Shown: one piece after another, positions 1-64,000 of the stretch
How positions within the stretch are numbered: position 1 is the first letter of the stretch
Layout of the letters: every line of letters starts with the position of its first letter
Assembly: GCA_963969345.1 (NCBI GenBank)
Contig: OZ017769.1
Location: forward strand, 4,278,816-4,342,815
DNA: 64,000 bases
DNA from: Turbatrix aceti
Lineage: Eukaryota; Nematoda; Chromadorea; Rhabditida; Panagrolaimidae
Direction of reading: 5' to 3'
The notes under the pieces: generated by a model
The model's input: the letters and a program-made list of their open reading frames with translations, nothing else
Told to the model about the DNA's origin: nothing
Databases searched by the model: none
Translations under genes and position numbers: made by a program

Positions 1-227
1 TCAAGAGAATTTCTCCGGAGAATATCCGGAGATTCTTTCGGGTAAAAAAAATTTCGCAGAAGATTTCAGTGTTCAAAAATAAAAAATAACGAAAAAAATG
101 ACGGTAAAACCTAGTTTTTATACTCCGGAGATTTTTTCACGGATTGTAATCTCTTCCGAAATTTTGCCACACTGCTTTAAACCCGCTTTTTGTTGTTGCT
201 TCCGTTTTTTTGATCGAGATATCAGTA

Positions 228-389
228 TCATGATACTTTTTCTGAGATCATGATACTGACTGATATTGATTTTTGCTATCATGATATCATGTTGACCTTT
301 CAAAATTCTTGCCTGACTGATACTGATCTGATATCAGTATCATTATCAGACCCTGATATCAGGCTAAACCTGATATCAGATAAACACTA
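228..389. mobile_element. Right end of a hAT-like MITE
   Basis: This stretch is dense in TGATATCA and ATCATGAT palindromes and ends in an inverted-repeat terminus whose outward strand reads TAGTGTTTATCTGATATCAG (389 inward). It matches the terminus of the complete 753-bp element at 40305-41057 (TAGTGTTTGGCTGATATCAG) at all but two positions. The left end is not recognised and probably lies outside the window, so no target duplication can be scored. The element abuts the last CHD1L-like exon and contains its predicted stop codon. Confidence 0.6.
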
Positions 390-3300
390 ATTGCCACTCA
401 CCAAAACGGTCGAAGCGGTAGTAGTAGACGGTGAAGCCCTTGTCAATGAGTTCAGTGCGGACGAGTTCGTGAAACTCTTCACCGGTAACCTCCTGCCTCC
501 ACCAGAGCGCCGGGAGGTGAATCGAAGGCAGAACATTTCGATCTTGAAGTTTCGAGTTGCTGGCAACGCGCTGGAAACATTCACGCAGATGTTCACCTGA
601 AAATGAACCCCCAAATATAAAAATATAAAAATAAACACAAATTCCAAAAACATACGCTTCAGCTTTCCGGTGATAAAGAGTAGCGCAACGCTGATGTTGC
701 GATTGTCCGTAGCGACCATCGACTCCGACTGCTGCGCCGAGACATTCTCAAAGAGATGTACGTCGCTTCGCTTCACGTCCTGCATGCGACGGAGTTCCTG
801 GCACTGATCTTCGAGATCGGGGATCAGGCTGCGAGCGGCGTCCAGCAGAGATGACTTGGGAAGGAAGACCGAAGTTGGAATGGTAAAGAGAATCCAGGCG
901 TCGGTAGCGGTATCGCTGGCGTCACGGGCCGGGCTGGCAACATTGCCGGTCGCCTTGATGATGCGTCCGGGCCCCCGAGCAGCAACCGTCGGCTTTTCGT
1001 TGATTGGTGGCATCAGTTTTCGCGAAATGTAGCCTGAAGAAGGGGGTTGCATTGACAAAAGACTTCTTCGCAAAAAAAAAGTGAAAACCGATTTTTTTTT
1101 AAACTTTCGGAAAAATTTCATTCATAGATATATATTTTTTTTGCAAACGCCTGGCAAAAAATTGTACAAATAATAAAAACCTATTTTCAAAAAAAAATGC
1201 TCGTGGAAGCTAAAACGGTTCAAAAATAGTAAAAAAAATGCAAAAAAAAGCAAATCTTGTTTTTTTTGTAAGCTATTTTTTACCTTTTTAATAAAATTTA
1301 GCATGAGATAATTTTTTTGACAAAACGTCCATTTTTAAAACCATGATTTTGACCCAAAAAAACTAAACAAAAACCAACCTGCACGTGCCCGTTTTGCCTC
1401 GAGCTCTTCCTTTCTCCGTTCCAGCCGGATGCTTCGATCGACGCGTTCGCGAGCCATGTTCTCGTGGTTACGACGAAGCCTCTCCTGTAGCTCTTCAACC
1501 TCCGCTTCCGTATCATTGATATCCTTGGTAGCACCGTTGCGCAGACGCTTTGCGAGAAGCTGAACGTGCTCGAATTCTTTGATGGAGTTAAGAACGCGAA
1601 GCTGGTTGAGTTCTTTCGTTCGCTCGATGACCGGCCCAACTTCAAGGTGGACTTCGTCTTCGATGACGACAGCGGCCTCTGTGACGACATCCGAGGCGTG
1701 CTTCCATCTGTGCGTCGAAGGATCAGTCTCGCCAATCGTTGACGTGAAAAACTCGTCGGTCATGTACGAGAAGTCCGGCTCGGAATCGTCGCTGTTGAGT
1801 TCTTCAAGATCGCTCAGAAGCAGCGAAGTGAGATCCTTCGACGGTAGCGCCACTAAAAAGAAACAAATAAAATCACGATCGCGAAAAACACCGAAAAAAA
1901 ACTCACACAGATCATCTTCCAGGACGTACGTGCTCAACTTGAGCTTTTCCTGAGCTCGTTCGTAGATTTTCTTGTCAACGGTGCATTCTGCGATAAATCG
2001 AATGACTTTCACCGGCCTAAAAAACATTTACAACAATAGAAAAAAAAAGAAAAAAAGATTCCAGCCAGCCGGATTTGAACCAGCGACCTAAGGATAGCCG
2101 TGATAACTCTACAGTCCTCCGCTCTACCAACTGAGCTATGGCTGGTGAGTTCTAGGGGAAATAATTTGACATAAAAACGAAATGCAGGACCACCCCTTTT
2201 TTACACACAAAAACGTATAAAGTCCCCCTTTTACATCCCTAACCTCCAAAACACTAAACACAAAGCAAACTCACTTGTCCTGTCCAATTCTGTGGCAACG
2301 CGCGGCAGCCTGAAGGTCGTCTTGCGGATTCAGTCCGTTGTCCGCAAAAATAACGGTGTCGGCAGCCGTCAGCGTAATACCCAGCCCGCCAGCCTTGGTA
2401 GAAATCAGAAAAACGTCAACGTCACTGTTGGGGTCTTGGAAAGCATCGATGTCGGCCTTGCGTTCCGCTTGTTTCGTCCGGCCGTCGAGCAAGAAGTGTT
2501 TGATGCCTTCAAAGGGACAAAGGTATAAATTATCTTGGTCAGTGCTGTCGGGTTACCCCATGCGAAATTCCTAGTCGGAAAGCCGAAGATTTCGGGTTTG
2601 GGTATCCAAAAACTAAAAAAGTGGTCACAAAACAAAAAAATGGTCAAACGTTCAAAAAAATCGAATTTCAACTGTTTTTTTACGTTTTTGGGTTATAAAA
2701 CTTCGGGATTTTAGGGTTATCCAAACATTTCCGGGTTCGACAGCACCGCTCTAGCCTCCCCCGTCCAAAAAAAACCAAACAAACCTCTGAACGTCAGGCA
2801 GTCGGAAACGATATCGAGGCAGATCTTGAGGTACGAAAAGATGATCACCTTGTGCTTCCGAGCTCTGAGAAAGTGAACCAGGCGATCGATGATGATAAAC
2901 TTCGCACTGGCCTTGATTACGTGTTCGCCCTCCGTAAACGGCTCCGGTTCGACCTTCGGAAACAGGTACGGGTGGGAAACGACTTTCATGAGCTGCATCA
3001 GAGAACCCATGAGACTGTGCTTGCCGGTTTTGTAGTTGTCCTCGAAGAACTCTGCAAAAATCCCTTAAAATGTCCAAAACAACCCTCAAAACTCACGGTG
3101 ATTGTTGACCAAAACAGCGTTGTACATGTCGCGCTGCAACTTGGTCAATCGGTAGCTGAGCAGGACCTCTGAGCAGCTCGGCAGGTCCGAGCAGGCCGTA
3201 TTCTTCAGACGACGAACAACGTACCTGCTGACGGCGTCCTTGGATCGCTGGAAGACTTCCGACTTTTCGCCTCTCAACCATGCTTCCTGGCTGGCCTCGT

Positions 3301-4324
3301 TGCGGGGAAACTTGTTGGCATCCACGACGGAGAGCATGGTGTACAACTCGCGAAGGTTGTTCTGCACCGGTGTGCCCGTCAGGATGATGACAAACCGAGC
3401 AGCGTGGGCCAAGACGTTTTTGTAGACGAGGTTGGACGAATCCTTCAGCGAGTGGCCTTCGTCGACGAGAAGGACGTCCGATGAGTGATAGTTTTTGAGG
3501 AAACTCGTGTCGTTTTGGTAGACCTGCAAGAACCGGTGTCACAAATGCATAAAAACCAACAGAAATGGCAAATTTAAAAATTTAGGCTCGCCAAAAAAAA
3601 TTTAAAAAAACTTTTTTTTCATATAAAATGCATTTTTTTTTCACTTTTTGTGTTTAAACTCAAATTTTTTCTACTTTCTACCAAGTCAACAATTCTTTTA
3701 CATTTTTACGAAGATTTGAAACGTTTTGAACAAAAATTTTACAAAATTTGGCCAAAATTCTCAAAAATTGCCCTAAATTTGTTTTTCAATAAATATTTAG
3801 GCCATTTTGTGTTCCCAGCTCAAAAACAATAAAACATACGAAATAAGAGGTGATGAGAACGTTGTACTTTTCATCCTTGACATCCCGGTGCAAAAGCTTC
3901 CGCTCATCCTTGTTGGCGTAGTAGACAAAGGGCCTCAACTTCTTAGAGCCAAATCTAAAACCAAACTCGTGATCAAACACGTCCCCCCACTGACCCATAA
4001 CATACCGCTTGATTTCCCTCTCCCAGTGATCGAGGACAGAGAGGGGACAGATGACGAGAAATTTGTAATCCTTGTAGAGCCCGACCAGGTAGTTCATGAG
4101 CATGATGGCTTCGCACGTCTTTCCGAGACCCATCTCGTCAGCCAGGATTCCGCCGTGACCATTACTAATCCAGCTGATCATGCGCTCGACGCCGACGACC
4201 TGATATGACTTCAAAGCCAAGTCTAAAAATTTAAAAAAAAAAACATAAAAACAAAGCAAAACCATTGAAACTCACTTTTCTTGGACAGATCTTTCTGAAG
4301 CTTCGCAAGCGACACCTCTGACAT
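376..4324 (-). CDS. CHD1L: CHD1L/ALC1-like SNF2 helicase with macro domain
   Basis: Nine exons close in phase to about 846 residues: 4276-4324, 3840-4222, 3097-3523, 2785-3051, 2275-2506, 1907-2016, 1379-1852, 656-1033, 376-596. The SNF2 ATPase shows the Walker A motif DEMGLGKT (about residues 45-52), the DEGH box (about 165-168), LTGTPVQNN, and motif VI ending HRIGQ (about 447-451). An acidic coiled-coil linker follows. A divergent macro domain occupies about residues 655-840, ending in the YYYRF strand typical of the CHD1L C-terminus. The family relaxes chromatin at DNA damage when the macro domain binds poly(ADP-ribose). Human CHD1L has 897 residues, so the length fits. The stop TGA (376-378) lies inside a transposon terminus. 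A good donor (GTGAGT) just before it leaves open splicing to an exon left of the window. The acceptor of exon 5 (TTGAAG) is weak but gives the expected protein. Confidence 0.88.
2061..2145 (-). tRNA. tRNA-Tyr (GTA), intron-containing
   Basis: On the minus strand the acceptor stem CCAGCCA pairs with TGGCTGG. The D-arm TAGCTCAGTTGG and T-arm GCTGGTTCAAATCCGGC are normal. The anticodon loop carries GTA, followed by a short intron before the 3' half of the anticodon stem, as is usual for eukaryotic tRNA-Tyr. The gene sits inside an intron of the CHD1L-like gene, on the same strand. Confidence 0.92.
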
Positions 4325-4701
4325 GATTTGACAACAGCAGAAGAAAAAATGAAAGAAATAAAGCAGAAAAACAAACGTCAGTGAACAGAGCGACGACGGA
4401 GACAATGAAAAAAATGAACGCATTTGCATTACCCGCCCAAGACGCAACCGCGCGCGGTCTCGGCGCGAAAAAAGTTTGGAGAAGATCGTAAACTTTTGTA
4501 ACTCTTGTAGATTTTCTTTATCCTCGTTTCTGATGATGAAAGATTTGTTTTTGCAATTTCCAACATGTTCACACAAACCCAAAATACCGTGTCCGTAATT
4601 CTGATTTGTAATGAATAATTTATAAATTAAAACTTTACGATCGCCGTCGCAAAATCAAAAAAAAATTGATACAATGTGCAAATAATTTCACAGGGGATCG
4701 A

Positions 4702-6560
4702 TCAAGCTGACGAAGAGCTGCCGTTGAGGGTGTTCGATGCGAACACTTTATCCTTAGTCGGCGCTCTGCTGGGTGGATTGAACGTCCAAGGCCGAGGCTC
4801 CACCTTGCAGGTGAAGTCGAAGACAATCGTCGTGAAAATCATGAGTCCCGCTATCGTGTAAAATATGAGTGCCCATTCGTCGGGTTCATTGTTGGGCGCG
4901 ACGATGGACACGACCACCGGAAGCATGAGTACGATCGCGCTGTTGATGAATGACACAGCTGTCATGATTACGTGCGCGAATTGGCCGCTCAGCTGAAAAA
5001 TATGACGTTTTGACATTTTTAAATTTTAAAAAAATTTTAAAAAGTTTTTTATTTTTTTGAATGTGAAAAAAATAAAAAAAATTTATTATTTTGAAATTTT
5101 TTTAATACTTTTTTTTCAATTTTTAATTTTTAAAAATTAAATTTTTTTTTTAATTTAAAAAAAAAATTTATTTTTTTTTAATTTTCTTTTTTAATTTATT
5201 TTTTTTTTACATTTTTTTTTTAATTTAATAATTTTTTTAAAAACTAACTCTCTGAGAAGCATAAGTGACGCCGACAACGTTGAGACCGGAAAACATGATG
5301 GACAGCGTGTACGCAACCTGACCGACCATCACGGAATCCCACGGGAGATAGGCCAGAATCATGATGCATCCCGCCATGCAAAATTGAGAAATTGTCGCAA
5401 ACACGATGACCCGGTTCCTCGCCGAAATACACGTCGCGTGGTCGCTGAAGGGTCCAGCGATGATTTTGACGACCGCAGATCCGACGAAAGGAACAGCAGC
5501 GACGAAACCTGTGCGCTGAACATCCATGCCCAACACCTTGTTCAGGTAAGTCGGGCCGTACTGCATGAAGACCTGGAATCCGGTGAATCCACCGAAACTG
5601 CAGATGAGCACTCCGATGACCGCGGGATCCGTAAACATAGCCCGAAGCGGAAGCGGGGGTTTATCTCCGTTTTCACTCATCGCGGAGAGAGTTTTTCCGC
5701 GTTGGATCTTGGCCAATTCCTTCGTGCTCACGTTTCTATGGAAATTAGGGGCGTCGCGGAAGAAGAAGAAAAATACAGAGAATGATACGAGTGTCAGGAT
5801 GCCCTGTAGGTAGTAGACACCTGGCCACCCGATGGACGACTCGCAGAAGAGCCCGGATACCGGCATCGTAAATATCGGACCGTATTGGAGGTGACAGGAG
5901 AGGAAGGAGATGAACATCCCGCTGCCCTTCACCGTGGACCATTCGCTCACGATCGAGCCAAGTGCAGTCATGGACACCGCGATGGCGAGGCCCTGGCAGA
6001 TCCTGCACGCTACCAACAGGTAGAAACTCAGGTAAGCTGACAGCGGGGTCGCCAGGGTCGACAACGCGGATATTCCGCCGTAGACTACGATTGTTTTTCT
6101 GAAAAACGAAAAACAGGTGAGTCAGGTGAGTCAGGTGATCCAGGTAAAAATCTCAAAAAATATACCTGATTCCGTAGTGATGTGTAAGATACGTCAGTGG
6201 CAGAGTACCAAGAAAGTTTCCAATAGCGATGGCAGAAAAGAGCCAGCCCCTCTCGCCAGCGGTGTAGTCGTACCTGCCCCGGGTGCCGTTGACGCCGTCT
6301 TCCACGCCATCGCCACCTGCCATGCAAATGATAGTGAAATTGAGCGCAAGAGAATTTGACACGGCAAGGGTGAGGCAGACGATAGAGAGCACCATGACGA
6401 CGTAGCGCGTGAAATTGCCGAAGAAGCATCCCTTCTCTACCTCCTCATCCCGACTGGAATCAGACTTTTCATCGCGGACAGATTGAAGATCAAAAGCCGG
6501 ACGGAATCTATCGGATCCGTTTCTCTTCGTTTCGTCGACGATATTCACTGTCAGAGCCAT
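4702..6560 (-). CDS. SLC17-like major facilitator transporter
   Basis: Three exons (6166-6560, 5249-6098, 4702-4992) join in phase to 511 residues. A charged cytosolic N-terminus of about 55 residues precedes the first membrane segment ([20 protein letters not shown]). About 12 hydrophobic segments follow, with the MFS spacing and a central cytosolic loop. The segment around [17 protein letters not shown] and the [14 protein letters not shown] motif match the sialin/vesicular glutamate/phosphate (SLC17) branch of the MFS. Members move organic anions across plasma, lysosomal or synaptic-vesicle membranes using proton or sodium gradients; the substrate here cannot be read from sequence. A conserved arginine of the usual W-P-x-x-E-R-S motif is replaced. 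The second intron (4993-5248) is almost pure A/T homopolymer. No upstream exon is needed before the ATG at 6560. Confidence 0.88.
5015..5245. repeat. A/T homopolymer-rich intron
   Basis: Nearly uninterrupted runs of A and T fill most of the second intron of the SLC17-like gene. No longer repeat unit or coding signal is visible. Confidence 0.8.
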
Positions 6561-6810
6561 GGTTATCGTACCCGTTGGTCTGGCTGAAAATTTTCGTCGT
6601 ATGCTTCAAAAATCAGGGCTCCATCAACCGGGAGGCAATTCACGGATGTATTTTGTGCATTTTTATCATCCACACCACCAACAAAGTAGTGGTCTTTCGG
6701 TTTTACAAATGCGATTAACCGGCAAAAAAACAATACAGGATCAAAATTATATCAACGAAACTGCATTGGAAATTTTGCAAAAAAAAAGAAAACAAAACGC
6801 AAAAAGGTTT

Positions 6811-6883
6811 CGCTCCCGGGTGGGTTCGAACCACCGACCTTTCGGTTAACAGCCGAGCGCGCTGCCGACTGCGCCACAGAAGC
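6811..6883 (-). tRNA. tRNA-Asn (GTT)
   Basis: The minus strand folds as a 73-nt tRNA: acceptor GCTTCTG/CGGGAGC, D-arm GTGGCGCAGTCGG, anticodon GTT in GGCTGTTAACC, T-arm GGTGGTTCGAACCCACC. All stems pair and no intron is present. It lies upstream of the SLC17-like gene. Confidence 0.95.
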
Positions 6884-6889
6884 GTGGTT

Positions 6890-7900
6890 TTTGGCTATCT
6901 GCGGGCGTTTATAAACAAACAAGCGACGTGATAGTTTACGTCGTTTTTTAAAATTTTCAAAACGGCTTTTAAATGTGCATTTTTTATATAAATACGTGCC
7001 TATTCAGAAAACTCAAATGCAAATAGGGGCATCAGTTTCAAAAACGGGTCAAATTTCACTTTTAAGGCGCATTAACGAAAAAAATTGAAAATCCCGAAAA
7101 TCTCGGCTCAATTGAAACGCAAAATTAACGGAATCACCGAAATGACGGATAAAAATGAGCAATGATGGAGATGGAAGCCCAATTATGTGCAAGTGGAGAC
7201 TTCCGTCAAAAAACGCGTGGCACGAGGCTGCCAGGCTGGATAAATGGAATGGCAAGTGTCAATTCCGGCATGCCGGCAGGCCAGGCAGCAATTCTTTCAA
7301 TTCTCTTGTCTCATCCAATTCCACTCAACCAACTCAACTTGCCAAACTCATCTGCGGTCACAGGCAAACAGACGAGAGGTCGGACCTTCCGCTCGCTATC
7401 ATCAGACTAGCTTGGATGGTTGACGTTGGTTTGTGTGTGTTTTTTATACGTATATGTTTCAAACAAATCCACAGCACCAGCAGCAGAGTGCTTCCGGGCG
7501 GCGGGCGGCTTGGCTGCATTATGCAAAGCCATCGCGGCTGTCCTGTCCCGGCCAATGGGACCGACCCGACCGACCGGTCGATCGGTGGTTACAATTGATT
7601 ATGAATAACGATGCTTCTAGCTTCTGGTATGATGTTAGGTGATTGTTGTTCGTTCGCAGACACTGTTCGTGACTGACTGACTTTTCGAAGATTAGAGGTA
7701 CTCTGACGGGAAAATGCACGCATGTGAACATTCTCGGGATACACCGCGGTTCTGAAAGGTCACATTTACAACGTGCAACGCTTGAAATGGAAATGCTGAA
7801 CTTTCCAAAGAGTAAAGTGCAGTCAACACCTGATCACCTGTGCGCTGGAGGGCAAATACCGTAATATGGCATTTTTTAGCACCAATTATACAGTTCCGTT
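6890..7900. other. Intergenic region, no gene seen
   Basis: Between tRNA-Asn and tRNA-Leu I see no convincing gene. A plus-strand open frame at 7155-7598 has low-complexity, frame-inconsistent composition and no recognisable domain. Parts are GC-richer than the flanks (7480-7600). Confidence 0.5.
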
Positions 7901-7903
7901 AAC

Positions 7904-7988
7904 GGTGCAGTGGCCGAGTGGTTAAGGCGACTGGTTTAAGCCCAGTTGGGGCGAAAGCCTTTCGTGGGTTCGAATCCTACCTGCTCCG
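7904..7988 (+). tRNA. tRNA-Leu (TAA)
   Basis: This is a class II tRNA with a long variable arm. The D-arm GTGGCCGAGTGG, anticodon stem ACTGG/CCAGT around the loop TTTAAGC (anticodon TAA), and T-arm with GGGTTCGAATCC are all present. The acceptor stem GGTGCAG/CTGCTCC has one T-T mismatch at position 3, so the copy may be weakened. Confidence 0.85.
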
Positions 7989-8457
7989 AAATCAAATTTT
8001 TCACCTTTGTCTTCCGATTTTCGAATTACGATCACATCTTTGGAGTTTATCAGCTCTTATTTTCAGAAATGGACTTTTCTTGGACGTTTCAATTTTAAAA
8101 CTGAGTTCAATCGAAAAATTTGAAACTGAACCGTTTTCGTGACCAATTAGGCGCCAAACCGAGTAAATCTCATTTACTGAATTCACGAGAGTGCGCTTTT
8201 ATTACTTCAGGCATTCAAAATTAAGCATTGGCAAAGTGCGTCGAACGCACATCACTCGTTGTCGACCAACATCAACAGAAATTTTGCTTTCAAATTCTCC
8301 TCGGGCCACTATATCACCTTTAATCCTGATTGCTAACAACAATAAAACCACAAACACAAAACAGGCAATGCACATGATTTTGAGAAAATAAATAAAAACA
8401 TCAAAAAATTTGAGCATCATAAAAACGAACCATCAATCAAGCCTAACCCAACAATCA
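7989..8457. other. Intergenic spacer
   Basis: No supported gene or repeat between tRNA-Leu and the 3' end of the zinc-finger gene. Short AT-rich open frames here have no recognisable content. Confidence 0.5.
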
Positions 8458-9290
8458 CTATTCAACTTTGTTACGCCGTTTTTTACACGGCACATCCGCC
8501 GTAATTCGGTTCATCAAATCTTCACGTCGAGATTCCGTAGAAAAAGGCAGAAACAATCTATCGATGGTTTCGTCGGGGACATCGCGAAGAAGCTTGCAGA
8601 GACAATTGACGCCTTCGACGACGAAATCCATGTCCTTGGGCGGGATTGATTTCTCCGACATGAGCGGCAGCATGAAGTCGGTCACCGCTTTCACACACAC
8701 CACGGTGGATGGCGAGGGGTCGTCTTCGTTGCTGGCGCATTCCTGGACGTTCATCGGTTCAAATTGACTCTCATTCACGACGACGTTGTCACCGTAATTG
8801 AGAATGCTACCAGCTGTCGGATTTGAGGTCGTAAAAGCATCAGAAGGCGCATCTACGATCGCAGAAGCACTGGAAGGTGGTTTTGTAGAAGCTATCGTTG
8901 CTAAAAGATCAAAGATCAGTGTATAATCGGAGTATGCCGTAACCAGAGTACCGGCCGAATTCTTTCGGATACCTAAAATTGCAACACGTAGGTATCAACA
9001 ATAAAATAACAAAAAAACATACGTTTGCCGACGGTAATGTCGTGTTCCTTGTACAGATGCCGGATCAAACGATCCATTCTTTTGTAGTGCGCGCCACACT
9101 TTCGGCACACACGCGATTTATCTCCATAATGCCACAGCCGAAGGTGCGCCTGAAGATCTTTGTAGCTGGTTGGAACGTAGGCGCATTCGTCCTTAGGACA
9201 AAAATCCATATTGAAAGGATCTGAAATGATAAATAACCCCTGAAAACCGAAAAAAAACGCAAAAAGCAACTCACTTTCTTCGTTGGCCAT
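8458..9290 (-). CDS. Small C2H2 zinc-finger protein
   Basis: Three exons (9275-9290, 9023-9220, 8458-8972) close in phase to 242 residues starting MANEENPFNMD. Two C2H2 fingers lie at about residues 11-70: the first is built on CPKDEC with HLRLWH, the second on CRKC with HLYKEH. The remaining 170 residues are Ser/Thr/Ala-rich, then form a helical segment (about 150-230), and end in the basic tail CKKRRNKVE, a possible nuclear signal. The fingers suggest a nuclear DNA- or RNA-binding role. I do not recognise the family. The 16-nt first exon is short, but its splice sites and phase are good. Confidence 0.75.
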
Positions 9291-9701
9291 TAGAAATTGA
9301 GTCAGAACAAATTGGAAATGTAAAAATAGGCAACAACAGAAACAGAAAACGATATGAAAATGATGCCTGAATGAAATGATACCTCCGTTGTTTATTTCGT
9401 GTCAAGACAACGTATTACGGTAGTTCATTACGTGATTGCGCGCATGCGCATTTTTCTTTAGGACACGCGCATATTTTTTTTCCTTTTTTGAGGTGTTTCT
9501 CGCGCTTTTTGCGAACTTATTCGGTCTACAAGTTGATAAAAAGCGTAACGATAAACACGTGAAAAGAAGACGATCGCGATCGGCAAAAAAAGTCGTAACT
9601 TGCGCTGTATTTTTTCTTGACACGAATTTCACTAGTTCGCGATCTTTGTTGCAGAAGGTCGGATTTTTTTTGCTCTCTGTCTTCTGTTGTAAGTTTTCGA
9701 G

Positions 9702-11821
9702 ATGTCGTATTGCTTCGGCATCTTCCCGAATCCCTGCCTCATGTTTCACAACAAGGCGACCGGCAAAAGGTCGAGACAGTTCCATCAAGACAAGCCAACC
9801 GAAAGTAAGTGTTATTTTGACTTTCAGGCCTAGTTTTAAGCCTAACACATTTTTTTCAGACACGTTTGTAAAACTTCCGGAATTCACGGCTTATTGCGAG
9901 ACTTTCTTTCGAAAGCTGACGAAGCCTCCGTTGTCTCTCGTGATTGTCGAAGGCGCTCAGCTTCGTCCGTCGTTTTACACCATTTTGGTGAAAACCATGC
10001 GCCGTTTTTCGACGATCACGGAGCTCATTTCGCCATTTCACGCCTGTCTTCTGTCGGCTTTTTACTACATTGCAAAAAGCGAGGCTGTTAAATGCGTCCA
10101 GAACGGCTCGAAGGTTCTCGTTTGTCTGGGAATCGACGAAAGCGTTACCTGGGTTTTGTGCCAGATTGACCGGTATACGGCCTACCCCGTCGAGAAGGGC
10201 ATCATCGAAGCTGGTATTGACCTGAATGCTGTCAGACAGGCTGTTTCCGAGGTTCAGGCAGCGAAGGGTGCGGATTTGACGTTCTTCTACGCCATTTCGC
10301 CCAAATTTCACGCTATGAAACCCGAAAAGGACTCCATGTTTTTCGTCTTCTGCGAAAAGTTGTCTCACGGCGTCGAGCATGCTCTTTTGGTGGGTTGTTG
10401 ACTTTTTTTGTGTTTTCTGAACGATTTGGTGCTTTTCAGACGGGCGCGGACGCAAAGGCTGCAATCCTTGCCGATTGCGATGCCGGGGACTTGTTCGACG
10501 TCGCAGCCACTTTTCCTTCTTTGGAGATTTTGTATCCTGACGAAGGACGGCAAACGCCAGTGATTTTACCCTTGGAAACATTGCCCTTTACGCTCAAAGT
10601 CGCAAATCCTGAAAAAAAGAGGCTCCAGGTAAGTTTTTTTATTTATTTGCCTTTTTTTCCTCGGTTACTGTAGTCTGGCCTAATTTCAGATCCTGTACGC
10701 CGATAAACTGATGCCTCCGACCGATCGATTGCTGCGTCAACACAAGCCTAATCCGATAACGAAATTCGTTACGTCGACTTCCGTCATTGTCAAGATGGAC
10801 CGTTTTAGTTTTACGGTAGAAGAGAGCGATGACCCGATTCCGCCTTCGGCTCCTCAGGTTGAGACGAATATTGTCGCAATGCTTACCCGGGATATGGCGG
10901 TGTTCTGCAAACGCGATCCCGAGACCAATAAGTTTAACGTCTATGAAACTTGTAGGTGTATTTTTAATGAATTGTTGCATGAATCCTTTTTTTGACATTT
11001 TTCAGCCCATACCAGTGGTTTCCCGCTTTTTGTTAGCTATGCCTCGGGCCAGCCTGTGTGCGATGCTAAGAAAGTGTCAGAGGACTATCTGGACTGTCGG
11101 GAGTATGTTGTTGAAGGTATGTTTTGGTTTTTTGTTGGCTGAATTTTTCATAAAAACTTTTGCTGCGACTAGTGCCGAAAATACGGCATTTTTAACCCAA
11201 ATATATCTGTTTTTATAAAAATGGCATTTTTTTCAAAAAAAAAACCATGAAAAAGTAAATACAATATTTTGTTTAAAAAGGCGATATTTTTAAATCTAAG
11301 CATAAATTTTGGCTTTCCGGACAAAAAATTTTTGAATTGTGTGCACGAAATTTTTAGGGTCGGGTTTTCGGCGTGTACCCAAATTTCCAGATTTTTTTCT
11401 TTCGGTAACAGTTTTTTTTTCAAATTTGTCGTTTTTAGGCTTCAGCGCGTTCATCGGACGCAAGAAAAACGACATCGGCCGGCGTAGCAACGACGAATTC
11501 AAAATCTTTTATCACGAAAAAGACGGGATGTGCATCGAGTACCTGTCCGGCAAGCGTCCTAACCAGCGAAAGGTCCTGCGTTCCGCGAAGACAGTTTTCA
11601 AGGAATTGCTCGTCGGACTGCTCAACCAGGTCGTCGGCTTTGATCCAACCACGGATGGCGTTGCTATCATTCTGAGCAAAGAAGATTACATCCGCGATCA
11701 AATCGAGTTCATCAAGAATGCCGCCGAAGAAGCAGGCATCCAGATCACCGACATAGACATCGGAGAGGTTGGAATCACCCAGGACATGTTCACGGTCAAG
11801 GCTCCGAAAAATACTTGTTGA
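9702..11821 (+). CDS. Divergent Hsp70-like protein
   Basis: Six exons (9702-9804, 9860-10389, 10440-10628, 10690-10951, 11006-11116, 11439-11821) join in phase to 525 residues, start MSYCFGIFPN. No canonical Hsp70 signature remains. By eye, two stretches follow Hsp70 order: residues about 55-140 resemble the region from the 'VTVPAYF' strand through 'INEPTAA' to 'IFDLGGGT' (here LVIVEGAQLRPSF, ELISPFHACLLSAF, KVLVCLGIDESVTWVL), then a beta-domain-like LETLPFTLKVANP segment. After about residue 300 a second lobe begins (VETNIVAMLTRDMAVFC, FIGRKKND, VAIILSKEDYIRDQIEF, AAEEAGI). ATP-binding loops are lost in both. This suggests a tandem, degenerate actin-fold/Hsp70-like pseudo-ATPase. The gene structure is secure; the family call is an inference. 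Confidence 0.6.
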
Positions 11822-12062
11822 GTTTTCCTTTTTTCTTTTTTTCAATTGCTAAATAGTTTGTAGTTTGAATAATGAGTTTGTCATTTGTTGTTTTTTATGT
11901 ACATGATATAAATTTGACTTTTTAGAATGTGCGTGCAAATTTTTATTCGGTTTTTATTCCGAATCGTATTTTTGGTGCGAATAAACGTGTTAGCGCAAAA
12001 AATTCATAAATTCAAATTTCTAAAAAGTTTTTGGGGTAAATGACAGAAATGAAAAAAGAAGT
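11822..12062. other. AT-rich spacer
   Basis: Short AT-rich 3' flank of the Hsp70-like gene, preceding tRNA-Phe. No further feature is visible. Confidence 0.5.
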
Positions 12063-12135
12063 TGCCACGACCCGGGATCGAACCGGGGACCTTTAGATCT
12101 TCAGTCTAACGCTCTCCCGACTGAGCTATCATGGC
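12063..12135 (-). tRNA. tRNA-Phe (GAA)
   Basis: The minus strand gives a 73-nt tRNA with acceptor GCCATGA/TCGTGGC plus discriminator A, D-arm TAGCTCAGTCGGGAGAGC, anticodon GAA in GACTGAAGATC, and T-arm GGTTCGATCCC. All arms pair. Confidence 0.95.
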
Positions 12136-12194
12136 GTGAAAAACTGAGGTTCCCTTGTTGTCCCTAAGAGCAGCTTTTTTCCGTCAAAAAAACA

Positions 12195-12345
12195 GTTTTT
12201 GGCCGCTTCTGATGTCGCTTCGCTCTTCAGCGGGAGCGGAGCGAGCCGGAAAAATAAGGAGCGGAGCAAGCAACAGGCTAAAAAAATTAGGAGCGCGAGC
12301 GGAGCAATTTAAAAAAAATAGAAAAAAGTAGCGGGAGCGTTTAAA
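12195..12345. repeat. GAGCGAGC-type degenerate repeat
   Basis: Imperfect repeats of AGCGGGAGCGGAGCGAGC and variants, broken by short A-runs. The same kind of tract recurs inside the MITEs at 13304-13735 and 40305-41057 and in the gene J intron near 59320-59400, so it appears to be an interspersed component of mobile elements. Confidence 0.6.
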
Positions 12346-12454
12346 AAAAACAAATTATGATAGAAAACCTGCAAAAAACGTAAAAAAACACATTTTATGT
12401 TAAGCAACTACCAAATTACTGCTAAAAATCGAAAGAAAAAGGAAAGAAAGGCAG

Positions 12455-14450
12455 TTAGGCGTCCTTCCTGGCCTGGTTCTGCTGTTGCCGGATCTTGTAC
12501 GCCTTGTAGAGGAGGGTGAGCGAGATCATGGCGATGAGCCCACCGACGCCGATCACCGTAATGGCCTGGTTGTCGTCGAGGACGCCGAGGATGCGTTCCT
12601 TGACGTGTTCATAGACCTGTTCAAGCGCAGTCGGTGGCTCGGGAACGCGGTGGCCCCGTTGGTCCTTGAACTTGGCGAGCGCGAAGTTGGTCAGCGAGCG
12701 GGCTTCCTTGGCGGGCTCGTTGTAACGGTACATCTTGCCCCGGTGGAAGAGCAGGAACGTCGGGCACTGGCCATCGTCGATGCGGAAGCGCTCGGCGACG
12801 TCGTCGGAGACGGATACGTCAACCTTTCCGACGTTTACCAGGCCTCGAAGTCTGAAATGAACAATTTCACATGGTCACCTGGGCCTGGGTGGTATGAAAG
12901 TGACAAATGACAAACTTGTGAGCGACAGTCTCCCAGGAAGCGATAAAAGCGTTGCAGTCGGCAACTTCGCTGTCGTAGAACATGACGAACCAGTCGAGAG
13001 CAGACTCGTCGGGGGAGTGACTGTCCGTGCGGTACTCGAAGCTGTCGTCGGTGAGATCCCAGGTTGCAACCTCGTCATGGGCCCGGATCCAGCGCCAGAC
13101 GACTTCTGAATCCTTGAAGTCCCCGTCGTAGAGAATGGGGTTCCGCCGACGGAAGTAGACCAGAGAAGGGAAAGTCGTGACGCCGAACTCGCGGGCGACT
13201 CTTCTGTCGTCGGTTTTCACGACCTGGAAAAAGTTTTTTTTATTAACCGGCCGAAAAAAAATTCAGACATTTAAAAAAAAAAAATTTTTTTTCAAAATTG
13301 TTTAGTATTTGAGCTTTTTTTCTATCTATTACCAAGTAAATAATTTTTATAACATTCAGGCAAAAACAGAGTTGTTCAATTCGACAATTTTCAGTGCTCG
13401 CTCTGCTCGCGCTCTTTGAGCAATTCACTTTTCCGTGCTCGCTCTGCTCATGCTCTTTGAGTTTCTAAAATTTTCGCGCTCGCTCCGCTCGCGCTCTTTT
13501 ATTCTCAGATCCTCTGCTCTTGCTCTGCTCACGCTCGTGAGTTGAGCAAGCAATGAGCAGGAGCAATTTGGTGAGCATCGAACAACTCTGGGCAAAAATT
13601 AATTTTTAATTTTTAAAAAATTAATTTTTAATTTTAAAAAAATTAAAAAATTAATTTTTAATTTTAAATTAATTTTTGTATGAATGTTATAAAAATTATT
13701 TACTTGGTAATAGATAGAAAAAAAGCTCAAATACTTCACATGCCCTAAACCAACCTCGATGTAGCCAGTAGCTTCCATGTCGTCATCGATTTCTTCGACC
13801 TCGCTCAGTGCTTCTCCGCAGTTTGGGCAATTGACACGGCCGTCGTCTGAATTTTACCCATATTTTATAAATCCAACAACGCTGAAAAAAAACTCACAAA
13901 AGAAAACCACAAGATTTTTGACGGCATCCTTGAGAATAGATTCGATTTTGTCCTCGTCCACATCCTCGATGGAGTACTCTTCACCGGCTCGGGTGGGTTC
14001 TGGGACCGGTGGAGGGGGTGTTTTTGCTTGCTAAACAAAATTAAATTCAATAAAACGCAAAATTTATCCAAAACATATTTTATTTAAGCTTGCGTTAAAG
14101 CATTTATAAACTGCACAATATGTTTGAAAACCACGACTCCGTGGCGCAACGGTAGCGCGTCTGACTCCAGATCAGAAGGTTGCGTGTTCAAATCACGTCG
14201 GGGTCATAAGTCTTTTTTCCTTTTTGTATAACTTCATAAATGACAACTTATTCTAATTTGAATTATTTTTTGCATAAAAACATAAAAAAATTACCTTTCC
14301 AGCTTTGGATTTGCGTTCGGGAGGCGCGGGTGGAGAGGAGTCCTCGGCAGCGGTCGTCCTCGCGTGGTTTTTCCTGGCCTTGGCCTCTGCGACGAGGGCG
14401 AAAGCGGCGAGGCAGAGGAGGAGGCAGAAGGCGAAGACACTCGTCTTCAT
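12455..14450 (-). CDS. ER thioredoxin-domain membrane protein
   Basis: Five exons (14295-14450, 13898-14030, 13755-13846, 12916-13223, 12455-12851) close in phase to 361 residues. A signal peptide (MKTSVFAFCLLLCLAAFALV) is followed by a Pro-rich spacer, then a thioredoxin fold with the redox motif CPNC in VVFFYDGRVNCPNCGEAL (about residues 95-110) and the cis-proline segment GVTTFPSLVYF. A second thioredoxin-like half lacks a CXXC motif. One membrane helix (AITVIGVGGLIAMISLTLLY) lies near the C-terminus, before a short basic/polar tail. This layout resembles TMX/PDI-like type I ER membrane oxidoreductases, which act on disulfides of secretory proteins. The closest subfamily is not determined. 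Intron 1 contains tRNA-Trp on the opposite strand, and intron 3 contains a MITE. Confidence 0.85.
13304..13735. mobile_element. MITE-like element with 55-bp terminal inverted repeats
   Basis: The segment begins AGTATTTGAGC and ends GCTCAAATACT. The outer 55 bp (13304-13358 and 13681-13735) are perfect inverted repeats by eye. The interior has GCTCGCTCTGCTC-type repeats and a nested smaller inverted repeat around GAGTTGTTC/GAACAACTC. No open reading frame is present. It lies within intron 3 of the thioredoxin-domain gene. A target duplication is not obvious. Confidence 0.75.
14135..14206 (+). tRNA. tRNA-Trp (CCA)
   Basis: A 72-nt plus-strand tRNA: acceptor GACTCCG/CGGGGTC plus A, D-arm TGGCGCAACGG, anticodon CCA in GACTCCAGATC, T-arm GTGTTCAAATCAC. 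No intron. It lies inside the first intron of the thioredoxin-domain gene, on the opposite strand. Confidence 0.95.
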
Positions 14451-15884
14451 TCTGATGGTCGGGTATCGTCAGGGGAACGGGTCGTGCCCGAAGGAAGGTC
14501 GGTCGTCCAAGTCAATCGACTGGCTCACGGGGGCGCGTTTTGCTGCGATCGATCGCGGATTACTTTTTTGTTGTCTTTCTCGCTATCAAAAAGAAGCTAG
14601 TAGTAGTAAGACAAGTTCCCTCAGTCAACAAGTTCGTCCTCGTCCTCGTCGTCGTCCTCGGCCGCGGCCGCGGGGACGAGGATGAGCAGGTGCCACCGGG
14701 CGTAAGACAGCCGTCCTGTCCTGTCCCGCTCTTGCCCCCAGATATCTATCTCGCCAACGCACACGCAGAAACGATCCAGCACGGCTCATTCATAAATCTA
14801 AATACCTACCAAGTGCCTTACCTCACGTAACCCTATTTCTCACTGGGAAAAAAAAGAGTTTCACTTCCGAGAGTGTGCAAAAAACGTAAAAAAGTGTTTG
14901 TGCATGAATTATCGGAAGAGCGAATGGGTTAACGATGTAAAAAACGCCTGGCATCAATAAAGTTGTAAAAATATCCAACAAAATGTGAAAGTAAAAAAAA
15001 ACAAACATTTTTTTAGCAAAAATAAATTTTTATTGCAAGATTTTCCTGGTTGAAGACAAAAATACCGTTAAAAATGCCAAATTTTGACCTCGGAAGAAGC
15101 CAAGTTTGGTATTTTTGCATCCACAATGTGAAAATTGTATACAATTAAATAAACGGTTTTAGGTAAAAAAAATTCGGGTTCGGGTCAAAAAATTTTCGAA
15201 TCCACCTGAAAACTTTCCAAACCCGATAACAATATTTCTACCCCCCAGAAAAACTATATCTAACGTCCACCACTATATAAAAACCCGGTGGAGATCTCTT
15301 CCAACACCTTCAAAAATACTTGAAAGCATTAAACTAGCAAAAACCCAGGCTGCCCTGCCCGATAGAAAAAAAACGCAACTTCAGCGCGGGTCTGTTTGAG
15401 CTTGATCAAATTGACACAGCCTGTACGCACGTAGCATCCGATCCGCGAGATCAAACCCCACGCCCGAGCGATATCCCAAAAAGCCGCTTCATTGTCTCCG
15501 ATCGACGCGTGTGAGACTGAGACTTTTCGACCTGTCAGGAGAAAGAAAGTCTGGCTTGAAAAGTCAGCGTGAATCAATATCCTTCCTCCCTCCCCCCCCC
15601 AGCAGTACAACTCCATTAATCTTTATTATCTTTCGTGAGCTATTAATTATGATCCACAAAGCAAAAACATGGGGCAAAAAGCAAGAAAAAAAGAAACACA
15701 ACGTAATAAAAGTCATTCCTAAGTTTTCATTTTTAAAGATACCCGAAAAAAATTGTAGTTTTTGTTCATCCTGCACATGTTTTTTTTAACAGAAAGTGTC
15801 CAAAAGTTATAACGTTTTGGAATTTTAGGAAAAAAATTATATTTGTTCAATTGATTGGTTACAAGGCACAAAACAATAGGCAAG
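14451..15884. other. Intergenic region upstream of the thioredoxin-domain gene
   Basis: About 1.4 kb with no gene I can support. A GC-rich patch at 14630-14690 carries CCTCGTC repeats and a GGCCGCGGCC palindrome. A C-run occurs at 15593-15600. Likely contains the upstream region of the thioredoxin-domain gene and the 3' flank of the PNISR-like gene. Confidence 0.5.
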
Positions 15885-18363
15885 CTACCGCCAACGGCTT
15901 TCATTGAGAGGCGACGACCTGCGACGATGGTTACTACGACCATCACCCTGGAAAACAGATAATTTAAAAAAAAATTTTTTTTTGAAAAAAAATGAAAAAA
16001 GAAGCCTAAAAATGTTGACAAAAAATCTGGAAATTTTATTCGATACCATAAAGAAAAAAATCGTGCTAGAACCGCCTTAGAAGCGAAAAAAACCGGCCAA
16101 AATTTCTTTCACTGCGAAAAACAAAAAAAATCGTGCTAGGACCGCCCGCGTGTCTTTGGAATCCAAAAATGCCACAAAAACCCACCGAAAGTCGTCGTTC
16201 GTGATCATTGTGAAGAGGAGAGCGCGATCGCGACCGGCTCCGCTTCATCTCGGTAAAATGGTTCCCGTCTGAAAACGTTGTATTATCACACCTTTTCGTC
16301 GCTTTCCTGTTTTCCGTTCGTTCGAATTCTGTTCTGAATCACATTCGTGCCTTTTCCCTCCATTCAACCCCCCCATTTCGTGTGCCTCGGCCCTCGATGG
16401 TAACAGCCCGCGATATAAATAAATAAATAAATAAAAAACACCCAACAAAAAAAAAGTATGCCTACCTTTGTTCGTCGGAACACCCGACCCATTGATACGG
16501 CCAAGACGCCGTTCCGCCGATCGATCATCGCCTGCGTGCTCTTTTCTGCCATTGACAAAAGGGGTCGGCGCGGGACGGGAAGAAGTCTCTGGCACGTCTT
16601 CGTCCTCGCTTTCAGAATCGGAACTCCCACCTATATTCGTCGTACGGTCAAAGACTGTGTCCCCAAGGCCCGGTCAAGCGGTGCAATGCCTTTTCGTTAT
16701 CTCCCGAAACCCCTGACTTACGGCGAGCGCCAAAAGGAGCCAAAACTTACCGAGTTGGGCGAGGGCAGCTAGAGCTGGGTTATTTTTGTTGACAACAACT
16801 TTTTTGGCTTAAAAGGCGTAAAATAGCATGACAGGTTCAAAATTACGATAATTTTTTTTTTCGGGGAAAAGGAGAAAATTGGAAAAAAAAAGAAACAAAA
16901 AGAGGCCTAAAAAAGTCGGCAAAAAACCTACTTTCTTTCTTGGAAGCAAAAAGCGCGACTTCCTGAGTTTTTTGCTCGATAATCGGCGTAGTAACACGCA
17001 GCAAAAGAGTCTTGACAAGTTCTTTCATTGCAACTGTCTAGAATTCAAAGCACTTTACACGCCCCGATTACGGTACTTTTCAGATGACGCTAAAAAGCTC
17101 ATTATCCCCTCCCAACAGCTTTCCGAGTTCGTAAAACCCCTCAAAAAAGCAAAAAAAAAAAGAAAGAAACTCACGACGACTTCTTCACGCTCCTCAGGGG
17201 TCAGGTAACCGTAAACCCGTTCCGCGAATTTCCGAGGACGTTCGACTTCCTCATCGCTGCCGCTGCGGCCGTCAGTGTCGGAGGAGTGTCCGCTGCCCTT
17301 CGCCTTGCGGGCAGCTTCGAGTCGACGCTTTCGCTGCTCGCGCTCCTCGTTGGCCTTTTTTTCGCGCTCGATGCGTTCTAAATCCTGCTGAATCCAGGCG
17401 GGAAGGGATTTTTTGTGATCAGCGGCTGAAGAAGCCGAGTCCGCGTCGTCTTCATTGAGGAAGAGCGGCGGAGGAGGAGGTGGCGGCGGGTCCTGGAAAA
17501 GCGCCAGCGCTCCAAGTAAAAGTTCAAAAATCCTTCGCCAAATTTAGGGCAAAAATCCAATTTTGAAGGTTTTTCTGGTGTTAAAACCAATTTTTAGGCA
17601 TTCACCTTTTCGAATGTAACCAAGTAAAAAACTTGATAAATTGTCATATTTTTTATGTTTTTTGAACCCGATACGCGTTTGCTCTTCGCGTTTCGTGGAG
17701 CGGAAATTTCAAAAGCAGTGAAAAAAGTTCCATTTTCACAATGGAATAAAAAACCGTAAAAACACATACCTGAGGAACAGGATGTCCGGAAGCAGCCGGA
17801 AACAACGGCGAAGGCGGAACAGAAGCAACCGGGCCCATCGGAGGTCGCATGGCGAATCCCGGATCAATCATAGCGCCTCGGGGAGGATGAATGTACGGTC
17901 GCGCATGCACAGGCGGCATTCCATTGCCGGGTGGCCCGTAGTAGTCCATCTGACTGGCCATCAGGGAAGGAATCGGCGCCGGTCCCGGTCCCGGTCCTGC
18001 TGGATGCTGAGGATACTGCGCCTGAGGCGGCGGAGGAGCCCACTGATTCAGCGGCATCGGCATCTCAGCGGTCGATGTTGGAGGATAGTACGAAGGCTGG
18101 GAAGGTTGTCCGTAGTAGGGCTGCCCGGGTGCGGCAGGAGGCTGTCTCCAGTTGTCGCCGAAATCCTGGGCATTGGTGCGTTGCTGCTGCTGCGCCCAAG
18201 CATGGGCCCGAGCTGCCCAGACATTGGAAGCTGGACAAAAAAAAAGGGATAAATAAGCACGTACGCGAGAAAAAAAAAGTGACTTACAATCAAACGCCGG
18301 AGCCGGAGCGTGCTGAGGTGGCACAGCGGCCGCCGACGTGTTGTTGAAGAAGAATCCGCTCAT
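15885..18363 (-). CDS. PNISR: PNISR-like RS-domain splicing-associated protein
   Basis: Eight exons (18288-18363, 17770-18230, 17175-17492, 16932-17037, 16751-16768, 16466-16630, 16186-16268, 15885-15947) close in phase to 429 residues. The N-terminal third is Pro/Gln/Tyr-rich, with a conserved NVWAARAHAWAQQQQ helix near residue 27. A poly-Pro run, the motif SLPAWIQQDLERIEREK and a charged coiled coil follow. Next come KELVKTLLLRVTTPIIEQ, ALAQLG, an acidic Ser patch, and a C-terminal RS stretch (KRSRSRSRSP) with RRRSSP. The order matches vertebrate PNISR (SRrp130), a nuclear-speckle protein that binds pinin, but the RS domain is much shorter. One microexon of 18 nt (16751-16768) is inferred from phase. 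Intron 6 holds an AAAT-repeat tail (16413-16438) like that of a retroposon. Confidence 0.8.
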
Positions 18364-18834
18364 GGAATATCGAAGGCGCAACCGTAAAACTACGATTGCG
18401 AATCGATGGCGGCGAATTAAAGAAAAATTGTCAAAATATACGGAAAAACGGTTAAAGTCACCGAATATAAGCGAACCTTCGATTTTTATGCAACTTCGAG
18501 GCACAATGCCAAGCGCCCAACGTTGGACGTTTTCAGCGCATTCAAATCGCAAAAAACAGCAGAAACCCACTCGTTTTATGGTTTCAGAATTCAAAGACAT
18601 GCCAAAAAAACAAAAACGTACATATCAAGTTACAAAGACAAACGCGAAAACACAGTCAGTGGCAGCAGAAAGTTTCACATCCGTGGCGAAAAGATTGAAA
18701 AAAACCTGAACGGTTTGAACTCGAAACAAAGAACTGAAGAAACAAATCTGAAAACAAAAACATCCAAAACAAAAAAAAACCAAAAAAAAACTCACCAAAA
18801 GTTAGACAAAACGATCGAATGAAATTCGGACAAT
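18364..18834. other. Intergenic spacer before the GTPase array
   Basis: Probable upstream region of the PNISR-like gene and 3' flank of the first GTPase gene. Purine-rich towards its right end. No gene is supported. Confidence 0.5.
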
Positions 18835-20594
18835 TTACAGAGTGAGGCCAACGTTGTGAACGACAAAGTTCTTCTCCGAGTAGTTCTTGCGATTGGCAAG
18901 AGCATGCTTGCTGTAGAGCTCGTGGATCTTCTCTCCGTGCAGGGGCAGGGCGAACAGAGCATCGCGGAGTTCGACGACCTTTCCGACGTCGATTTCATCA
19001 GCATTATCGCTGGAGCCCAGCACAACGTCAAATGCCTGCTTCTGGCGTTGGAAATCCTCCAAAGTGCTTCGGAGACGACGGACAATAGCGTCGCTGCCAG
19101 TACGTGCGGCAACGGCGTCCTCCTTGCGGATCTCCAGCTTGAGACGCTCCTCAAAGTCGTTGTTGTACTCCAGGATCGATTTTGACTTGAGGAAGCGGCC
19201 AAAATCAACGACTGTCTTGGTGATGACTTCCTGTTCGCGTCGGAGATCGTCGAGGACATTCTGAAGACCATTTTCAGCGGTCTGGCGATCGATGGCGGCC
19301 AGATTGGCGAATTTTGTGTTGATGCGCGACGGCTTCATCACCTTGCGCTGGTTGACGTCGATGTGCATGTGCTCCAGATGACTGCAGCCACAGCGCTGAC
19401 AGTCCTGATGGCCCTGCATGGCCGCGCAGTCAAGCAGGCGTGGTTCTGGAAACTGCTTGAGAGAAACTCCGGTGAGATAGCAAGTTTCGTGACAGATTTG
19501 TTTGAAATAAGTCACATATTGGCCGGTGCCCCTGAGACGCTCGACGCCGATGCACTTCTTTGACGTACAAACGGTGCGTGGACGCGAAAGCTCTTCCAGT
19601 TCGATGTCAAAGTCCGAGATTGTCAAGTTCGCCTGAAGATCGTTGACAACGCCGTCAAAGTTGTCGGTAATGTTGGTGAATTTCGTCTGAATGAGGTTCG
19701 TGATCGTAGCCAGCGGCTCCAGAAGCATAACAACGACGCTGCGGGCTTCGTTGATAGAGAGGGTGTCTGCAACCTTGTGCGGCTGAATTTTTTTCATACG
19801 ACCGAACATTCGAACGACCGAGTCCCGGCTCTTCATCCAGCTCTCACGGTAGTTGTCGTGGTTTTCGCCTCGGAATTGAGCGTGCTGGAAATACGCGCAC
19901 TGGAAGCGGTATCCATCGTTGTCGATGCAGTAGACCGTCTAAAAAAATCACAAAAATGATTGAAAATGTTAAAAAAACCCACTTCCTTGTTCATGGAAAC
20001 CATGATTCCCTTGCTCGCATTCAGTTCCTGGAGGTAAGCCCGCAGCGGTTCGTGGGCGTTTCCGGTCTTGTAGTCGTAGCCGCGGCTGTTGGTGAAGATG
20101 AAAAAGATGTTGTTGAGACTGCTGCGATGGAGATGCATGAGCAGCTCGGAGAGGCAGTACTTGTACTCCGCGGTCAGCTTGGAATCGCCCGCCTTCAGCA
20201 CGATGAAGATTCCGTGGAGTTCTTTGAACAGGGTCACCATGTTGAGAATCTTCTTGGCGTTCTCGTCGTCGTGCTCGAGCCCCTCGGTGTCGCCGACTCC
20301 CGGGACGTCGATGACGTTGATGATCTGGTGCGGGCCGCAGAACTTGTAGACCTGCGGATCGCGGGTGAAGGAACGGGCGCGGTCGCTGCGTTCGTTCTCG
20401 TTTTCGCCGATCTTGATCACAATTTCTTCGTAGTCGTCGGTCAGCAGAGAGAAATGCGTCGGGATGAGGCAGACCGGCTCTACAGCCAAAGCCTCCTCGA
20501 AGGTGTTGAAAGTGAGGTAGTTGGCAAAGGCGTTGATGAACGTCGATTTGCCGACGCCGGTCTGGCCGAGGACAAGGACGTTGAACGTATCCAT
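18835..20594 (-). CDS. Family 1 GTPase with Cys/His-rich C-terminal region, copy 1
   Basis: Two exons (19983-20594, 18835-19938) join in phase to 571 residues, start MDTFNVLVLGQTGVGKST. The GTPase domain spans about residues 1-215: G1 GQTGVGKST, G3 DVPGVGD, the segment HGIFIVLKAGDSKLTAEYK, which resembles the conserved box of AIG1/GIMAP GTPases, and a G4-like TNSRG in place of N/TKxD. The C-terminal 350 residues contain a Cys/His cluster (CTSKKC, CHETC, CQRCGCSHLEHMHI), plausibly zinc-binding, and long coiled-coil helices (about 390-540). No membrane segment is visible. A near-identical paralogue lies at 30849-32618. I infer an AIG1-like/septin-related GTPase; its function is unknown. Confidence 0.85.
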
Positions 20595-20735
20595 CCTAAG
20601 AAAAAAATAAAATCACGTTGCATAACGGCAAAAAAACAACGAAGTTTCAAAAGGTATAAAACAGGATTCAAACCTGTTGCCAAACACAAAATCATACAAC
20701 TTCATTATTTATAACAAAAACATAACTACAGATAG

Positions 20736-22803
20736 CTAACGCTGATAATAATTACTGCTTCCATAGCCACTTCTCGCAGCAAAGTTCGGTTCACGGACAC
20801 CAGTTTTGGTGCTAAAAAAATCAGTGCACAATTTGCGCGAAGCAACAAACTTGAGAAAGTTCAAAACAGCCCTCCGTGACATATTCCAGTTGTGCTCGAA
20901 GTCTTCAAACTTTCCATACGCAAGCTTCGGATTCTGCTGCTTGACGACGAGGTACCGGAACGCATCGCTGTCGACGCAGAAGACGTTTTCTTTGCCAAAC
21001 ACAAAACTGTTGTGGTGTTGTTTGTTGGCCAGTTGCATCAGTTTTTTGATCGGTTGTACGGAGTCGCCGGGCTCTGAAGAAAGGTGCCGCAGCTATTCGT
21101 AAAGAAGAAACAGACGTTGGGAAAGACCTTCGGTGAGAAAATGGAGAGCAACTTGGTGAGGACGTATTCGAGCCCCGCCGACATTTTGGATTCGTTCGGG
21201 AGCATCACAAAGCAGATCGCATGGAGTTTTCCGGCCCGACGAATGGCTTCACAGATCGCGGCGACGTTCGCTTCATCCTGCTCCACGCCACGGGAGTCGC
21301 ACAGGCCAGGCGTGTCGATGAGGTTGAGCGTAAGGTCACCGTATTCAAGTCGATGCAGCTGCGGCACCTGCGTGACAGACTGACCCAGCTCGTTGAAGCA
21401 CTCGTTCTCGTCTTGACCAAGAGCGACCGTGTGAAAGCCGTAATCGTCGTCCTGGACGGCAAACTTGCAAGGCAGCACGGATGACAGCTCCTGTCCAGCA
21501 GCGTCGGCGAGTTTGTCGTACTTGAAGTAGTTGACCATGCTGTTGATCAACGTCGACTTCCCGGCACCCGACGGTCCGATCAGGAGAACATTTCGTCCAT
21601 CATCAGCAGTAGCTAAAAAAAAGAATGCAAAATCGAATTGCTGGAAAAAAACGTACGAAACCACTCATCAAAGGTATTCAAAATGCTGTTATGGCATTGG
21701 GTCGAAGTGGACTTTCCATCGGCACCACCAAGGATATCTGCAAAGATTAGAAGAGAATCACTGACATGAAGCCACCAAAAAACAAACCTCTCAGAGATCG
21801 GACCACGGAAAGAAAACGTTCAATCCAAAGTCGTTGAGTTCCATAACACAGAAAAACGTAATGGAATTCTTGCAAAGCATTCTCCAATCTGAATAAATCA
21901 TTGACGCTGGGTTCTTTGAGACAAAAATCAGAAACTGCTTTAACAATGACTTCGAACTTCCACGTCCTTGGTTCATAAATATGACGACTTCTACCACGTC
22001 CAAACAGTGCGCGGCAGAAATCATGAATATGCTGTACGCTTGCTTTTTTGGAACTGCCAGAATCCAGCAAAGTACGGTACTGCACCACAACGGGCTCCCA
22101 TCTGATAAACGCGGCTCTAGAGATCAGGTTGTCATCCTTCTGCCAATCCAACATTAGGTCACAACCATGTTCAGTAACCGACCAGAAAAAAAATCGAATC
22201 TTATATTTCACATGCTAGAAAAAATAATTCAGTAAAAAAACTAAAAATTCACCAACCTCATCAAAAATATCGTCAGAAACTATTCCTTGTCGCGAGTAAG
22301 ATATCTCCGTCAAAAATTGTCGGAATTCATTGTGAATAAAATTCCTTTGCTTCACTTCGTCGGCAGGCAACTTGATGACAAATGATGTACCAAAACCACA
22401 ACCAACTACAGAATTCTCGGCAGAAGCATACGATTTCGAGGCGTAATCAACGTGCTAAAAGTTAAGGCGAAATTATTGCGATTTGAAGAAAACAACATCT
22501 TACTTTGTTGACATAAACACCGTAGAGAAACGTAGTCGGCCTATCAACAGTAAAAAATTTCCGAGTTGAAAATGATGCCTTCAGCAAGAATTCCAGCTGC
22601 AAATCATACTTTTCAAATCTGTGCAAAAAAAGTGCAAAACTCACCGATGTCCATTCGTCGAGGAAAATGGATGACAACGAGAGAGGGGTGTTTTCGGGAA
22701 ACACGGTAAAAACCTTGTATTCAAAATTACCTGGCAGACAAATATTGAAGGAACAACCGTCAGGAAGAGTCATACCAGAAACGTAGGGGTACGTAGGCCA
22801 CAT
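20736..22803 (-). pseudogene. GTPase D: family 2, frameshifted
   Basis: The structure parallels gene C. A short first exon starts MWPTYPYVSG (22803) and carries the SLSSIFLDEWTS motif. Further N-terminal exons lie near 22600-22505, 22453-22256 and 22180-21795, then the GTPase exon (from about 21613) with GPSGAGKST, DTPGLCDSRGVEQDE and TNSCGTF. Compared with gene C, two extra nucleotides near 21072-21088 (GGCTCTGAAGAAAGG against GGTCGGAAGAAAG) shift the frame directly after TNSCGTF and lead to a stop at 21038. The remaining 100 residues are intact in another frame and end at 20736. Either a recent pseudogene or an assembly error; it is otherwise well conserved. Confidence 0.75.
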
Positions 22804-23257
22804 ACTTGGATACAAAACAGTCCAGTTCGGTTACCTAAAACAAAAAAAAAGAAGTACGAAAAAAAGAAACAAAAAAAACGACAGCAAAAGTACACAACAA
22901 ACAATCAAATAGGACAACAACCACGGAGAAAAGAACCAAAAAGAATCTTCACGAGAAACAAAAAGAGTACGGTAACATAATCGCTAAAAGATAACATCAA
23001 AAAGTAGAGGTAAACAAGTAGTGTCTTCAATGGAAATTAATATCTACGGTACAAAGTCGTATATTCGTTACAAGAGAATGAAAAAGTAGTTGCGTTTGCG
23101 CAAAACCACATTTACGATATAACGTTTGTACTGTAATTCAAGTAGTGAAAGGAGATAATCAAAAACTCCAAAAATAACAACCAAAAAGGGTTTCAACAGG
23201 CGTTTTTTTTATTAATAAACCGTATTTTAATAAATTTGTTGCAAAACAAAATTTTCG
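22804..23257. other. Intergenic spacer
   Basis: AT-rich spacer between gene D's start and gene E's stop. No gene or repeat recognised. Confidence 0.5.
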
Positions 23258-24278
23258 TTAATATTTTTCAGTTGTATAAGGCTTCAGTTGTTGAACCGCC
23301 AGAAGGAATCGTCGAACAGCGTCGCGCGATTTGCCCCAGTTATACTCAAAATCCTTTAGATTACCGTAGCAAAAATTCGGCGCTTCTTTTAGGGCAACGA
23401 GGTACCGGAAAGCGTCGCTGTCGACGCAGAAGACGTTGTCCTTGCCGAAGGGGAGTTCAGCCCGTCGTTCGGCCTTCACTGTGGCTTGCAGACGCCTGAT
23501 GGGCTGGATGGAGTCTCCGGGGCGGAAGAGAGTGCCGCAACTGTTGGTGAAGAAGAAGCAGACGTTGGGGAAGGCGTCGACGGAGAAGAGCGAGAGCAGC
23601 TTGCGGAAGACGAGCTCGAGGCCCGCGCCCATCTTGGCTTCGTTCGGCAGCAGCACGAAGCAGATCGCGTGCAGGGTCCCGGCGCGACGGACGGCCTCTC
23701 GGATGGCCTCCAGGTTCTTTTCGTCCTGGTCGACGCCTCGGGAATCCCGGAGACCGGGTGTATCGATCAGGTTGAGCGTGAGATCGTCGTGCCGAAGTTG
23801 GTGGACCTGCGGAAGTTGAGTGACGGACTGTCCGGTGTCGTTGAACTGCTCATTGTCGTCCTCGCCAAGATAAACCGAATGCAGCTCGTATTCATCGTCC
23901 TGAACGGTAAATTTGCAGGGCAGGGTCCAGGCGAGGTCGCCATCTATCGCGTCGGTGAGTTTGTCGTATTTGAAGTAGTTGACCATGCTATTGATCAACG
24001 TCGATTTCCCTGCGCCGGAAGGTCCGATGAGGAGGACGTTGAACACGCGCTCTCCGGGGAAAGTAGCCCTGCTGAGAATCTCCAAACTGGGGTGCACTGG
24101 GACTGGCGGATGCGTTCGCGATTGGATTGCTGAATCGGGGGTGAGTGAACCAGTGGGGGTCTCATTTTCTGCAAAAAAAGGGAAATTTGACCGTTTATCT
24201 TTTTAATAATCAAAAAAACTCACGCCGCAGACCAAGAAATTTCTTGGCTACACCCCACCAGCTGGTACACCAGTCCAT
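23258..24278 (-). CDS. GTPase E: short family 2 member without N-terminal domain
   Basis: Two exons (24224-24278, 23258-24168) close in phase to 321 residues, start MDWCTSWWGVAKKFLGLR. The ATG follows an acceptor-like TTTTAG by eight bases, as for a trans-spliced start. A Pro/Ser-rich linker leads into the GTPase domain: G1 GPSGAGKST, G3 DTPGLRDSRGVDQDE, the AIG1-like box HAICFVLLPNEAK, and G4-like TNSCG, then FCVDSDAFRYL and a YNWxKSRDA helix. The large N-terminal domain of genes A, B, G, J and K is missing, so this member is a stand-alone GTPase. It is intact and probably expressed. Confidence 0.82.
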
Positions 24279-24477
24279 TGAGTAGCCTAAAACCGACAAC
24301 CTGTTGAATCGTTTTGGTTGGCCTAAAAAACAGAAAAAGTTTGGTTGGCCTAAAAAACAGAAAAACGCAAAAAATACAAGTATTTCAGATGCAAAACAAC
24401 ATCATTGGCCCAAACTCAACAGCAAATCACAAAAATACAGTTTACGATCACAAATAGCATTTTACACAGTAATTTCA

Positions 24478-27400
24478 TCAAAAGTGAGAACCAACAACAA
24501 CAGGTTGACGTCGGCGAACAAAGTGCATAAACTGCATCACAGCAGCGCGAGAAGTGACCCAGTTATTTTCCAAAAACGCAGAATCGCCCTTCGCGAGGTC
24601 GGGATCCGCCTTTTTGACGACACGGTATCGGAACGCGTCGCTGTCCACGCAGAAGACGTTGTCCTTGCCGAAGGGGAGGTCAGCGCCGAGTTCTTCCTTC
24701 ACTGTGGCTTGCAGATGCCTGATGGGCTGGATGGAGTCTCCGGGGCGGAAGAGAGTGCCGCAACTGTTGGTGAAGAAGAAGCAGACGTTGGGGAAGGCGT
24801 CGACGGAGAAGAGCGAGAGCAGCTTGCGGAAGACGAGCTCGAGGCCCGCGCCCATCTTGGCTTCGTTCGGCAGCAGCACGAAGCAGATCGCGTGCAGGGT
24901 CCCGGCGCGACGGACGGCCTCTCGGATGGCTTCCAGAGTCTTTTCGTCCTGGTCGACGCCTCGGGAATCGCAGAGACCAGGCGTGTCGATGAGGTTGAGG
25001 GTCATCGCGCCACGGTAAAGCTGGTGGACCCGAGGAAGATGGGTAACAGCCTGTCCGACGGTATTGAACCGCTCATTTTCGTCCCTTCCCCAGGAGATGG
25101 TATGAAAGTTGTAGTCATTGTCCTGCAGATCAAACTGGCACGGAAGAATCGTGAGCAGTTCGCCGTCAAGAGCGTCGGAGAGGGTTTCGTATCTGAAGTA
25201 GTTGACTATGCTGTTGATCAACGTCGATTTTCCGGAGCCGGTTGGTCCGACGAGAAGGACGTTGTAATCGCTGCTGTTGACAGATGAAGCTAAAAACAAA
25301 GATTCTGATAACCCTACTATAGGGTTCGAACCCCCCCCCCGTATCGGGTCGGGGACGGGGGTAGTCGGGAGCCCGACGGGGGCAGAAGTCGGCGGGGACG
25401 GGGGTAATTGCCCCCGAGTCCTATGAAAAAGAAGAAAAAAAGGTGTCAATTTTATCTTAAAACGAAAACCGAGGCATATTTTGAACAAATTTTTCGTATT
25501 TTGCTCTGTTTTTGCCTATTTGTGTTGCTTTTGAACGTTTTTCCGCGTTTAACGCTAAATTTTGCTCACTGTCGGGGGCGGGGGTTTTACTCCCCGACGG
25601 GGGTCACAAATGGTCGGGGGCGGGGGTCGGGGGGCCACCCCCGGCTTCACCCCCGCGGGAGCGGGGGGGGGGGGGTTCGAACCCTACCCCACTAGCAGTG
25701 TGAAATGACAAACCTCGAGGTCGTCGATTAAAAACCCGGTAAATACTCGAATGGACGATTCGGGAGTCGCTCATTCGTGCATTTGTGCCCGGATAAAAAT
25801 AACGACCGTAATCTAAAATTGTAGCAATGGCAAAAAATATTTTTTTTAAATAAATCCAACCTTTGTGGCGAGAATCCCCGCCGCCACCGTCGACGGCACC
25901 GCGGTTCTCGAGTCCAGGAGACACTGCGGGAACATTCTCCTTGCCAGGCTGCTGGACCTCTGCCGGCTGACGTTTCAGAATCTCCACAGGGTTATGCGTT
26001 TGTTCGCCTGAAAAAAAATATGAAAAAAAAATAACTTCAGGCCAAAACAAAAAAAAATTGCTCACGATTCAGATTGGTGGTTTCGAAAAGTGCCGAGCTG
26101 TAGGTGGAAGTCCGGTCCGAACGCGTTCGCGAACGCCTGTTTCCGGTATTCCTCGCATTCGCCTTCGAGCGAGGTGACTTGACATTTTTTGATTCGCGAG
26201 GCTCTTCTTCCGGCGTCCGAGCAGTGGAATGGCCTGATTTGCGCGCTGAAAATAACAATTTGCAATCAATAGCCGTGGAGAGCCAAAAAATTTGACAGAG
26301 GCGGGAAAAGCTATCGCAGAAAAAAAAGGGCTGATCAGCGCGCTTGACAAAAAAAATTTAAAAAAAAGGCTAGACATCCAATTCAGACCAGAGTTGTCAT
26401 TCGAGTGGCTCGGTTGACAACTCTGATCCGGTCGAACCCCACAATCCTAAAAAAAAGATGCTAAAAGTTACAACACACAAAAACCCTTGAAAACAATCGC
26501 TAAAATTTTTGAAAAAAATTCTGCTCATTCCTGGTGACTCGCACGCACAAAGCAAAAAGTAACGAAGCTATGGCAGGCTGCTGCGCAATGAAAAACGAAA
26601 AACATACAACGTCCCCCGTCGGCCGCGGCCGCCGTCTCTGTTTGGAGCTGTTGTTTGGCTGCAAAAAAGTGTCAGGTCAGCCAAACAGACAAAAAAAAAA
26701 GACGAAGACAAAAAAATCAAGGAACGCACATAATATCGGAGCGGAAATTTCAGCTTTCTGTTTAAAATCATCGGCAAGCTGCTGTTGGACATCGACGTCG
26801 ACATCCGCAGTTTCGACCGCAGCTTTGACAGGAATTGTATCACGAATTACCGCCTGGCCTGCAAAAAAACCCGTAAAACTCGGTCATTTATACTCATTCA
26901 TTCACAAAGCATACATACGTTTTTTCCAAACTGGGTACAGGGAATCAAATAAGCCGCCGGGATTCGATTTGTACTGGTCCAGGAGACCACGGCGATTTGG
27001 AGTATCGGCACCTCCGCCGAGGTCTTTGACAGCCTCCATCGCCAGTCGCATGTTCATGTTTTCTTCGCCAATGTTCGGAGAGACTTCGATGGCAATCGTG
27101 CCACAGCGGGCCTGGAACAAGCTGTTGAAATCCACGAGTTCAGCTTGCATTGGCTTCCAGTTGACCAGGACGTTTCCGTGGCGGAAAGCTTCGTTCTGCA
27201 CGTATTCGGTCTCCTAAACAAAAAAAAGCTGCACAAGTCATCAAAAAAATAGCGAAAAACATACCTGGGTTTTGTCGAGGAAGATTCTCGGCAGAGCAGC
27301 AATGATACTGTAGCCGTAATAAACAGTCGTGTCGTCGTACATTTTCTTGTGAGTAGCAACATAACGGATCACAAATTGAGTTGGTAGCGTCACGGATGCG

Positions 27401-27669
27401 AAGAAATCAGCGACGCCGAAGTCGCTGAGAAGATATCGAAGCTGAAAAAAAAGAAAAGAACCTCAAAAGTTGGTCTCGAGAAGAAAATCAAAACTTACAG
27501 TAAGCCACTTGTCAGAACCAAAGATCTGCGACAAACCACCCACAACGTTGTCTGGTTTAACGTAAAAGACGCGATCTGTCTTCTTATCAATCGAGAACTC
27601 GCCTTGATGATTTGGCGGAGGAGGACCGTCCACATCCAGGGTAAATGGCCGAAAAATCTTCTGACGCAT
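24478..27669 (-). CDS. GTPase A: family 2, full-length architecture
   Basis: The first exon starts MRQKIFRPF at 27669, nine bases after an acceptor-like TTTTTAG, and carries the family motif VVGGLSQIFGSDKWLT. N-terminal exons follow near 27445-27265 (LRYLLSDFG) and 27214-26925. A low-complexity basic/Ser/Gly-rich linker is spread over several small exons (about 26853-25700; some boundaries uncertain). The last exon, 24478-25289, holds the GTPase domain: G1 GPTGSGKST, DTPGLCDSRGVDQDE, TNSCG. The intron before it contains a G-rich inverted-repeat element (25321-25684). The function of the N-terminal domain is unknown. The GTPase part is secure; the linker exons are not. Confidence 0.75.
25321..25684. 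repeat. G/C-rich inverted-repeat element in a GTPase A intron
   Basis: The segment starts AGGGTTCGAACCCCCCCCCC and ends with its inverse, GGGGGGGGGGTTCGAACCCT, and contains many GGGGGCGGGGGTCGG repeats around an AT-rich centre (25430-25560). The strong GC content contrasts with the AT-rich surroundings. It may be a non-autonomous inverted-repeat element. The termini contain a GGTTCGAACCC palindrome like a tRNA B-box. Confidence 0.6.
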
Positions 27670-28319
27670 CCCGTTGGCCTAAAAATTGCGCGTGAATCAC
27701 ACTACAACCCGGTCATTGATTATGAATCATAAATAACACGGAAAAAACGATTGAAAAAGAGAAACAAAACGCGATCGCGTTCGTGGCAACGATAAAATGA
27801 GGTTCAGAGTGTTGAAAAAACCGACAGAAAAGTTTGGCGACAAACGGACGTACTCGGCCAACGACAAACAATTCGTATAACATTTCGTGCTAGAACACAA
27901 AATATATACGGAGCCCGTTACGATTACCGTATACTTGTACGTACACAAACTAAAATCGTGCTAGAACACAAAAAATTTCGTAGAACCGCTCCTGGAAGGA
28001 ATTATTTATGATTCAACTTTTTTGTTGGTGAATGTATACGATCGAACGAAAGCCATGTCACGCGTCTCATACACACGTTTATTTGTTATTAGACAGACCG
28101 TTCGCAATCAAAGCCATAACATCAGATCGATCAGAAAAAGACACAGCCGCTGATTGGGAACTCGAAAAACAGTCGATGTCGTCGTCAAAAACAAATTTGT
28201 TTCGCGCGCGAAAGTTGCGCTGTGATTTTGTACCGCATCTTGCATGCCAATGTAGCCAATTTTTACAGAAAAAAAAATTTATTCAAAAAACACGTATAAT
28301 ATTTACAACAATTTTGAAA
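27670..28319. other. Intergenic spacer between GTPases A and B
   Basis: No gene supported. The motif TCGTGCTAGAACACAAA occurs twice (about 27888 and 27955). A related TCGTGCTAGAACCGCC or TCGTGCTAGGACCGCC also appears twice in a PNISR-like intron (about 16061 and 16131). Confidence 0.5.
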
Positions 28320-30153
28320 TTAAACAATTTTTTTCGAACAAACAAAGTACTCAAATGCCGATCGTGGATATCGATAGGGTTTCGTTTTTTGAACAAAATT
28401 ACAGAACTCTTGAAACGCTTCTCGGGACTTGTTCCAGTTGTACTCGAAAGACTCAAACTTTCCGTAGGACAGATCGGGTCGAATCTGTTTGACGACGAGG
28501 TATCGGAACGCGTCACTGTCGACACAGAAGACGTTATCCTTGCCGAAGGGGAGGTCAGCGCCGAGTTCTTCCTTCACTGTGGCTTGCAGATGCCCGATGG
28601 GCTGGATGGAGTCTCCGGGGCGGAAGAGAGTGCCGCAACTGTTGGTGAAGAAGAAGCAGACGTTGGGGAAGGCGTCGACGGAGAAGAGCGAGAGCAGCTT
28701 GCGGAAGACGAGCTCGAGGCCCGCGCCCATCTTGGCTTCGTTCGGCAGCAGCACGAAGCAGATCGCGTGCAGGGTCCCGGCGCGACGGACGGCCTCTCGG
28801 ATGGCCTCCAGGTTCTTTTCGTCCTGGTCGACGCCTCGGGAATCCCGGAGACCAGGCGTGTCGATCAGGTTGAAGGTCACCGCTCCGTGTTGCAGTTGGT
28901 GGACTTGTGGAAGCTGCGTGACGGACTGTCCGAGGTCGTTGAAGCATTCGTTTCCATCTTCGCCAAAAGCAATTTGGTAAAAGTTGTAGTCCTCGTCCTG
29001 GACGTCAAACTTGCAGGGCAGCACGGATGACAGCTCCTGTCCAGCGGCGTCAGCGAGTTTCTCGTATTTGAAGTAGTTGACCATGCTGTTGATCAACGTC
29101 GACTTTCCCGCACCCGACGGTCCGATCAGCAGAACGTTGAATTCATTGTCGTTTGGCAAATCTGAAAAACAGCAGCGGAAAAAATGTTAACAAAAATCAT
29201 AAAAAAAACCAACCATCCGGATTACTGATATGCAGCTTTTCCCGAAATTCGTCAGCAAGTTGTTCGGGATCACACAATACTGACAGATAGTCTGACGTCA
29301 GACGTTCTAAAACTAAAAAAACAACAAAATGGAGCACAGCCCATAAAAACAAACGTTTCCAATGGCGAAAAAGCACATGAAACAATTTGGACGGATCTTC
29401 TTGAAAACCACCGAGGTTTCCATCTGCCTGAAGCAGTTGTCGGCAAAAATCAACGTGAGAATCAGGGAAATACCATTCAAAATGCGCGCTCATATCAAAA
29501 ACTGCTTGTAAAGCCGCTGCGAGGTTATCGCTTTCCTCATTTTCGGGCGGGACGTACTCAATAGCGATCGGTGGGTGCGCGGGGTAGCACCATCCATAAA
29601 ACAAGGGTCTGCCCTTGCTTTGCTTCCAGTCGATAAGAACGTTTTCGTTCAAAAAATCGCCGCATTGCACAACATATTGATGGCGCTGAAAAAAAAACAA
29701 AAAGTCAAAACGGTCAGTGAGTGATAAATAACAAAACTCACAGAGTGTTCATCCATAAAAGGTGTCGGCAAAGCAGCAATGACAGTACAGCCATATGAAA
29801 CTATACAGCCACTGTCGAAAACCTTGTGATTAGTCATGACATACTGAATCACAAACTCAGTCGGTTGTGTCACGGAGAAGAATTCGGCAATTTTAAAATC
29901 ACTGAGAAGCAGGCGAAGCTGAAAAAAAGCAAACAATTCAATTTTAAATATCGTTTTCCCAAACAAAACTTACAGTAAGCCATTTATCGGATCCAAAAAC
30001 GCTACACAAACCGTTCACGACATCGTCTGGTACAATAGTAAAAAATTTGAAAGATCTCGATTTCTTGACATAGTGCTGGGATTCTTCAGCAACAAGACTC
30101 TGGAGAAATTGGCTATCATACCGGCAAAGTGCTCGGAAAACTCGTTGACGCAT
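28320..30153 (-). CDS. GTPase B: family 2, full-length architecture
   Basis: Five exons: about 30153-29972 (starts MRQRVFRALC, motif VVNGLCSVFGSDKWLT), 29920-29741 (LRLLLSDFKIAEFF), 29687-29360, 29308-29214 (short acidic linker) and 29161-28320, which holds the GTPase domain. The last exon shows GPSGAGKST, a DTPGLRDSRGVDQDE switch region, HAICFVLLPNEAKM, TNSCG and FCVDSDAFRYL. The frame is open throughout, so this is the clearest intact example of the N-terminal domain plus GTPase architecture, roughly 525 residues. No membrane segment or signal peptide is visible, so it is probably cytosolic. Its function is unknown; a GIMAP-like role is only an inference. Confidence 0.8.
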
Positions 30154-30497
30154 CTGATGTACTTAGGGACGCCGAATGACACTAAAAAGAGTCAAAAAGT
30201 TGAGCATAGGCCAACGAAACTGTCAAAAAGTACAGTGCAGTTAAAAAGTAACGACCAAAAAAATAAAGGTTTCTCACAGCGAAAATTGAATTCAAAGCGA
30301 TATCAAAAGAACAAAGTACCGTATGTTGAAAAACGACGGTTTTGTCGCGAAATCAGCAGCTAAACGTATCCATCTGCGTACAACGAAACTTTCGTTGCAG
30401 AACGGTAAAAAACACAAATTATAAAAGGTATATAAAACAGGGATGAAACCTGTCGAAAACAAAAGAAATACAATTGTAAAATTTTATCGAAGTCAAA

Positions 30498-30697
30498 NNN
30501 NNNNNNNNNNNNNNNNNNNNNNNNNNNNNNNNNNNNNNNNNNNNNNNNNNNNNNNNNNNNNNNNNNNNNNNNNNNNNNNNNNNNNNNNNNNNNNNNNNNN
30601 NNNNNNNNNNNNNNNNNNNNNNNNNNNNNNNNNNNNNNNNNNNNNNNNNNNNNNNNNNNNNNNNNNNNNNNNNNNNNNNNNNNNNNNNNNNNNNNNN
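30498..30697. other. Assembly gap (200 N)
   Basis: A run of exactly 200 N, probably a gap of unknown true size, between the start of GTPase B and the 3' end of the second family 1 GTPase. Sequence here may be missing. Confidence 0.99.
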
Positions 30698-30848
30698 TCA
30701 TTTCAGCCAAAAAAACAATTCTTGGCGGGAAAAATCAAATTAGGTACGGTTTCCTTGACGCGCGGTATTTTTATGACACAAAAAGAAACATTTATTTCAA
30801 AAAAGTGTATATACATAGGCACGCAACAATTCTGCTGTTCTGTGATTC

Positions 30849-32618
30849 TTACAAAGTAACTTTGACATTGCGAACGATGAAGTCCTTCTCGGTGCAGGTT
30901 TTAAGGTTCACTTTGCTGGCTTGCTGGTCGTACAACTTCTGAATTCCTTCGCCGTGCAAAGGCAGATTGAAGAGAGTGTCTCGCAGGTCAGCAATCGTGC
31001 TTCCGTCCATGCACTCACCAGAAGCACTGGCATCCAGAACGTTGTCAAAAGCACGCTTCTGGTTTTGAAAGTCCTGCAGAGTGCTGCGAAGACGACGGAC
31101 GACAGCATCGTTACCCGAATGAGCGGCAAGGGTTTCTTCTTTGCGGATTTCCAATTTCAGGCGCTCCTCAAAGTCATTGTTGTACTCCAGGATGGACTGA
31201 GACTTCAGAAAACGACCAAAATCGACGACAGTCTTGGTGATGACTTCTTGCTCGCGTTTGAGGTCAGCGAGGACGTCTTGGAGGCCATTTTCAGCGGTTT
31301 TGCGATCGATGGCGGCAAGATTGGCGAATTTTGCGTTGATAACAGACGGCTTCATCACCTTGCGCTGGTTGACGTCGATGTGCATGTGCTCCAGATGACT
31401 GCAGCCACAGAGCTGACAGTCCTGATGGCCCTGCATGGCTGCGCAACTCAAAAGTCGAGGTTCAGGGAACTGCTTGAGCGGAACGCCAGTAACACTACAA
31501 GTTTCATGACAGATTTGTTTGTAGAACGTAACGTATTGATTCGTGCCCTTGAGACGCTCAACGCCAATACACTTCTTTGACGTACAAACGGTGCGGGGAC
31601 GCGAAAGCTCCTCCAGTTCGATGTCAAAATCAGAAATGATGACATTAGCCTGCAGTTCGTGAACAAGACCGTCAAAATTGTCGGTGACGTTAGAAAACTT
31701 CGTCTGAATGAGGTTCGTGATGGTGGCCAGCGGCTCCAGAAGCATGACGACGACACTGCGAGCTTCGTTGACCAAGAGTGTGTCTTTCACGACGTGCGGC
31801 TTGATGCTTTTCATCCGGCGAAACATTTCAACGACCGAATCGCGGCTCTTGATCCAGCTTTCTCGGTAATTGTCTCTGTTTTCCTTGCGGAACTGGGCAT
31901 GCTGGTAATAAGCACACTGGAAACGATAGCCGTCGTTGTCTATGCAGTAGACCGTCTGAAAAAAAGACCGTCAAAAAAGAGCAGAGAGAACAGATCAAAA
32001 ACATACTTCTTTTTTCATAGGAATATCGATGCCCTTCTTCTCTTTCAGCTCCTGAAGATAAGCTCGCAGCGGTTCGTGGGCGTTTCCGGTCTTGTAGTCG
32101 TAGCCGCGGCTGTTGGTGAAGATGAAAAAGATGTTGTTGAGGCTGCTGCGATGGAGATGCATGAGCAGCTCGGAGAGGCAGTACTTGTACTCCGCGGTCA
32201 GCTTGGAATCGCCCGCCTTCAGCACGATGAAGATTCCGTGGAGTTCTTTGAACAGGGTCACCATGTTGAGAATCTTCTTGGCGTTCTCGTCGTCGTGCTC
32301 GAGTCCCTCGGTGTCGCCGACTCCCGGGACGTCGATGACGTTGATGATCTGGTGCGGGCCGCAGAACTTGTAGACCTGCGGATCGCGGGTGAAGGAACGG
32401 GCGCGGTCGCTGCGTTCGTTCTCGTTTTCGCCGATCTTGATCACAATTTCTTCGTAGTCGTCGGTCAGCAGAGAGAAATGCGTCGGGATGAGGCAGACCG
32501 GCTCTACAGCCAACGCCTCCTCGAAGGTGTTGAAAGTGAGGTAGTTGGCAAAAGCGTTGATGAACGTCGATTTGCCGACGCCGGTCTGGCCGAGGACAAG
32601 GACGTTGAACGTATTCAT
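30849..32618 (-). CDS. Family 1 GTPase with Cys/His-rich C-terminal region, copy 2
   Basis: Two exons (32007-32618, 30849-31955) join in phase to 572 residues. The GTPase exon is almost identical in protein to the copy at 18835-20594 for the first 190 residues. The C-terminal exon is more diverged, but keeps every Cys and His of the cluster (CTSKKC, CHETC, CQLCGCSHLEHMHI), which argues for selection on it. G1 is GQTGVGKST, G3 DVPGVGD, G4-like TNSRG. As at the first copy, the gene lies directly downstream of a family 2 GTPase of the C/D type (160 bp gap), so the pair was duplicated as a block. Confidence 0.85.
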
Positions 32619-32784
32619 CGTTGAAAACTAAAATCCATCAAAGAAAAATAAAATGCAAAGTATATGTAGGTATAAAACAGGACTAAAACCTGCCAAAAAC
32701 GAAATGAAAAAACAAATGTAACAGTTTATCAAAAAAATCAAAAATTGTCAACAATGATGATTTCAGCTATGCGACCAATCAATG

Positions 32785-35075
32785 TTAACGACCCCGACCC
32801 CGACCACGACCATGGCCATTCTTCTTGCCTAAAAATGTTTTCAAAATTATATAAACGCGCATCGAGTAAGACACAAACAACATACCACCTTTGCCGATGT
32901 TATTCGCGTTCTGATTGCCGAGTTTAGGCTTAGAGCCAATGTTCACGGCGAAAAAGTCAGAAGCCAACTTCCGAGTAGCAACAAACTTGACAAAGTTCAT
33001 GATGGCTTCGTGAGACTTGCTCCAGTTGTGCTCGAAGTCCTCAAACTTTCCGTAAGCGAGCTTTGGATTCTGCTGCTTGACGACGAGGTACCGGAACGCA
33101 TCGCTGTCGACGCAGAAGACGTTTTCTTTGCCAAACACAAAACTGTTGTGGTGTTGTTTGTTGGTCAGTTGCATCAGTTTTTTGATCGGTTGTACGGAGT
33201 CGCCGGGTCGGAAGAAAGTGCCGCAGCTATTCGTAAAGAAGAAACAGACGTTGGGAAAGACCTTCGGTGAGAAAATGGAGAGCAACTTGGTGAGGACGTA
33301 TTCGAGCCCCGCCGACATTTTGGACTCGTTCGGGAGCATCACAAAGCAGATCGCGTGGAGTTTTCCGGCCCGACGAATGGCTTCACAGATCGCTGCAACG
33401 TTCGCTTCATCCTGCTCCACGCCACGGGAGTCGCACAGGCCAGGCGTGTCGATGAGGTTGAGCGTAAGGTCACCGTATTCAAGTCGATGCAGCTGCGGAA
33501 CCTGCGTGACCGACTGACCCAGCTCGTTGAAGCACTCGTTCTCATCTTGACCAAGAGTGACCGTGTGAAAGCCGTAATCGTCGTCCTGGACGGCAAACTT
33601 GCAGGGCAGCACGGATGACAGCTCCTGTCCAGCAGCGTCAGCGAGTTTGTCGTACTTGAAGTAGTTGACCATGCTGTTGATCAACGTCGACTTCCCGGCA
33701 CCCGACGGTCCGATCAGGAGAACATTTCGTCCATCATCAGCAGTAGCTAAAAAAAATCCATCGTAGAACCCCTAACAAAATAAATGCTGAAAAACTCACG
33801 AAACCATTCGTCATAAGCGTTGTTAATGCTGGCGTGGCATTTATTCGAGCCGGCCTTGGCATCCGGTTGAAGAAAATCTGTAAAAGACGTTATACTTTAA
33901 AAAGAAAAGCGAAATATTACCTCTCAAAGCAAGACCCGTTACGCGAACACGTTCAATCCAATCTTCTTTGGAATCACCGCTCGCCATGATCGCCTTTCTA
34001 AATAAGTTGAACACCAACGCAAACTGGTGAATCTCATTGGCGGTGCGTTCACTCTTCACATACACCTTGACAAGTGTGTTGAGGACATTGAATTTCCATG
34101 ATTTCGGCTTCCACTGGTGATTAAGGACCGTCTTGAATGCTGACTCACAAGCCTCATTTAAGCGGGCCAAAAGATCTTTCTTAATCGGTTCGTGGTCCAA
34201 TGGCGCTGAGTAGTACACCCTGATAAGTTCCGGTGACGAAACCTTGACTTGGCTTGCAACGTCTTGAAGTCCCTGCGAATTATAGATAATGTCGAAATTA
34301 TACTGCTCGCGAGCAATAACGAAAAGCTGTTGAAGCAGATATGCAACCCGTTCATTGTGATCAGGCATAACAGCATTGGAACAGAAGTTCCAAAATTTGT
34401 TGAGCACACGATCAATAAAGTCGTTCTAAAATGTAAAAAAAAAATTATAAAAAGAAATTGAAAAAATACCGTACATTTTTGACTTCATCGTCGCAAAGCT
34501 TGATGAAAAATGAGACGCCATAATCGAATCCAACAAGGGTGTTTTCGGGACTGTCGACATTCAGCTTTGAAACGCAGTCAACGTGCTAAAAAATTAACCA
34601 TGAAAACATATAAAAGACACGCAAACGTTACTTACCGTTGTTTCCAAGGTACCATAGATAAAAGACGTAAGCTTATCAGCGATAAAAAAAGTCTTCGCTT
34701 CAATCGGAGCTGTGCGCAAGAATTCAAGCTAAAAAATTAGGGTAAAAGTAATAACAATCTGTGAAACTTCGGGTAACCTGAGTCGAAAACCCACAATTTT
34801 AGGGTAAAAATAAGTACAATTTTATGACCCAAAATTTGTCATTTTGGTGAAATTTCGGGTTCATCGGGTACCCAAAAACATTGATTTATCTTTCACAACA
34901 AAAAAGAACATACCGAGAACCAATCGTTGGCGAAGACAGATGACAGGCCTTCAGGAACCTTATTGGGCAAAACAGCAAACCGCTTAGCATCGAACCGGTA
35001 ACCATAGGTCTGTGAGAGGACTGGGGGCGCATTCGAAACGGCAGCGTTATTCGTCGCAGCATACGAATGCCACAT
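32785..35075 (-). CDS. GTPase C: family 2, with RG-rich tail
   Basis: The start is MWHSYAATNN at 35075, with the motif VPEGLSSVFANDWFS. N-terminal exons lie near 34730-34635, 34586-34475 and 34426-33925 and a short one near 33880-33800, then the GTPase exon from 33746 with GPSGAGKST, DTPGLCDSRGVEQDE, HAICFVMLPNESKMSAG and TNSCGTFF. A last small exon (about 32827-32785) encodes the tail HGRGRGRGR. This is the intact counterpart of frameshifted gene D. Its core nucleotide sequence differs from that of genes A, B, E-J, so C and D form a distinct subgroup. RG repeats often bind RNA, but that role is not shown here. Confidence 0.78.
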
Positions 35076-35291
35076 TTTGCACTACCAGACCTGAAATAAG
35101 GTGAACAACCGATTCCAACGATAAAAGAAACATTCGTCAAAGCAAGAACAAACAACTACAGTAAGACAAAAATCGTTGCAAGAGATTATCAAATACATTT
35201 CAATGGAGAAATACGACTCCAAAAACCGCCAGATACACGTCCTCGACGTTTTTTTAATAAGTTGGTAATCACCCATCCCGAACACCCGAAA

Positions 35292-36345
35292 TTAAACATT
35301 AGAAGTGACATAAGGCTCTTGGTGAAGGACAAAATTACGAAAGTTCTGAACGGCTTCATGGGACTTGTTCCAGTTGTACCCGAAAGACTCAAATTTTCCG
35401 TAGGACAGATCGGGTCGAATCTGTTTAACGACGAGGTATCTGAACGCGTCGCTGTCGACGCAGAAGACGTTATCCTTGCCGAAAGGGAGATCAGCGCCAA
35501 GTTCTTCCTTCATCGCGGCTCGGAGACGCTTGATGGGCTGGATGGAGTCGCCGGGGCGGAAGAGAGTGCCGCAACTGTTGGTGAAGAAGAAGCAGACGTT
35601 GGGGAAGGCGTCGACGGAGAAGAGCGAGAGCAGCTTGCGGAAGACGAGCTCGAGGCCCGCGCCCATCTTGGCTTCGTTCGGCAGCAGCACGAAGCAGATC
35701 GCGTGCAGGGTCCCGGCGCGACGGACGGCCTCTCGGATGGCCTCCAGGTTCTTTTCGTCCTGGTCGACGCCTCGGGAATCCCGGAGACCAGGCGTGTCGA
35801 TCAGGTTGAAGGTCACCGCTCCGTGTTGCAGTTGGTGGACTTGTGGAAGTTGAGTGACGGACTGTCCGAGGTCGTTGAAGTACTCATTTCCGTCCTCGCC
35901 AAAAGCAATTTGGTAAAAGTTGTAGTCCTCGTCCTGGACGTCAAACTTGCAGGGGAGGACCGAGAGCAGCTCCTGTCCAGCGGCGTCGGTCGAGTTTGTC
36001 GTACTTGAAGTAGTTGACCATGCTGTTGATCAACGTCGACTTTCCCGCACCCGACGGTCCGATCAGCAGGACATTGAAAACCTGTCCATCCTGAGGTTCA
36101 TCAAAAATTGCAAAACTGAGATGTTCGATCCGGACCGGTGCCGTCGCATGATGTGCCGCGATGCCTTCCTCCAAAGCAACGGAGTTGTCTGCTAAAAACA
36201 TCTATTTTTTTCTTTAAATTTCACAGGTTTAAAACTTACGATGAGATTCGGCACGTCCTGATCCTCTGAAACACGAAAACAGGCTAAAAACCCTATTCAA
36301 AAAGTTAGGTGGCTTCCGGTAAGAGAAGGCGTCGTCTTCAGACAT
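35292..36345 (-). pseudogene. GTPase F: short family 2 member, frameshifted
   Basis: The start is MSEDDAFSYRKPP at 36345, after an acceptor-like TTTTTAG. The first exon joins at about 36191 to an exon with GPSGAGKSTLINS. At about 35990 one extra nucleotide (GTCGGTCGAG where relatives have GTCGGCGAG) shifts the frame and leads to a stop at 35941. The rest of the GTPase domain continues intact in another frame to 35292. Like gene E it lacks the large N-terminal domain. Either a very young pseudogene or a consensus error. Confidence 0.75.
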
Positions 36346-36548
36346 TTTGCGGTCTAAAAATGCTTCCAGTGAAACAAAAAAGCGATATCGTACGAAAACT
36401 GATATAAAAGAAGCAATAAACTTCAAAAACCAACAAAATCATTCAGCAAATCAACATTTTAGGTATTAGGTACATCAAAAGCAAACGACAAAAACAATAA
36501 TGACAGCACAAGCATCAAAAAGTAAAAGCAATGAAAAGTAGGCAATGA

Positions 36549-39354
36549 TCAGTAATTCCACTTCGAATACCGCTTTTGTTGTTGAAACGGCTTGATTCCC
36601 TTAAGGTGGCTAATGAACTTGAGAACAGCATCCCGGGACTTGTTCCAGTTGTATTCAAAAGCCTCGAACTTTCCGTAGGACAGCTCGGGTCGCACCTTTT
36701 TGATGACGAGGTACCGAAAGGCGTCGCTATCCACGCAGAAGACGTTTTCCTTGCCGAAGGGGAGGTCAGCCCGCCGTTCAGACTTCACCGCGGCTTGCAG
36801 ACGCCTGATGGGCTGGATGGAGTCTCCGGGGCGGAAGAGAGTGCCGCAACTGTTGGTGAAGAAGAAGCAGACGTTGGGGAAGGCGTCGACGGAGAAGAGC
36901 GAGAGCAGCTTGCGGAAGACGAGCTCGAGGCCCGCGCCCATCTTGGCTTCGTTCGGCAGCAGCACGAAGCAGATCGCGTGCAGGGTCCCGGCGCGACGGA
37001 CGGCCTCTCGGATGGCCTCCAGGTTGTTGTCATCTTGGTCTACACCCCGAGTATCCCGCAAACCGGGTGTATCGATCAGGTTCAGGGTCAGATCGCCGTT
37101 CCGAAGTTGATGAACCTGCGGGACTTGAGTGACTGACTGTCCGACATCGTTGAAGTGCTCGTTCTTGTCCTCACCAAGAACGATCGTATGAACATCGTAG
37201 TCGTCGTCTTGGACTTCAAAGTTGCAGGGGAGGACCGAGAGCAGCTCCTGTCCAGCAGCGTCAGCGAGTTTGTCGTATTTGAAGTAGTTGACCATGCTGT
37301 TAATCAACGTCGATTTTCCGGTACCAGACGGTCCGATCAGCAGGACATTGAACTCGTCCTTGCGCGGCGAGGCTGAATCTGTTTGTGCAATAAGAAAATC
37401 CCATTTTTCCTAAACCAACCGTAGGAATCGAAAATCTCGAAACTGTGATGCAACTTGAGTGCCGTCTGTGAAGAAGAGTCTAAATAGCGAATAAATGCAA
37501 GCACAAAGTGTCCAACAACAAAAACGTACATTTTGGTTTTTCGCTGTAAAAAAGCTGATTTTCGATCAATTTCTTTGTCGTACATTCTGGTTTTCGATCA
37601 ACAACATCCACGTAACTTTTCGGGTTAGTTGAACCGCCTGTACGATCCGGATAAACGCTGGATGACGATGGACCTGGAGAGAGTCGTTTGTGGAAAAAAG
37701 TGGTATTGTGTTCGTTGTCGGCACCCCGGCGATTCGAAATGTTGAACTCAGCTAAAAAGAGTCAATTGCAGCAATCAAAAACAAAAAAAACCCAACCCAT
37801 ACGTTTGCTCAGTTTTTCACTTTTGTCGCCCGACTGATTCGAATTCGGATTTTGAGCACGATTGCCGATGCCGAAACGACTGTCCTTGATGTTGTCGGTT
37901 TCAGGCTTGGTGTCTGAAAAGAAGAATAATAAGTAACCCAAACACCTACGTGGACATCATTTGTGCCTCCTAACATCTGGTCCAATGATAACTAACCACT
38001 GAGTAATGGTGAAATAAATAAATAAATAAATAAAAGTAACCCAAAAAGTTGGCTTCAAACTACTTACGTTCTTCGAGCTCGAATTCCGACTTCGGGTTGC
38101 GTCCCAAGCGTAAAACTGGAATTTCCTTGTTCGACGCATGATCAGCTGTCGCAGATGCTGGTGAATGAGAATTCTTATATTCGGGAAGAGAATCCAAACC
38201 AATTTCTTGATAATGTACATCCGACGACCGAGAATCTGGATCACGCTGACTGGAGGCGAAATCGCTAGTGCTGCTGCGGGCAACGCTCGGGGATACGCTT
38301 TTCGGATCGCCATGAATGGACAAATCTGAAAATAGGTAACCACGGGGTAATAAAAACGTCAGAAAAGACGACAAACTGCTGATTTGATCGTCACGTTCTT
38401 TTTCCTTGGACTTTTTCCCATCAGAGCGCCCAGCTTTGATTTTACCTGTAAAATTTCAGAATTTTAAAAAACAGAGCTACAATCAGAGCGTCAAAAACGA
38501 CATACTGCAAAAATCGTTCAAGAGTTTTTGAACACCAAAATTCAAAAAATTAGCTCGTTCTTGGTTCTGGCGCCTCTGGTCTATAAATTAGGTAAAAAAA
38601 TGGCGATACGCTTGAAACGGTTACCTGGAAACACCTCGTAATACAATCGGCAAAACTCTCGGTACAACTCAGTGGGATCAGGGCTCGTAGAAATACAAAC
38701 ATTTTTACGATTGCAACGTTGATTCAAATCATGAACCAATTCTTGAAGACTGAACCGAGTCTGTTCCTTGAGTTTGATGAAATTCGGCACAAAATCAGTT
38801 GTGATAGGACAAAATTTTAAATAGTAATCATTGAAATCAACAAAGTCGGCATCCACTATTTCCCAGTTAACGAGAATCTCTCCTTGACAAAATGCAACGT
38901 TATCCAGGTACTCTGACCTCTATAAAAAAATAAACAACCCATTTAAAACATAAAAAAAATTACAATACCTGGCCATGAAAAATAGTCGGCAATTGTGCGA
39001 CGACGACGTAACCGTAGTACACAGCAGGGTCGTTAGTCCGAGTTTTGTGACTATAAAAGTATCGAACAGCAAAATCAGTAACCCGAGAAACGTTGAAGAA
39101 GTCTCGAGTGTCTTGCGGACATTGGGTAAGAAATTGCAGCTAAAAATTATCATTGGTTTATAATCATTTAAGCTAACATGTTAACTCACAGTGATCCATT
39201 CATCGCTTTGGAAAACAGGCGACAAACCCTCAACGACACGATCAGGTCTTATAGAAAAACAAACGGTTTCTTCATTGTTATACTCCAGAAACCCTAACGT
39301 TTCAAAAAAAACCGGAAGATTTCTATCAACACCACGAATCACTGGGCGAACCAT
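36549..39354 (-). CDS. GTPase G: family 2, full-length architecture
   Basis: The start MVRPVIRGVD (39354) follows a TTTTCAG acceptor by eleven bases. The first exon carries VVEGLSPVFQSDEWIT. N-terminal exons lie near 39141-38970 and 38923-38622. A long Ser/Lys-rich linker uses several exons (about 38580-37400), including a Ser-rich stretch near 38370-38070. The GTPase exon runs to 36549 with G1 GPSGTGKST, DTPGLRDTRGVDQDD and TNSCG. A short retroposon insertion lies in a linker intron (37941-38033). From about 37140 rightward the gene is nearly identical to gene H (from about 49880), the second copy of the duplicated unit. Confidence 0.75.
37941..38033 (+). mobile_element. AAAT-tailed retroposon fragment
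   Basis: About 93 bp ending in AAATAAATAAATAAATAA, flanked by the 10-bp direct repeat AAGTAACCCA (37931-37940 and 38034-38043). The corresponding point in gene H (about 50665) has only one, slightly diverged copy (AAGTATCCCA) and no insert. This fits a 5'-truncated non-LTR element or SINE. Confidence 0.75.
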
Positions 39355-39849
39355 CTTTTACTGCCCTGAAAAACAGAAAAATTCAGGATCTCCAAGCGAA
39401 ATAAACAACGCTTTCGAAAAAAAACGGCGCAATGGTTTTTGTGCAAAAAATATCCACGAAACGCGTCTTGCGGTTTTCAACAAACAACAAACCTTTCTTA
39501 TATTAGCAAAATGCACAAAAAAGCAAAAAAAGAAGCAGACTAAACAAAAAAATCAAGCAACGCGCAAGTATCCTCGACTACAACACTTTCCCGGGTCATC
39601 GACCGGCCGCAAGCGCAAAGCGACAAAAAACATTGGGTCTGCGTCGCAATCGCTCGCCGCCATGGTTCGCCAAAGCGAAAAAAAGAGAAACCAGAGTGGA
39701 CTAACAAACAGGGCAACGAAAATGACACTGCACATGTGTATCAAATTCGCTGGAAGACAAAAACTTTTCCCTAAAAATGGCAGGGCATACGGTGAGCGAT
39801 ATTCGCTGCGAGAGCTTCAAAGAGTTTCAAGAGTTATCCTATAATTTTT

Positions 39850-39975
39850 AAATCGATGTCGTTTGTTTGCAGAATACCATCAATAAACGCAATTACAGCA
39901 CTTTATCATCGTTCGTCGTTAAAAAATGACTGTTCACAAAAAGTGTCCATCGTGTCTTACAAAACAAGTACAAAA
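39850..39975. repeat. GTPase-flanking spacer repeat, copy a
   Basis: About 125 bp starting AAATCGATGTCGTTTGTTTG and ending near AAAACAAGTACAAAA. Related copies lie at about 43491-43615, 54284-54410 and 57207-57333, and a partial one near 49250-49275. The copies next to genes H, I and J lie directly at their 3' ends, so the repeat marks GTPase boundaries in the duplicated units. Confidence 0.65.
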
Positions 39976-40304
39976 TACCATGTTTTCTATCTGTAGAGAC
40001 TAAATTTTGTTTAAAATAACCAAAAAACAGACTGAAAAGTTGTGACCAACTGGGAGAAATTGGATCGATGGCATGCTGACCAACAATTCAACTAGTCAGT
40101 CTGTCAGTCATTTTGGCAAACCGTCAAAGAAGTTTTTTTTCTTTGCCGGTTTCCCAGATCCCAGAGTATAAAAAACAAAGAGCGCTTACCCAGCTTTTGC
40201 TGTACAAAAAGTAAAAGTAAAACTGTCCGTTGCGCTTTTCCACTGCTTATTTGTTTCCCTGAAACCAAGAAAGGGAAAGGCAACATCAGCAAACCACTTG
40301 AAAG

Positions 40305-41057
40305 TAGTGTTTGGCTGATATCAGGTTTTGCCTGATATCAGAGTCTGATACTGATAATGATATCAGTATCAGTATCAATCAGGATGAGATTTGGTATCAG
40401 GATGATATCAGAATGATATCATGATATCGATTTTTCGTCAAAATATGCTTTAAAATACCGTTTTTTTGCCATTTGCTCACAATTGATGTAAAAAATACTC
40501 ATTTTTATGTATCCGAGTAAAGCCATCCTCTATATTTTAATATTTAAAAACCGTTTTACTCTCATTTGAAAATGCGGCCCGTTTTTGACCACTGCACATT
40601 TTGTGCCACCAGGGTTTTCGACCGCTCCTGAAATCGCTCCGCTTCTGAGCGGAGGCAGAGCAAGCGATAAAAGAACGAAAAAAATATAAAGCGGGAGTGG
40701 AGCCAGCTGCATAAAAAAAAAATTAGGTGCGCGAGCGTACATAATTTAGAAAAAAAAGGAGCGAGGAGAGCGGTACAAAAAGTCAAAATAGAAAACCCTA
40801 TGTACAACGCAATTTTTAGTGTTTTTTTGCAGTGCATAAACGCAGAAAACAAAAACTTTACCTTTTTTGGACGACAAAATGATAAATTTATTCCAAAAAA
40901 AATTTTTTTGGGGTTAATTATCGAAACTAACATTATTATTGGTGATATCATGATATCATTCTGATATCATCCTGATATCAGTATCATATCATGATAGTGT
41001 TTGCAACTATCACTATCATATCATGATGGCAAAAAAAATGGTATCAGCCAAACACTA
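40305..41057. mobile_element. Complete hAT-like MITE (753 bp)
   Basis: The ends are perfect 16-bp inverted repeats, TAGTGTTTGGCTGATA and TATCAGCCAAACACTA. The element is flanked by the 8-bp direct repeat CTTGAAAG (40297-40304, 41058-41065). The duplicated unit has the empty site with a single CTTGAAAG at about 54731-54738. The interior has TGATATCA-rich subterminal regions and a GAGCGAGC tract, but no transposase. An 8-bp target duplication and short TIRs are hallmarks of hAT elements. Confidence 0.88.
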
Positions 41058-41211
41058 CTTGAAAGAACATTTATGTTGACAAACACAAAGTAAAAACCAA
41101 TACGTACAAAATTATGGGAAATAATTTGATTTTTTTTGAAAGTGTTGCTTAAATTAGAAATTTCCAATTTTTTCAGGCCATAAAAAATTCCAAAATATCA
41201 CCAAAAACTTT

Positions 41212-42909
41212 TCATGATATAACACAGTTTTTGCTGCAGTGAAAATTACGTTCACAGCAGCAAAAACCGCTAGAATTATCATCACGACAGTTTTCATTCG
41301 GTGGTCGACAAGGAGTGAATGATTCTCTACAAATCATCCACTCCACTTTTCGACCCGGACTCTCAGTTGAGAACAAAGAGTAAACGTCAATTAGTTGGTT
41401 CTGAATCGGTGCCAGCGGACCCAATTTTTGAATCAACGATGAATAACGATCATGAATTCGAAAGGGAACATACAAATGAAATTCAATGTTAGATGTAAGT
41501 TGTTTTTGAGTATTTGTCACGTAGCAACGGTCATATTTGTCCGGTTCAGATATATGACAACCTGCATCTGAGATATGTTGCAAATCCTCCACCCAATGAA
41601 TATACAAACAAAAATAAAAATCAGGGTCGGACATATATTTAATAACAATTTTTACATGCTTCGGAGCATGTTCACAGAGGATTTTACTCGTGTCGACGTA
41701 CCAGTTGAGAAATTGTAAAAATGAGTCAACAGAGTCATCATGGTGTGTAGGAGACCATAAGCGTTTAAACGTCAGATTAATGGTTTTCAGGTTAGGTGCC
41801 GTTCGGAGCAAGTTGATAATCAGGCTCAGTATTGAATCCGGTGAACGGTTCGTCCAAGCACGAAATTTTATGGATATTGAACGAGTTTTGTCTAGCCGAC
41901 CATCAAGTGTTTTTTCAAATACTGGGTTAAAATCCGAAACCTCAATGGGGATCAAATAGTCAAGATTCAGATTCGGAATGTTCAACGTAGAGAATACATT
42001 CTGAAAAATAAATTTGAAACAATGATGTATATTTTGAGTACCTGAACCGGAACTAGTTTCAGTAAAAAACATACCATAAGACAGGTTTTAGCCTCTTGTA
42101 TATCATCAAGCTTAAGTAAATGTAAAGGTGTAAACTTAATTGTGAGTGCATTAAGCTTTTCCGGCAGTTCAAACTTGAACACAGCATTAAGCGTTAAAAA
42201 ATGCATAGTAATTTCAGGAACTTGGAATGCTATAGATGCTAGCAAATAGCTTGCGTACGGATATTTTGATGCAAGCCCCCACCAATCCACATCCAAGGTT
42301 TTCAAATCTAAAATGAATTTATAAATGCATTGTAAAAATTTAATGTAAAAACATACTGTTAAAGTTTTGGAACTTTTGCAGAAATTCGGACGAAGGAAAA
42401 TGCTGGAACTTTATCTTCCGGATGAATGGTATCGCCCAAAACATCATTCTTTCGTCGCCAATTATAAAATAGGGGGGTCGAGGTTTTCCTGGAGGCTAAA
42501 AAACAAACAAAAAATGATTGGAAGTGCATGGTCGGTATTTCTAGTATGTGGAACATACTTCAGTATGTGCAATGGTTCAGAGCAGTGTATCGTATAATAA
42601 ATACATAATGGGTTACAAATTATATGTAAAAAATAAATAAATTACCTCACATAAACACTCCTCTATAGATTTACGTTTGAGAATATGGTCTGTATCACGT
42701 GGACATGTTAGGCATTGTGGAACATAGTTTCTATCTATATCCTTTTCGCGGTAATACGTTAACAGATTAACTTCTGTGTCTTCCATAAAACATGAAAAAG
42801 TCTCCGTCATCTCTGCACTCGAAAGCACGATTTTTTTGACAGGAATGAATCCTTTCTGCCAGGTTAACTCAATGATTTGTTTGCGATATCGGCGTGATAA
42901 AGCAGGCAT
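41212..42909 (-). CDS. Unknown LRR-like/F-box-like protein, copy 1
   Basis: A multi-exon gene: about 42909-42648 (start MPALSRRYRKQIIELTW), 42497-42362, 42307-42072 and 41212-42003. The protein has repeated Leu-rich segments (KTLDVDWWGLASKYPYASYL, LPEKLNALTIKFTPLHLLKL, LRTAPNLKTINLTF), which recall divergent leucine-rich or F-box-associated repeats, and a Cys-rich tail (ENCRDDNSSGFCCCERNFHC). An upstream exon near 43080-43400 is possible. I do not recognise the family. The second copy at 54885-56597 is about 98% identical by eye, and differences between the copies keep the frame open, suggesting a coding gene. Confidence 0.6.
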
Positions 42910-43622
42910 GTTTCCTCGGGATTCAGTCTTGGGTTCGGGTTGAGATCCGTACCGAACACGTTGGTGAGCTTTTCGATCGATGTGCTTATCGACTAGTTTC
43001 TCTCCGTACAGCAATCAATAACTCTAAAAAGACATCCGGTTAATTATTCACAATTTTAATTATATACAGTTCATACCGTGCAAAACTTTGAGTAATCCCG
43101 ACAGTATAAGGTTCCAATAACGGCGAAATCCGCTTGTTGGTCACCGTGAAGTGCAATGGATTTTAGCAAGAGATCACCTCGCCTGTTTTCACCATGCCAT
43201 GCACGAGTGTGTAGGCGGTCGCATTTGTTCCTTGGATAATGTGCGCGCGTCGGACGGCTGCCGGCCGGCCGGAACCCTGGTCTGTAAATATATGCACTTG
43301 GAACTGGACAGTTAGACCCGAATTTTCTAACCGATGTGAGCTGCCAAGCAGCGCGCGCTGAAAAGAAGGGAGGAGGGCACATCTATTGAGTGTGCGCGAC
43401 ATGTAACAGTTTTCAAGGACTCCCATGGGGATATTGCTGCTAGCCTTTCTTCCTTCCCTGCATGCGTTTCAAGAATTGTCCTGATTTTGAAATCGATGTC
43501 GTTTTTTTGCAAAATACCATCAATAAACGCAATTACAGCACTTTATCATCGTTCGTCGTAAAAAAATGACTGTTGCAAAAACGTACATCGTGTCTTACAA
43601 AACAAGTACAAATAGTGAGTTA
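42910..43622. other. Spacer with GTPase-flanking repeat copy b
   Basis: Contains a possible 5' exon of the unknown gene (about 43080-43400), a GC-richer patch with ACGGCTGCCGGCCGGCC (43250-43270), and the 125-bp spacer repeat at 43491-43615. It differs from the second duplicated copy by small indels near 43268 and 43380. Confidence 0.5.
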
Positions 43623-44779
43623 TTACACAGTCTGACGGCAAAGCGTGAGTTGCCCGAGTTGAGATTGGAAGGGTTTACGTTCTAGGACGAAGCGCACAAA
43701 GTTGCGTACCGATTCACTTGACTTTGACCAGTTGTACTCCACAGTCTTGAACGAACTGTAGTCGATACCCGGCGCCTTCTGTTTGACGACGAGGTATCTG
43801 AACGCGTCACTGTCAACGCAGAAGACGTTTTCCTTGCCGAAGGGGAGATCAGCGCCGAGTTCATCCTTGATCGCGGCTCGGAGACGCTTGATGGGCTGGA
43901 TGGAGTCTCCGGGGCGGAAGAGAGTGCCGCAACTGTTGGTGAAGAAGAAGCAGACGTTGGGGAAGGCGTCGACGGAGAAGAGCGAGAGCGGCTTGCGGAA
44001 GACGAGCTCGAGGCCCGCGCCCATCTTCGCTTCGTTCGGCAGCAGCACGAAGCAGATCGCGTGCAGGGTCCCGGCGCGACGGACGGCCTCTCGGATGGCC
44101 TCCAGGTTCTTTTCGTCCTGGTCGACGCCTCGGGAATCCCGGAGACCAGGCGTGTCGATCAGGTTGAAGGTCACCGCTCCGTGTTGCAGTTGGTGGACTT
44201 GTGGAAGCTGCGTGACGGACTGTCCGAGGTCGTTGAAGCATTCGTTTCCATCTTCGCCAAAAGCAATTTGGTAAAAGTTGTAGTCCTCGTCCTGGACGTC
44301 AAACTTGCAGGGGAGGACCGAAAGCAGTTCCTGTCCAGCGGCGTCGGCGAGTTTGTCGTATTTGAAGTAATTGACCATGCTGTTGATCAACGTCGACTTT
44401 CCCGCACCCGACGGTCCGATCAGCAGGACGTTGAATTCATTCTCCTTCGGATCACATTCAAAAACCCTGTCGAAGCTGGGATGCACGTTGGCTGTGGATT
44501 TTGAGTACTTGCCTGCAAAAAGCGTTCAAATGTTTAAAAACAACAAAAAAACCCACAGATTGGCTCATCCGGTGCGATGCGTCGCTTTGTGCCGGTTCGT
44601 GGCTTTTCAGGGTCCTTCCCCGGCTGAGGGTGTTCAAAAAAATGATCCACAATGTCATCATCGACGATGGTGAGCTGTTCTGAGGTGTTATCATCGATTT
44701 CGAGGTGTTCATCAGTAAGTGATGAGTTGCACTCGATTTCTGGGCCACAGGACAAAAGTCCACAATCACCGGTGGTGTC
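43623..44779 (-). CDS. GTPase I: family 2 module fused to the separase C-terminus
   Basis: This is the 3' part of a reading frame that begins in separase. Exon 44557-44891 crosses the junction at about 44779, and exon 43623-44512 carries the GTPase domain; phases close exactly. The linker (DTTGDCGLLSCGPEIEC...) is the same as in gene J, where it follows the family's own N-terminal domain; here that domain is replaced by separase. The GTPase domain is intact: GPSGAGKST, DTPGLRDSRGVDQDE, HAICFVLLPNEAKM, TNSCG, FCVDSDAFRYL. One unusual change (FRKPLSLF for FRKLLSLF) may matter. It has no start codon of its own with a family N-terminus, so expression would depend on separase or on an internal trans-splice site, for example the acceptor before 44512. 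Confidence 0.8.
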
Positions 44780-47700
44780 CAGATAGCATGGTAAGCCGTA
44801 GTAGACCAGGGAGTAACCCGTTAAAAAACGGAACATGCATATATCCCGGCTGGCGTGGATAGCTCTGGACAGAGAACCGACCGTTTCCCCGCTGCAATTT
44901 GGCCATGTACAAAGTGTTACATAAAACCCGGTCAAAAAAGCTTACGTGAGCTTTTGTGCAGGAAACGTGGGATCGATTTGACAAAGCTTTTTGTCAAAGT
45001 CTGACGAGAGGAAGTTCTTGAAGCTTTGGTGTACCAGGTGGATCATACACCGGTCGATCTCGCGATCAGTTACGGCCCACAGCGAGCCGAGGTAGCCCAT
45101 GCACTTGGAGAGCGTGTACTCGCGGAAAACAGATCGTCCATCCCGCCCGCGACCATAAGAAAAACTTCCAGCACTGCCGCAGCCGTACATAAGACAGATA
45201 GCCCCCTCTACAGCCGCGACAGCTGTAGAGGGTAATCCCCCCCCGTGGCCGGCGTACAAAATTATGTCGCTGTTGTTGAATCGATTCTGGATTATCTGCG
45301 AGCTAGGCCACTGGCCAATAACCGAATTTTCGTTGGTCAGCTGCATGAGACCGGATATTCGTTTTTGAGTTTCAGCCAGGTCGTTGCTGGGGTCGACGAT
45401 GCAGTAAATTTTCTTTGGGTCTTTTTTTATCGCGAACCATTTGGCAGCGATGGCTTCTCGGATGAGTTCATGCAATGAGTTCGCCCTGGTAATCAGCGGG
45501 AAGCCAGAGAAGGCAGGCAGAGCCTCGAAGGGCATTGACTGCACCTCCTGAAGAAGAAAGCGGTTACAAATGTTTTTTGTAAGCTGGTAAACTCACATAA
45601 CACAGGACGAGGATGACCCACACCCCCCGGGGCGCAGTTGCAGTATCCATCTCCTTGACTATTTGCATGTAAGCCTTGTGCCCGGAGTCGTAGTCGATCT
45701 TCTCGATGGCCTTCTCCCTGGCGGCGAGAGAAGGATTGCTTAGAAGAAGGGACAGGTGCTGGCAACCTTCGATGAGGCGCTTGAAAACCCTTGGACTGCA
45801 GATTGTCGGCAACGCGGCAATTACCTAAAATAACGAAAAAAAATATTGACTGAAAAACATCAAAGACTTTTTTTACTCACAAAAAAACAGAAACAATTTT
45901 TTGAACTTCAAAAACTCGGAATTTTTCTACGTTAAAAAAAAACGAGAAAAACTTTGTTTCAGAAAAAATAAAAAAATTTACGTTTCAGAAAAAGATTTGC
46001 ACCGAAAAAAAGTAAACCAACCTTTGCGAATCCCTCATGAATTTCAAATGTCTGGACCAGAAAATCCGTCGTCTTCTGCACAATTTCAGGCTGAAACTTA
46101 GGACAGAAAGGCTTGCAGAAGTTGTCGAAAGCCCCGAACCAGTGCTTGCTCAGCGAACGCATGAATTCTTCGAATCGAACGTTGAGTGAGCGCCGTACGC
46201 TGTAGAAGTTCTCCTTGCTGCCGGACGAACTGCTCGTGAAATTTTCCTTGACGAGTTGCCAGTAGTCGAGGAGCAATGGATCCTCGCTAAGAGACTTCTT
46301 CGGGTGCCCCAGCACGGTTAATGGGATCACGATGCAGGGCTGCGTTTTCTGGATCCGGACGAGCCAGAGCACGTTGGCTGCGTCGACAAAGAGTTCGAGG
46401 GTCGTGATGTCGGGTACAAAATTGTTCATATACAAGAACAACTCCGCGGCGTTCTTCAAGGGGGAAAGAGCGGTGCCCTTTTTGCGGAGCACAAAGGCGT
46501 TTGACAGGGCACAGCCGATGAAATCGGAGAAGAAAAAAGCCGCTTCCTGTGGGTTGGATTCCGCAAGGGCCGCTCCGAGATATGAGCAAACTGCGAACCT
46601 CCAAAGTCTGAAAAAAAAAGACTGCCAAAGCCTAAAAAACCAAAACTCACGGAAAAACAATCCCAGTGTAGAGTTCACGATCCCAGATGGCAGTTGCTAT
46701 GGACCTGGCCGCCATCAGCGGTGTCGACGCAAACTTTTTCGCAGCCGCCAGAACGTCTTCCCGATCAGCAGCCTCTTCGTCGACGTCCCGGAGCGTTTCC
46801 TTGTCCAAAAATCGCTGAGAAGCCTTCTTGGACATTGGAATGTCCAGTGCCAGCGAGATGATCGCCGGCAGGTTACTGTCGTCGACGGGGAGAGTCGCAC
46901 GCGAAGTATCCAGACCGTCCTTGTTCTTGACAAGCCAGGGGTACGCGGCTTCCCGGTCGAAGTCCAGTCGCTGGAGCTGACGAGAAAACAGCCAATAGCC
47001 ACGGAGTTCAATAAAGTCCTCTGTGAGCTAAAAAAACTATTTTCTGCGTGGAAAATAGCCAAAAATAAGAACTCACGCATTCGAGAGTCTGGCCGTGTAG
47101 CACAGGATCAAAATCCTCCAAGCGCCGGACGCAGGAGGTTGCAAAGTGCTCGAATGACAAGACGATAGCGGCGTAGTAGTGCATGCGAGACATCCGGAGC
47201 ACAAGAGGCTTGGGAAAGTCCTTTGCGTCAACAGCAGTCAGAATCGCATCCATGTGGGCGACGATTCGGGTCTTCGCGGCACCAAAGTGCGGGACGTAGA
47301 GCGCCTGCGTCGTCGGGGCCATGACCCGGTGAAGGAGGAACAAGGCCATTTCCATCTCGGTCCTGAGCGCGGAAGTGTTCATCGCGCTGATGCAGATAAA
47401 GCAGTGTCGGCAGGTGTGCGGAACGACCTGGCGTCGATCCCGAAAGAAAATCTCTGAAGTTTTGAAAATTGTAAAATCCTGGTCATCGCGTCGGCGCTCG
47501 TAGTAGGCATCGCATTCGGGACCCAGGTAGGTACCCTCGCGACAATCCTAAAAAAATGAGTTTAAAAAACGCGGAAAAAAAGATGAACAAAAATCCCACT
47601 GTCAAAGCCTGTGCCAACATAGCTCGGGCAAAAAGTGCCATGTAGTTGTCATCGACGACAAAGACCCGCTGAGCGAGCATGACGTTGAGTGCACGGACGA

Positions 47701-48958
47701 CGTAGCCGGGTGTAGACACGCTCATTGCCGTGCAGAGGGCAAGAATGCTGTAGTTTACGGCTTCGGTGGTTAAGAGGTGTTCCATAAGCGTCCAGGTGTA
47801 CTTCTCCGTGCCGTCGAAATATTCGAAAAAGCCTGCAGCTTGGCATACTAAAAAATAAAATTATTCAAAATTCAATTGTATGTCCCTAAAAACTCACAAA
47901 GGTCAATATAGTTCGGCTTCTGGCGATCAAAGTCCTTGAGCGGGATCTCAAATTCGAAGAAGAAGTACTTGATCTTGTCCATTCCAGTGTCACGACATAC
48001 CTCGAACAGCTCCTGGGCCCTAAGAATGGCAGGCACCGACTGAAGATAAAAATAAAAACTCAGTAACAAAACCCCCCTAAAAAAACGTACATCTTGCTGG
48101 ACCGCAGTCGCCATCGAGCATTCATACTGCAAAACTTCATGGATGAGAATCCGGCAGTAGTACGCAGTGAAGGCGGTCGTATCCTTCAGGTCCTCAAGCA
48201 TTTTTCTCATTTCATGACGACTGCGATCCCGTTCGGTGTCACAATCCGCGTGAAAGAATTCGGAATGAAGAACGCATGCAGTGAAGAGAACTTCGATGTG
48301 TGGATCAATTCGGGAGGACTTGATCATGTCGCCGATCAGGTCGACGACCCGGCAATGCGCAGCCCAGCGAAGGAGCAAGCTGGCCACCACAACATCTCGA
48401 TCGTTCAGTTGGAAGAGGCAGGCAAGGACGACGACAGCCCTGTCAATCTCGCCTTCAAAAAAGGCAATCGTTGCGAGACCTTGTCCCACGTTGACGCACA
48501 TGGCATACGATTCCGGGTCGCTGGATCGGCATGCGAGGGCGTAGGGATAAACAATGTCTATCCATTTCTCGGTGACAAACTAAAAAAACCACAACATATA
48601 AAAACTTTGGGTTACGGTAGAAATCCCGCCTCCTGAAACGGAAAAACAACAAACCTCGATGGTCGGGTCGTCAGAAAATGAGTTCCCCCGCCACGCCTGA
48701 AGCAGCGCCATCATGGGCTCCGCCAAGTCCGTAATGCCTTTCAAAGGAAAAGCTTCGCTGTAATTAGGCATTTTGTCGTGAACCTAAAAACAATAAAAAA
48801 AATTATTTGCAAAATGACCTGTCAAACCCCACCGTTTTCTGGTACATTTCCAACTTTTCCAGGTATCCGCAGACTCGTTTCTGCCCAACCGAAAGCCAGT
48901 TTTTGAGATCAGACTTGTCTTCGGATGATTTAGAAAAGCAACAATTAAAAAGTGACAT
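44780..48958 (-). CDS. sep-1: Separase (cysteine protease of sister-chromatid separation)
   Basis: The start is MSLFNCCFSKSSEDK at 48958. About eleven exons: 48833-48958, 48655-48783, 48580-48092, 48042-47899, 47849-47603, 47548-47080, 47028-46649, 46608-46022, 45826-45598, 45548-44943 and 44891 onward (middle boundaries approximate), for roughly 1,170 residues of separase. The N-terminal part is helical repeat-like. The C50 protease domain shows the catalytic His in YAGHGGG and the catalytic Cys in LMYGCGSAGS, then LGSLWAVTDREIDR and the terminal MFRFLTGYSLVYYGLPCYL. Separase cleaves the cohesin kleisin at anaphase. No stop codon follows the normal C-terminus; the frame runs straight into the linker of GTPase I. 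Length is near that of nematode separases. Confidence 0.9.
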
Positions 48959-51917
48959 AATTTTATACTATTTACGTAAGGGCAGCGTGTTGATGATCTG
49001 ACGTGATGCGGATGGGATCACCGTTAGAAAGTACTCCCAACGCGAATCTTTTTTGATGATTTTGTGATTCTTTTGTATGTGGCAAGCTCAGTAAAAGTGT
49101 TACCAAACTTTTTTTATGAGATGTTGTCAATAAGCCGTTATCTTAATTTCAACATTTTTTTACAACAGATCGTCTCATTTCTGGATAAATCCATGCCTCG
49201 AGTTTTGCGTAATGTGATCAAAACAGCCTCAATTTTATGTTTTGTGCCAAAGAAAACAAGTACAAAAAGTGAGTTATTACATAGTCTGACGGCAAAGCGC
49301 GAGTTGCCCGAGTTGAGATTGGAAGGGTTTACGTTCTAGGACGAAGCGCACAAAGTTGCGTACCGATTCACTTGACTTTGACCAGTTGTACTCCACAGTC
49401 TTGAACGAACTGTAGTCGATACCCGGCGCCTTCTGTTTGACGACGAGGTATCTGAACGCGTCGCTGTCAACGCAGAAGACGTTGTCCTTGCCGAAGGGGA
49501 GATCAGCGCCGAGTTCATCCTTGATCGCGGCTCGGAGACGCTTGATGGGCTGGATGGAGTCTCCGGGGCGGAAGAGAGTGCCGCAACTGTTGGTGAAGAA
49601 GAAGCAGACGTTGGGGAAGGCGTCGACGGAGAAGAGCGAGAGCAGCTTGCGGAAGACGAGCTCGAGGCCCGCGCCCATCTTGGCTTCGTTCGGCAGCAGC
49701 ACGAAGCAGATCGCGTGCAGGGTCCCGGCGCGGCGAACGGCCTCTCGGATGGCCTCCAGGTTCTTTTCGTCCTGGTCGACGCCTCGGGAATCCCGGAGAC
49801 CGGGTGTATCGATCAGGTTGAGCGTGAGATCGTCGTGCCGAAGTTGGTGGACCTGCGGAAGTTGAGTGACGGATTGTCCGACATTGTTGAAGTGCTCGTT
49901 CTTATCCTCACCAAGAACGATCGTATGAACATCGTAGTCGTCGTCTTGGACTTCAAAGTTGCAGGGGAGGACCGAGAGCAGCTCCTGTCCAGCAGCGTCA
50001 GCGAGTTTGTCGTATTTGAAGTAGTTGACCATGCTGTTAATCAACGTCGATTTTCCGGTACCAGACGGTCCGATCAGCAGGACATTGAAATCGTCCTTGC
50101 GCGGCGAGGCTGAATCTGTTTGTGTAATAAGAAAACCCTTTTTTCCTAAACCAACCGTAGGAATCGAAAATCTCGAAACTTGGATGCAACTTGGGTGCCG
50201 TCTGTGAAGAAGAGTCTAAATAGCGAATAAATGCAAGCACAAAGTGTCAAACAACAAAAACGTACATTTAGGTTTTTCGCTGTAAAAAAGCTGATTTTCG
50301 ATCAATTTCTTTGTCGTACATTCTGGTTTTCGATCAACAACATCCACGTAACTTTTCGGGTTAGTTGAACCGCCTGTACGATCCGGATAAACGCTGGATG
50401 ACGATGGACCTGGAGAGAGTCGTTTGTGGAAAAAAGTGGTATTGTGTTCGTTGTCGGCACCCCGGCGATTCGAAATGTTGAACTCAGCTAAAAAGAGTCA
50501 ATTGCAGCAATCAAAAACAAAAAAAACCCAACCCATACGTTTGCTCAGTTTTTCACTTTTGTCGCCCGACTGATTCGAATTCGGATTTTGAGCACGATTG
50601 CCGATGCCGAAACGACTGTCCTTGATGTTGTCGGTTTCAGGCTTGGTGTCTGAAAAGCAGAACATAAGTATCCCAAAAAATTGGCTTTAAACTACTTACG
50701 TTCTTTGCGCTCGATATCCGACTGCCGGTAGCTTCCAAGGCGTAAAACTGGAATTTCCTTGTCCGACGCATGACCAGCTGTCGCAGATGCTGGTGAATGA
50801 GAACTCTTATATTCGGGAAGAGAATCCAAACCAATTTCTTGATAGTGTACATCCGACGACCGAGGATCTGGACCACGCTGACTGGAGGCGAAATCGCTAG
50901 TGCTGCTGCGGGCAACGCTCGGGGATACGCTTTTCGGATCGCCATGAATGGACAAATCTGAAAATAGGTAACCACGGGGTAATAAAAACGTCAGAAAAGA
51001 CGACAAACTGCTGATTTGATCGTCACGTTCTTTTTCCTTGGACTTTTTCCCATCAGAGCGCCCCGCTTTGATTTTATCTGTAAAATTTCAGAATTTTAAA
51101 AAACACAGCTACAATCAGAGCGTCAAAAACGACATACTGCAAAAATCGTTCAAGAGTTTGTGAACACCAAAATTCAAAAAATTAGCTCGTTTTTGGTTCT
51201 GGCGCCTCTGGTCTATAAATTAGGTAAAAAAATGGCGATACGCTTGAAACGGTTACCTGGAAACACCTCGTAATACCATCGGCAAAACTCTCGGTACAAC
51301 TCAGTGGGATCAGGGCTCGTAGAAATACAAACATTTTTACGATTGCAACGTTGATTCAAATCATGAACCAATTCTTGAAGACTGAACCGAGTCTGTTCCT
51401 TGAGTTTGATGAAATTCGGCATAAAATCAGTACTGATAGGACAAAATTTTAAATAGTAATCATTGAAATCAACAAAGTCGGCATCCACTATTTCCCAGTT
51501 AACGAGAATCTCTCCTTGACAAAATGCAACGTTATCCAGGTACTCTGAGCTCTATAAAAAAATAAACAACCCATTTAAAACATAAAAAAATTACAATACC
51601 TGGCCATGAAAAATAGTCGGCAATTGTGCGACGACGACGTAACCGTAGTACACAGCAGGGTCGTTAGTCCGAGTTTTGTGACTATAAAAGTATCGAACAG
51701 CAAAATCAGTAACCCGAGAAACGTTGAAGAAGTCTCGAGTGTCTTGCGGACATTGGGTAAGAAATTGCAGCTAAAAATTATCATTGGTTTATAATCATTT
51801 AAGCTAACATGTTAACTCACAGTGATCCATTCATCGCTTTGGAAAATAGGCGACAAACCCTCAACGACACGATCAGGTCTTATAGAAAAACAAACGGTTT
51901 CTTCATTGTTATACTCC

Positions 51918-52026
51918 TGATGTATATTGTTGACTGCCTAAAATTTGCATATGATTTCTGTATATAAGCTCGCGCCATCAAATAAACTGAGAGAGACTTG
52001 AGTGAGTCGAACTTGGAGATACACCA
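51918..52026 (+). repeat. Left LTR
   Basis: 109-bp direct repeat, identical to 53607-53715 by eye, with terminal TG...CA, a TATA-like TATATAAG and a polyadenylation-like AATAAA. Confidence 0.92.
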
Positions 52027-52348
52027 TCTGGTGACGAGAGTGCGTCGATTTCATTCCACGCTCAGAAGTACCGCCGTCGACCGCCGGCCACCAACGCATC
52101 TCTCCCGTTTCACACGACAGACTTCATCCTCGTCACGGTTGCGATTCGCGCCGTTGACTACCGGAAACAAGGAAATCGGTATCGGCTACGACACGCAGCG
52201 CCACACAGCGACCAGTAGGAGATACTCCTACGTCAAACCGACAGACTCGCGGCTGCAAACAAGCCAGCCTACCACACCCGGGATCGCGCTACGCGAACCG
52301 GTAAACAGCCCCAATCAGCTTGCCACGCGATTCGCGTAGGACTTCATC

Positions 52349-53584
52349 ATGTCAGGCGAAACAGCGGCTACAGCTACTCCCCAGCAGATCCAGGCAGGAA
52401 GCGCCTCTTTTGGATCCTTGTGGCAGCCCCAGCCGTACGACCCAACAACGGACTGGACTACATGGGAAGACCAGTTCGACATCTATGCGCTCGCCAAGAA
52501 TCTCACCACCGATAACGACAAAAAGATAGCCCTCTTACATGCCATAGGGACCAAGGCATATACCGACCTCAAGGCTTGGACGAAGCCGAAAAAGCCAGTC
52601 GACCTGAAGTACGCCGCCCTCCTGAAGATACTTCAGGAGCGGTACGGCGAGAAAATCGACCCCATGATTGCGAGGCTCGAGCTCAGCAGTACCAAGCAGA
52701 AGCATGACGAAGCGCCGCTGGACTACGTTCGCCGAATGACGGCACTCGCAACCAACTGCGAGTTCAAAGACGAGCGCTCACTAATCCTCGACATCGTCAA
52801 AGGAGTACGGTCCGAGAAGCTACGAGAATATCTACTCCGCAGCGAGAACTTGAAGACCTCCACTAAAGAACTTCAAGACGTCATCAGGTCCCACGCGGCC
52901 TATGAAAAAGTTGCCAAAGCAGCAAGGACGGTCGATACGACTGCCCCCTTCACGATCAACCAGATTCGGGCGTCCAGTGAATGCTACCGTTGCGGCAAGA
53001 CGTACATTCCAGGCCACAAGTGCCCTGCTCGTCAAGTCACGTGCAATTTCTGCAAAAAGCTAGGACACTACGAAAAGATGTGCTATCAGAAGAAGAAGCA
53101 ATCTAGCCAAGAGGAAGATCGAGATGACATACAGAACTCCAAAGAAAAACGCAAAAGCACCACGATAAACGAAGTTGCAGACGATACGTCTAGCAGTGGC
53201 AGAATGCCCAGATACCCCTCGACTTACGAATTGACTGCAGACAACGATTACTGCATCTTGGCACTCGATACTGCGGAACGCCATGAAAGTCGCGGAGGAT
53301 CCAGCGACGAGGGTACTCTCAACACAACAGAAAAAGAAGAGAAGGACTACCTTAACAACATGAAGCCGGCGCATACGCCGTCTACCACGACTGAGAAGCT
53401 CCATGAAGAACTTCGGAAGATCAAGCGCGAACGAGGGCATACTCTTCGCAAGGCTCTCAACGAAGAAACTCGCCATGGGAAAACTCCGAAGTACCTGGCT
53501 CTTGCAGAACAAGCCCGTATACTGTCTCATCGTTGGAAATCGCACTTCAAGCATCTACAATTGGCTACCGACCCCGACTCTTAA
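52349..53584 (+). CDS. Retrotransposon Gag protein with zinc knuckles
   Basis: A single uninterrupted frame of 411 residues starting MSGETAATATPQQIQ. The N-terminal half (about residues 25-190) has the W-x-x-W...F capsid-like helical layout of Ty3/gypsy-type Gag (TDWTTWEDQFDIYALAK, YVRRMTALATNCEF, VKGVRSEKLREYLL). Two Cys knuckles follow at about 213-245: CYRCGKTYIPGHKC (unusual spacing) and the canonical C-X2-C-X4-H-X4-C in CNFCKKLGHYEKMC. The remaining charged 165 residues have no recognisable enzyme motif. There is no frameshift into a pol frame before the right LTR. Gag packages the RNA; replication enzymes would have to come from another element. Confidence 0.9.
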   Translation: MSGETAATATPQQIQAGSASFGSLWQPQPYDPTTDWTTWEDQFDIYALAKNLTTDNDKKIALLHAIGTKAYTDLKAWTKPKKPVDLKYAALLKILQERYGEKIDPMIARLELSSTKQKHDEAPLDYVRRMTALATNCEFKDERSLILDIVKGVRSEKLREYLLRSENLKTSTKELQDVIRSHAAYEKVAKAARTVDTTAPFTINQIRASSECYRCGKTYIPGHKCPARQVTCNFCKKLGHYEKMCYQKKKQSSQEEDRDDIQNSKEKRKSTTINEVADDTSSSGRMPRYPSTYELTADNDYCILALDTAERHESRGGSSDEGTLNTTEKEEKDYLNNMKPAHTPSTTTEKLHEELRKIKRERGHTLRKALNEETRHGKTPKYLALAEQARILSHRWKSHFKHLQLATDPDS

Positions 53585-53606
53585 GCTCTCAAATGGAAGG
53601 AAAAGA

Positions 53607-53715
53607 TGATGTATATTGTTGACTGCCTAAAATTTGCATATGATTTCTGTATATAAGCTCGCGCCATCAAATAAACTGAGAGAGACTTGAGTGAGTCGAA
53701 CTTGGAGATACACCA
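53607..53715 (+). repeat. Right LTR
   Basis: Identical to the left LTR and followed by the target duplication ACTCC, then by the resumed first exon of gene H. Confidence 0.92.
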
Positions 53716-54283
53716 ACTCCAGAAACCCTAACGTTTCAAAAAGAACCGGAAGATTTCTATCAACACCACGAATCACTGGGCGAACCATCTTTTACTGTCC
53801 TGAAAAACAGAAAAATTCAGGATCTCCAAGCGAAATAAACAACGCTTTCGAAAAAAAACGGCGCAATGGTTTTTGTGCAAAAAATATCCACGAAACGCGT
53901 CTTGCGGTTTTCAACAAACAACAAACCTTTCTTATATTAGCAAAATGCACAAAAAAGCAAAAAAAGAAGCAGACTAAACAAAAAAATCAAGCAACGCGCA
54001 AGTATCCTCGACTACAACACTTTCCCGTGTCATCGACCGGCCGCAAGCGCAAAGCGACAAAAAACATTGGGTCTGCGTCGCAATCGCTCGCCGCCATGGT
54101 TCGCCAAAGCGAAAAAAAGAGAAACCAGAGTGGACTAACAAACAGGGCAACGAAAATGACACTGCACATGTGTATCAAATTCGCTGGAAGACAAAAACTT
54201 TTCCCTAAAAATGGCAGGGCATACGGTGAGCGATATTCGCTGCGAGAGCTTCAAAGAGTTTCAAGAGTTATCCTATAATTTTT

Positions 54284-54410
54284 AAATCGATGTCGTTTGT
54301 TTGCAGAATACCATCAATAAACGCAATTACAGCACTTTATCATCGTTCGTCGTTAAAAAATGACTGTTCACAAAAAGTGTCCATCGTGTCTTACAAAACA
54401 AGTACAAAAT
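54284..54410. repeat. GTPase-flanking spacer repeat, copy c
   Basis: Second-unit counterpart of 39850-39975, nearly identical. Confidence 0.65.
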
Positions 54411-54884
54411 ACCATGTTTTCTATCTGTAGAGACTAAATTTTGTTTAAAATAACCAAAAAACAGACTGAAAAGTTGTGACCAACTGGGAGAAATTGGATC
54501 GATGGCATGCTGACCAACAATTCAACTAGTCAGTCTGTCAGTCATTTTGGCAAACCGTCAAAGAAGTTTTTTTTCTTTGCCGGTTTCCCAGATCCCAGAG
54601 TATAAAAAACAAAGAGCGCTTACCCAGCTTTTGCTGTACAAAAAGTAAAAGTAAAACTGTCCGTTGCGCTTTTCCACTGCTTATTTGTTTCCCTGAAACC
54701 AAGAAAGGGAAAGGCAACATCAGCAAACCACTTGAAAGAACATTTATGTTGACAAACACAAAGTAAAAACCAATACGTACAAAATTATGGGAAATAATTT
54801 GATTTTTTTTGAAAGTGTTGCTTAAATTAGAAATTTCCAATTTTTTCAGACCAAAAAAATTTCGAAAACATCACCAAAAACTTT

Positions 54885-56597
54885 TCATGATATAACACAG
54901 TTTTTGCTGCAGTGAAAATTACGTTCACAGCAGCAAAAACCGCTAGAATTATCATCACGACAGTTTTCATTCGGTGGTCGACAAGGAGTGAATGATTCTC
55001 TACAAATCATCCACTCCACTTTTCGACCCGGACTCTCAGTTGAGAACAAAGAGTAAACGTCAATTAGTTGGTTCTGAATCGGTGCCAGCGGACCCAATTT
55101 TTGAATCAACGATGAATAACGATCATGAATTCGAAAGGGAACATACAAATGAAATTCAATGTTAGATGTAAGTTGTTTTTGATTATTTGTCACGTAGCAA
55201 CGGTCATATTTGTCCGGTTCAGATATATGACAACCTGCATCTGAGATATGTTGCAAATCCTCCACCCAATGAATATACAAACAAAAATCAAAATCAGGGT
55301 CGGACATATATTTAATAACAATTTTGACATGCTTCGGAGCATGTTCACAGAGGATTTTACTCGTGTCGACGTACCAGTTGAGAAATTGTAAAAATGAGTC
55401 AACAGAGTCATCATGGTGTGTAGGAGACCATAAGCGTTTAAACGTCAGATTAATGGTTTTCAGGTTAGGTGCCGTTCGGAGCAAGTTGATAATCAGGCTC
55501 AGTATTGAATCCGGTGAACGGTTCGTCCAAGCACGAAATTTTATGGATATTGAACGAGTTTTGTCTAGCCGACCATCAAGTGTTTTTTCAAATACTGGGT
55601 TAAAATCCGAAACCTCAATAGGGATCAAATAGTCAAGATTCAGATTCGGAATGTTCAACGTAGAGAATACATTCTGAAAAATAAATTTGAAACAATGATG
55701 TATATTTCAAGAAACTTTTGAGTACCTGAACCGGAACTAGTTTCAGTAAAAAACATACCATAAGACAGGTTTTAGCCTCTTGTATATCATCAAGCTTAAG
55801 TAAATGTAAAGGTGTAAACTTAATTGTGAGTGCATTAAGCTTTTCCGGCAGTTCAAACTTGAACACAGCATTAAGCGTTAAAAAATGCATAGTAATTTCA
55901 GGAACTTGGAATGCTATAGATGCTAGCAAATAGCTTGCGTACGGATATTTTGATGCAAGCCCCCACCAATCCACATCCAAGGTTTTCAAATCTAAAATGA
56001 ATTTATAAATGCATTGTAAAAATTTAATGTAAAAACATACTGTTAAAGTTTTGGAACTTTTGCAGAAATTCGGACGAAGGAAAATGCTGGAACTTTATCT
56101 TCCGGATGAATGGTATCGCCCAAAACATCATTCTTTCGTCGCCAATTATAAAATAGGGGGGTCGAGGTTTTCCTGGAGGCTAAAAAACAAACAAAAAATG
56201 ATTGGAAGTGCATGGTCGGTATTTCTAGTATGTGGAACATACTTCAGTATGTGCACTGGTTCAGAGAAGTGTATCGTATAATAAATACATAATGGGTTAC
56301 AAATTATATTTATGTAAAAAATAAATAAATTACCTCACATAAACACTCCTCTATAGATTTACGTTTGAGAATATGGTCTGTATCACGTGGACATGTTAGG
56401 CATTCTGGAACATAGTTTCTATCTATATCCTTTTCGCGGTAATACGTTAACAGATTAACTTCTGTGTCTTCCATAAAACATGAAAAAGTCTCCGTCATCT
56501 CTGCACTCGAAAGCACGATTTTTTTGACAGGAATGAATCCTTTCTGCCAGGTTAACTCAATGATTTGTTTGCGATATCGGCGTGATAAGGCAGGCAT
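54885..56597 (-). CDS. Unknown LRR-like/F-box-like protein, copy 2
   Basis: Duplicate of 41212-42909 with the same exon order: start MPALSRRYRKQIIELTW at 56597, then about 56181-56045, 55988-55760 and 55676-54885. Substitutions between the copies are few and do not break the frame (for example DPDFDFC here, DPDFYFC in copy 1). One intron differs by a short insertion (around 55709-55723). The same Leu-rich segments and Cys-rich tail are present. Function unknown. Confidence 0.6.
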
Positions 56598-57339
56598 GTT
56601 TCCTCGGGATTCAGTATTGGGTTCGGGTTGAGATCCGTACCGAACACGTTGGTGAGCTTTTCGATCGATGTGCTTATCGACTAGTTTTTCTCCGGACAGC
56701 AATCAATAACTCTAAAAAGACATCCGGTTAATTATTCACAATTTTGATTATATGCAGTTCATACCGTGCAAAACTTAGAGTAATCCCGACAGTATAAGGT
56801 TCCAATAACGGCGAAATCCGCTTGTTGGTCACCGTGAAGTGCAATGGATTTTAGCAAGAGATCACCTCGCCTGTTTTCACCATGCCATGCACGAGTGTGT
56901 AGGCGGTCGCATTTGTTCCTTGGATAATGTGCGCGCGTCGGACGGCTGCCGGCCGGCCATTCATTCTAAACCCTGGTCTGTAAATATATGCACTTGGAAC
57001 TGGACAGTTAAAACTGACCCGAATTTTCTAACCGATGTGAGCTGCCAAGCAGCGCGCGCTGAAAAGAAGGGAGGAGGGCACACTAGTGTGCGGCATGCGC
57101 TGCTAATGAGTGTGCGCGACATGTAACAGTTTTCAAGGACTCCCATGGGGATATTGCTGCTAGCCTTTCTTCCTTCCCTGCATGCGTTTCAAGAGTTGTC
57201 CTGATTTTGAAATCGATGTCGTTTTTTTGCAAAATACCATCAATAAACGCAATTACAGCATTTTATCATCGTTCGTCGTTAAAAAATGACTGTTACAAAA
57301 ACGTCCATCGTGTCTTACAAAACAAGTACAAAAAGTGAG
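56598..57339. other. Spacer with GTPase-flanking repeat copy d
   Basis: Counterpart of 42910-43622, including the spacer repeat at 57207-57333 and a possible 5' exon of the unknown gene. It carries small insertions relative to the first copy near 56958 and 57083. Confidence 0.5.
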
Positions 57340-59640
57340 TTATAACATAGTCTGACGGCAAAGCGCGAGTTGCCCGAGTTGAGATTGGAAGGGTTTACGT
57401 TCTAGGACGAAGCGCACAAAGTTGCGTACCGATTCACTTGACTTTGACCAGTTGTACTCCACAGTCTTGAACGAACTGTAGTCGATACCCGGCGCCTTCT
57501 GTTTGACGACGAGGTATCTGAACGCGTCACTGTCAACGCAGAAGACGTTTTCCTTGCCGAAGGGGAGGTCCGCGCCGAGTTCATCCTTCATCGCGGCTCG
57601 GAGACGCTTGATGGGCTGGATGGAGTCTCCGGGGCGGAAGAGAGTGCCGCAACTGTTGGTGAAGAAGAAGCAGACGTTGGGGAAGGCGTCGACGGAGAAG
57701 AGCGAGAGCAGCTTGCGGAAGACGAGCTCGAGGCCCGCGCCCATCTTGGCTTCGTTCGGCAGCAGCACGAAGCAGATCGCGTGCAGGGTCCCGGCACGAC
57801 GGACGGCCTCTCGGATGGCCTCCAGGTTCTTTTCGTCCTGGTCGACGCCTCGGGAATCCCGGAGACCAGGCGTGTCGATCAGGTTGAAGGTCACCGCTCC
57901 GTGTTGCAGTTGGTGGACTTGTGGAAGCTGCGTGACGGACTGTCCGAGGTCGTTGAAGCATTCGTTCCCATCTTCGCCAAAAGCAATTTGGTAAAAGTTG
58001 TAGTCCTCGTCCTGGACGTCAAACTTGCAGGGGAGGACCGAGAGCAGCTCCTGTCCATCTGCATCGGTCAGTTTCTCGTATTTGAAGTAGTTGACCATGC
58101 TGTTGATCAACGTCGACTTTCCCGCACCCGACGGTCCGATCAGCAGGACGTTGAATTCATTCTCCTTCGGATCACATTCAAAAACCCTGTCGAAACTGTT
58201 ATGCACGTTGGCTGTGGATTTTGAGTACTTGCCTGCAAAAAGCGTTCAAATGTTTAAAAACAACAAAAAAAACCCACAGATTGGCTCATCCGGTGCGATG
58301 CGTCGCTTTGTGCCGGTTCGTGGCTTTTCAGGGTCCTTCCCCGGCTGAGGGTGTTCAAAAAAATGATCCACAATGTCATCATCGACGATGGTGAGCTGTT
58401 CTGAGGTGTTATCATCGATTTCGAGGTGTTCATCAGTAAGTGATGAGTTGCACTCGATTTCTGGGCCACAGGACAAAAGTCCACAATCACCGGTGGTGTC
58501 GATTTTGATGGAGTCGCTGTCAATCGGCTCAGAAGTAGGTAAATCTGTAAAAAAAGAAAATTTTCCTTTCCGGCACCCAAAAAGCCAAAAAAAAATACCT
58601 TCTTGGGCCTGGGAAATGGGCGGTGTAACATCGCGGGTCGCCTTTTTGACTGAAAAACCGCCAAAAAAATTTTTCACATAAAAAACGCAAAAAAATCACC
58701 AATTGGCTTGAAATGAAATTTTCGAAGTACTTTAGACAGGCAGTCGACAATCCGCCGACCTTTTCCACGACTCTCGCTCTGCTTTTCCAAAGTTCGACGG
58801 TAGAACTCTTGGAACAGGTCATTGGGGTCGTCTGTGAGTGCAGATTTGTTGCCGAAAGAAGAAATCATATCCAGGACGAGTTTCCGATGTTTTTCTCCTT
58901 CATTGGCCTCTGGGATGTAAGAAATCGTGACCGGACCGCATCCATCGAAATTCACGTCATCGACATGGGTGACCCGCCAGTTGACAAGTACGGTGCCTTG
59001 GAACATTCGCTTGTAGTCGGGGGGCTGTAAATTCCGTTCACGTTAAAAAAAAATATCAGAAGAAGGGAAACCAACGTAAGTAACGTCTACGTGAGCCAGC
59101 GGAGCGATGATTGTGTTGCCGAAAGAGATGTCGACGTTTCTCTGATAGCACTTTCGCTGGGATTTGACGTAGGTGATTACGAACATGGTCGGTTTCGAAA
59201 CGGACAGGAAGTTGAGGGTTTCGACAGGGCATCCCATCAGGAATCGAAGCTGGAAACCAGGTACTTTCCAGGTAAAAATTCGCTCATTTCGCTTGCACCC
59301 CACATTTTCAATTTTTTTCGCTCCAGGAGCACTCTTTCAAAATTCTGTTCTCGCTCCGCTCTTATTTTTTCAAGTTTGTTTCAGGAGCAATTTTAGGATC
59401 GGCGAACAACCCTGCCAAGCAAACATGTCTCGCAGCGAAAAACAACCATCAAAACTCAAAACTCACCGTAAGCCATTTGTCAAAGGCAAAAATCTCGGAC
59501 AAGCCGTCGACCAATTTGCCGGGTAGAATTCTGAAGACTTCGCTCTTGATCCGCTTGCTGGAAGATTCTATGACTGTGTCGGATACGGGATATCCGTCGA
59601 TGTGCTGTACAAAGGGTCGGGAAATTTTGGGTTCCCTCAT
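57340..59640 (-). CDS. GTPase J: family 2, full-length architecture
   Basis: The start MREPKISRPF (59640) is one base after an acceptor-like TTTTAG. The first exon has LVDGLSEIFAFDKWLT. N-terminal exons lie near 59250-59073 and 59025-58700, small linker exons near 58652-58598, then an acidic linker exon (about 58544-58279) and the GTPase exon 57340-58233 or so with GPSGAGKST, DTPGLRDSRGVDQDE and TNSCG. The linker and GTPase domain are nearly identical to the segment fused to separase at 43623-44779. Gene J therefore shows the ancestral arrangement from which the fusion arose. Intact. Confidence 0.78.
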
Positions 59641-59936
59641 CCTAAAATCCGGCATTTCGCAAAAAAACAGGAAAACGGCACGCGCGCGAGCGATCGGAAA
59701 ACAACAAGCAAAAATAAACTAACTGTTCATTCACAGGCGTGCATGGATTTCGTCAGAAATGACCCAGTTTAACATCCAACGCCTTTCGAGCCTTTCCAGG
59801 TCAACAAACAAACTTTATACTACAGTACAGGTCTTACGATAACAACAATATTATTTTTACCATTATTTCGTGTAAAACTTGTGTAAAAGGTTACAATCAA
59901 AAAGAGAGCGTTATAAAAAAACAAAAAATGAGTAAA

Positions 59937-61869
59937 TTACGTCTCGCCACCCTGCATGGCATGAAATGCGGCAAAAGACAGGTCAACGGGTCGCGCGCGT
60001 TCAATGAAAAGCAGCAAATCGATAGCCGCGTTCCGGGATTGCGTCCAGCGATGTTCAAAGTCGTCGAGCTTTCCGTACGACAGCTCGGGAATCTGCTTCC
60101 TCACCGTGAGGTAACGATAGGGCTCGTTATCGATGGGGAAAACATTCGAATTGTCAAAAAAAAAATCCATATCCTCGAGGCCATCGGGATCATCGCCCTC
60201 GTTTGGCAGGGGAACAAAGCAGATATTGGTCGGCGCCTCGGAGAACAGAATGTCGCAGAGCTTCTTCAGCACGCCAGACGAGCCTGCCTTGCTCGGTGGA
60301 AGTCGGAAGCAGACAGCGTGCAGTTCACCGAGCTCACGAATCGATTTCCAGAAAGCCTGGATGCTGGTTTTCGATTCCGTGTGTCGAGAAGGCGCCACGA
60401 GGTGGGTGAAGACGACGTCCGCGTTGATGGAAGGGCAGGGAAGGGTTTGTCGGCCTCGGGAGGTGAAGGGGACGTCCAGAGGCTTGCCGTTGGTAGAAAT
60501 GGCGTCGGACAGCGTTCGCCAGCCGAGATAGTTGCTCATGCTGTTGACGAACATCGCATTGCTGCCAGAAGTGTGGATTACCGCGATATTAACCGGTTTT
60601 CTCGAACATTCTGAAAAAAAGCGCATTTGAAGCAACATTTACAAAAAAAACGTATTTTAGGCCACTTTTTACAAAAAAACACTATTTTAGGTATTTTTTA
60701 AACAAAAAAACTGTAATTTAGGTAATTTTTATCAAACAGGCCTATTTTTTACAAAAAAATGCAATGCAGTCCATTTTTTACAAAAAAAGCTGTATTTTAG
60801 GCATACTTTCAAAAACCGACACTTACGATTAGAAATTCCAAGCCGACGAATGGAAGCAGCCAATTTCGTCACCTGTGGAGTCCATCGATCCAAAAGATTG
60901 CCCAGACAGCCTAAAACCAAACATTTTACAGTAAAAAACCGTAAAAAAACAACTTTTGATCGTAACCTGGTTGTTCCGCTCGAGAGTAAAAAGTGCTATC
61001 GTAAGTGGAATCAAAAGTCCACAGACTAGAAGGAATTTCCAAAATCCCATCATCCTTGCTGTGCCTGTTATGATGCACCACTGTCTTCTCTTCCCCGTAG
61101 CAAGGACGAACGGCAATGCCAAAAAAATTCCACAGCTCATCGGGATCGCCGCTGAGAGCCGCGACCCGCGCGGACACGTAATCCATCCAAATCCTGCCAC
61201 GAAGCTTGCCGATCTGGCAGATACGCTGGCACAACTCTTGCAGGACGTGTTGCTGCAATCCGTCTTCGCTGCCGCCGCCGACATCGCTGTCCATTGTATG
61301 AATTCGGACGGGATGGGCGGCGGCGGTTGGCACTGTGTCGCAGCGCGGGGGCAGTGGACGCCAGTTGATCAAGCTACGGCACTCGATAAAGGCATGGGAT
61401 TTGAAATTGCTGGTTCGCAAGCTGTGAAGCACGAAATCCCGCTGAAATGTTCCAATTTCATTCAGCGACCCTTCCAAGGCCTAAACTCACAGCCAAAAAG
61501 TCATCAGAAGGCAACTTCACGACGGCAACATTGCCAAAGTCCACATCGCCCCTCGCGTAGACAGAACAGCAGGCGATCGCAAATTCTGTAGGCGCAGAAA
61601 CCGTAAAAAAATCGCCAACAGACAACGGAGAGTTTTGAAGAAATGTAAACTAAAAAATCCCGTTTTTTCACAAGTCATCGTAAACCAAAGCATACCGTAA
61701 GCCATTGATCGCCCCCAAAAATAACCGACAGTCCTGTGATTATTGATCGCGGCTCGATGATAAACGTCCGCAGAGTGAGCCTGGGCAACGAGATGTCAGG
61801 TTCGTCTTCAAGAAACGTGTCGTGAGAAGGAACGAACGTTCTCGTGATTATTCGGTCGTATGCCTTCAT
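59937..61869 (-). CDS. GTPase K: divergent family 2 member lacking a P-loop
   Basis: The start MKAYDRIITR is at 61869 with the motif IITGLSVIFGGDQWLT. Further exons lie near 61650-61495 (FLQNSPLSVGDFFTV), 61480-60970, 60920-60832 and 60612-59937. The last exon aligns with the family GTPase domain (VNSMSNYLGWRTLSDAI, ELGELHAVCFRLPPSKAG, NVFPIDNEPYRYLTVRKQIPELSYGKLDDFEHRW), but G1 reads HTSGSNAMFVNS with no GKS/T, the DTPG switch is missing (HLVAPSRHTESK), and TNSCG is replaced by PLPNEGD. The frame is open across all exons despite heavy divergence, which suggests a functional pseudo-GTPase. Confidence 0.72.
60640..60815. repeat. Degenerate tandem repeat in a GTPase K intron
   Basis: Four to five imperfect units of about 40 bp built on TTTTTACAAAAAAA...TATTTTAGGC fill the intron. 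Each unit carries acceptor-like TTTTAG sequences, so splice-site choice here could be ambiguous. Confidence 0.65.
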
Positions 61870-62288
61870 CGTAGCCAAATCGCCAGATTACGATCAACGA
61901 AGCGTAATAAGCTATTACCATTGAATTTTGTTGGTAAAAAATTCAATCGAGCTCGATCGTTATCTCCGACCGCGAAAAAGTTTGCGCGCCAAGACCTGCG
62001 TGTCTTTAGGGGAATCGTTCGCATCTTGCTTGCATGTTTTCGAGTTTTCGGTTCAAGAACCGAATAAACCGTAAATAAAATTTATTTAGTGGCTTATTAA
62101 TAATGTATCAGATGTTTTACAATGCCTAAAAATGAACGTGTTACAATGGTTATAATTGGTGTACGGTGCTGGTTGACATGGTCGTAATTTAGTCACTTTT
62201 TACAATTTTTTCAATTTTATTTATAATTTTTTCCCAATCAAATTTTTATTTGTCCAGAAAAAAATCAGCAAACCAAAAATGATAACTT
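61870..62288. other. Spacer between GTPase K and collagen
   Basis: AT-rich; includes the upstream region of GTPase K and the 3' region of the collagen gene. Nothing else recognised. Confidence 0.5.
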
Positions 62289-63699
62289 TCAGCGTTTGAC
62301 TTTGATCTTGCTCAAGGCGGCACGTTTCTCGCCACGCTTTGGGCAAGGACAGTAATCTGAAAAAACCGTGCATTGCATAAAACTCAAAAACCGTCTATTG
62401 TCAAAAACTCACTGGCATCATTTCCGGGATTTCCTGCATCGCCCGGAGGCCCACGTCGACCCTGCATTCCCGGTGTGCCGGACGGACCCATCGGTCCGAT
62501 AGGTCCCTGCATGCCGTCCTCGCCGCACTTGCCGTCGTCGCCGGAGTACCCCTTCTGCCCTGGTGGTCCTGCAACTCCTGGCTTACCCGGCTCTCCGGGA
62601 GGACCTTTTTTGCCCAGGACGCCGTCTCGACCAGGAGGACCCTTTTCGCCGACTTCACCGGATTTGCCCATTGTGCCGAGGATGCCTGGAGGCCCGGAGT
62701 AGCCCTTGCGACCTGGATGTCCTGGACGACCGTTGCCGCCGGGTAAGCCGGTGGGGCCTTCTTCGCCTGGGGATCCTGGGAGGCCGGGAGGGCCTGCGGG
62801 ACCGGGGGGACAGACGCGGCATTCGTTTCCCTAAAAAAACCGTTTTTGTTAGCAAAAAAACAACGAAAATACAAAAAAAAACGAAATGGGGGTCGAACTG
62901 CCGTTTTTTTTGACCGAAAGCAAACATGAACAATCTTTATGTTTCGTTTGTAGAATCAAACGAGCAAGAACATTTTTGATCGTATTCGCGAACGAACATC
63001 TAACAGCAATTTTTTTAACATCAATTTTGGCACCGTTTTTCTAATTTTATCCCAATTTTTGATTGTTTTATGTAATTGAAAAATTTTGCTTTTTTCGCGA
63101 ACAAACGCTAAATTACAAAAAATCTGTTCACGAACGAACACGAACAGAAAAAATTAAATTTATTTACGAACGAACGCGAACGTTCGTCCAACTCTGTTTG
63201 AGAGCATCAAATTTTCTGGAAAAACCTACGAAATCGGTGGTGACTTGTGCTGAGGACCCAGGCAGTCCGGGACTTCCTGCAGATCCATTTTCTCCAGGTA
63301 AACCGTCATTTCCCTGGAAACAAAAATTCTGGATTAAGAACAAGTTGATTGCAAACTTACAGGTGGTCCCGGAGGGCCTGGAGGACCCGGTGGGCATTTG
63401 TTTTCCGCGATGCAAACTGAAAAACATGCATTTTACAAAAATCAAAAAATCTTTGCAGGACACATACCGCACTCCGGAGCCTGACGCTTAGGACGCCCCA
63501 TCTTAGACACCACGGCAACGTCCCTGATCTGCTGCCACGCCGTGTTCGCCACCAGACGAAACTCATCACTGTCGAACCTGACCTGGTCCTGGATGCCGTT
63601 GATCTTGATCATGAGCATCGGAAAGTATCCCAGTGTCAGCAAAATAGCCAACAACGACGTGCCAATTGCGACATAGCCTGCGCGATCACCGCTTCCCAT
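62289..63699 (-). CDS. Nematode cuticle collagen
   Basis: Five exons (63468-63699, 63361-63416, 63230-63313, 62413-62830, 62289-62356) close in phase to 285 residues. The N-terminal collagen domain contains a membrane anchor (AGYVAIGTSLLAILLTLGYF, about residues 7-26) and an extracellular helix. The subtilisin-type cleavage site RPKR lies near residue 65. Gly-X-Y blocks follow: a short one after CPPGPPGPPGPP, a second around GNDGLPGENGSAG, and a long one of about 130 residues with few interruptions, flanked by Cys residues (NKCP, NECRVC, DGKCGEDG). The tail ends NYCPCPKRGEK. This is the standard layout of nematode cuticle collagens, secreted by the hypodermis and cross-linked through tyrosines and cysteines. 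Confidence 0.93.
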
Positions 63700-63750
63700 T
63701 TTAGCACTCCTGCAGGAACAGCCTGTTGATGGTCTGCACAGACTGTTCCT

Positions 63751-63760
63751 CGCTTATATC
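63751..63760 (-). promoter_or_regulatory. Possible TATA box of the collagen gene
   Basis: GATATAAGCG on the minus strand, about 55 bp upstream of the collagen ATG. The spacing is compatible with a core promoter and a short leader; no other evidence. Confidence 0.3.
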
Positions 63761-64000
63761 CCCCGCGCTACGGCTCATCAATTTTGGCAATTAGGAGCTA
63801 CGGGTTCCACCTGTCGACCAAAAATAACAATACAAACAGCATCTCAGCGGGGGTTGGTGTCTGACCGGGGGCCATTAGCGGTCCGAGGAAAACGAAAAGT
63901 CGCGAATAGCGTGTGAGTGATTGTTTATTCTTTGAATGGCTGCTGCTAGCACCTACGTGGATCCGTTGATTGAACAAAAACTGCAAAACTGGATTGCATG
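63761..64000. other. Upstream region of the collagen gene
   Basis: No gene supported to the end of the window. Confidence 0.4.

Follow-up and report, generated by a model that had tools for sequence, protein, structure and literature searches.

The window, by which we mean the whole 64,000-nucleotide stretch of Turbatrix aceti DNA that was analyzed, has a GC content of 36–52% per 2 kb. On its minus strand lies a gene of 12 exons (43623..48958) predicted to encode a product of 1,540 residues, in which a separase (residues 1–1170) is followed by an acidic linker and an AIG1-like GTPase (1,170 + 370 = 1,540 residues). The spliced frame comprises 4,623 nt (1,540 codons, with a stop only at the end), and 11 of 11 introns are GT-AG, which bears out the claim of an earlier sequence-only reading that the separase frame runs without a stop into a GTPase. 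Exon 1 (48833..48958, minus strand) opens with ~19 codons (MSLFNCCFSKSSEDKSDLK) that bear no relation to a second, unfused separase (L003), such that the N-termini of the two copies differ; DNA homology to this paralog begins at 48901, inside exon 1, and the 350 bp upstream of the gene, together with its first codons, are single copy in the genome. The separase body (44780..48901, minus strand) is 91% identical to L003 at the DNA level in its 5′ part and 85% in its 3′ part, with the predicted catalytic residues His1033 and Cys1055, at a spacing of 22, falling in exon 10 (44946..45547, minus strand). In exon 11 (44557..44891, minus strand), the separase ends GYSLVYYGLPCYL and is followed, without a stop between, by DTTGD, joining its C-terminus in frame to the linker of a second gene, gene J. 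The 44 nt intron 11 (44513..44556, minus strand) then leads to exon 12 (43623..44512, minus strand), which encodes the GTPase domain. The last two exons (44891–44557 and 44512–43623) are exactly as initially read, and the separase length of ~1,170 residues also stands, while the tail comes to 370 residues rather than the 360 claimed.

Gene J (57340..59655, minus strand; a hand-made model) consists of its own N-terminal domain, the same linker as in the fusion, and a GTPase; a Pfam search with its N-terminal part matched no family. The 223-bp linker is 100% identical in the fusion and gene J, and a genome search found just these two copies, in agreement with the initial description of gene J; the accompanying proposal, that separase replaced the N-terminal domain of gene J, is supported as the simplest history. 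In a self-comparison, the repeat stops at 44779, equivalent to 58500 in gene J. When a 361-bp query across the join was searched genome-wide, bases 8–171 matched the locus of the second separase at 83% and bases 182–361 matched gene J at 100%, such that the join (44779..44790, minus strand) lies within 44790–44779, its position being uncertain over ~10 bases; the query matched in full at the fusion locus only. Together, these two comparisons confirm the breakpoint proposed at ~44779 inside exon 44557–44891. Further fused copies in the genome were also considered and rejected, as the join and linker searches found none.

The repeat is a segmental duplication, in which the right part of block A (41054..44779) is 97.35% identical to 54727–58500, with 52 mismatches plus indels, and the left part (36637..40304) matches 49374–54738 in pieces, at 93.7–99.7%; the partner, block B (49374..58500), carries an inserted stretch at 51.9–53.7 kb. 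Directly upstream of the fusion gene, across a gap of 318 bp, GTPase GB (49277..50215, minus strand) is a mosaic, its 3′ part resembling the tail and gene J and its 5′ part the GTPase at 36549–37409. At least 63 AIG1-like matches are present in this genome, with copies clustered.

The earlier claim that the tail holds a whole GTPase domain is supported. The tail has the G1 (GPSGAGKST) and G3 (DTPG) motifs and a fold of the Toc34/GIMAP type, Toc34 being the nearest solved fold. Against the AIG1 profile, the fusion scores 25.9 bits, just under the Pfam cut-off of 27, with its three siblings in the window scoring 24.4 (for a frame given without its P-loop), 38.9, and 40.8 bits. The (T/N)KxD motif of G4 is absent, being replaced by FTNSCGT in the fusion and by FTNxx or FNSTR in the 17 further GTPases of the alignment, and for this reason we name the tail AIG1-like rather than AIG1.

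The separase part is a member of peptidase family C50, scoring 139.7 bits against Pfam PF03568 compared to 138.1 bits for the paralog (curated cut-off 27.8). With C. elegans SEP-1 (PDB 5mz6) it shares the profile match, the catalytic residues His and Cys, the conserved C-terminal YG[LF]P and, possibly, a cysteine-rich motif that lies in its N-terminal half. Separases cleave kleisin and are inhibited by securin. The separase part differs from this family in its 370-residue GTPase extension, in an N-terminus unlike that of the paralog, and in a His–Cys loop that is 4 residues short. The cysteine-rich motif, HTCRHCFIC in both paralogs, reads CxxCxxC with an upstream His, and the motif of the metazoan separase regulatory domain is given as CxCxxC (PMC5921967).

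The second separase lies on the same contig, 3.8 Mb from the fusion (C5:488–497 kb), and ends ...GYSLVYYGFPPFLSE-stop. Since an unfused separase with its own normal stop exists, the fusion is an extra gene, and the initial idea that "the" anaphase protease carries a GTPase is not supported in that form. Both copies look coding, with the C-terminal half about equally conserved, and the separase pair is under coding constraint; we rejected the fused copy being a decayed pseudogene, based on its intact frame, dN/dS, and relative rate. It scores 81.4 bits against human separase, compared to 94.9 bits for the unfused paralog, and, at sites where the two differ, matches human at 4 versus 8 and one fungal outgroup at 12 versus 23.

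Taking these observations into account, we consider it probable, with moderate confidence, that this is a young and real chimeric gene, one mRNA of which is predicted to encode the 1,540-residue separase–GTPase protein; transcription of the gene, splicing across intron 11, and translation into a single chain are inferred. Its likely origin is a recent segmental duplication that brought the final codons of the separase paralog together, in frame and within an exon, with the linker and the GTPase-coding exon of the neighboring AIG1-like gene. Toc34/GIMAP GTPases dimerize on membranes when GTP-bound, and C. elegans separase has a vesicle role. By analogy, a membrane role is predicted for the tail as a Toc34/GIMAP-like membrane GTPase: most likely, it would gather or anchor the fused separase copy at membranes, with the unfused copy handling chromosome separation. 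We note that the short His–Cys loop, together with Pro152, which is unique to the GTPase of the fusion among 18 aligned, means that the activity of either half is not assured by sequence. Also counting against the favored reading are the lower score of the fused copy with human separase, its fewer matches to human and the fungal outgroup, the missing TKxD-type G4 motif, and an AIG1 score just below the cut-off.

It is possible, if unlikely, that the frame, although genuinely present in the DNA, is an accidental and recent by-product of duplication, perhaps transcribed, with a passive tail that will be lost or decay. The join is young, neither the unfused separase nor gene J has been lost, Pro152 is unique, and, inside coding exons on both sides, an in-frame join arises by chance 1 time in 3, such that the frame alone is unsurprising. 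The duplicated block that bears the tail is ~1.4% diverged, too little for an open tail to prove much or for selection on the fusion as such to be demonstrated; the assignable changes in the GTPase of the fused copy are 4 silent and 3 amino-acid changes. However, the join spared all but about the last two separase codons, the splice and 3′ signals were kept, and the separase pair is under constraint, all of which argue against this reading.

Rather improbable, in turn, is the reading in which the GTPase does the work and the separase attached to it is protease-dead, serving as bait or as a regulator. The His–Cys spacing of the fused copy is 22, whereas all 13 other separases compared, namely those of C. 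elegans and human, the unfused paralog, and all 10 database sequences, have 26–27. This departure is an observation made here rather than a published criterion, and is hence not used to deny C50 membership. The loop also contains a hairpin-like scar, a perfect 11-bp inverted repeat (45204..45232, minus strand) that is absent from the aligned L003 sequence, and a structure model of the catalytic exon (pLDDT 55.5) is too poor to judge the short loop. However, the active-site His, Gly, and Cys are all retained, in the motifs GHGGG and GCGS, and the C50 score slightly exceeds that of the paralog. In addition, expression of a dead copy would be expected to carry a cost, given the evidence from C. 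elegans embryos (PMC4171520). Each copy, in fact, departs in its active site, as the unfused one reads HD where the family has HG. Because HG is kept in the fused copy, the fused gene could be the worm's working separase, an anaphase protease in one chain with a GTP-binding, dimerizing tail that controls the place and time of its cleavage, although we find this quite doubtful.

Still less plausible is that the locus gives two products, one a separase that terminates within an unspliced intron 11, the other a GTPase produced via internal trans-splicing or from an internal promoter. This is a nematode with many SL1-like genes, 3′ splice sites lie immediately before 44891 and 44512, and reading through intron 11 confirmed the stop ~8 codons in that had been proposed. 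However, the intron 11 splice scores are ordinary, falling inside the range of the other ten introns. The stretch from the join to the P-loop contains no Met; the last one upstream is residue 1152, within separase, and is preceded in the same exon by an out-of-frame ATG. None of nine listed poly(A) hexamers lies in 44945–44513, ahead of the tail. The absence of both a Met and a hexamer argues against a separate GTPase product, the missing Met weakens the internal trans-splice proposed earlier, and the locus likewise lacks the pairing of an own start codon with an upstream poly(A) signal that marks the downstream product of an SL trans-spliced operon. Similarly, an assembly misjoin is very unlikely: the join coincides with the edge of the 97% A/B repeat, but the copies are told apart by 52 substitutions, several indels, and distinct flanks on both sides, the contig spans 11.5 Mb, and the frame is held through the join on both flanking parts.

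Separase is restrained by securin, phosphorylation, and self-cleavage, and we know of no GTPase that forms part of it. No separase–GTPase fusion was found in literature searches of titles and abstract starts, among the matches listed. Protein database scoring covered only the 7,987 candidates sharing the most words, with no close relative apparent, and is thus a weak negative: the same fusion was not found, the 10 matches all being C50, 22–27% identical, with no listed GTPase domain. AIG1-like GTPases form an expanded set in Halicephalobus mephisto, a clade IV nematode with 84 AIG1 domains (PMC6872716). That paper did not surface when full texts were searched for separase together with AIG1; the match there is, by its title and abstract start, a blood-expression study. 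The GC content reported for H. mephisto, 32.1%, does not fit the 36–52% per 2 kb of the window, and the best named matches for MEK come from Panagrolaimus (75%) and Panagrellus (74%), which disfavors Oscheius. The tail shares with the H. mephisto GTPases the same (GIMAP/Toc34-type) kind of domain and the clustering of copies, and differs in having separase as its N-terminal partner and in lacking the TKxD-type G4 motif. As in other chimeric genes from segmental duplication, a duplication edge in an exon fuses two genes in frame and the parents persist; in this case, the parents include a paralog of a cell-cycle protease with an essential role.

This suggests that the GTPases of AIG1-like clusters in nematodes may swap their N-terminal partners. 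With a GTPase-bearing separase paralog and an unfused one in the same genome, it could be asked whether chromosome and vesicle roles can be split between genes. Even if silent, the fusion would still be a newborn chimera, well resolved and built on the paralog of an essential enzyme, at ~1.4% divergence and with its parents present.

A separase reading frame running on into an AIG1-like GTPase was the central claim of the sequence-only reading, and it stands: the fusion gene (48958 to 43623, minus strand) is modeled with 12 exons and GT-AG introns throughout, and its spliced frame of 4,623 nt, with exon borders placed by homology to the unfused separase L003 and to gene J (57340..59655, minus strand; same linker and GTPase behind its own N-terminal domain), carries a single stop, at its terminus, and encodes 1,540 residues. 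Pfam assigns this product Peptidase_C50 (139.7 bits) plus GTPase profiles. Intron 11 scores 10.2 at the donor and 10.0 at the acceptor, inside the range of the gene's ten other introns (6.4–11.3 and 6.4–13.2, respectively), on a matrix built from those ten introns and the paralog's ten. Across the genome (59.9 Mb, 28 contigs; the window is G000:C5:4278816-4342815), a 361-bp query spanning the join finds a full-length match in the window copy only, with bases 8–171 matching the second separase locus and 182–361 gene J. At the N-terminus (48833–48958), the paralog is not the source of the first 19 residues (MSLFNCCFSKSSEDKSDLK) or of the 350 bp upstream, both of which occur once in the genome; speculatively, a CC pair close by might be lipid-modified.

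Self-comparison of the window reveals a segmental duplication, in pieces, between 36637–44779 (block A) and 49374–58500 (block B), within which 41054–44779 and 54727–58500 share 97.35% identity counting gaps (52 substitutions, about 1.4%). Its edge at 44779 (58500 in gene J) falls midway through gene J's linker exon, and the 223-bp linker occurs twice in the genome, the two copies being 100% identical. The GTPase gene just upstream of the fusion (49277..50215, minus strand) is a mosaic, near-identical to the fusion tail and gene J at its 3′ end and like the GTPase at 36549–37409 in its 5′ part, which points to unequal exchange within the GTPase cluster; the order of events behind the join and the duplication is our reconstruction. 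In other AIG1-like genes (L018–L034, on C1 and C4), the P-loop is preceded by long N-terminal stretches that differ among genes and reach 483 residues in one open frame, and several of the C1 group carry a CxxC-CxC motif.

Repeats are also found here. The segment 51918–53718, probably a retroelement sited where block A is without one, holds a 414-aa open frame (52340–53584, plus strand) with a CCHC knuckle and a weak PNMA/gag match (18.6 bits; cut-off 25), flanked by 112-bp repeats 99% alike. A 150-bp repeat occurs four times within the duplicated pieces (39824, 43466, 54258 and 57186), two sites lying inside a 99.7% copy and the others being 91–93% alike, and a ~750-bp element with imperfect inverted ends (40302–41060) is present in block A and missing from the corresponding site of block B. 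Elsewhere, L041 (C5:549702-549752) is a 51-bp separase exon fragment (92% identity) inside an open frame whose end resembles that of the window frame at 41212–42087, perhaps a gene fragment picked up by a mobile element.

The locus is a single open frame of two known gene kinds, which we infer to yield one mRNA and one protein. No Met lies between the join (residue 1171) and the P-loop (1277); the closest one upstream is residue 1152, in separase, and the first downstream is 1290, past the P-loop start. A search of 44945–44513 for nine poly(A)-type hexamers found none. Thus, a complete GTPase from the last exon would seem to require translation starting in the separase exons. GATAAA lies 76 nt past the fusion's stop and 70 nt past that of L003. 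SL1-like RNA genes give 43 matches in the genome, every one below Rfam's curated cut-off, with the exact SL1 exon in all five loci inspected, which identifies the genome as that of a nematode; the 13 listed at G000:C6:3376694-3418638 (11 spaced ~1,644 bp, two others 24 kb further) are probably a tandem array.

The proposal of a GTPase on "the" anaphase protease weakens to a GTPase on a separase paralog, since a PF03568 search hits one locus besides the window, C5:490557-491066, and the gene modeled there, L003 (C5:488000-497500; 11 exons, 1,276 residues), ends in GYSLVYYGFPPFLSE and its own stop. A MEK-kinase exon adjoining it is 74–77% identical to Panagrolaimus, Panagrellus and an unnamed environmental protein, so the worm probably belongs with clade IV nematodes of this kind. 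Introns counted, the copies share 91% (5′ part) and 85% (3′ part) DNA identity, with dS 0.257, dN 0.106 and a ratio of 0.41 (NG86, 1,172 codons). Length differs in five of the ten comparable exons (72, 12, 213, 3 and 12 nt, each divisible by three), the 72 nt sitting in the unrelated N-terminus. In neutral simulations (2,000 runs per setting), 20%, 4.7%, 0.2% and 0% of frames were still open after 50, 100, 222 and 444 substitutions, numbers that are assumed rather than this branch's true count. Divergence is patchy: along the gene, dS lies between 0.09 and 0.98, and introns diverge by 0 to 17% (9.2% across all ten). This pattern is suggestive of gene conversion and restricts what can be said about rates. 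Exon 4 is 14% divergent, with flanking introns at 0 and 4%; the intron separating exons 9 (11%) and 10 (19%) is at 2%. Over the C-terminal half, the copies are alike or nearly alike against outgroups, with matching sites, fused to unfused, of 15 to 12 for C. elegans, 4 to 8 for human and, for four of the ten database separases, 17 to 14 (P0001), 12 to 23 (P0004), 14 to 14 (P0005) and 12 to 10 (P0008). Taken with whole-copy bit scores (fused and unfused, 143.9 and 140.2 against C. elegans, 81.4 and 94.9 against human), neither copy is plainly faster.

The predicted catalytic pair is His1033 and Cys1055 in the fused copy (spacing 22) and His1133 and Cys1159 in L003 (spacing 26); C. elegans separase has 1014/1040 (26), ten database separases have 26–27, and human separase, counted in the alignment, has 26. 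The fused His–Cys loop contains a perfect 11-bp inverted repeat (45232–45222/45214–45204), with none in the aligned paralog, and looks like the trace of a hairpin-templated or template-switch mutation. Residues 1132–1136 of L003 read GHDTG, an odd change for a clan CD active site, against GHGxG in the fused copy, C. elegans, human and 10/10 database separases; the structure predicted for the fused copy's catalytic exon is of too low quality to judge either the loop shortening or GHDTG.

PMC4171520 describes protease-dead SEP-1 as dominant negative in embryos, so a dead fused copy, if embryo-expressed, should be harmful. The fused copy is therefore likely to be active, expressed elsewhere, or silent. 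Toc34 and GIMAP2 dimerize via their G domains on membranes, and a PDB title among the matches names dimerization in Toc33/Toc159. By the account in PMC4171520, C. elegans separase moves not only to chromosomes but also to cortical granules and membranes. By analogy with both, the GTPase tail would be expected to gather or anchor the fused separase paralog on membranes.
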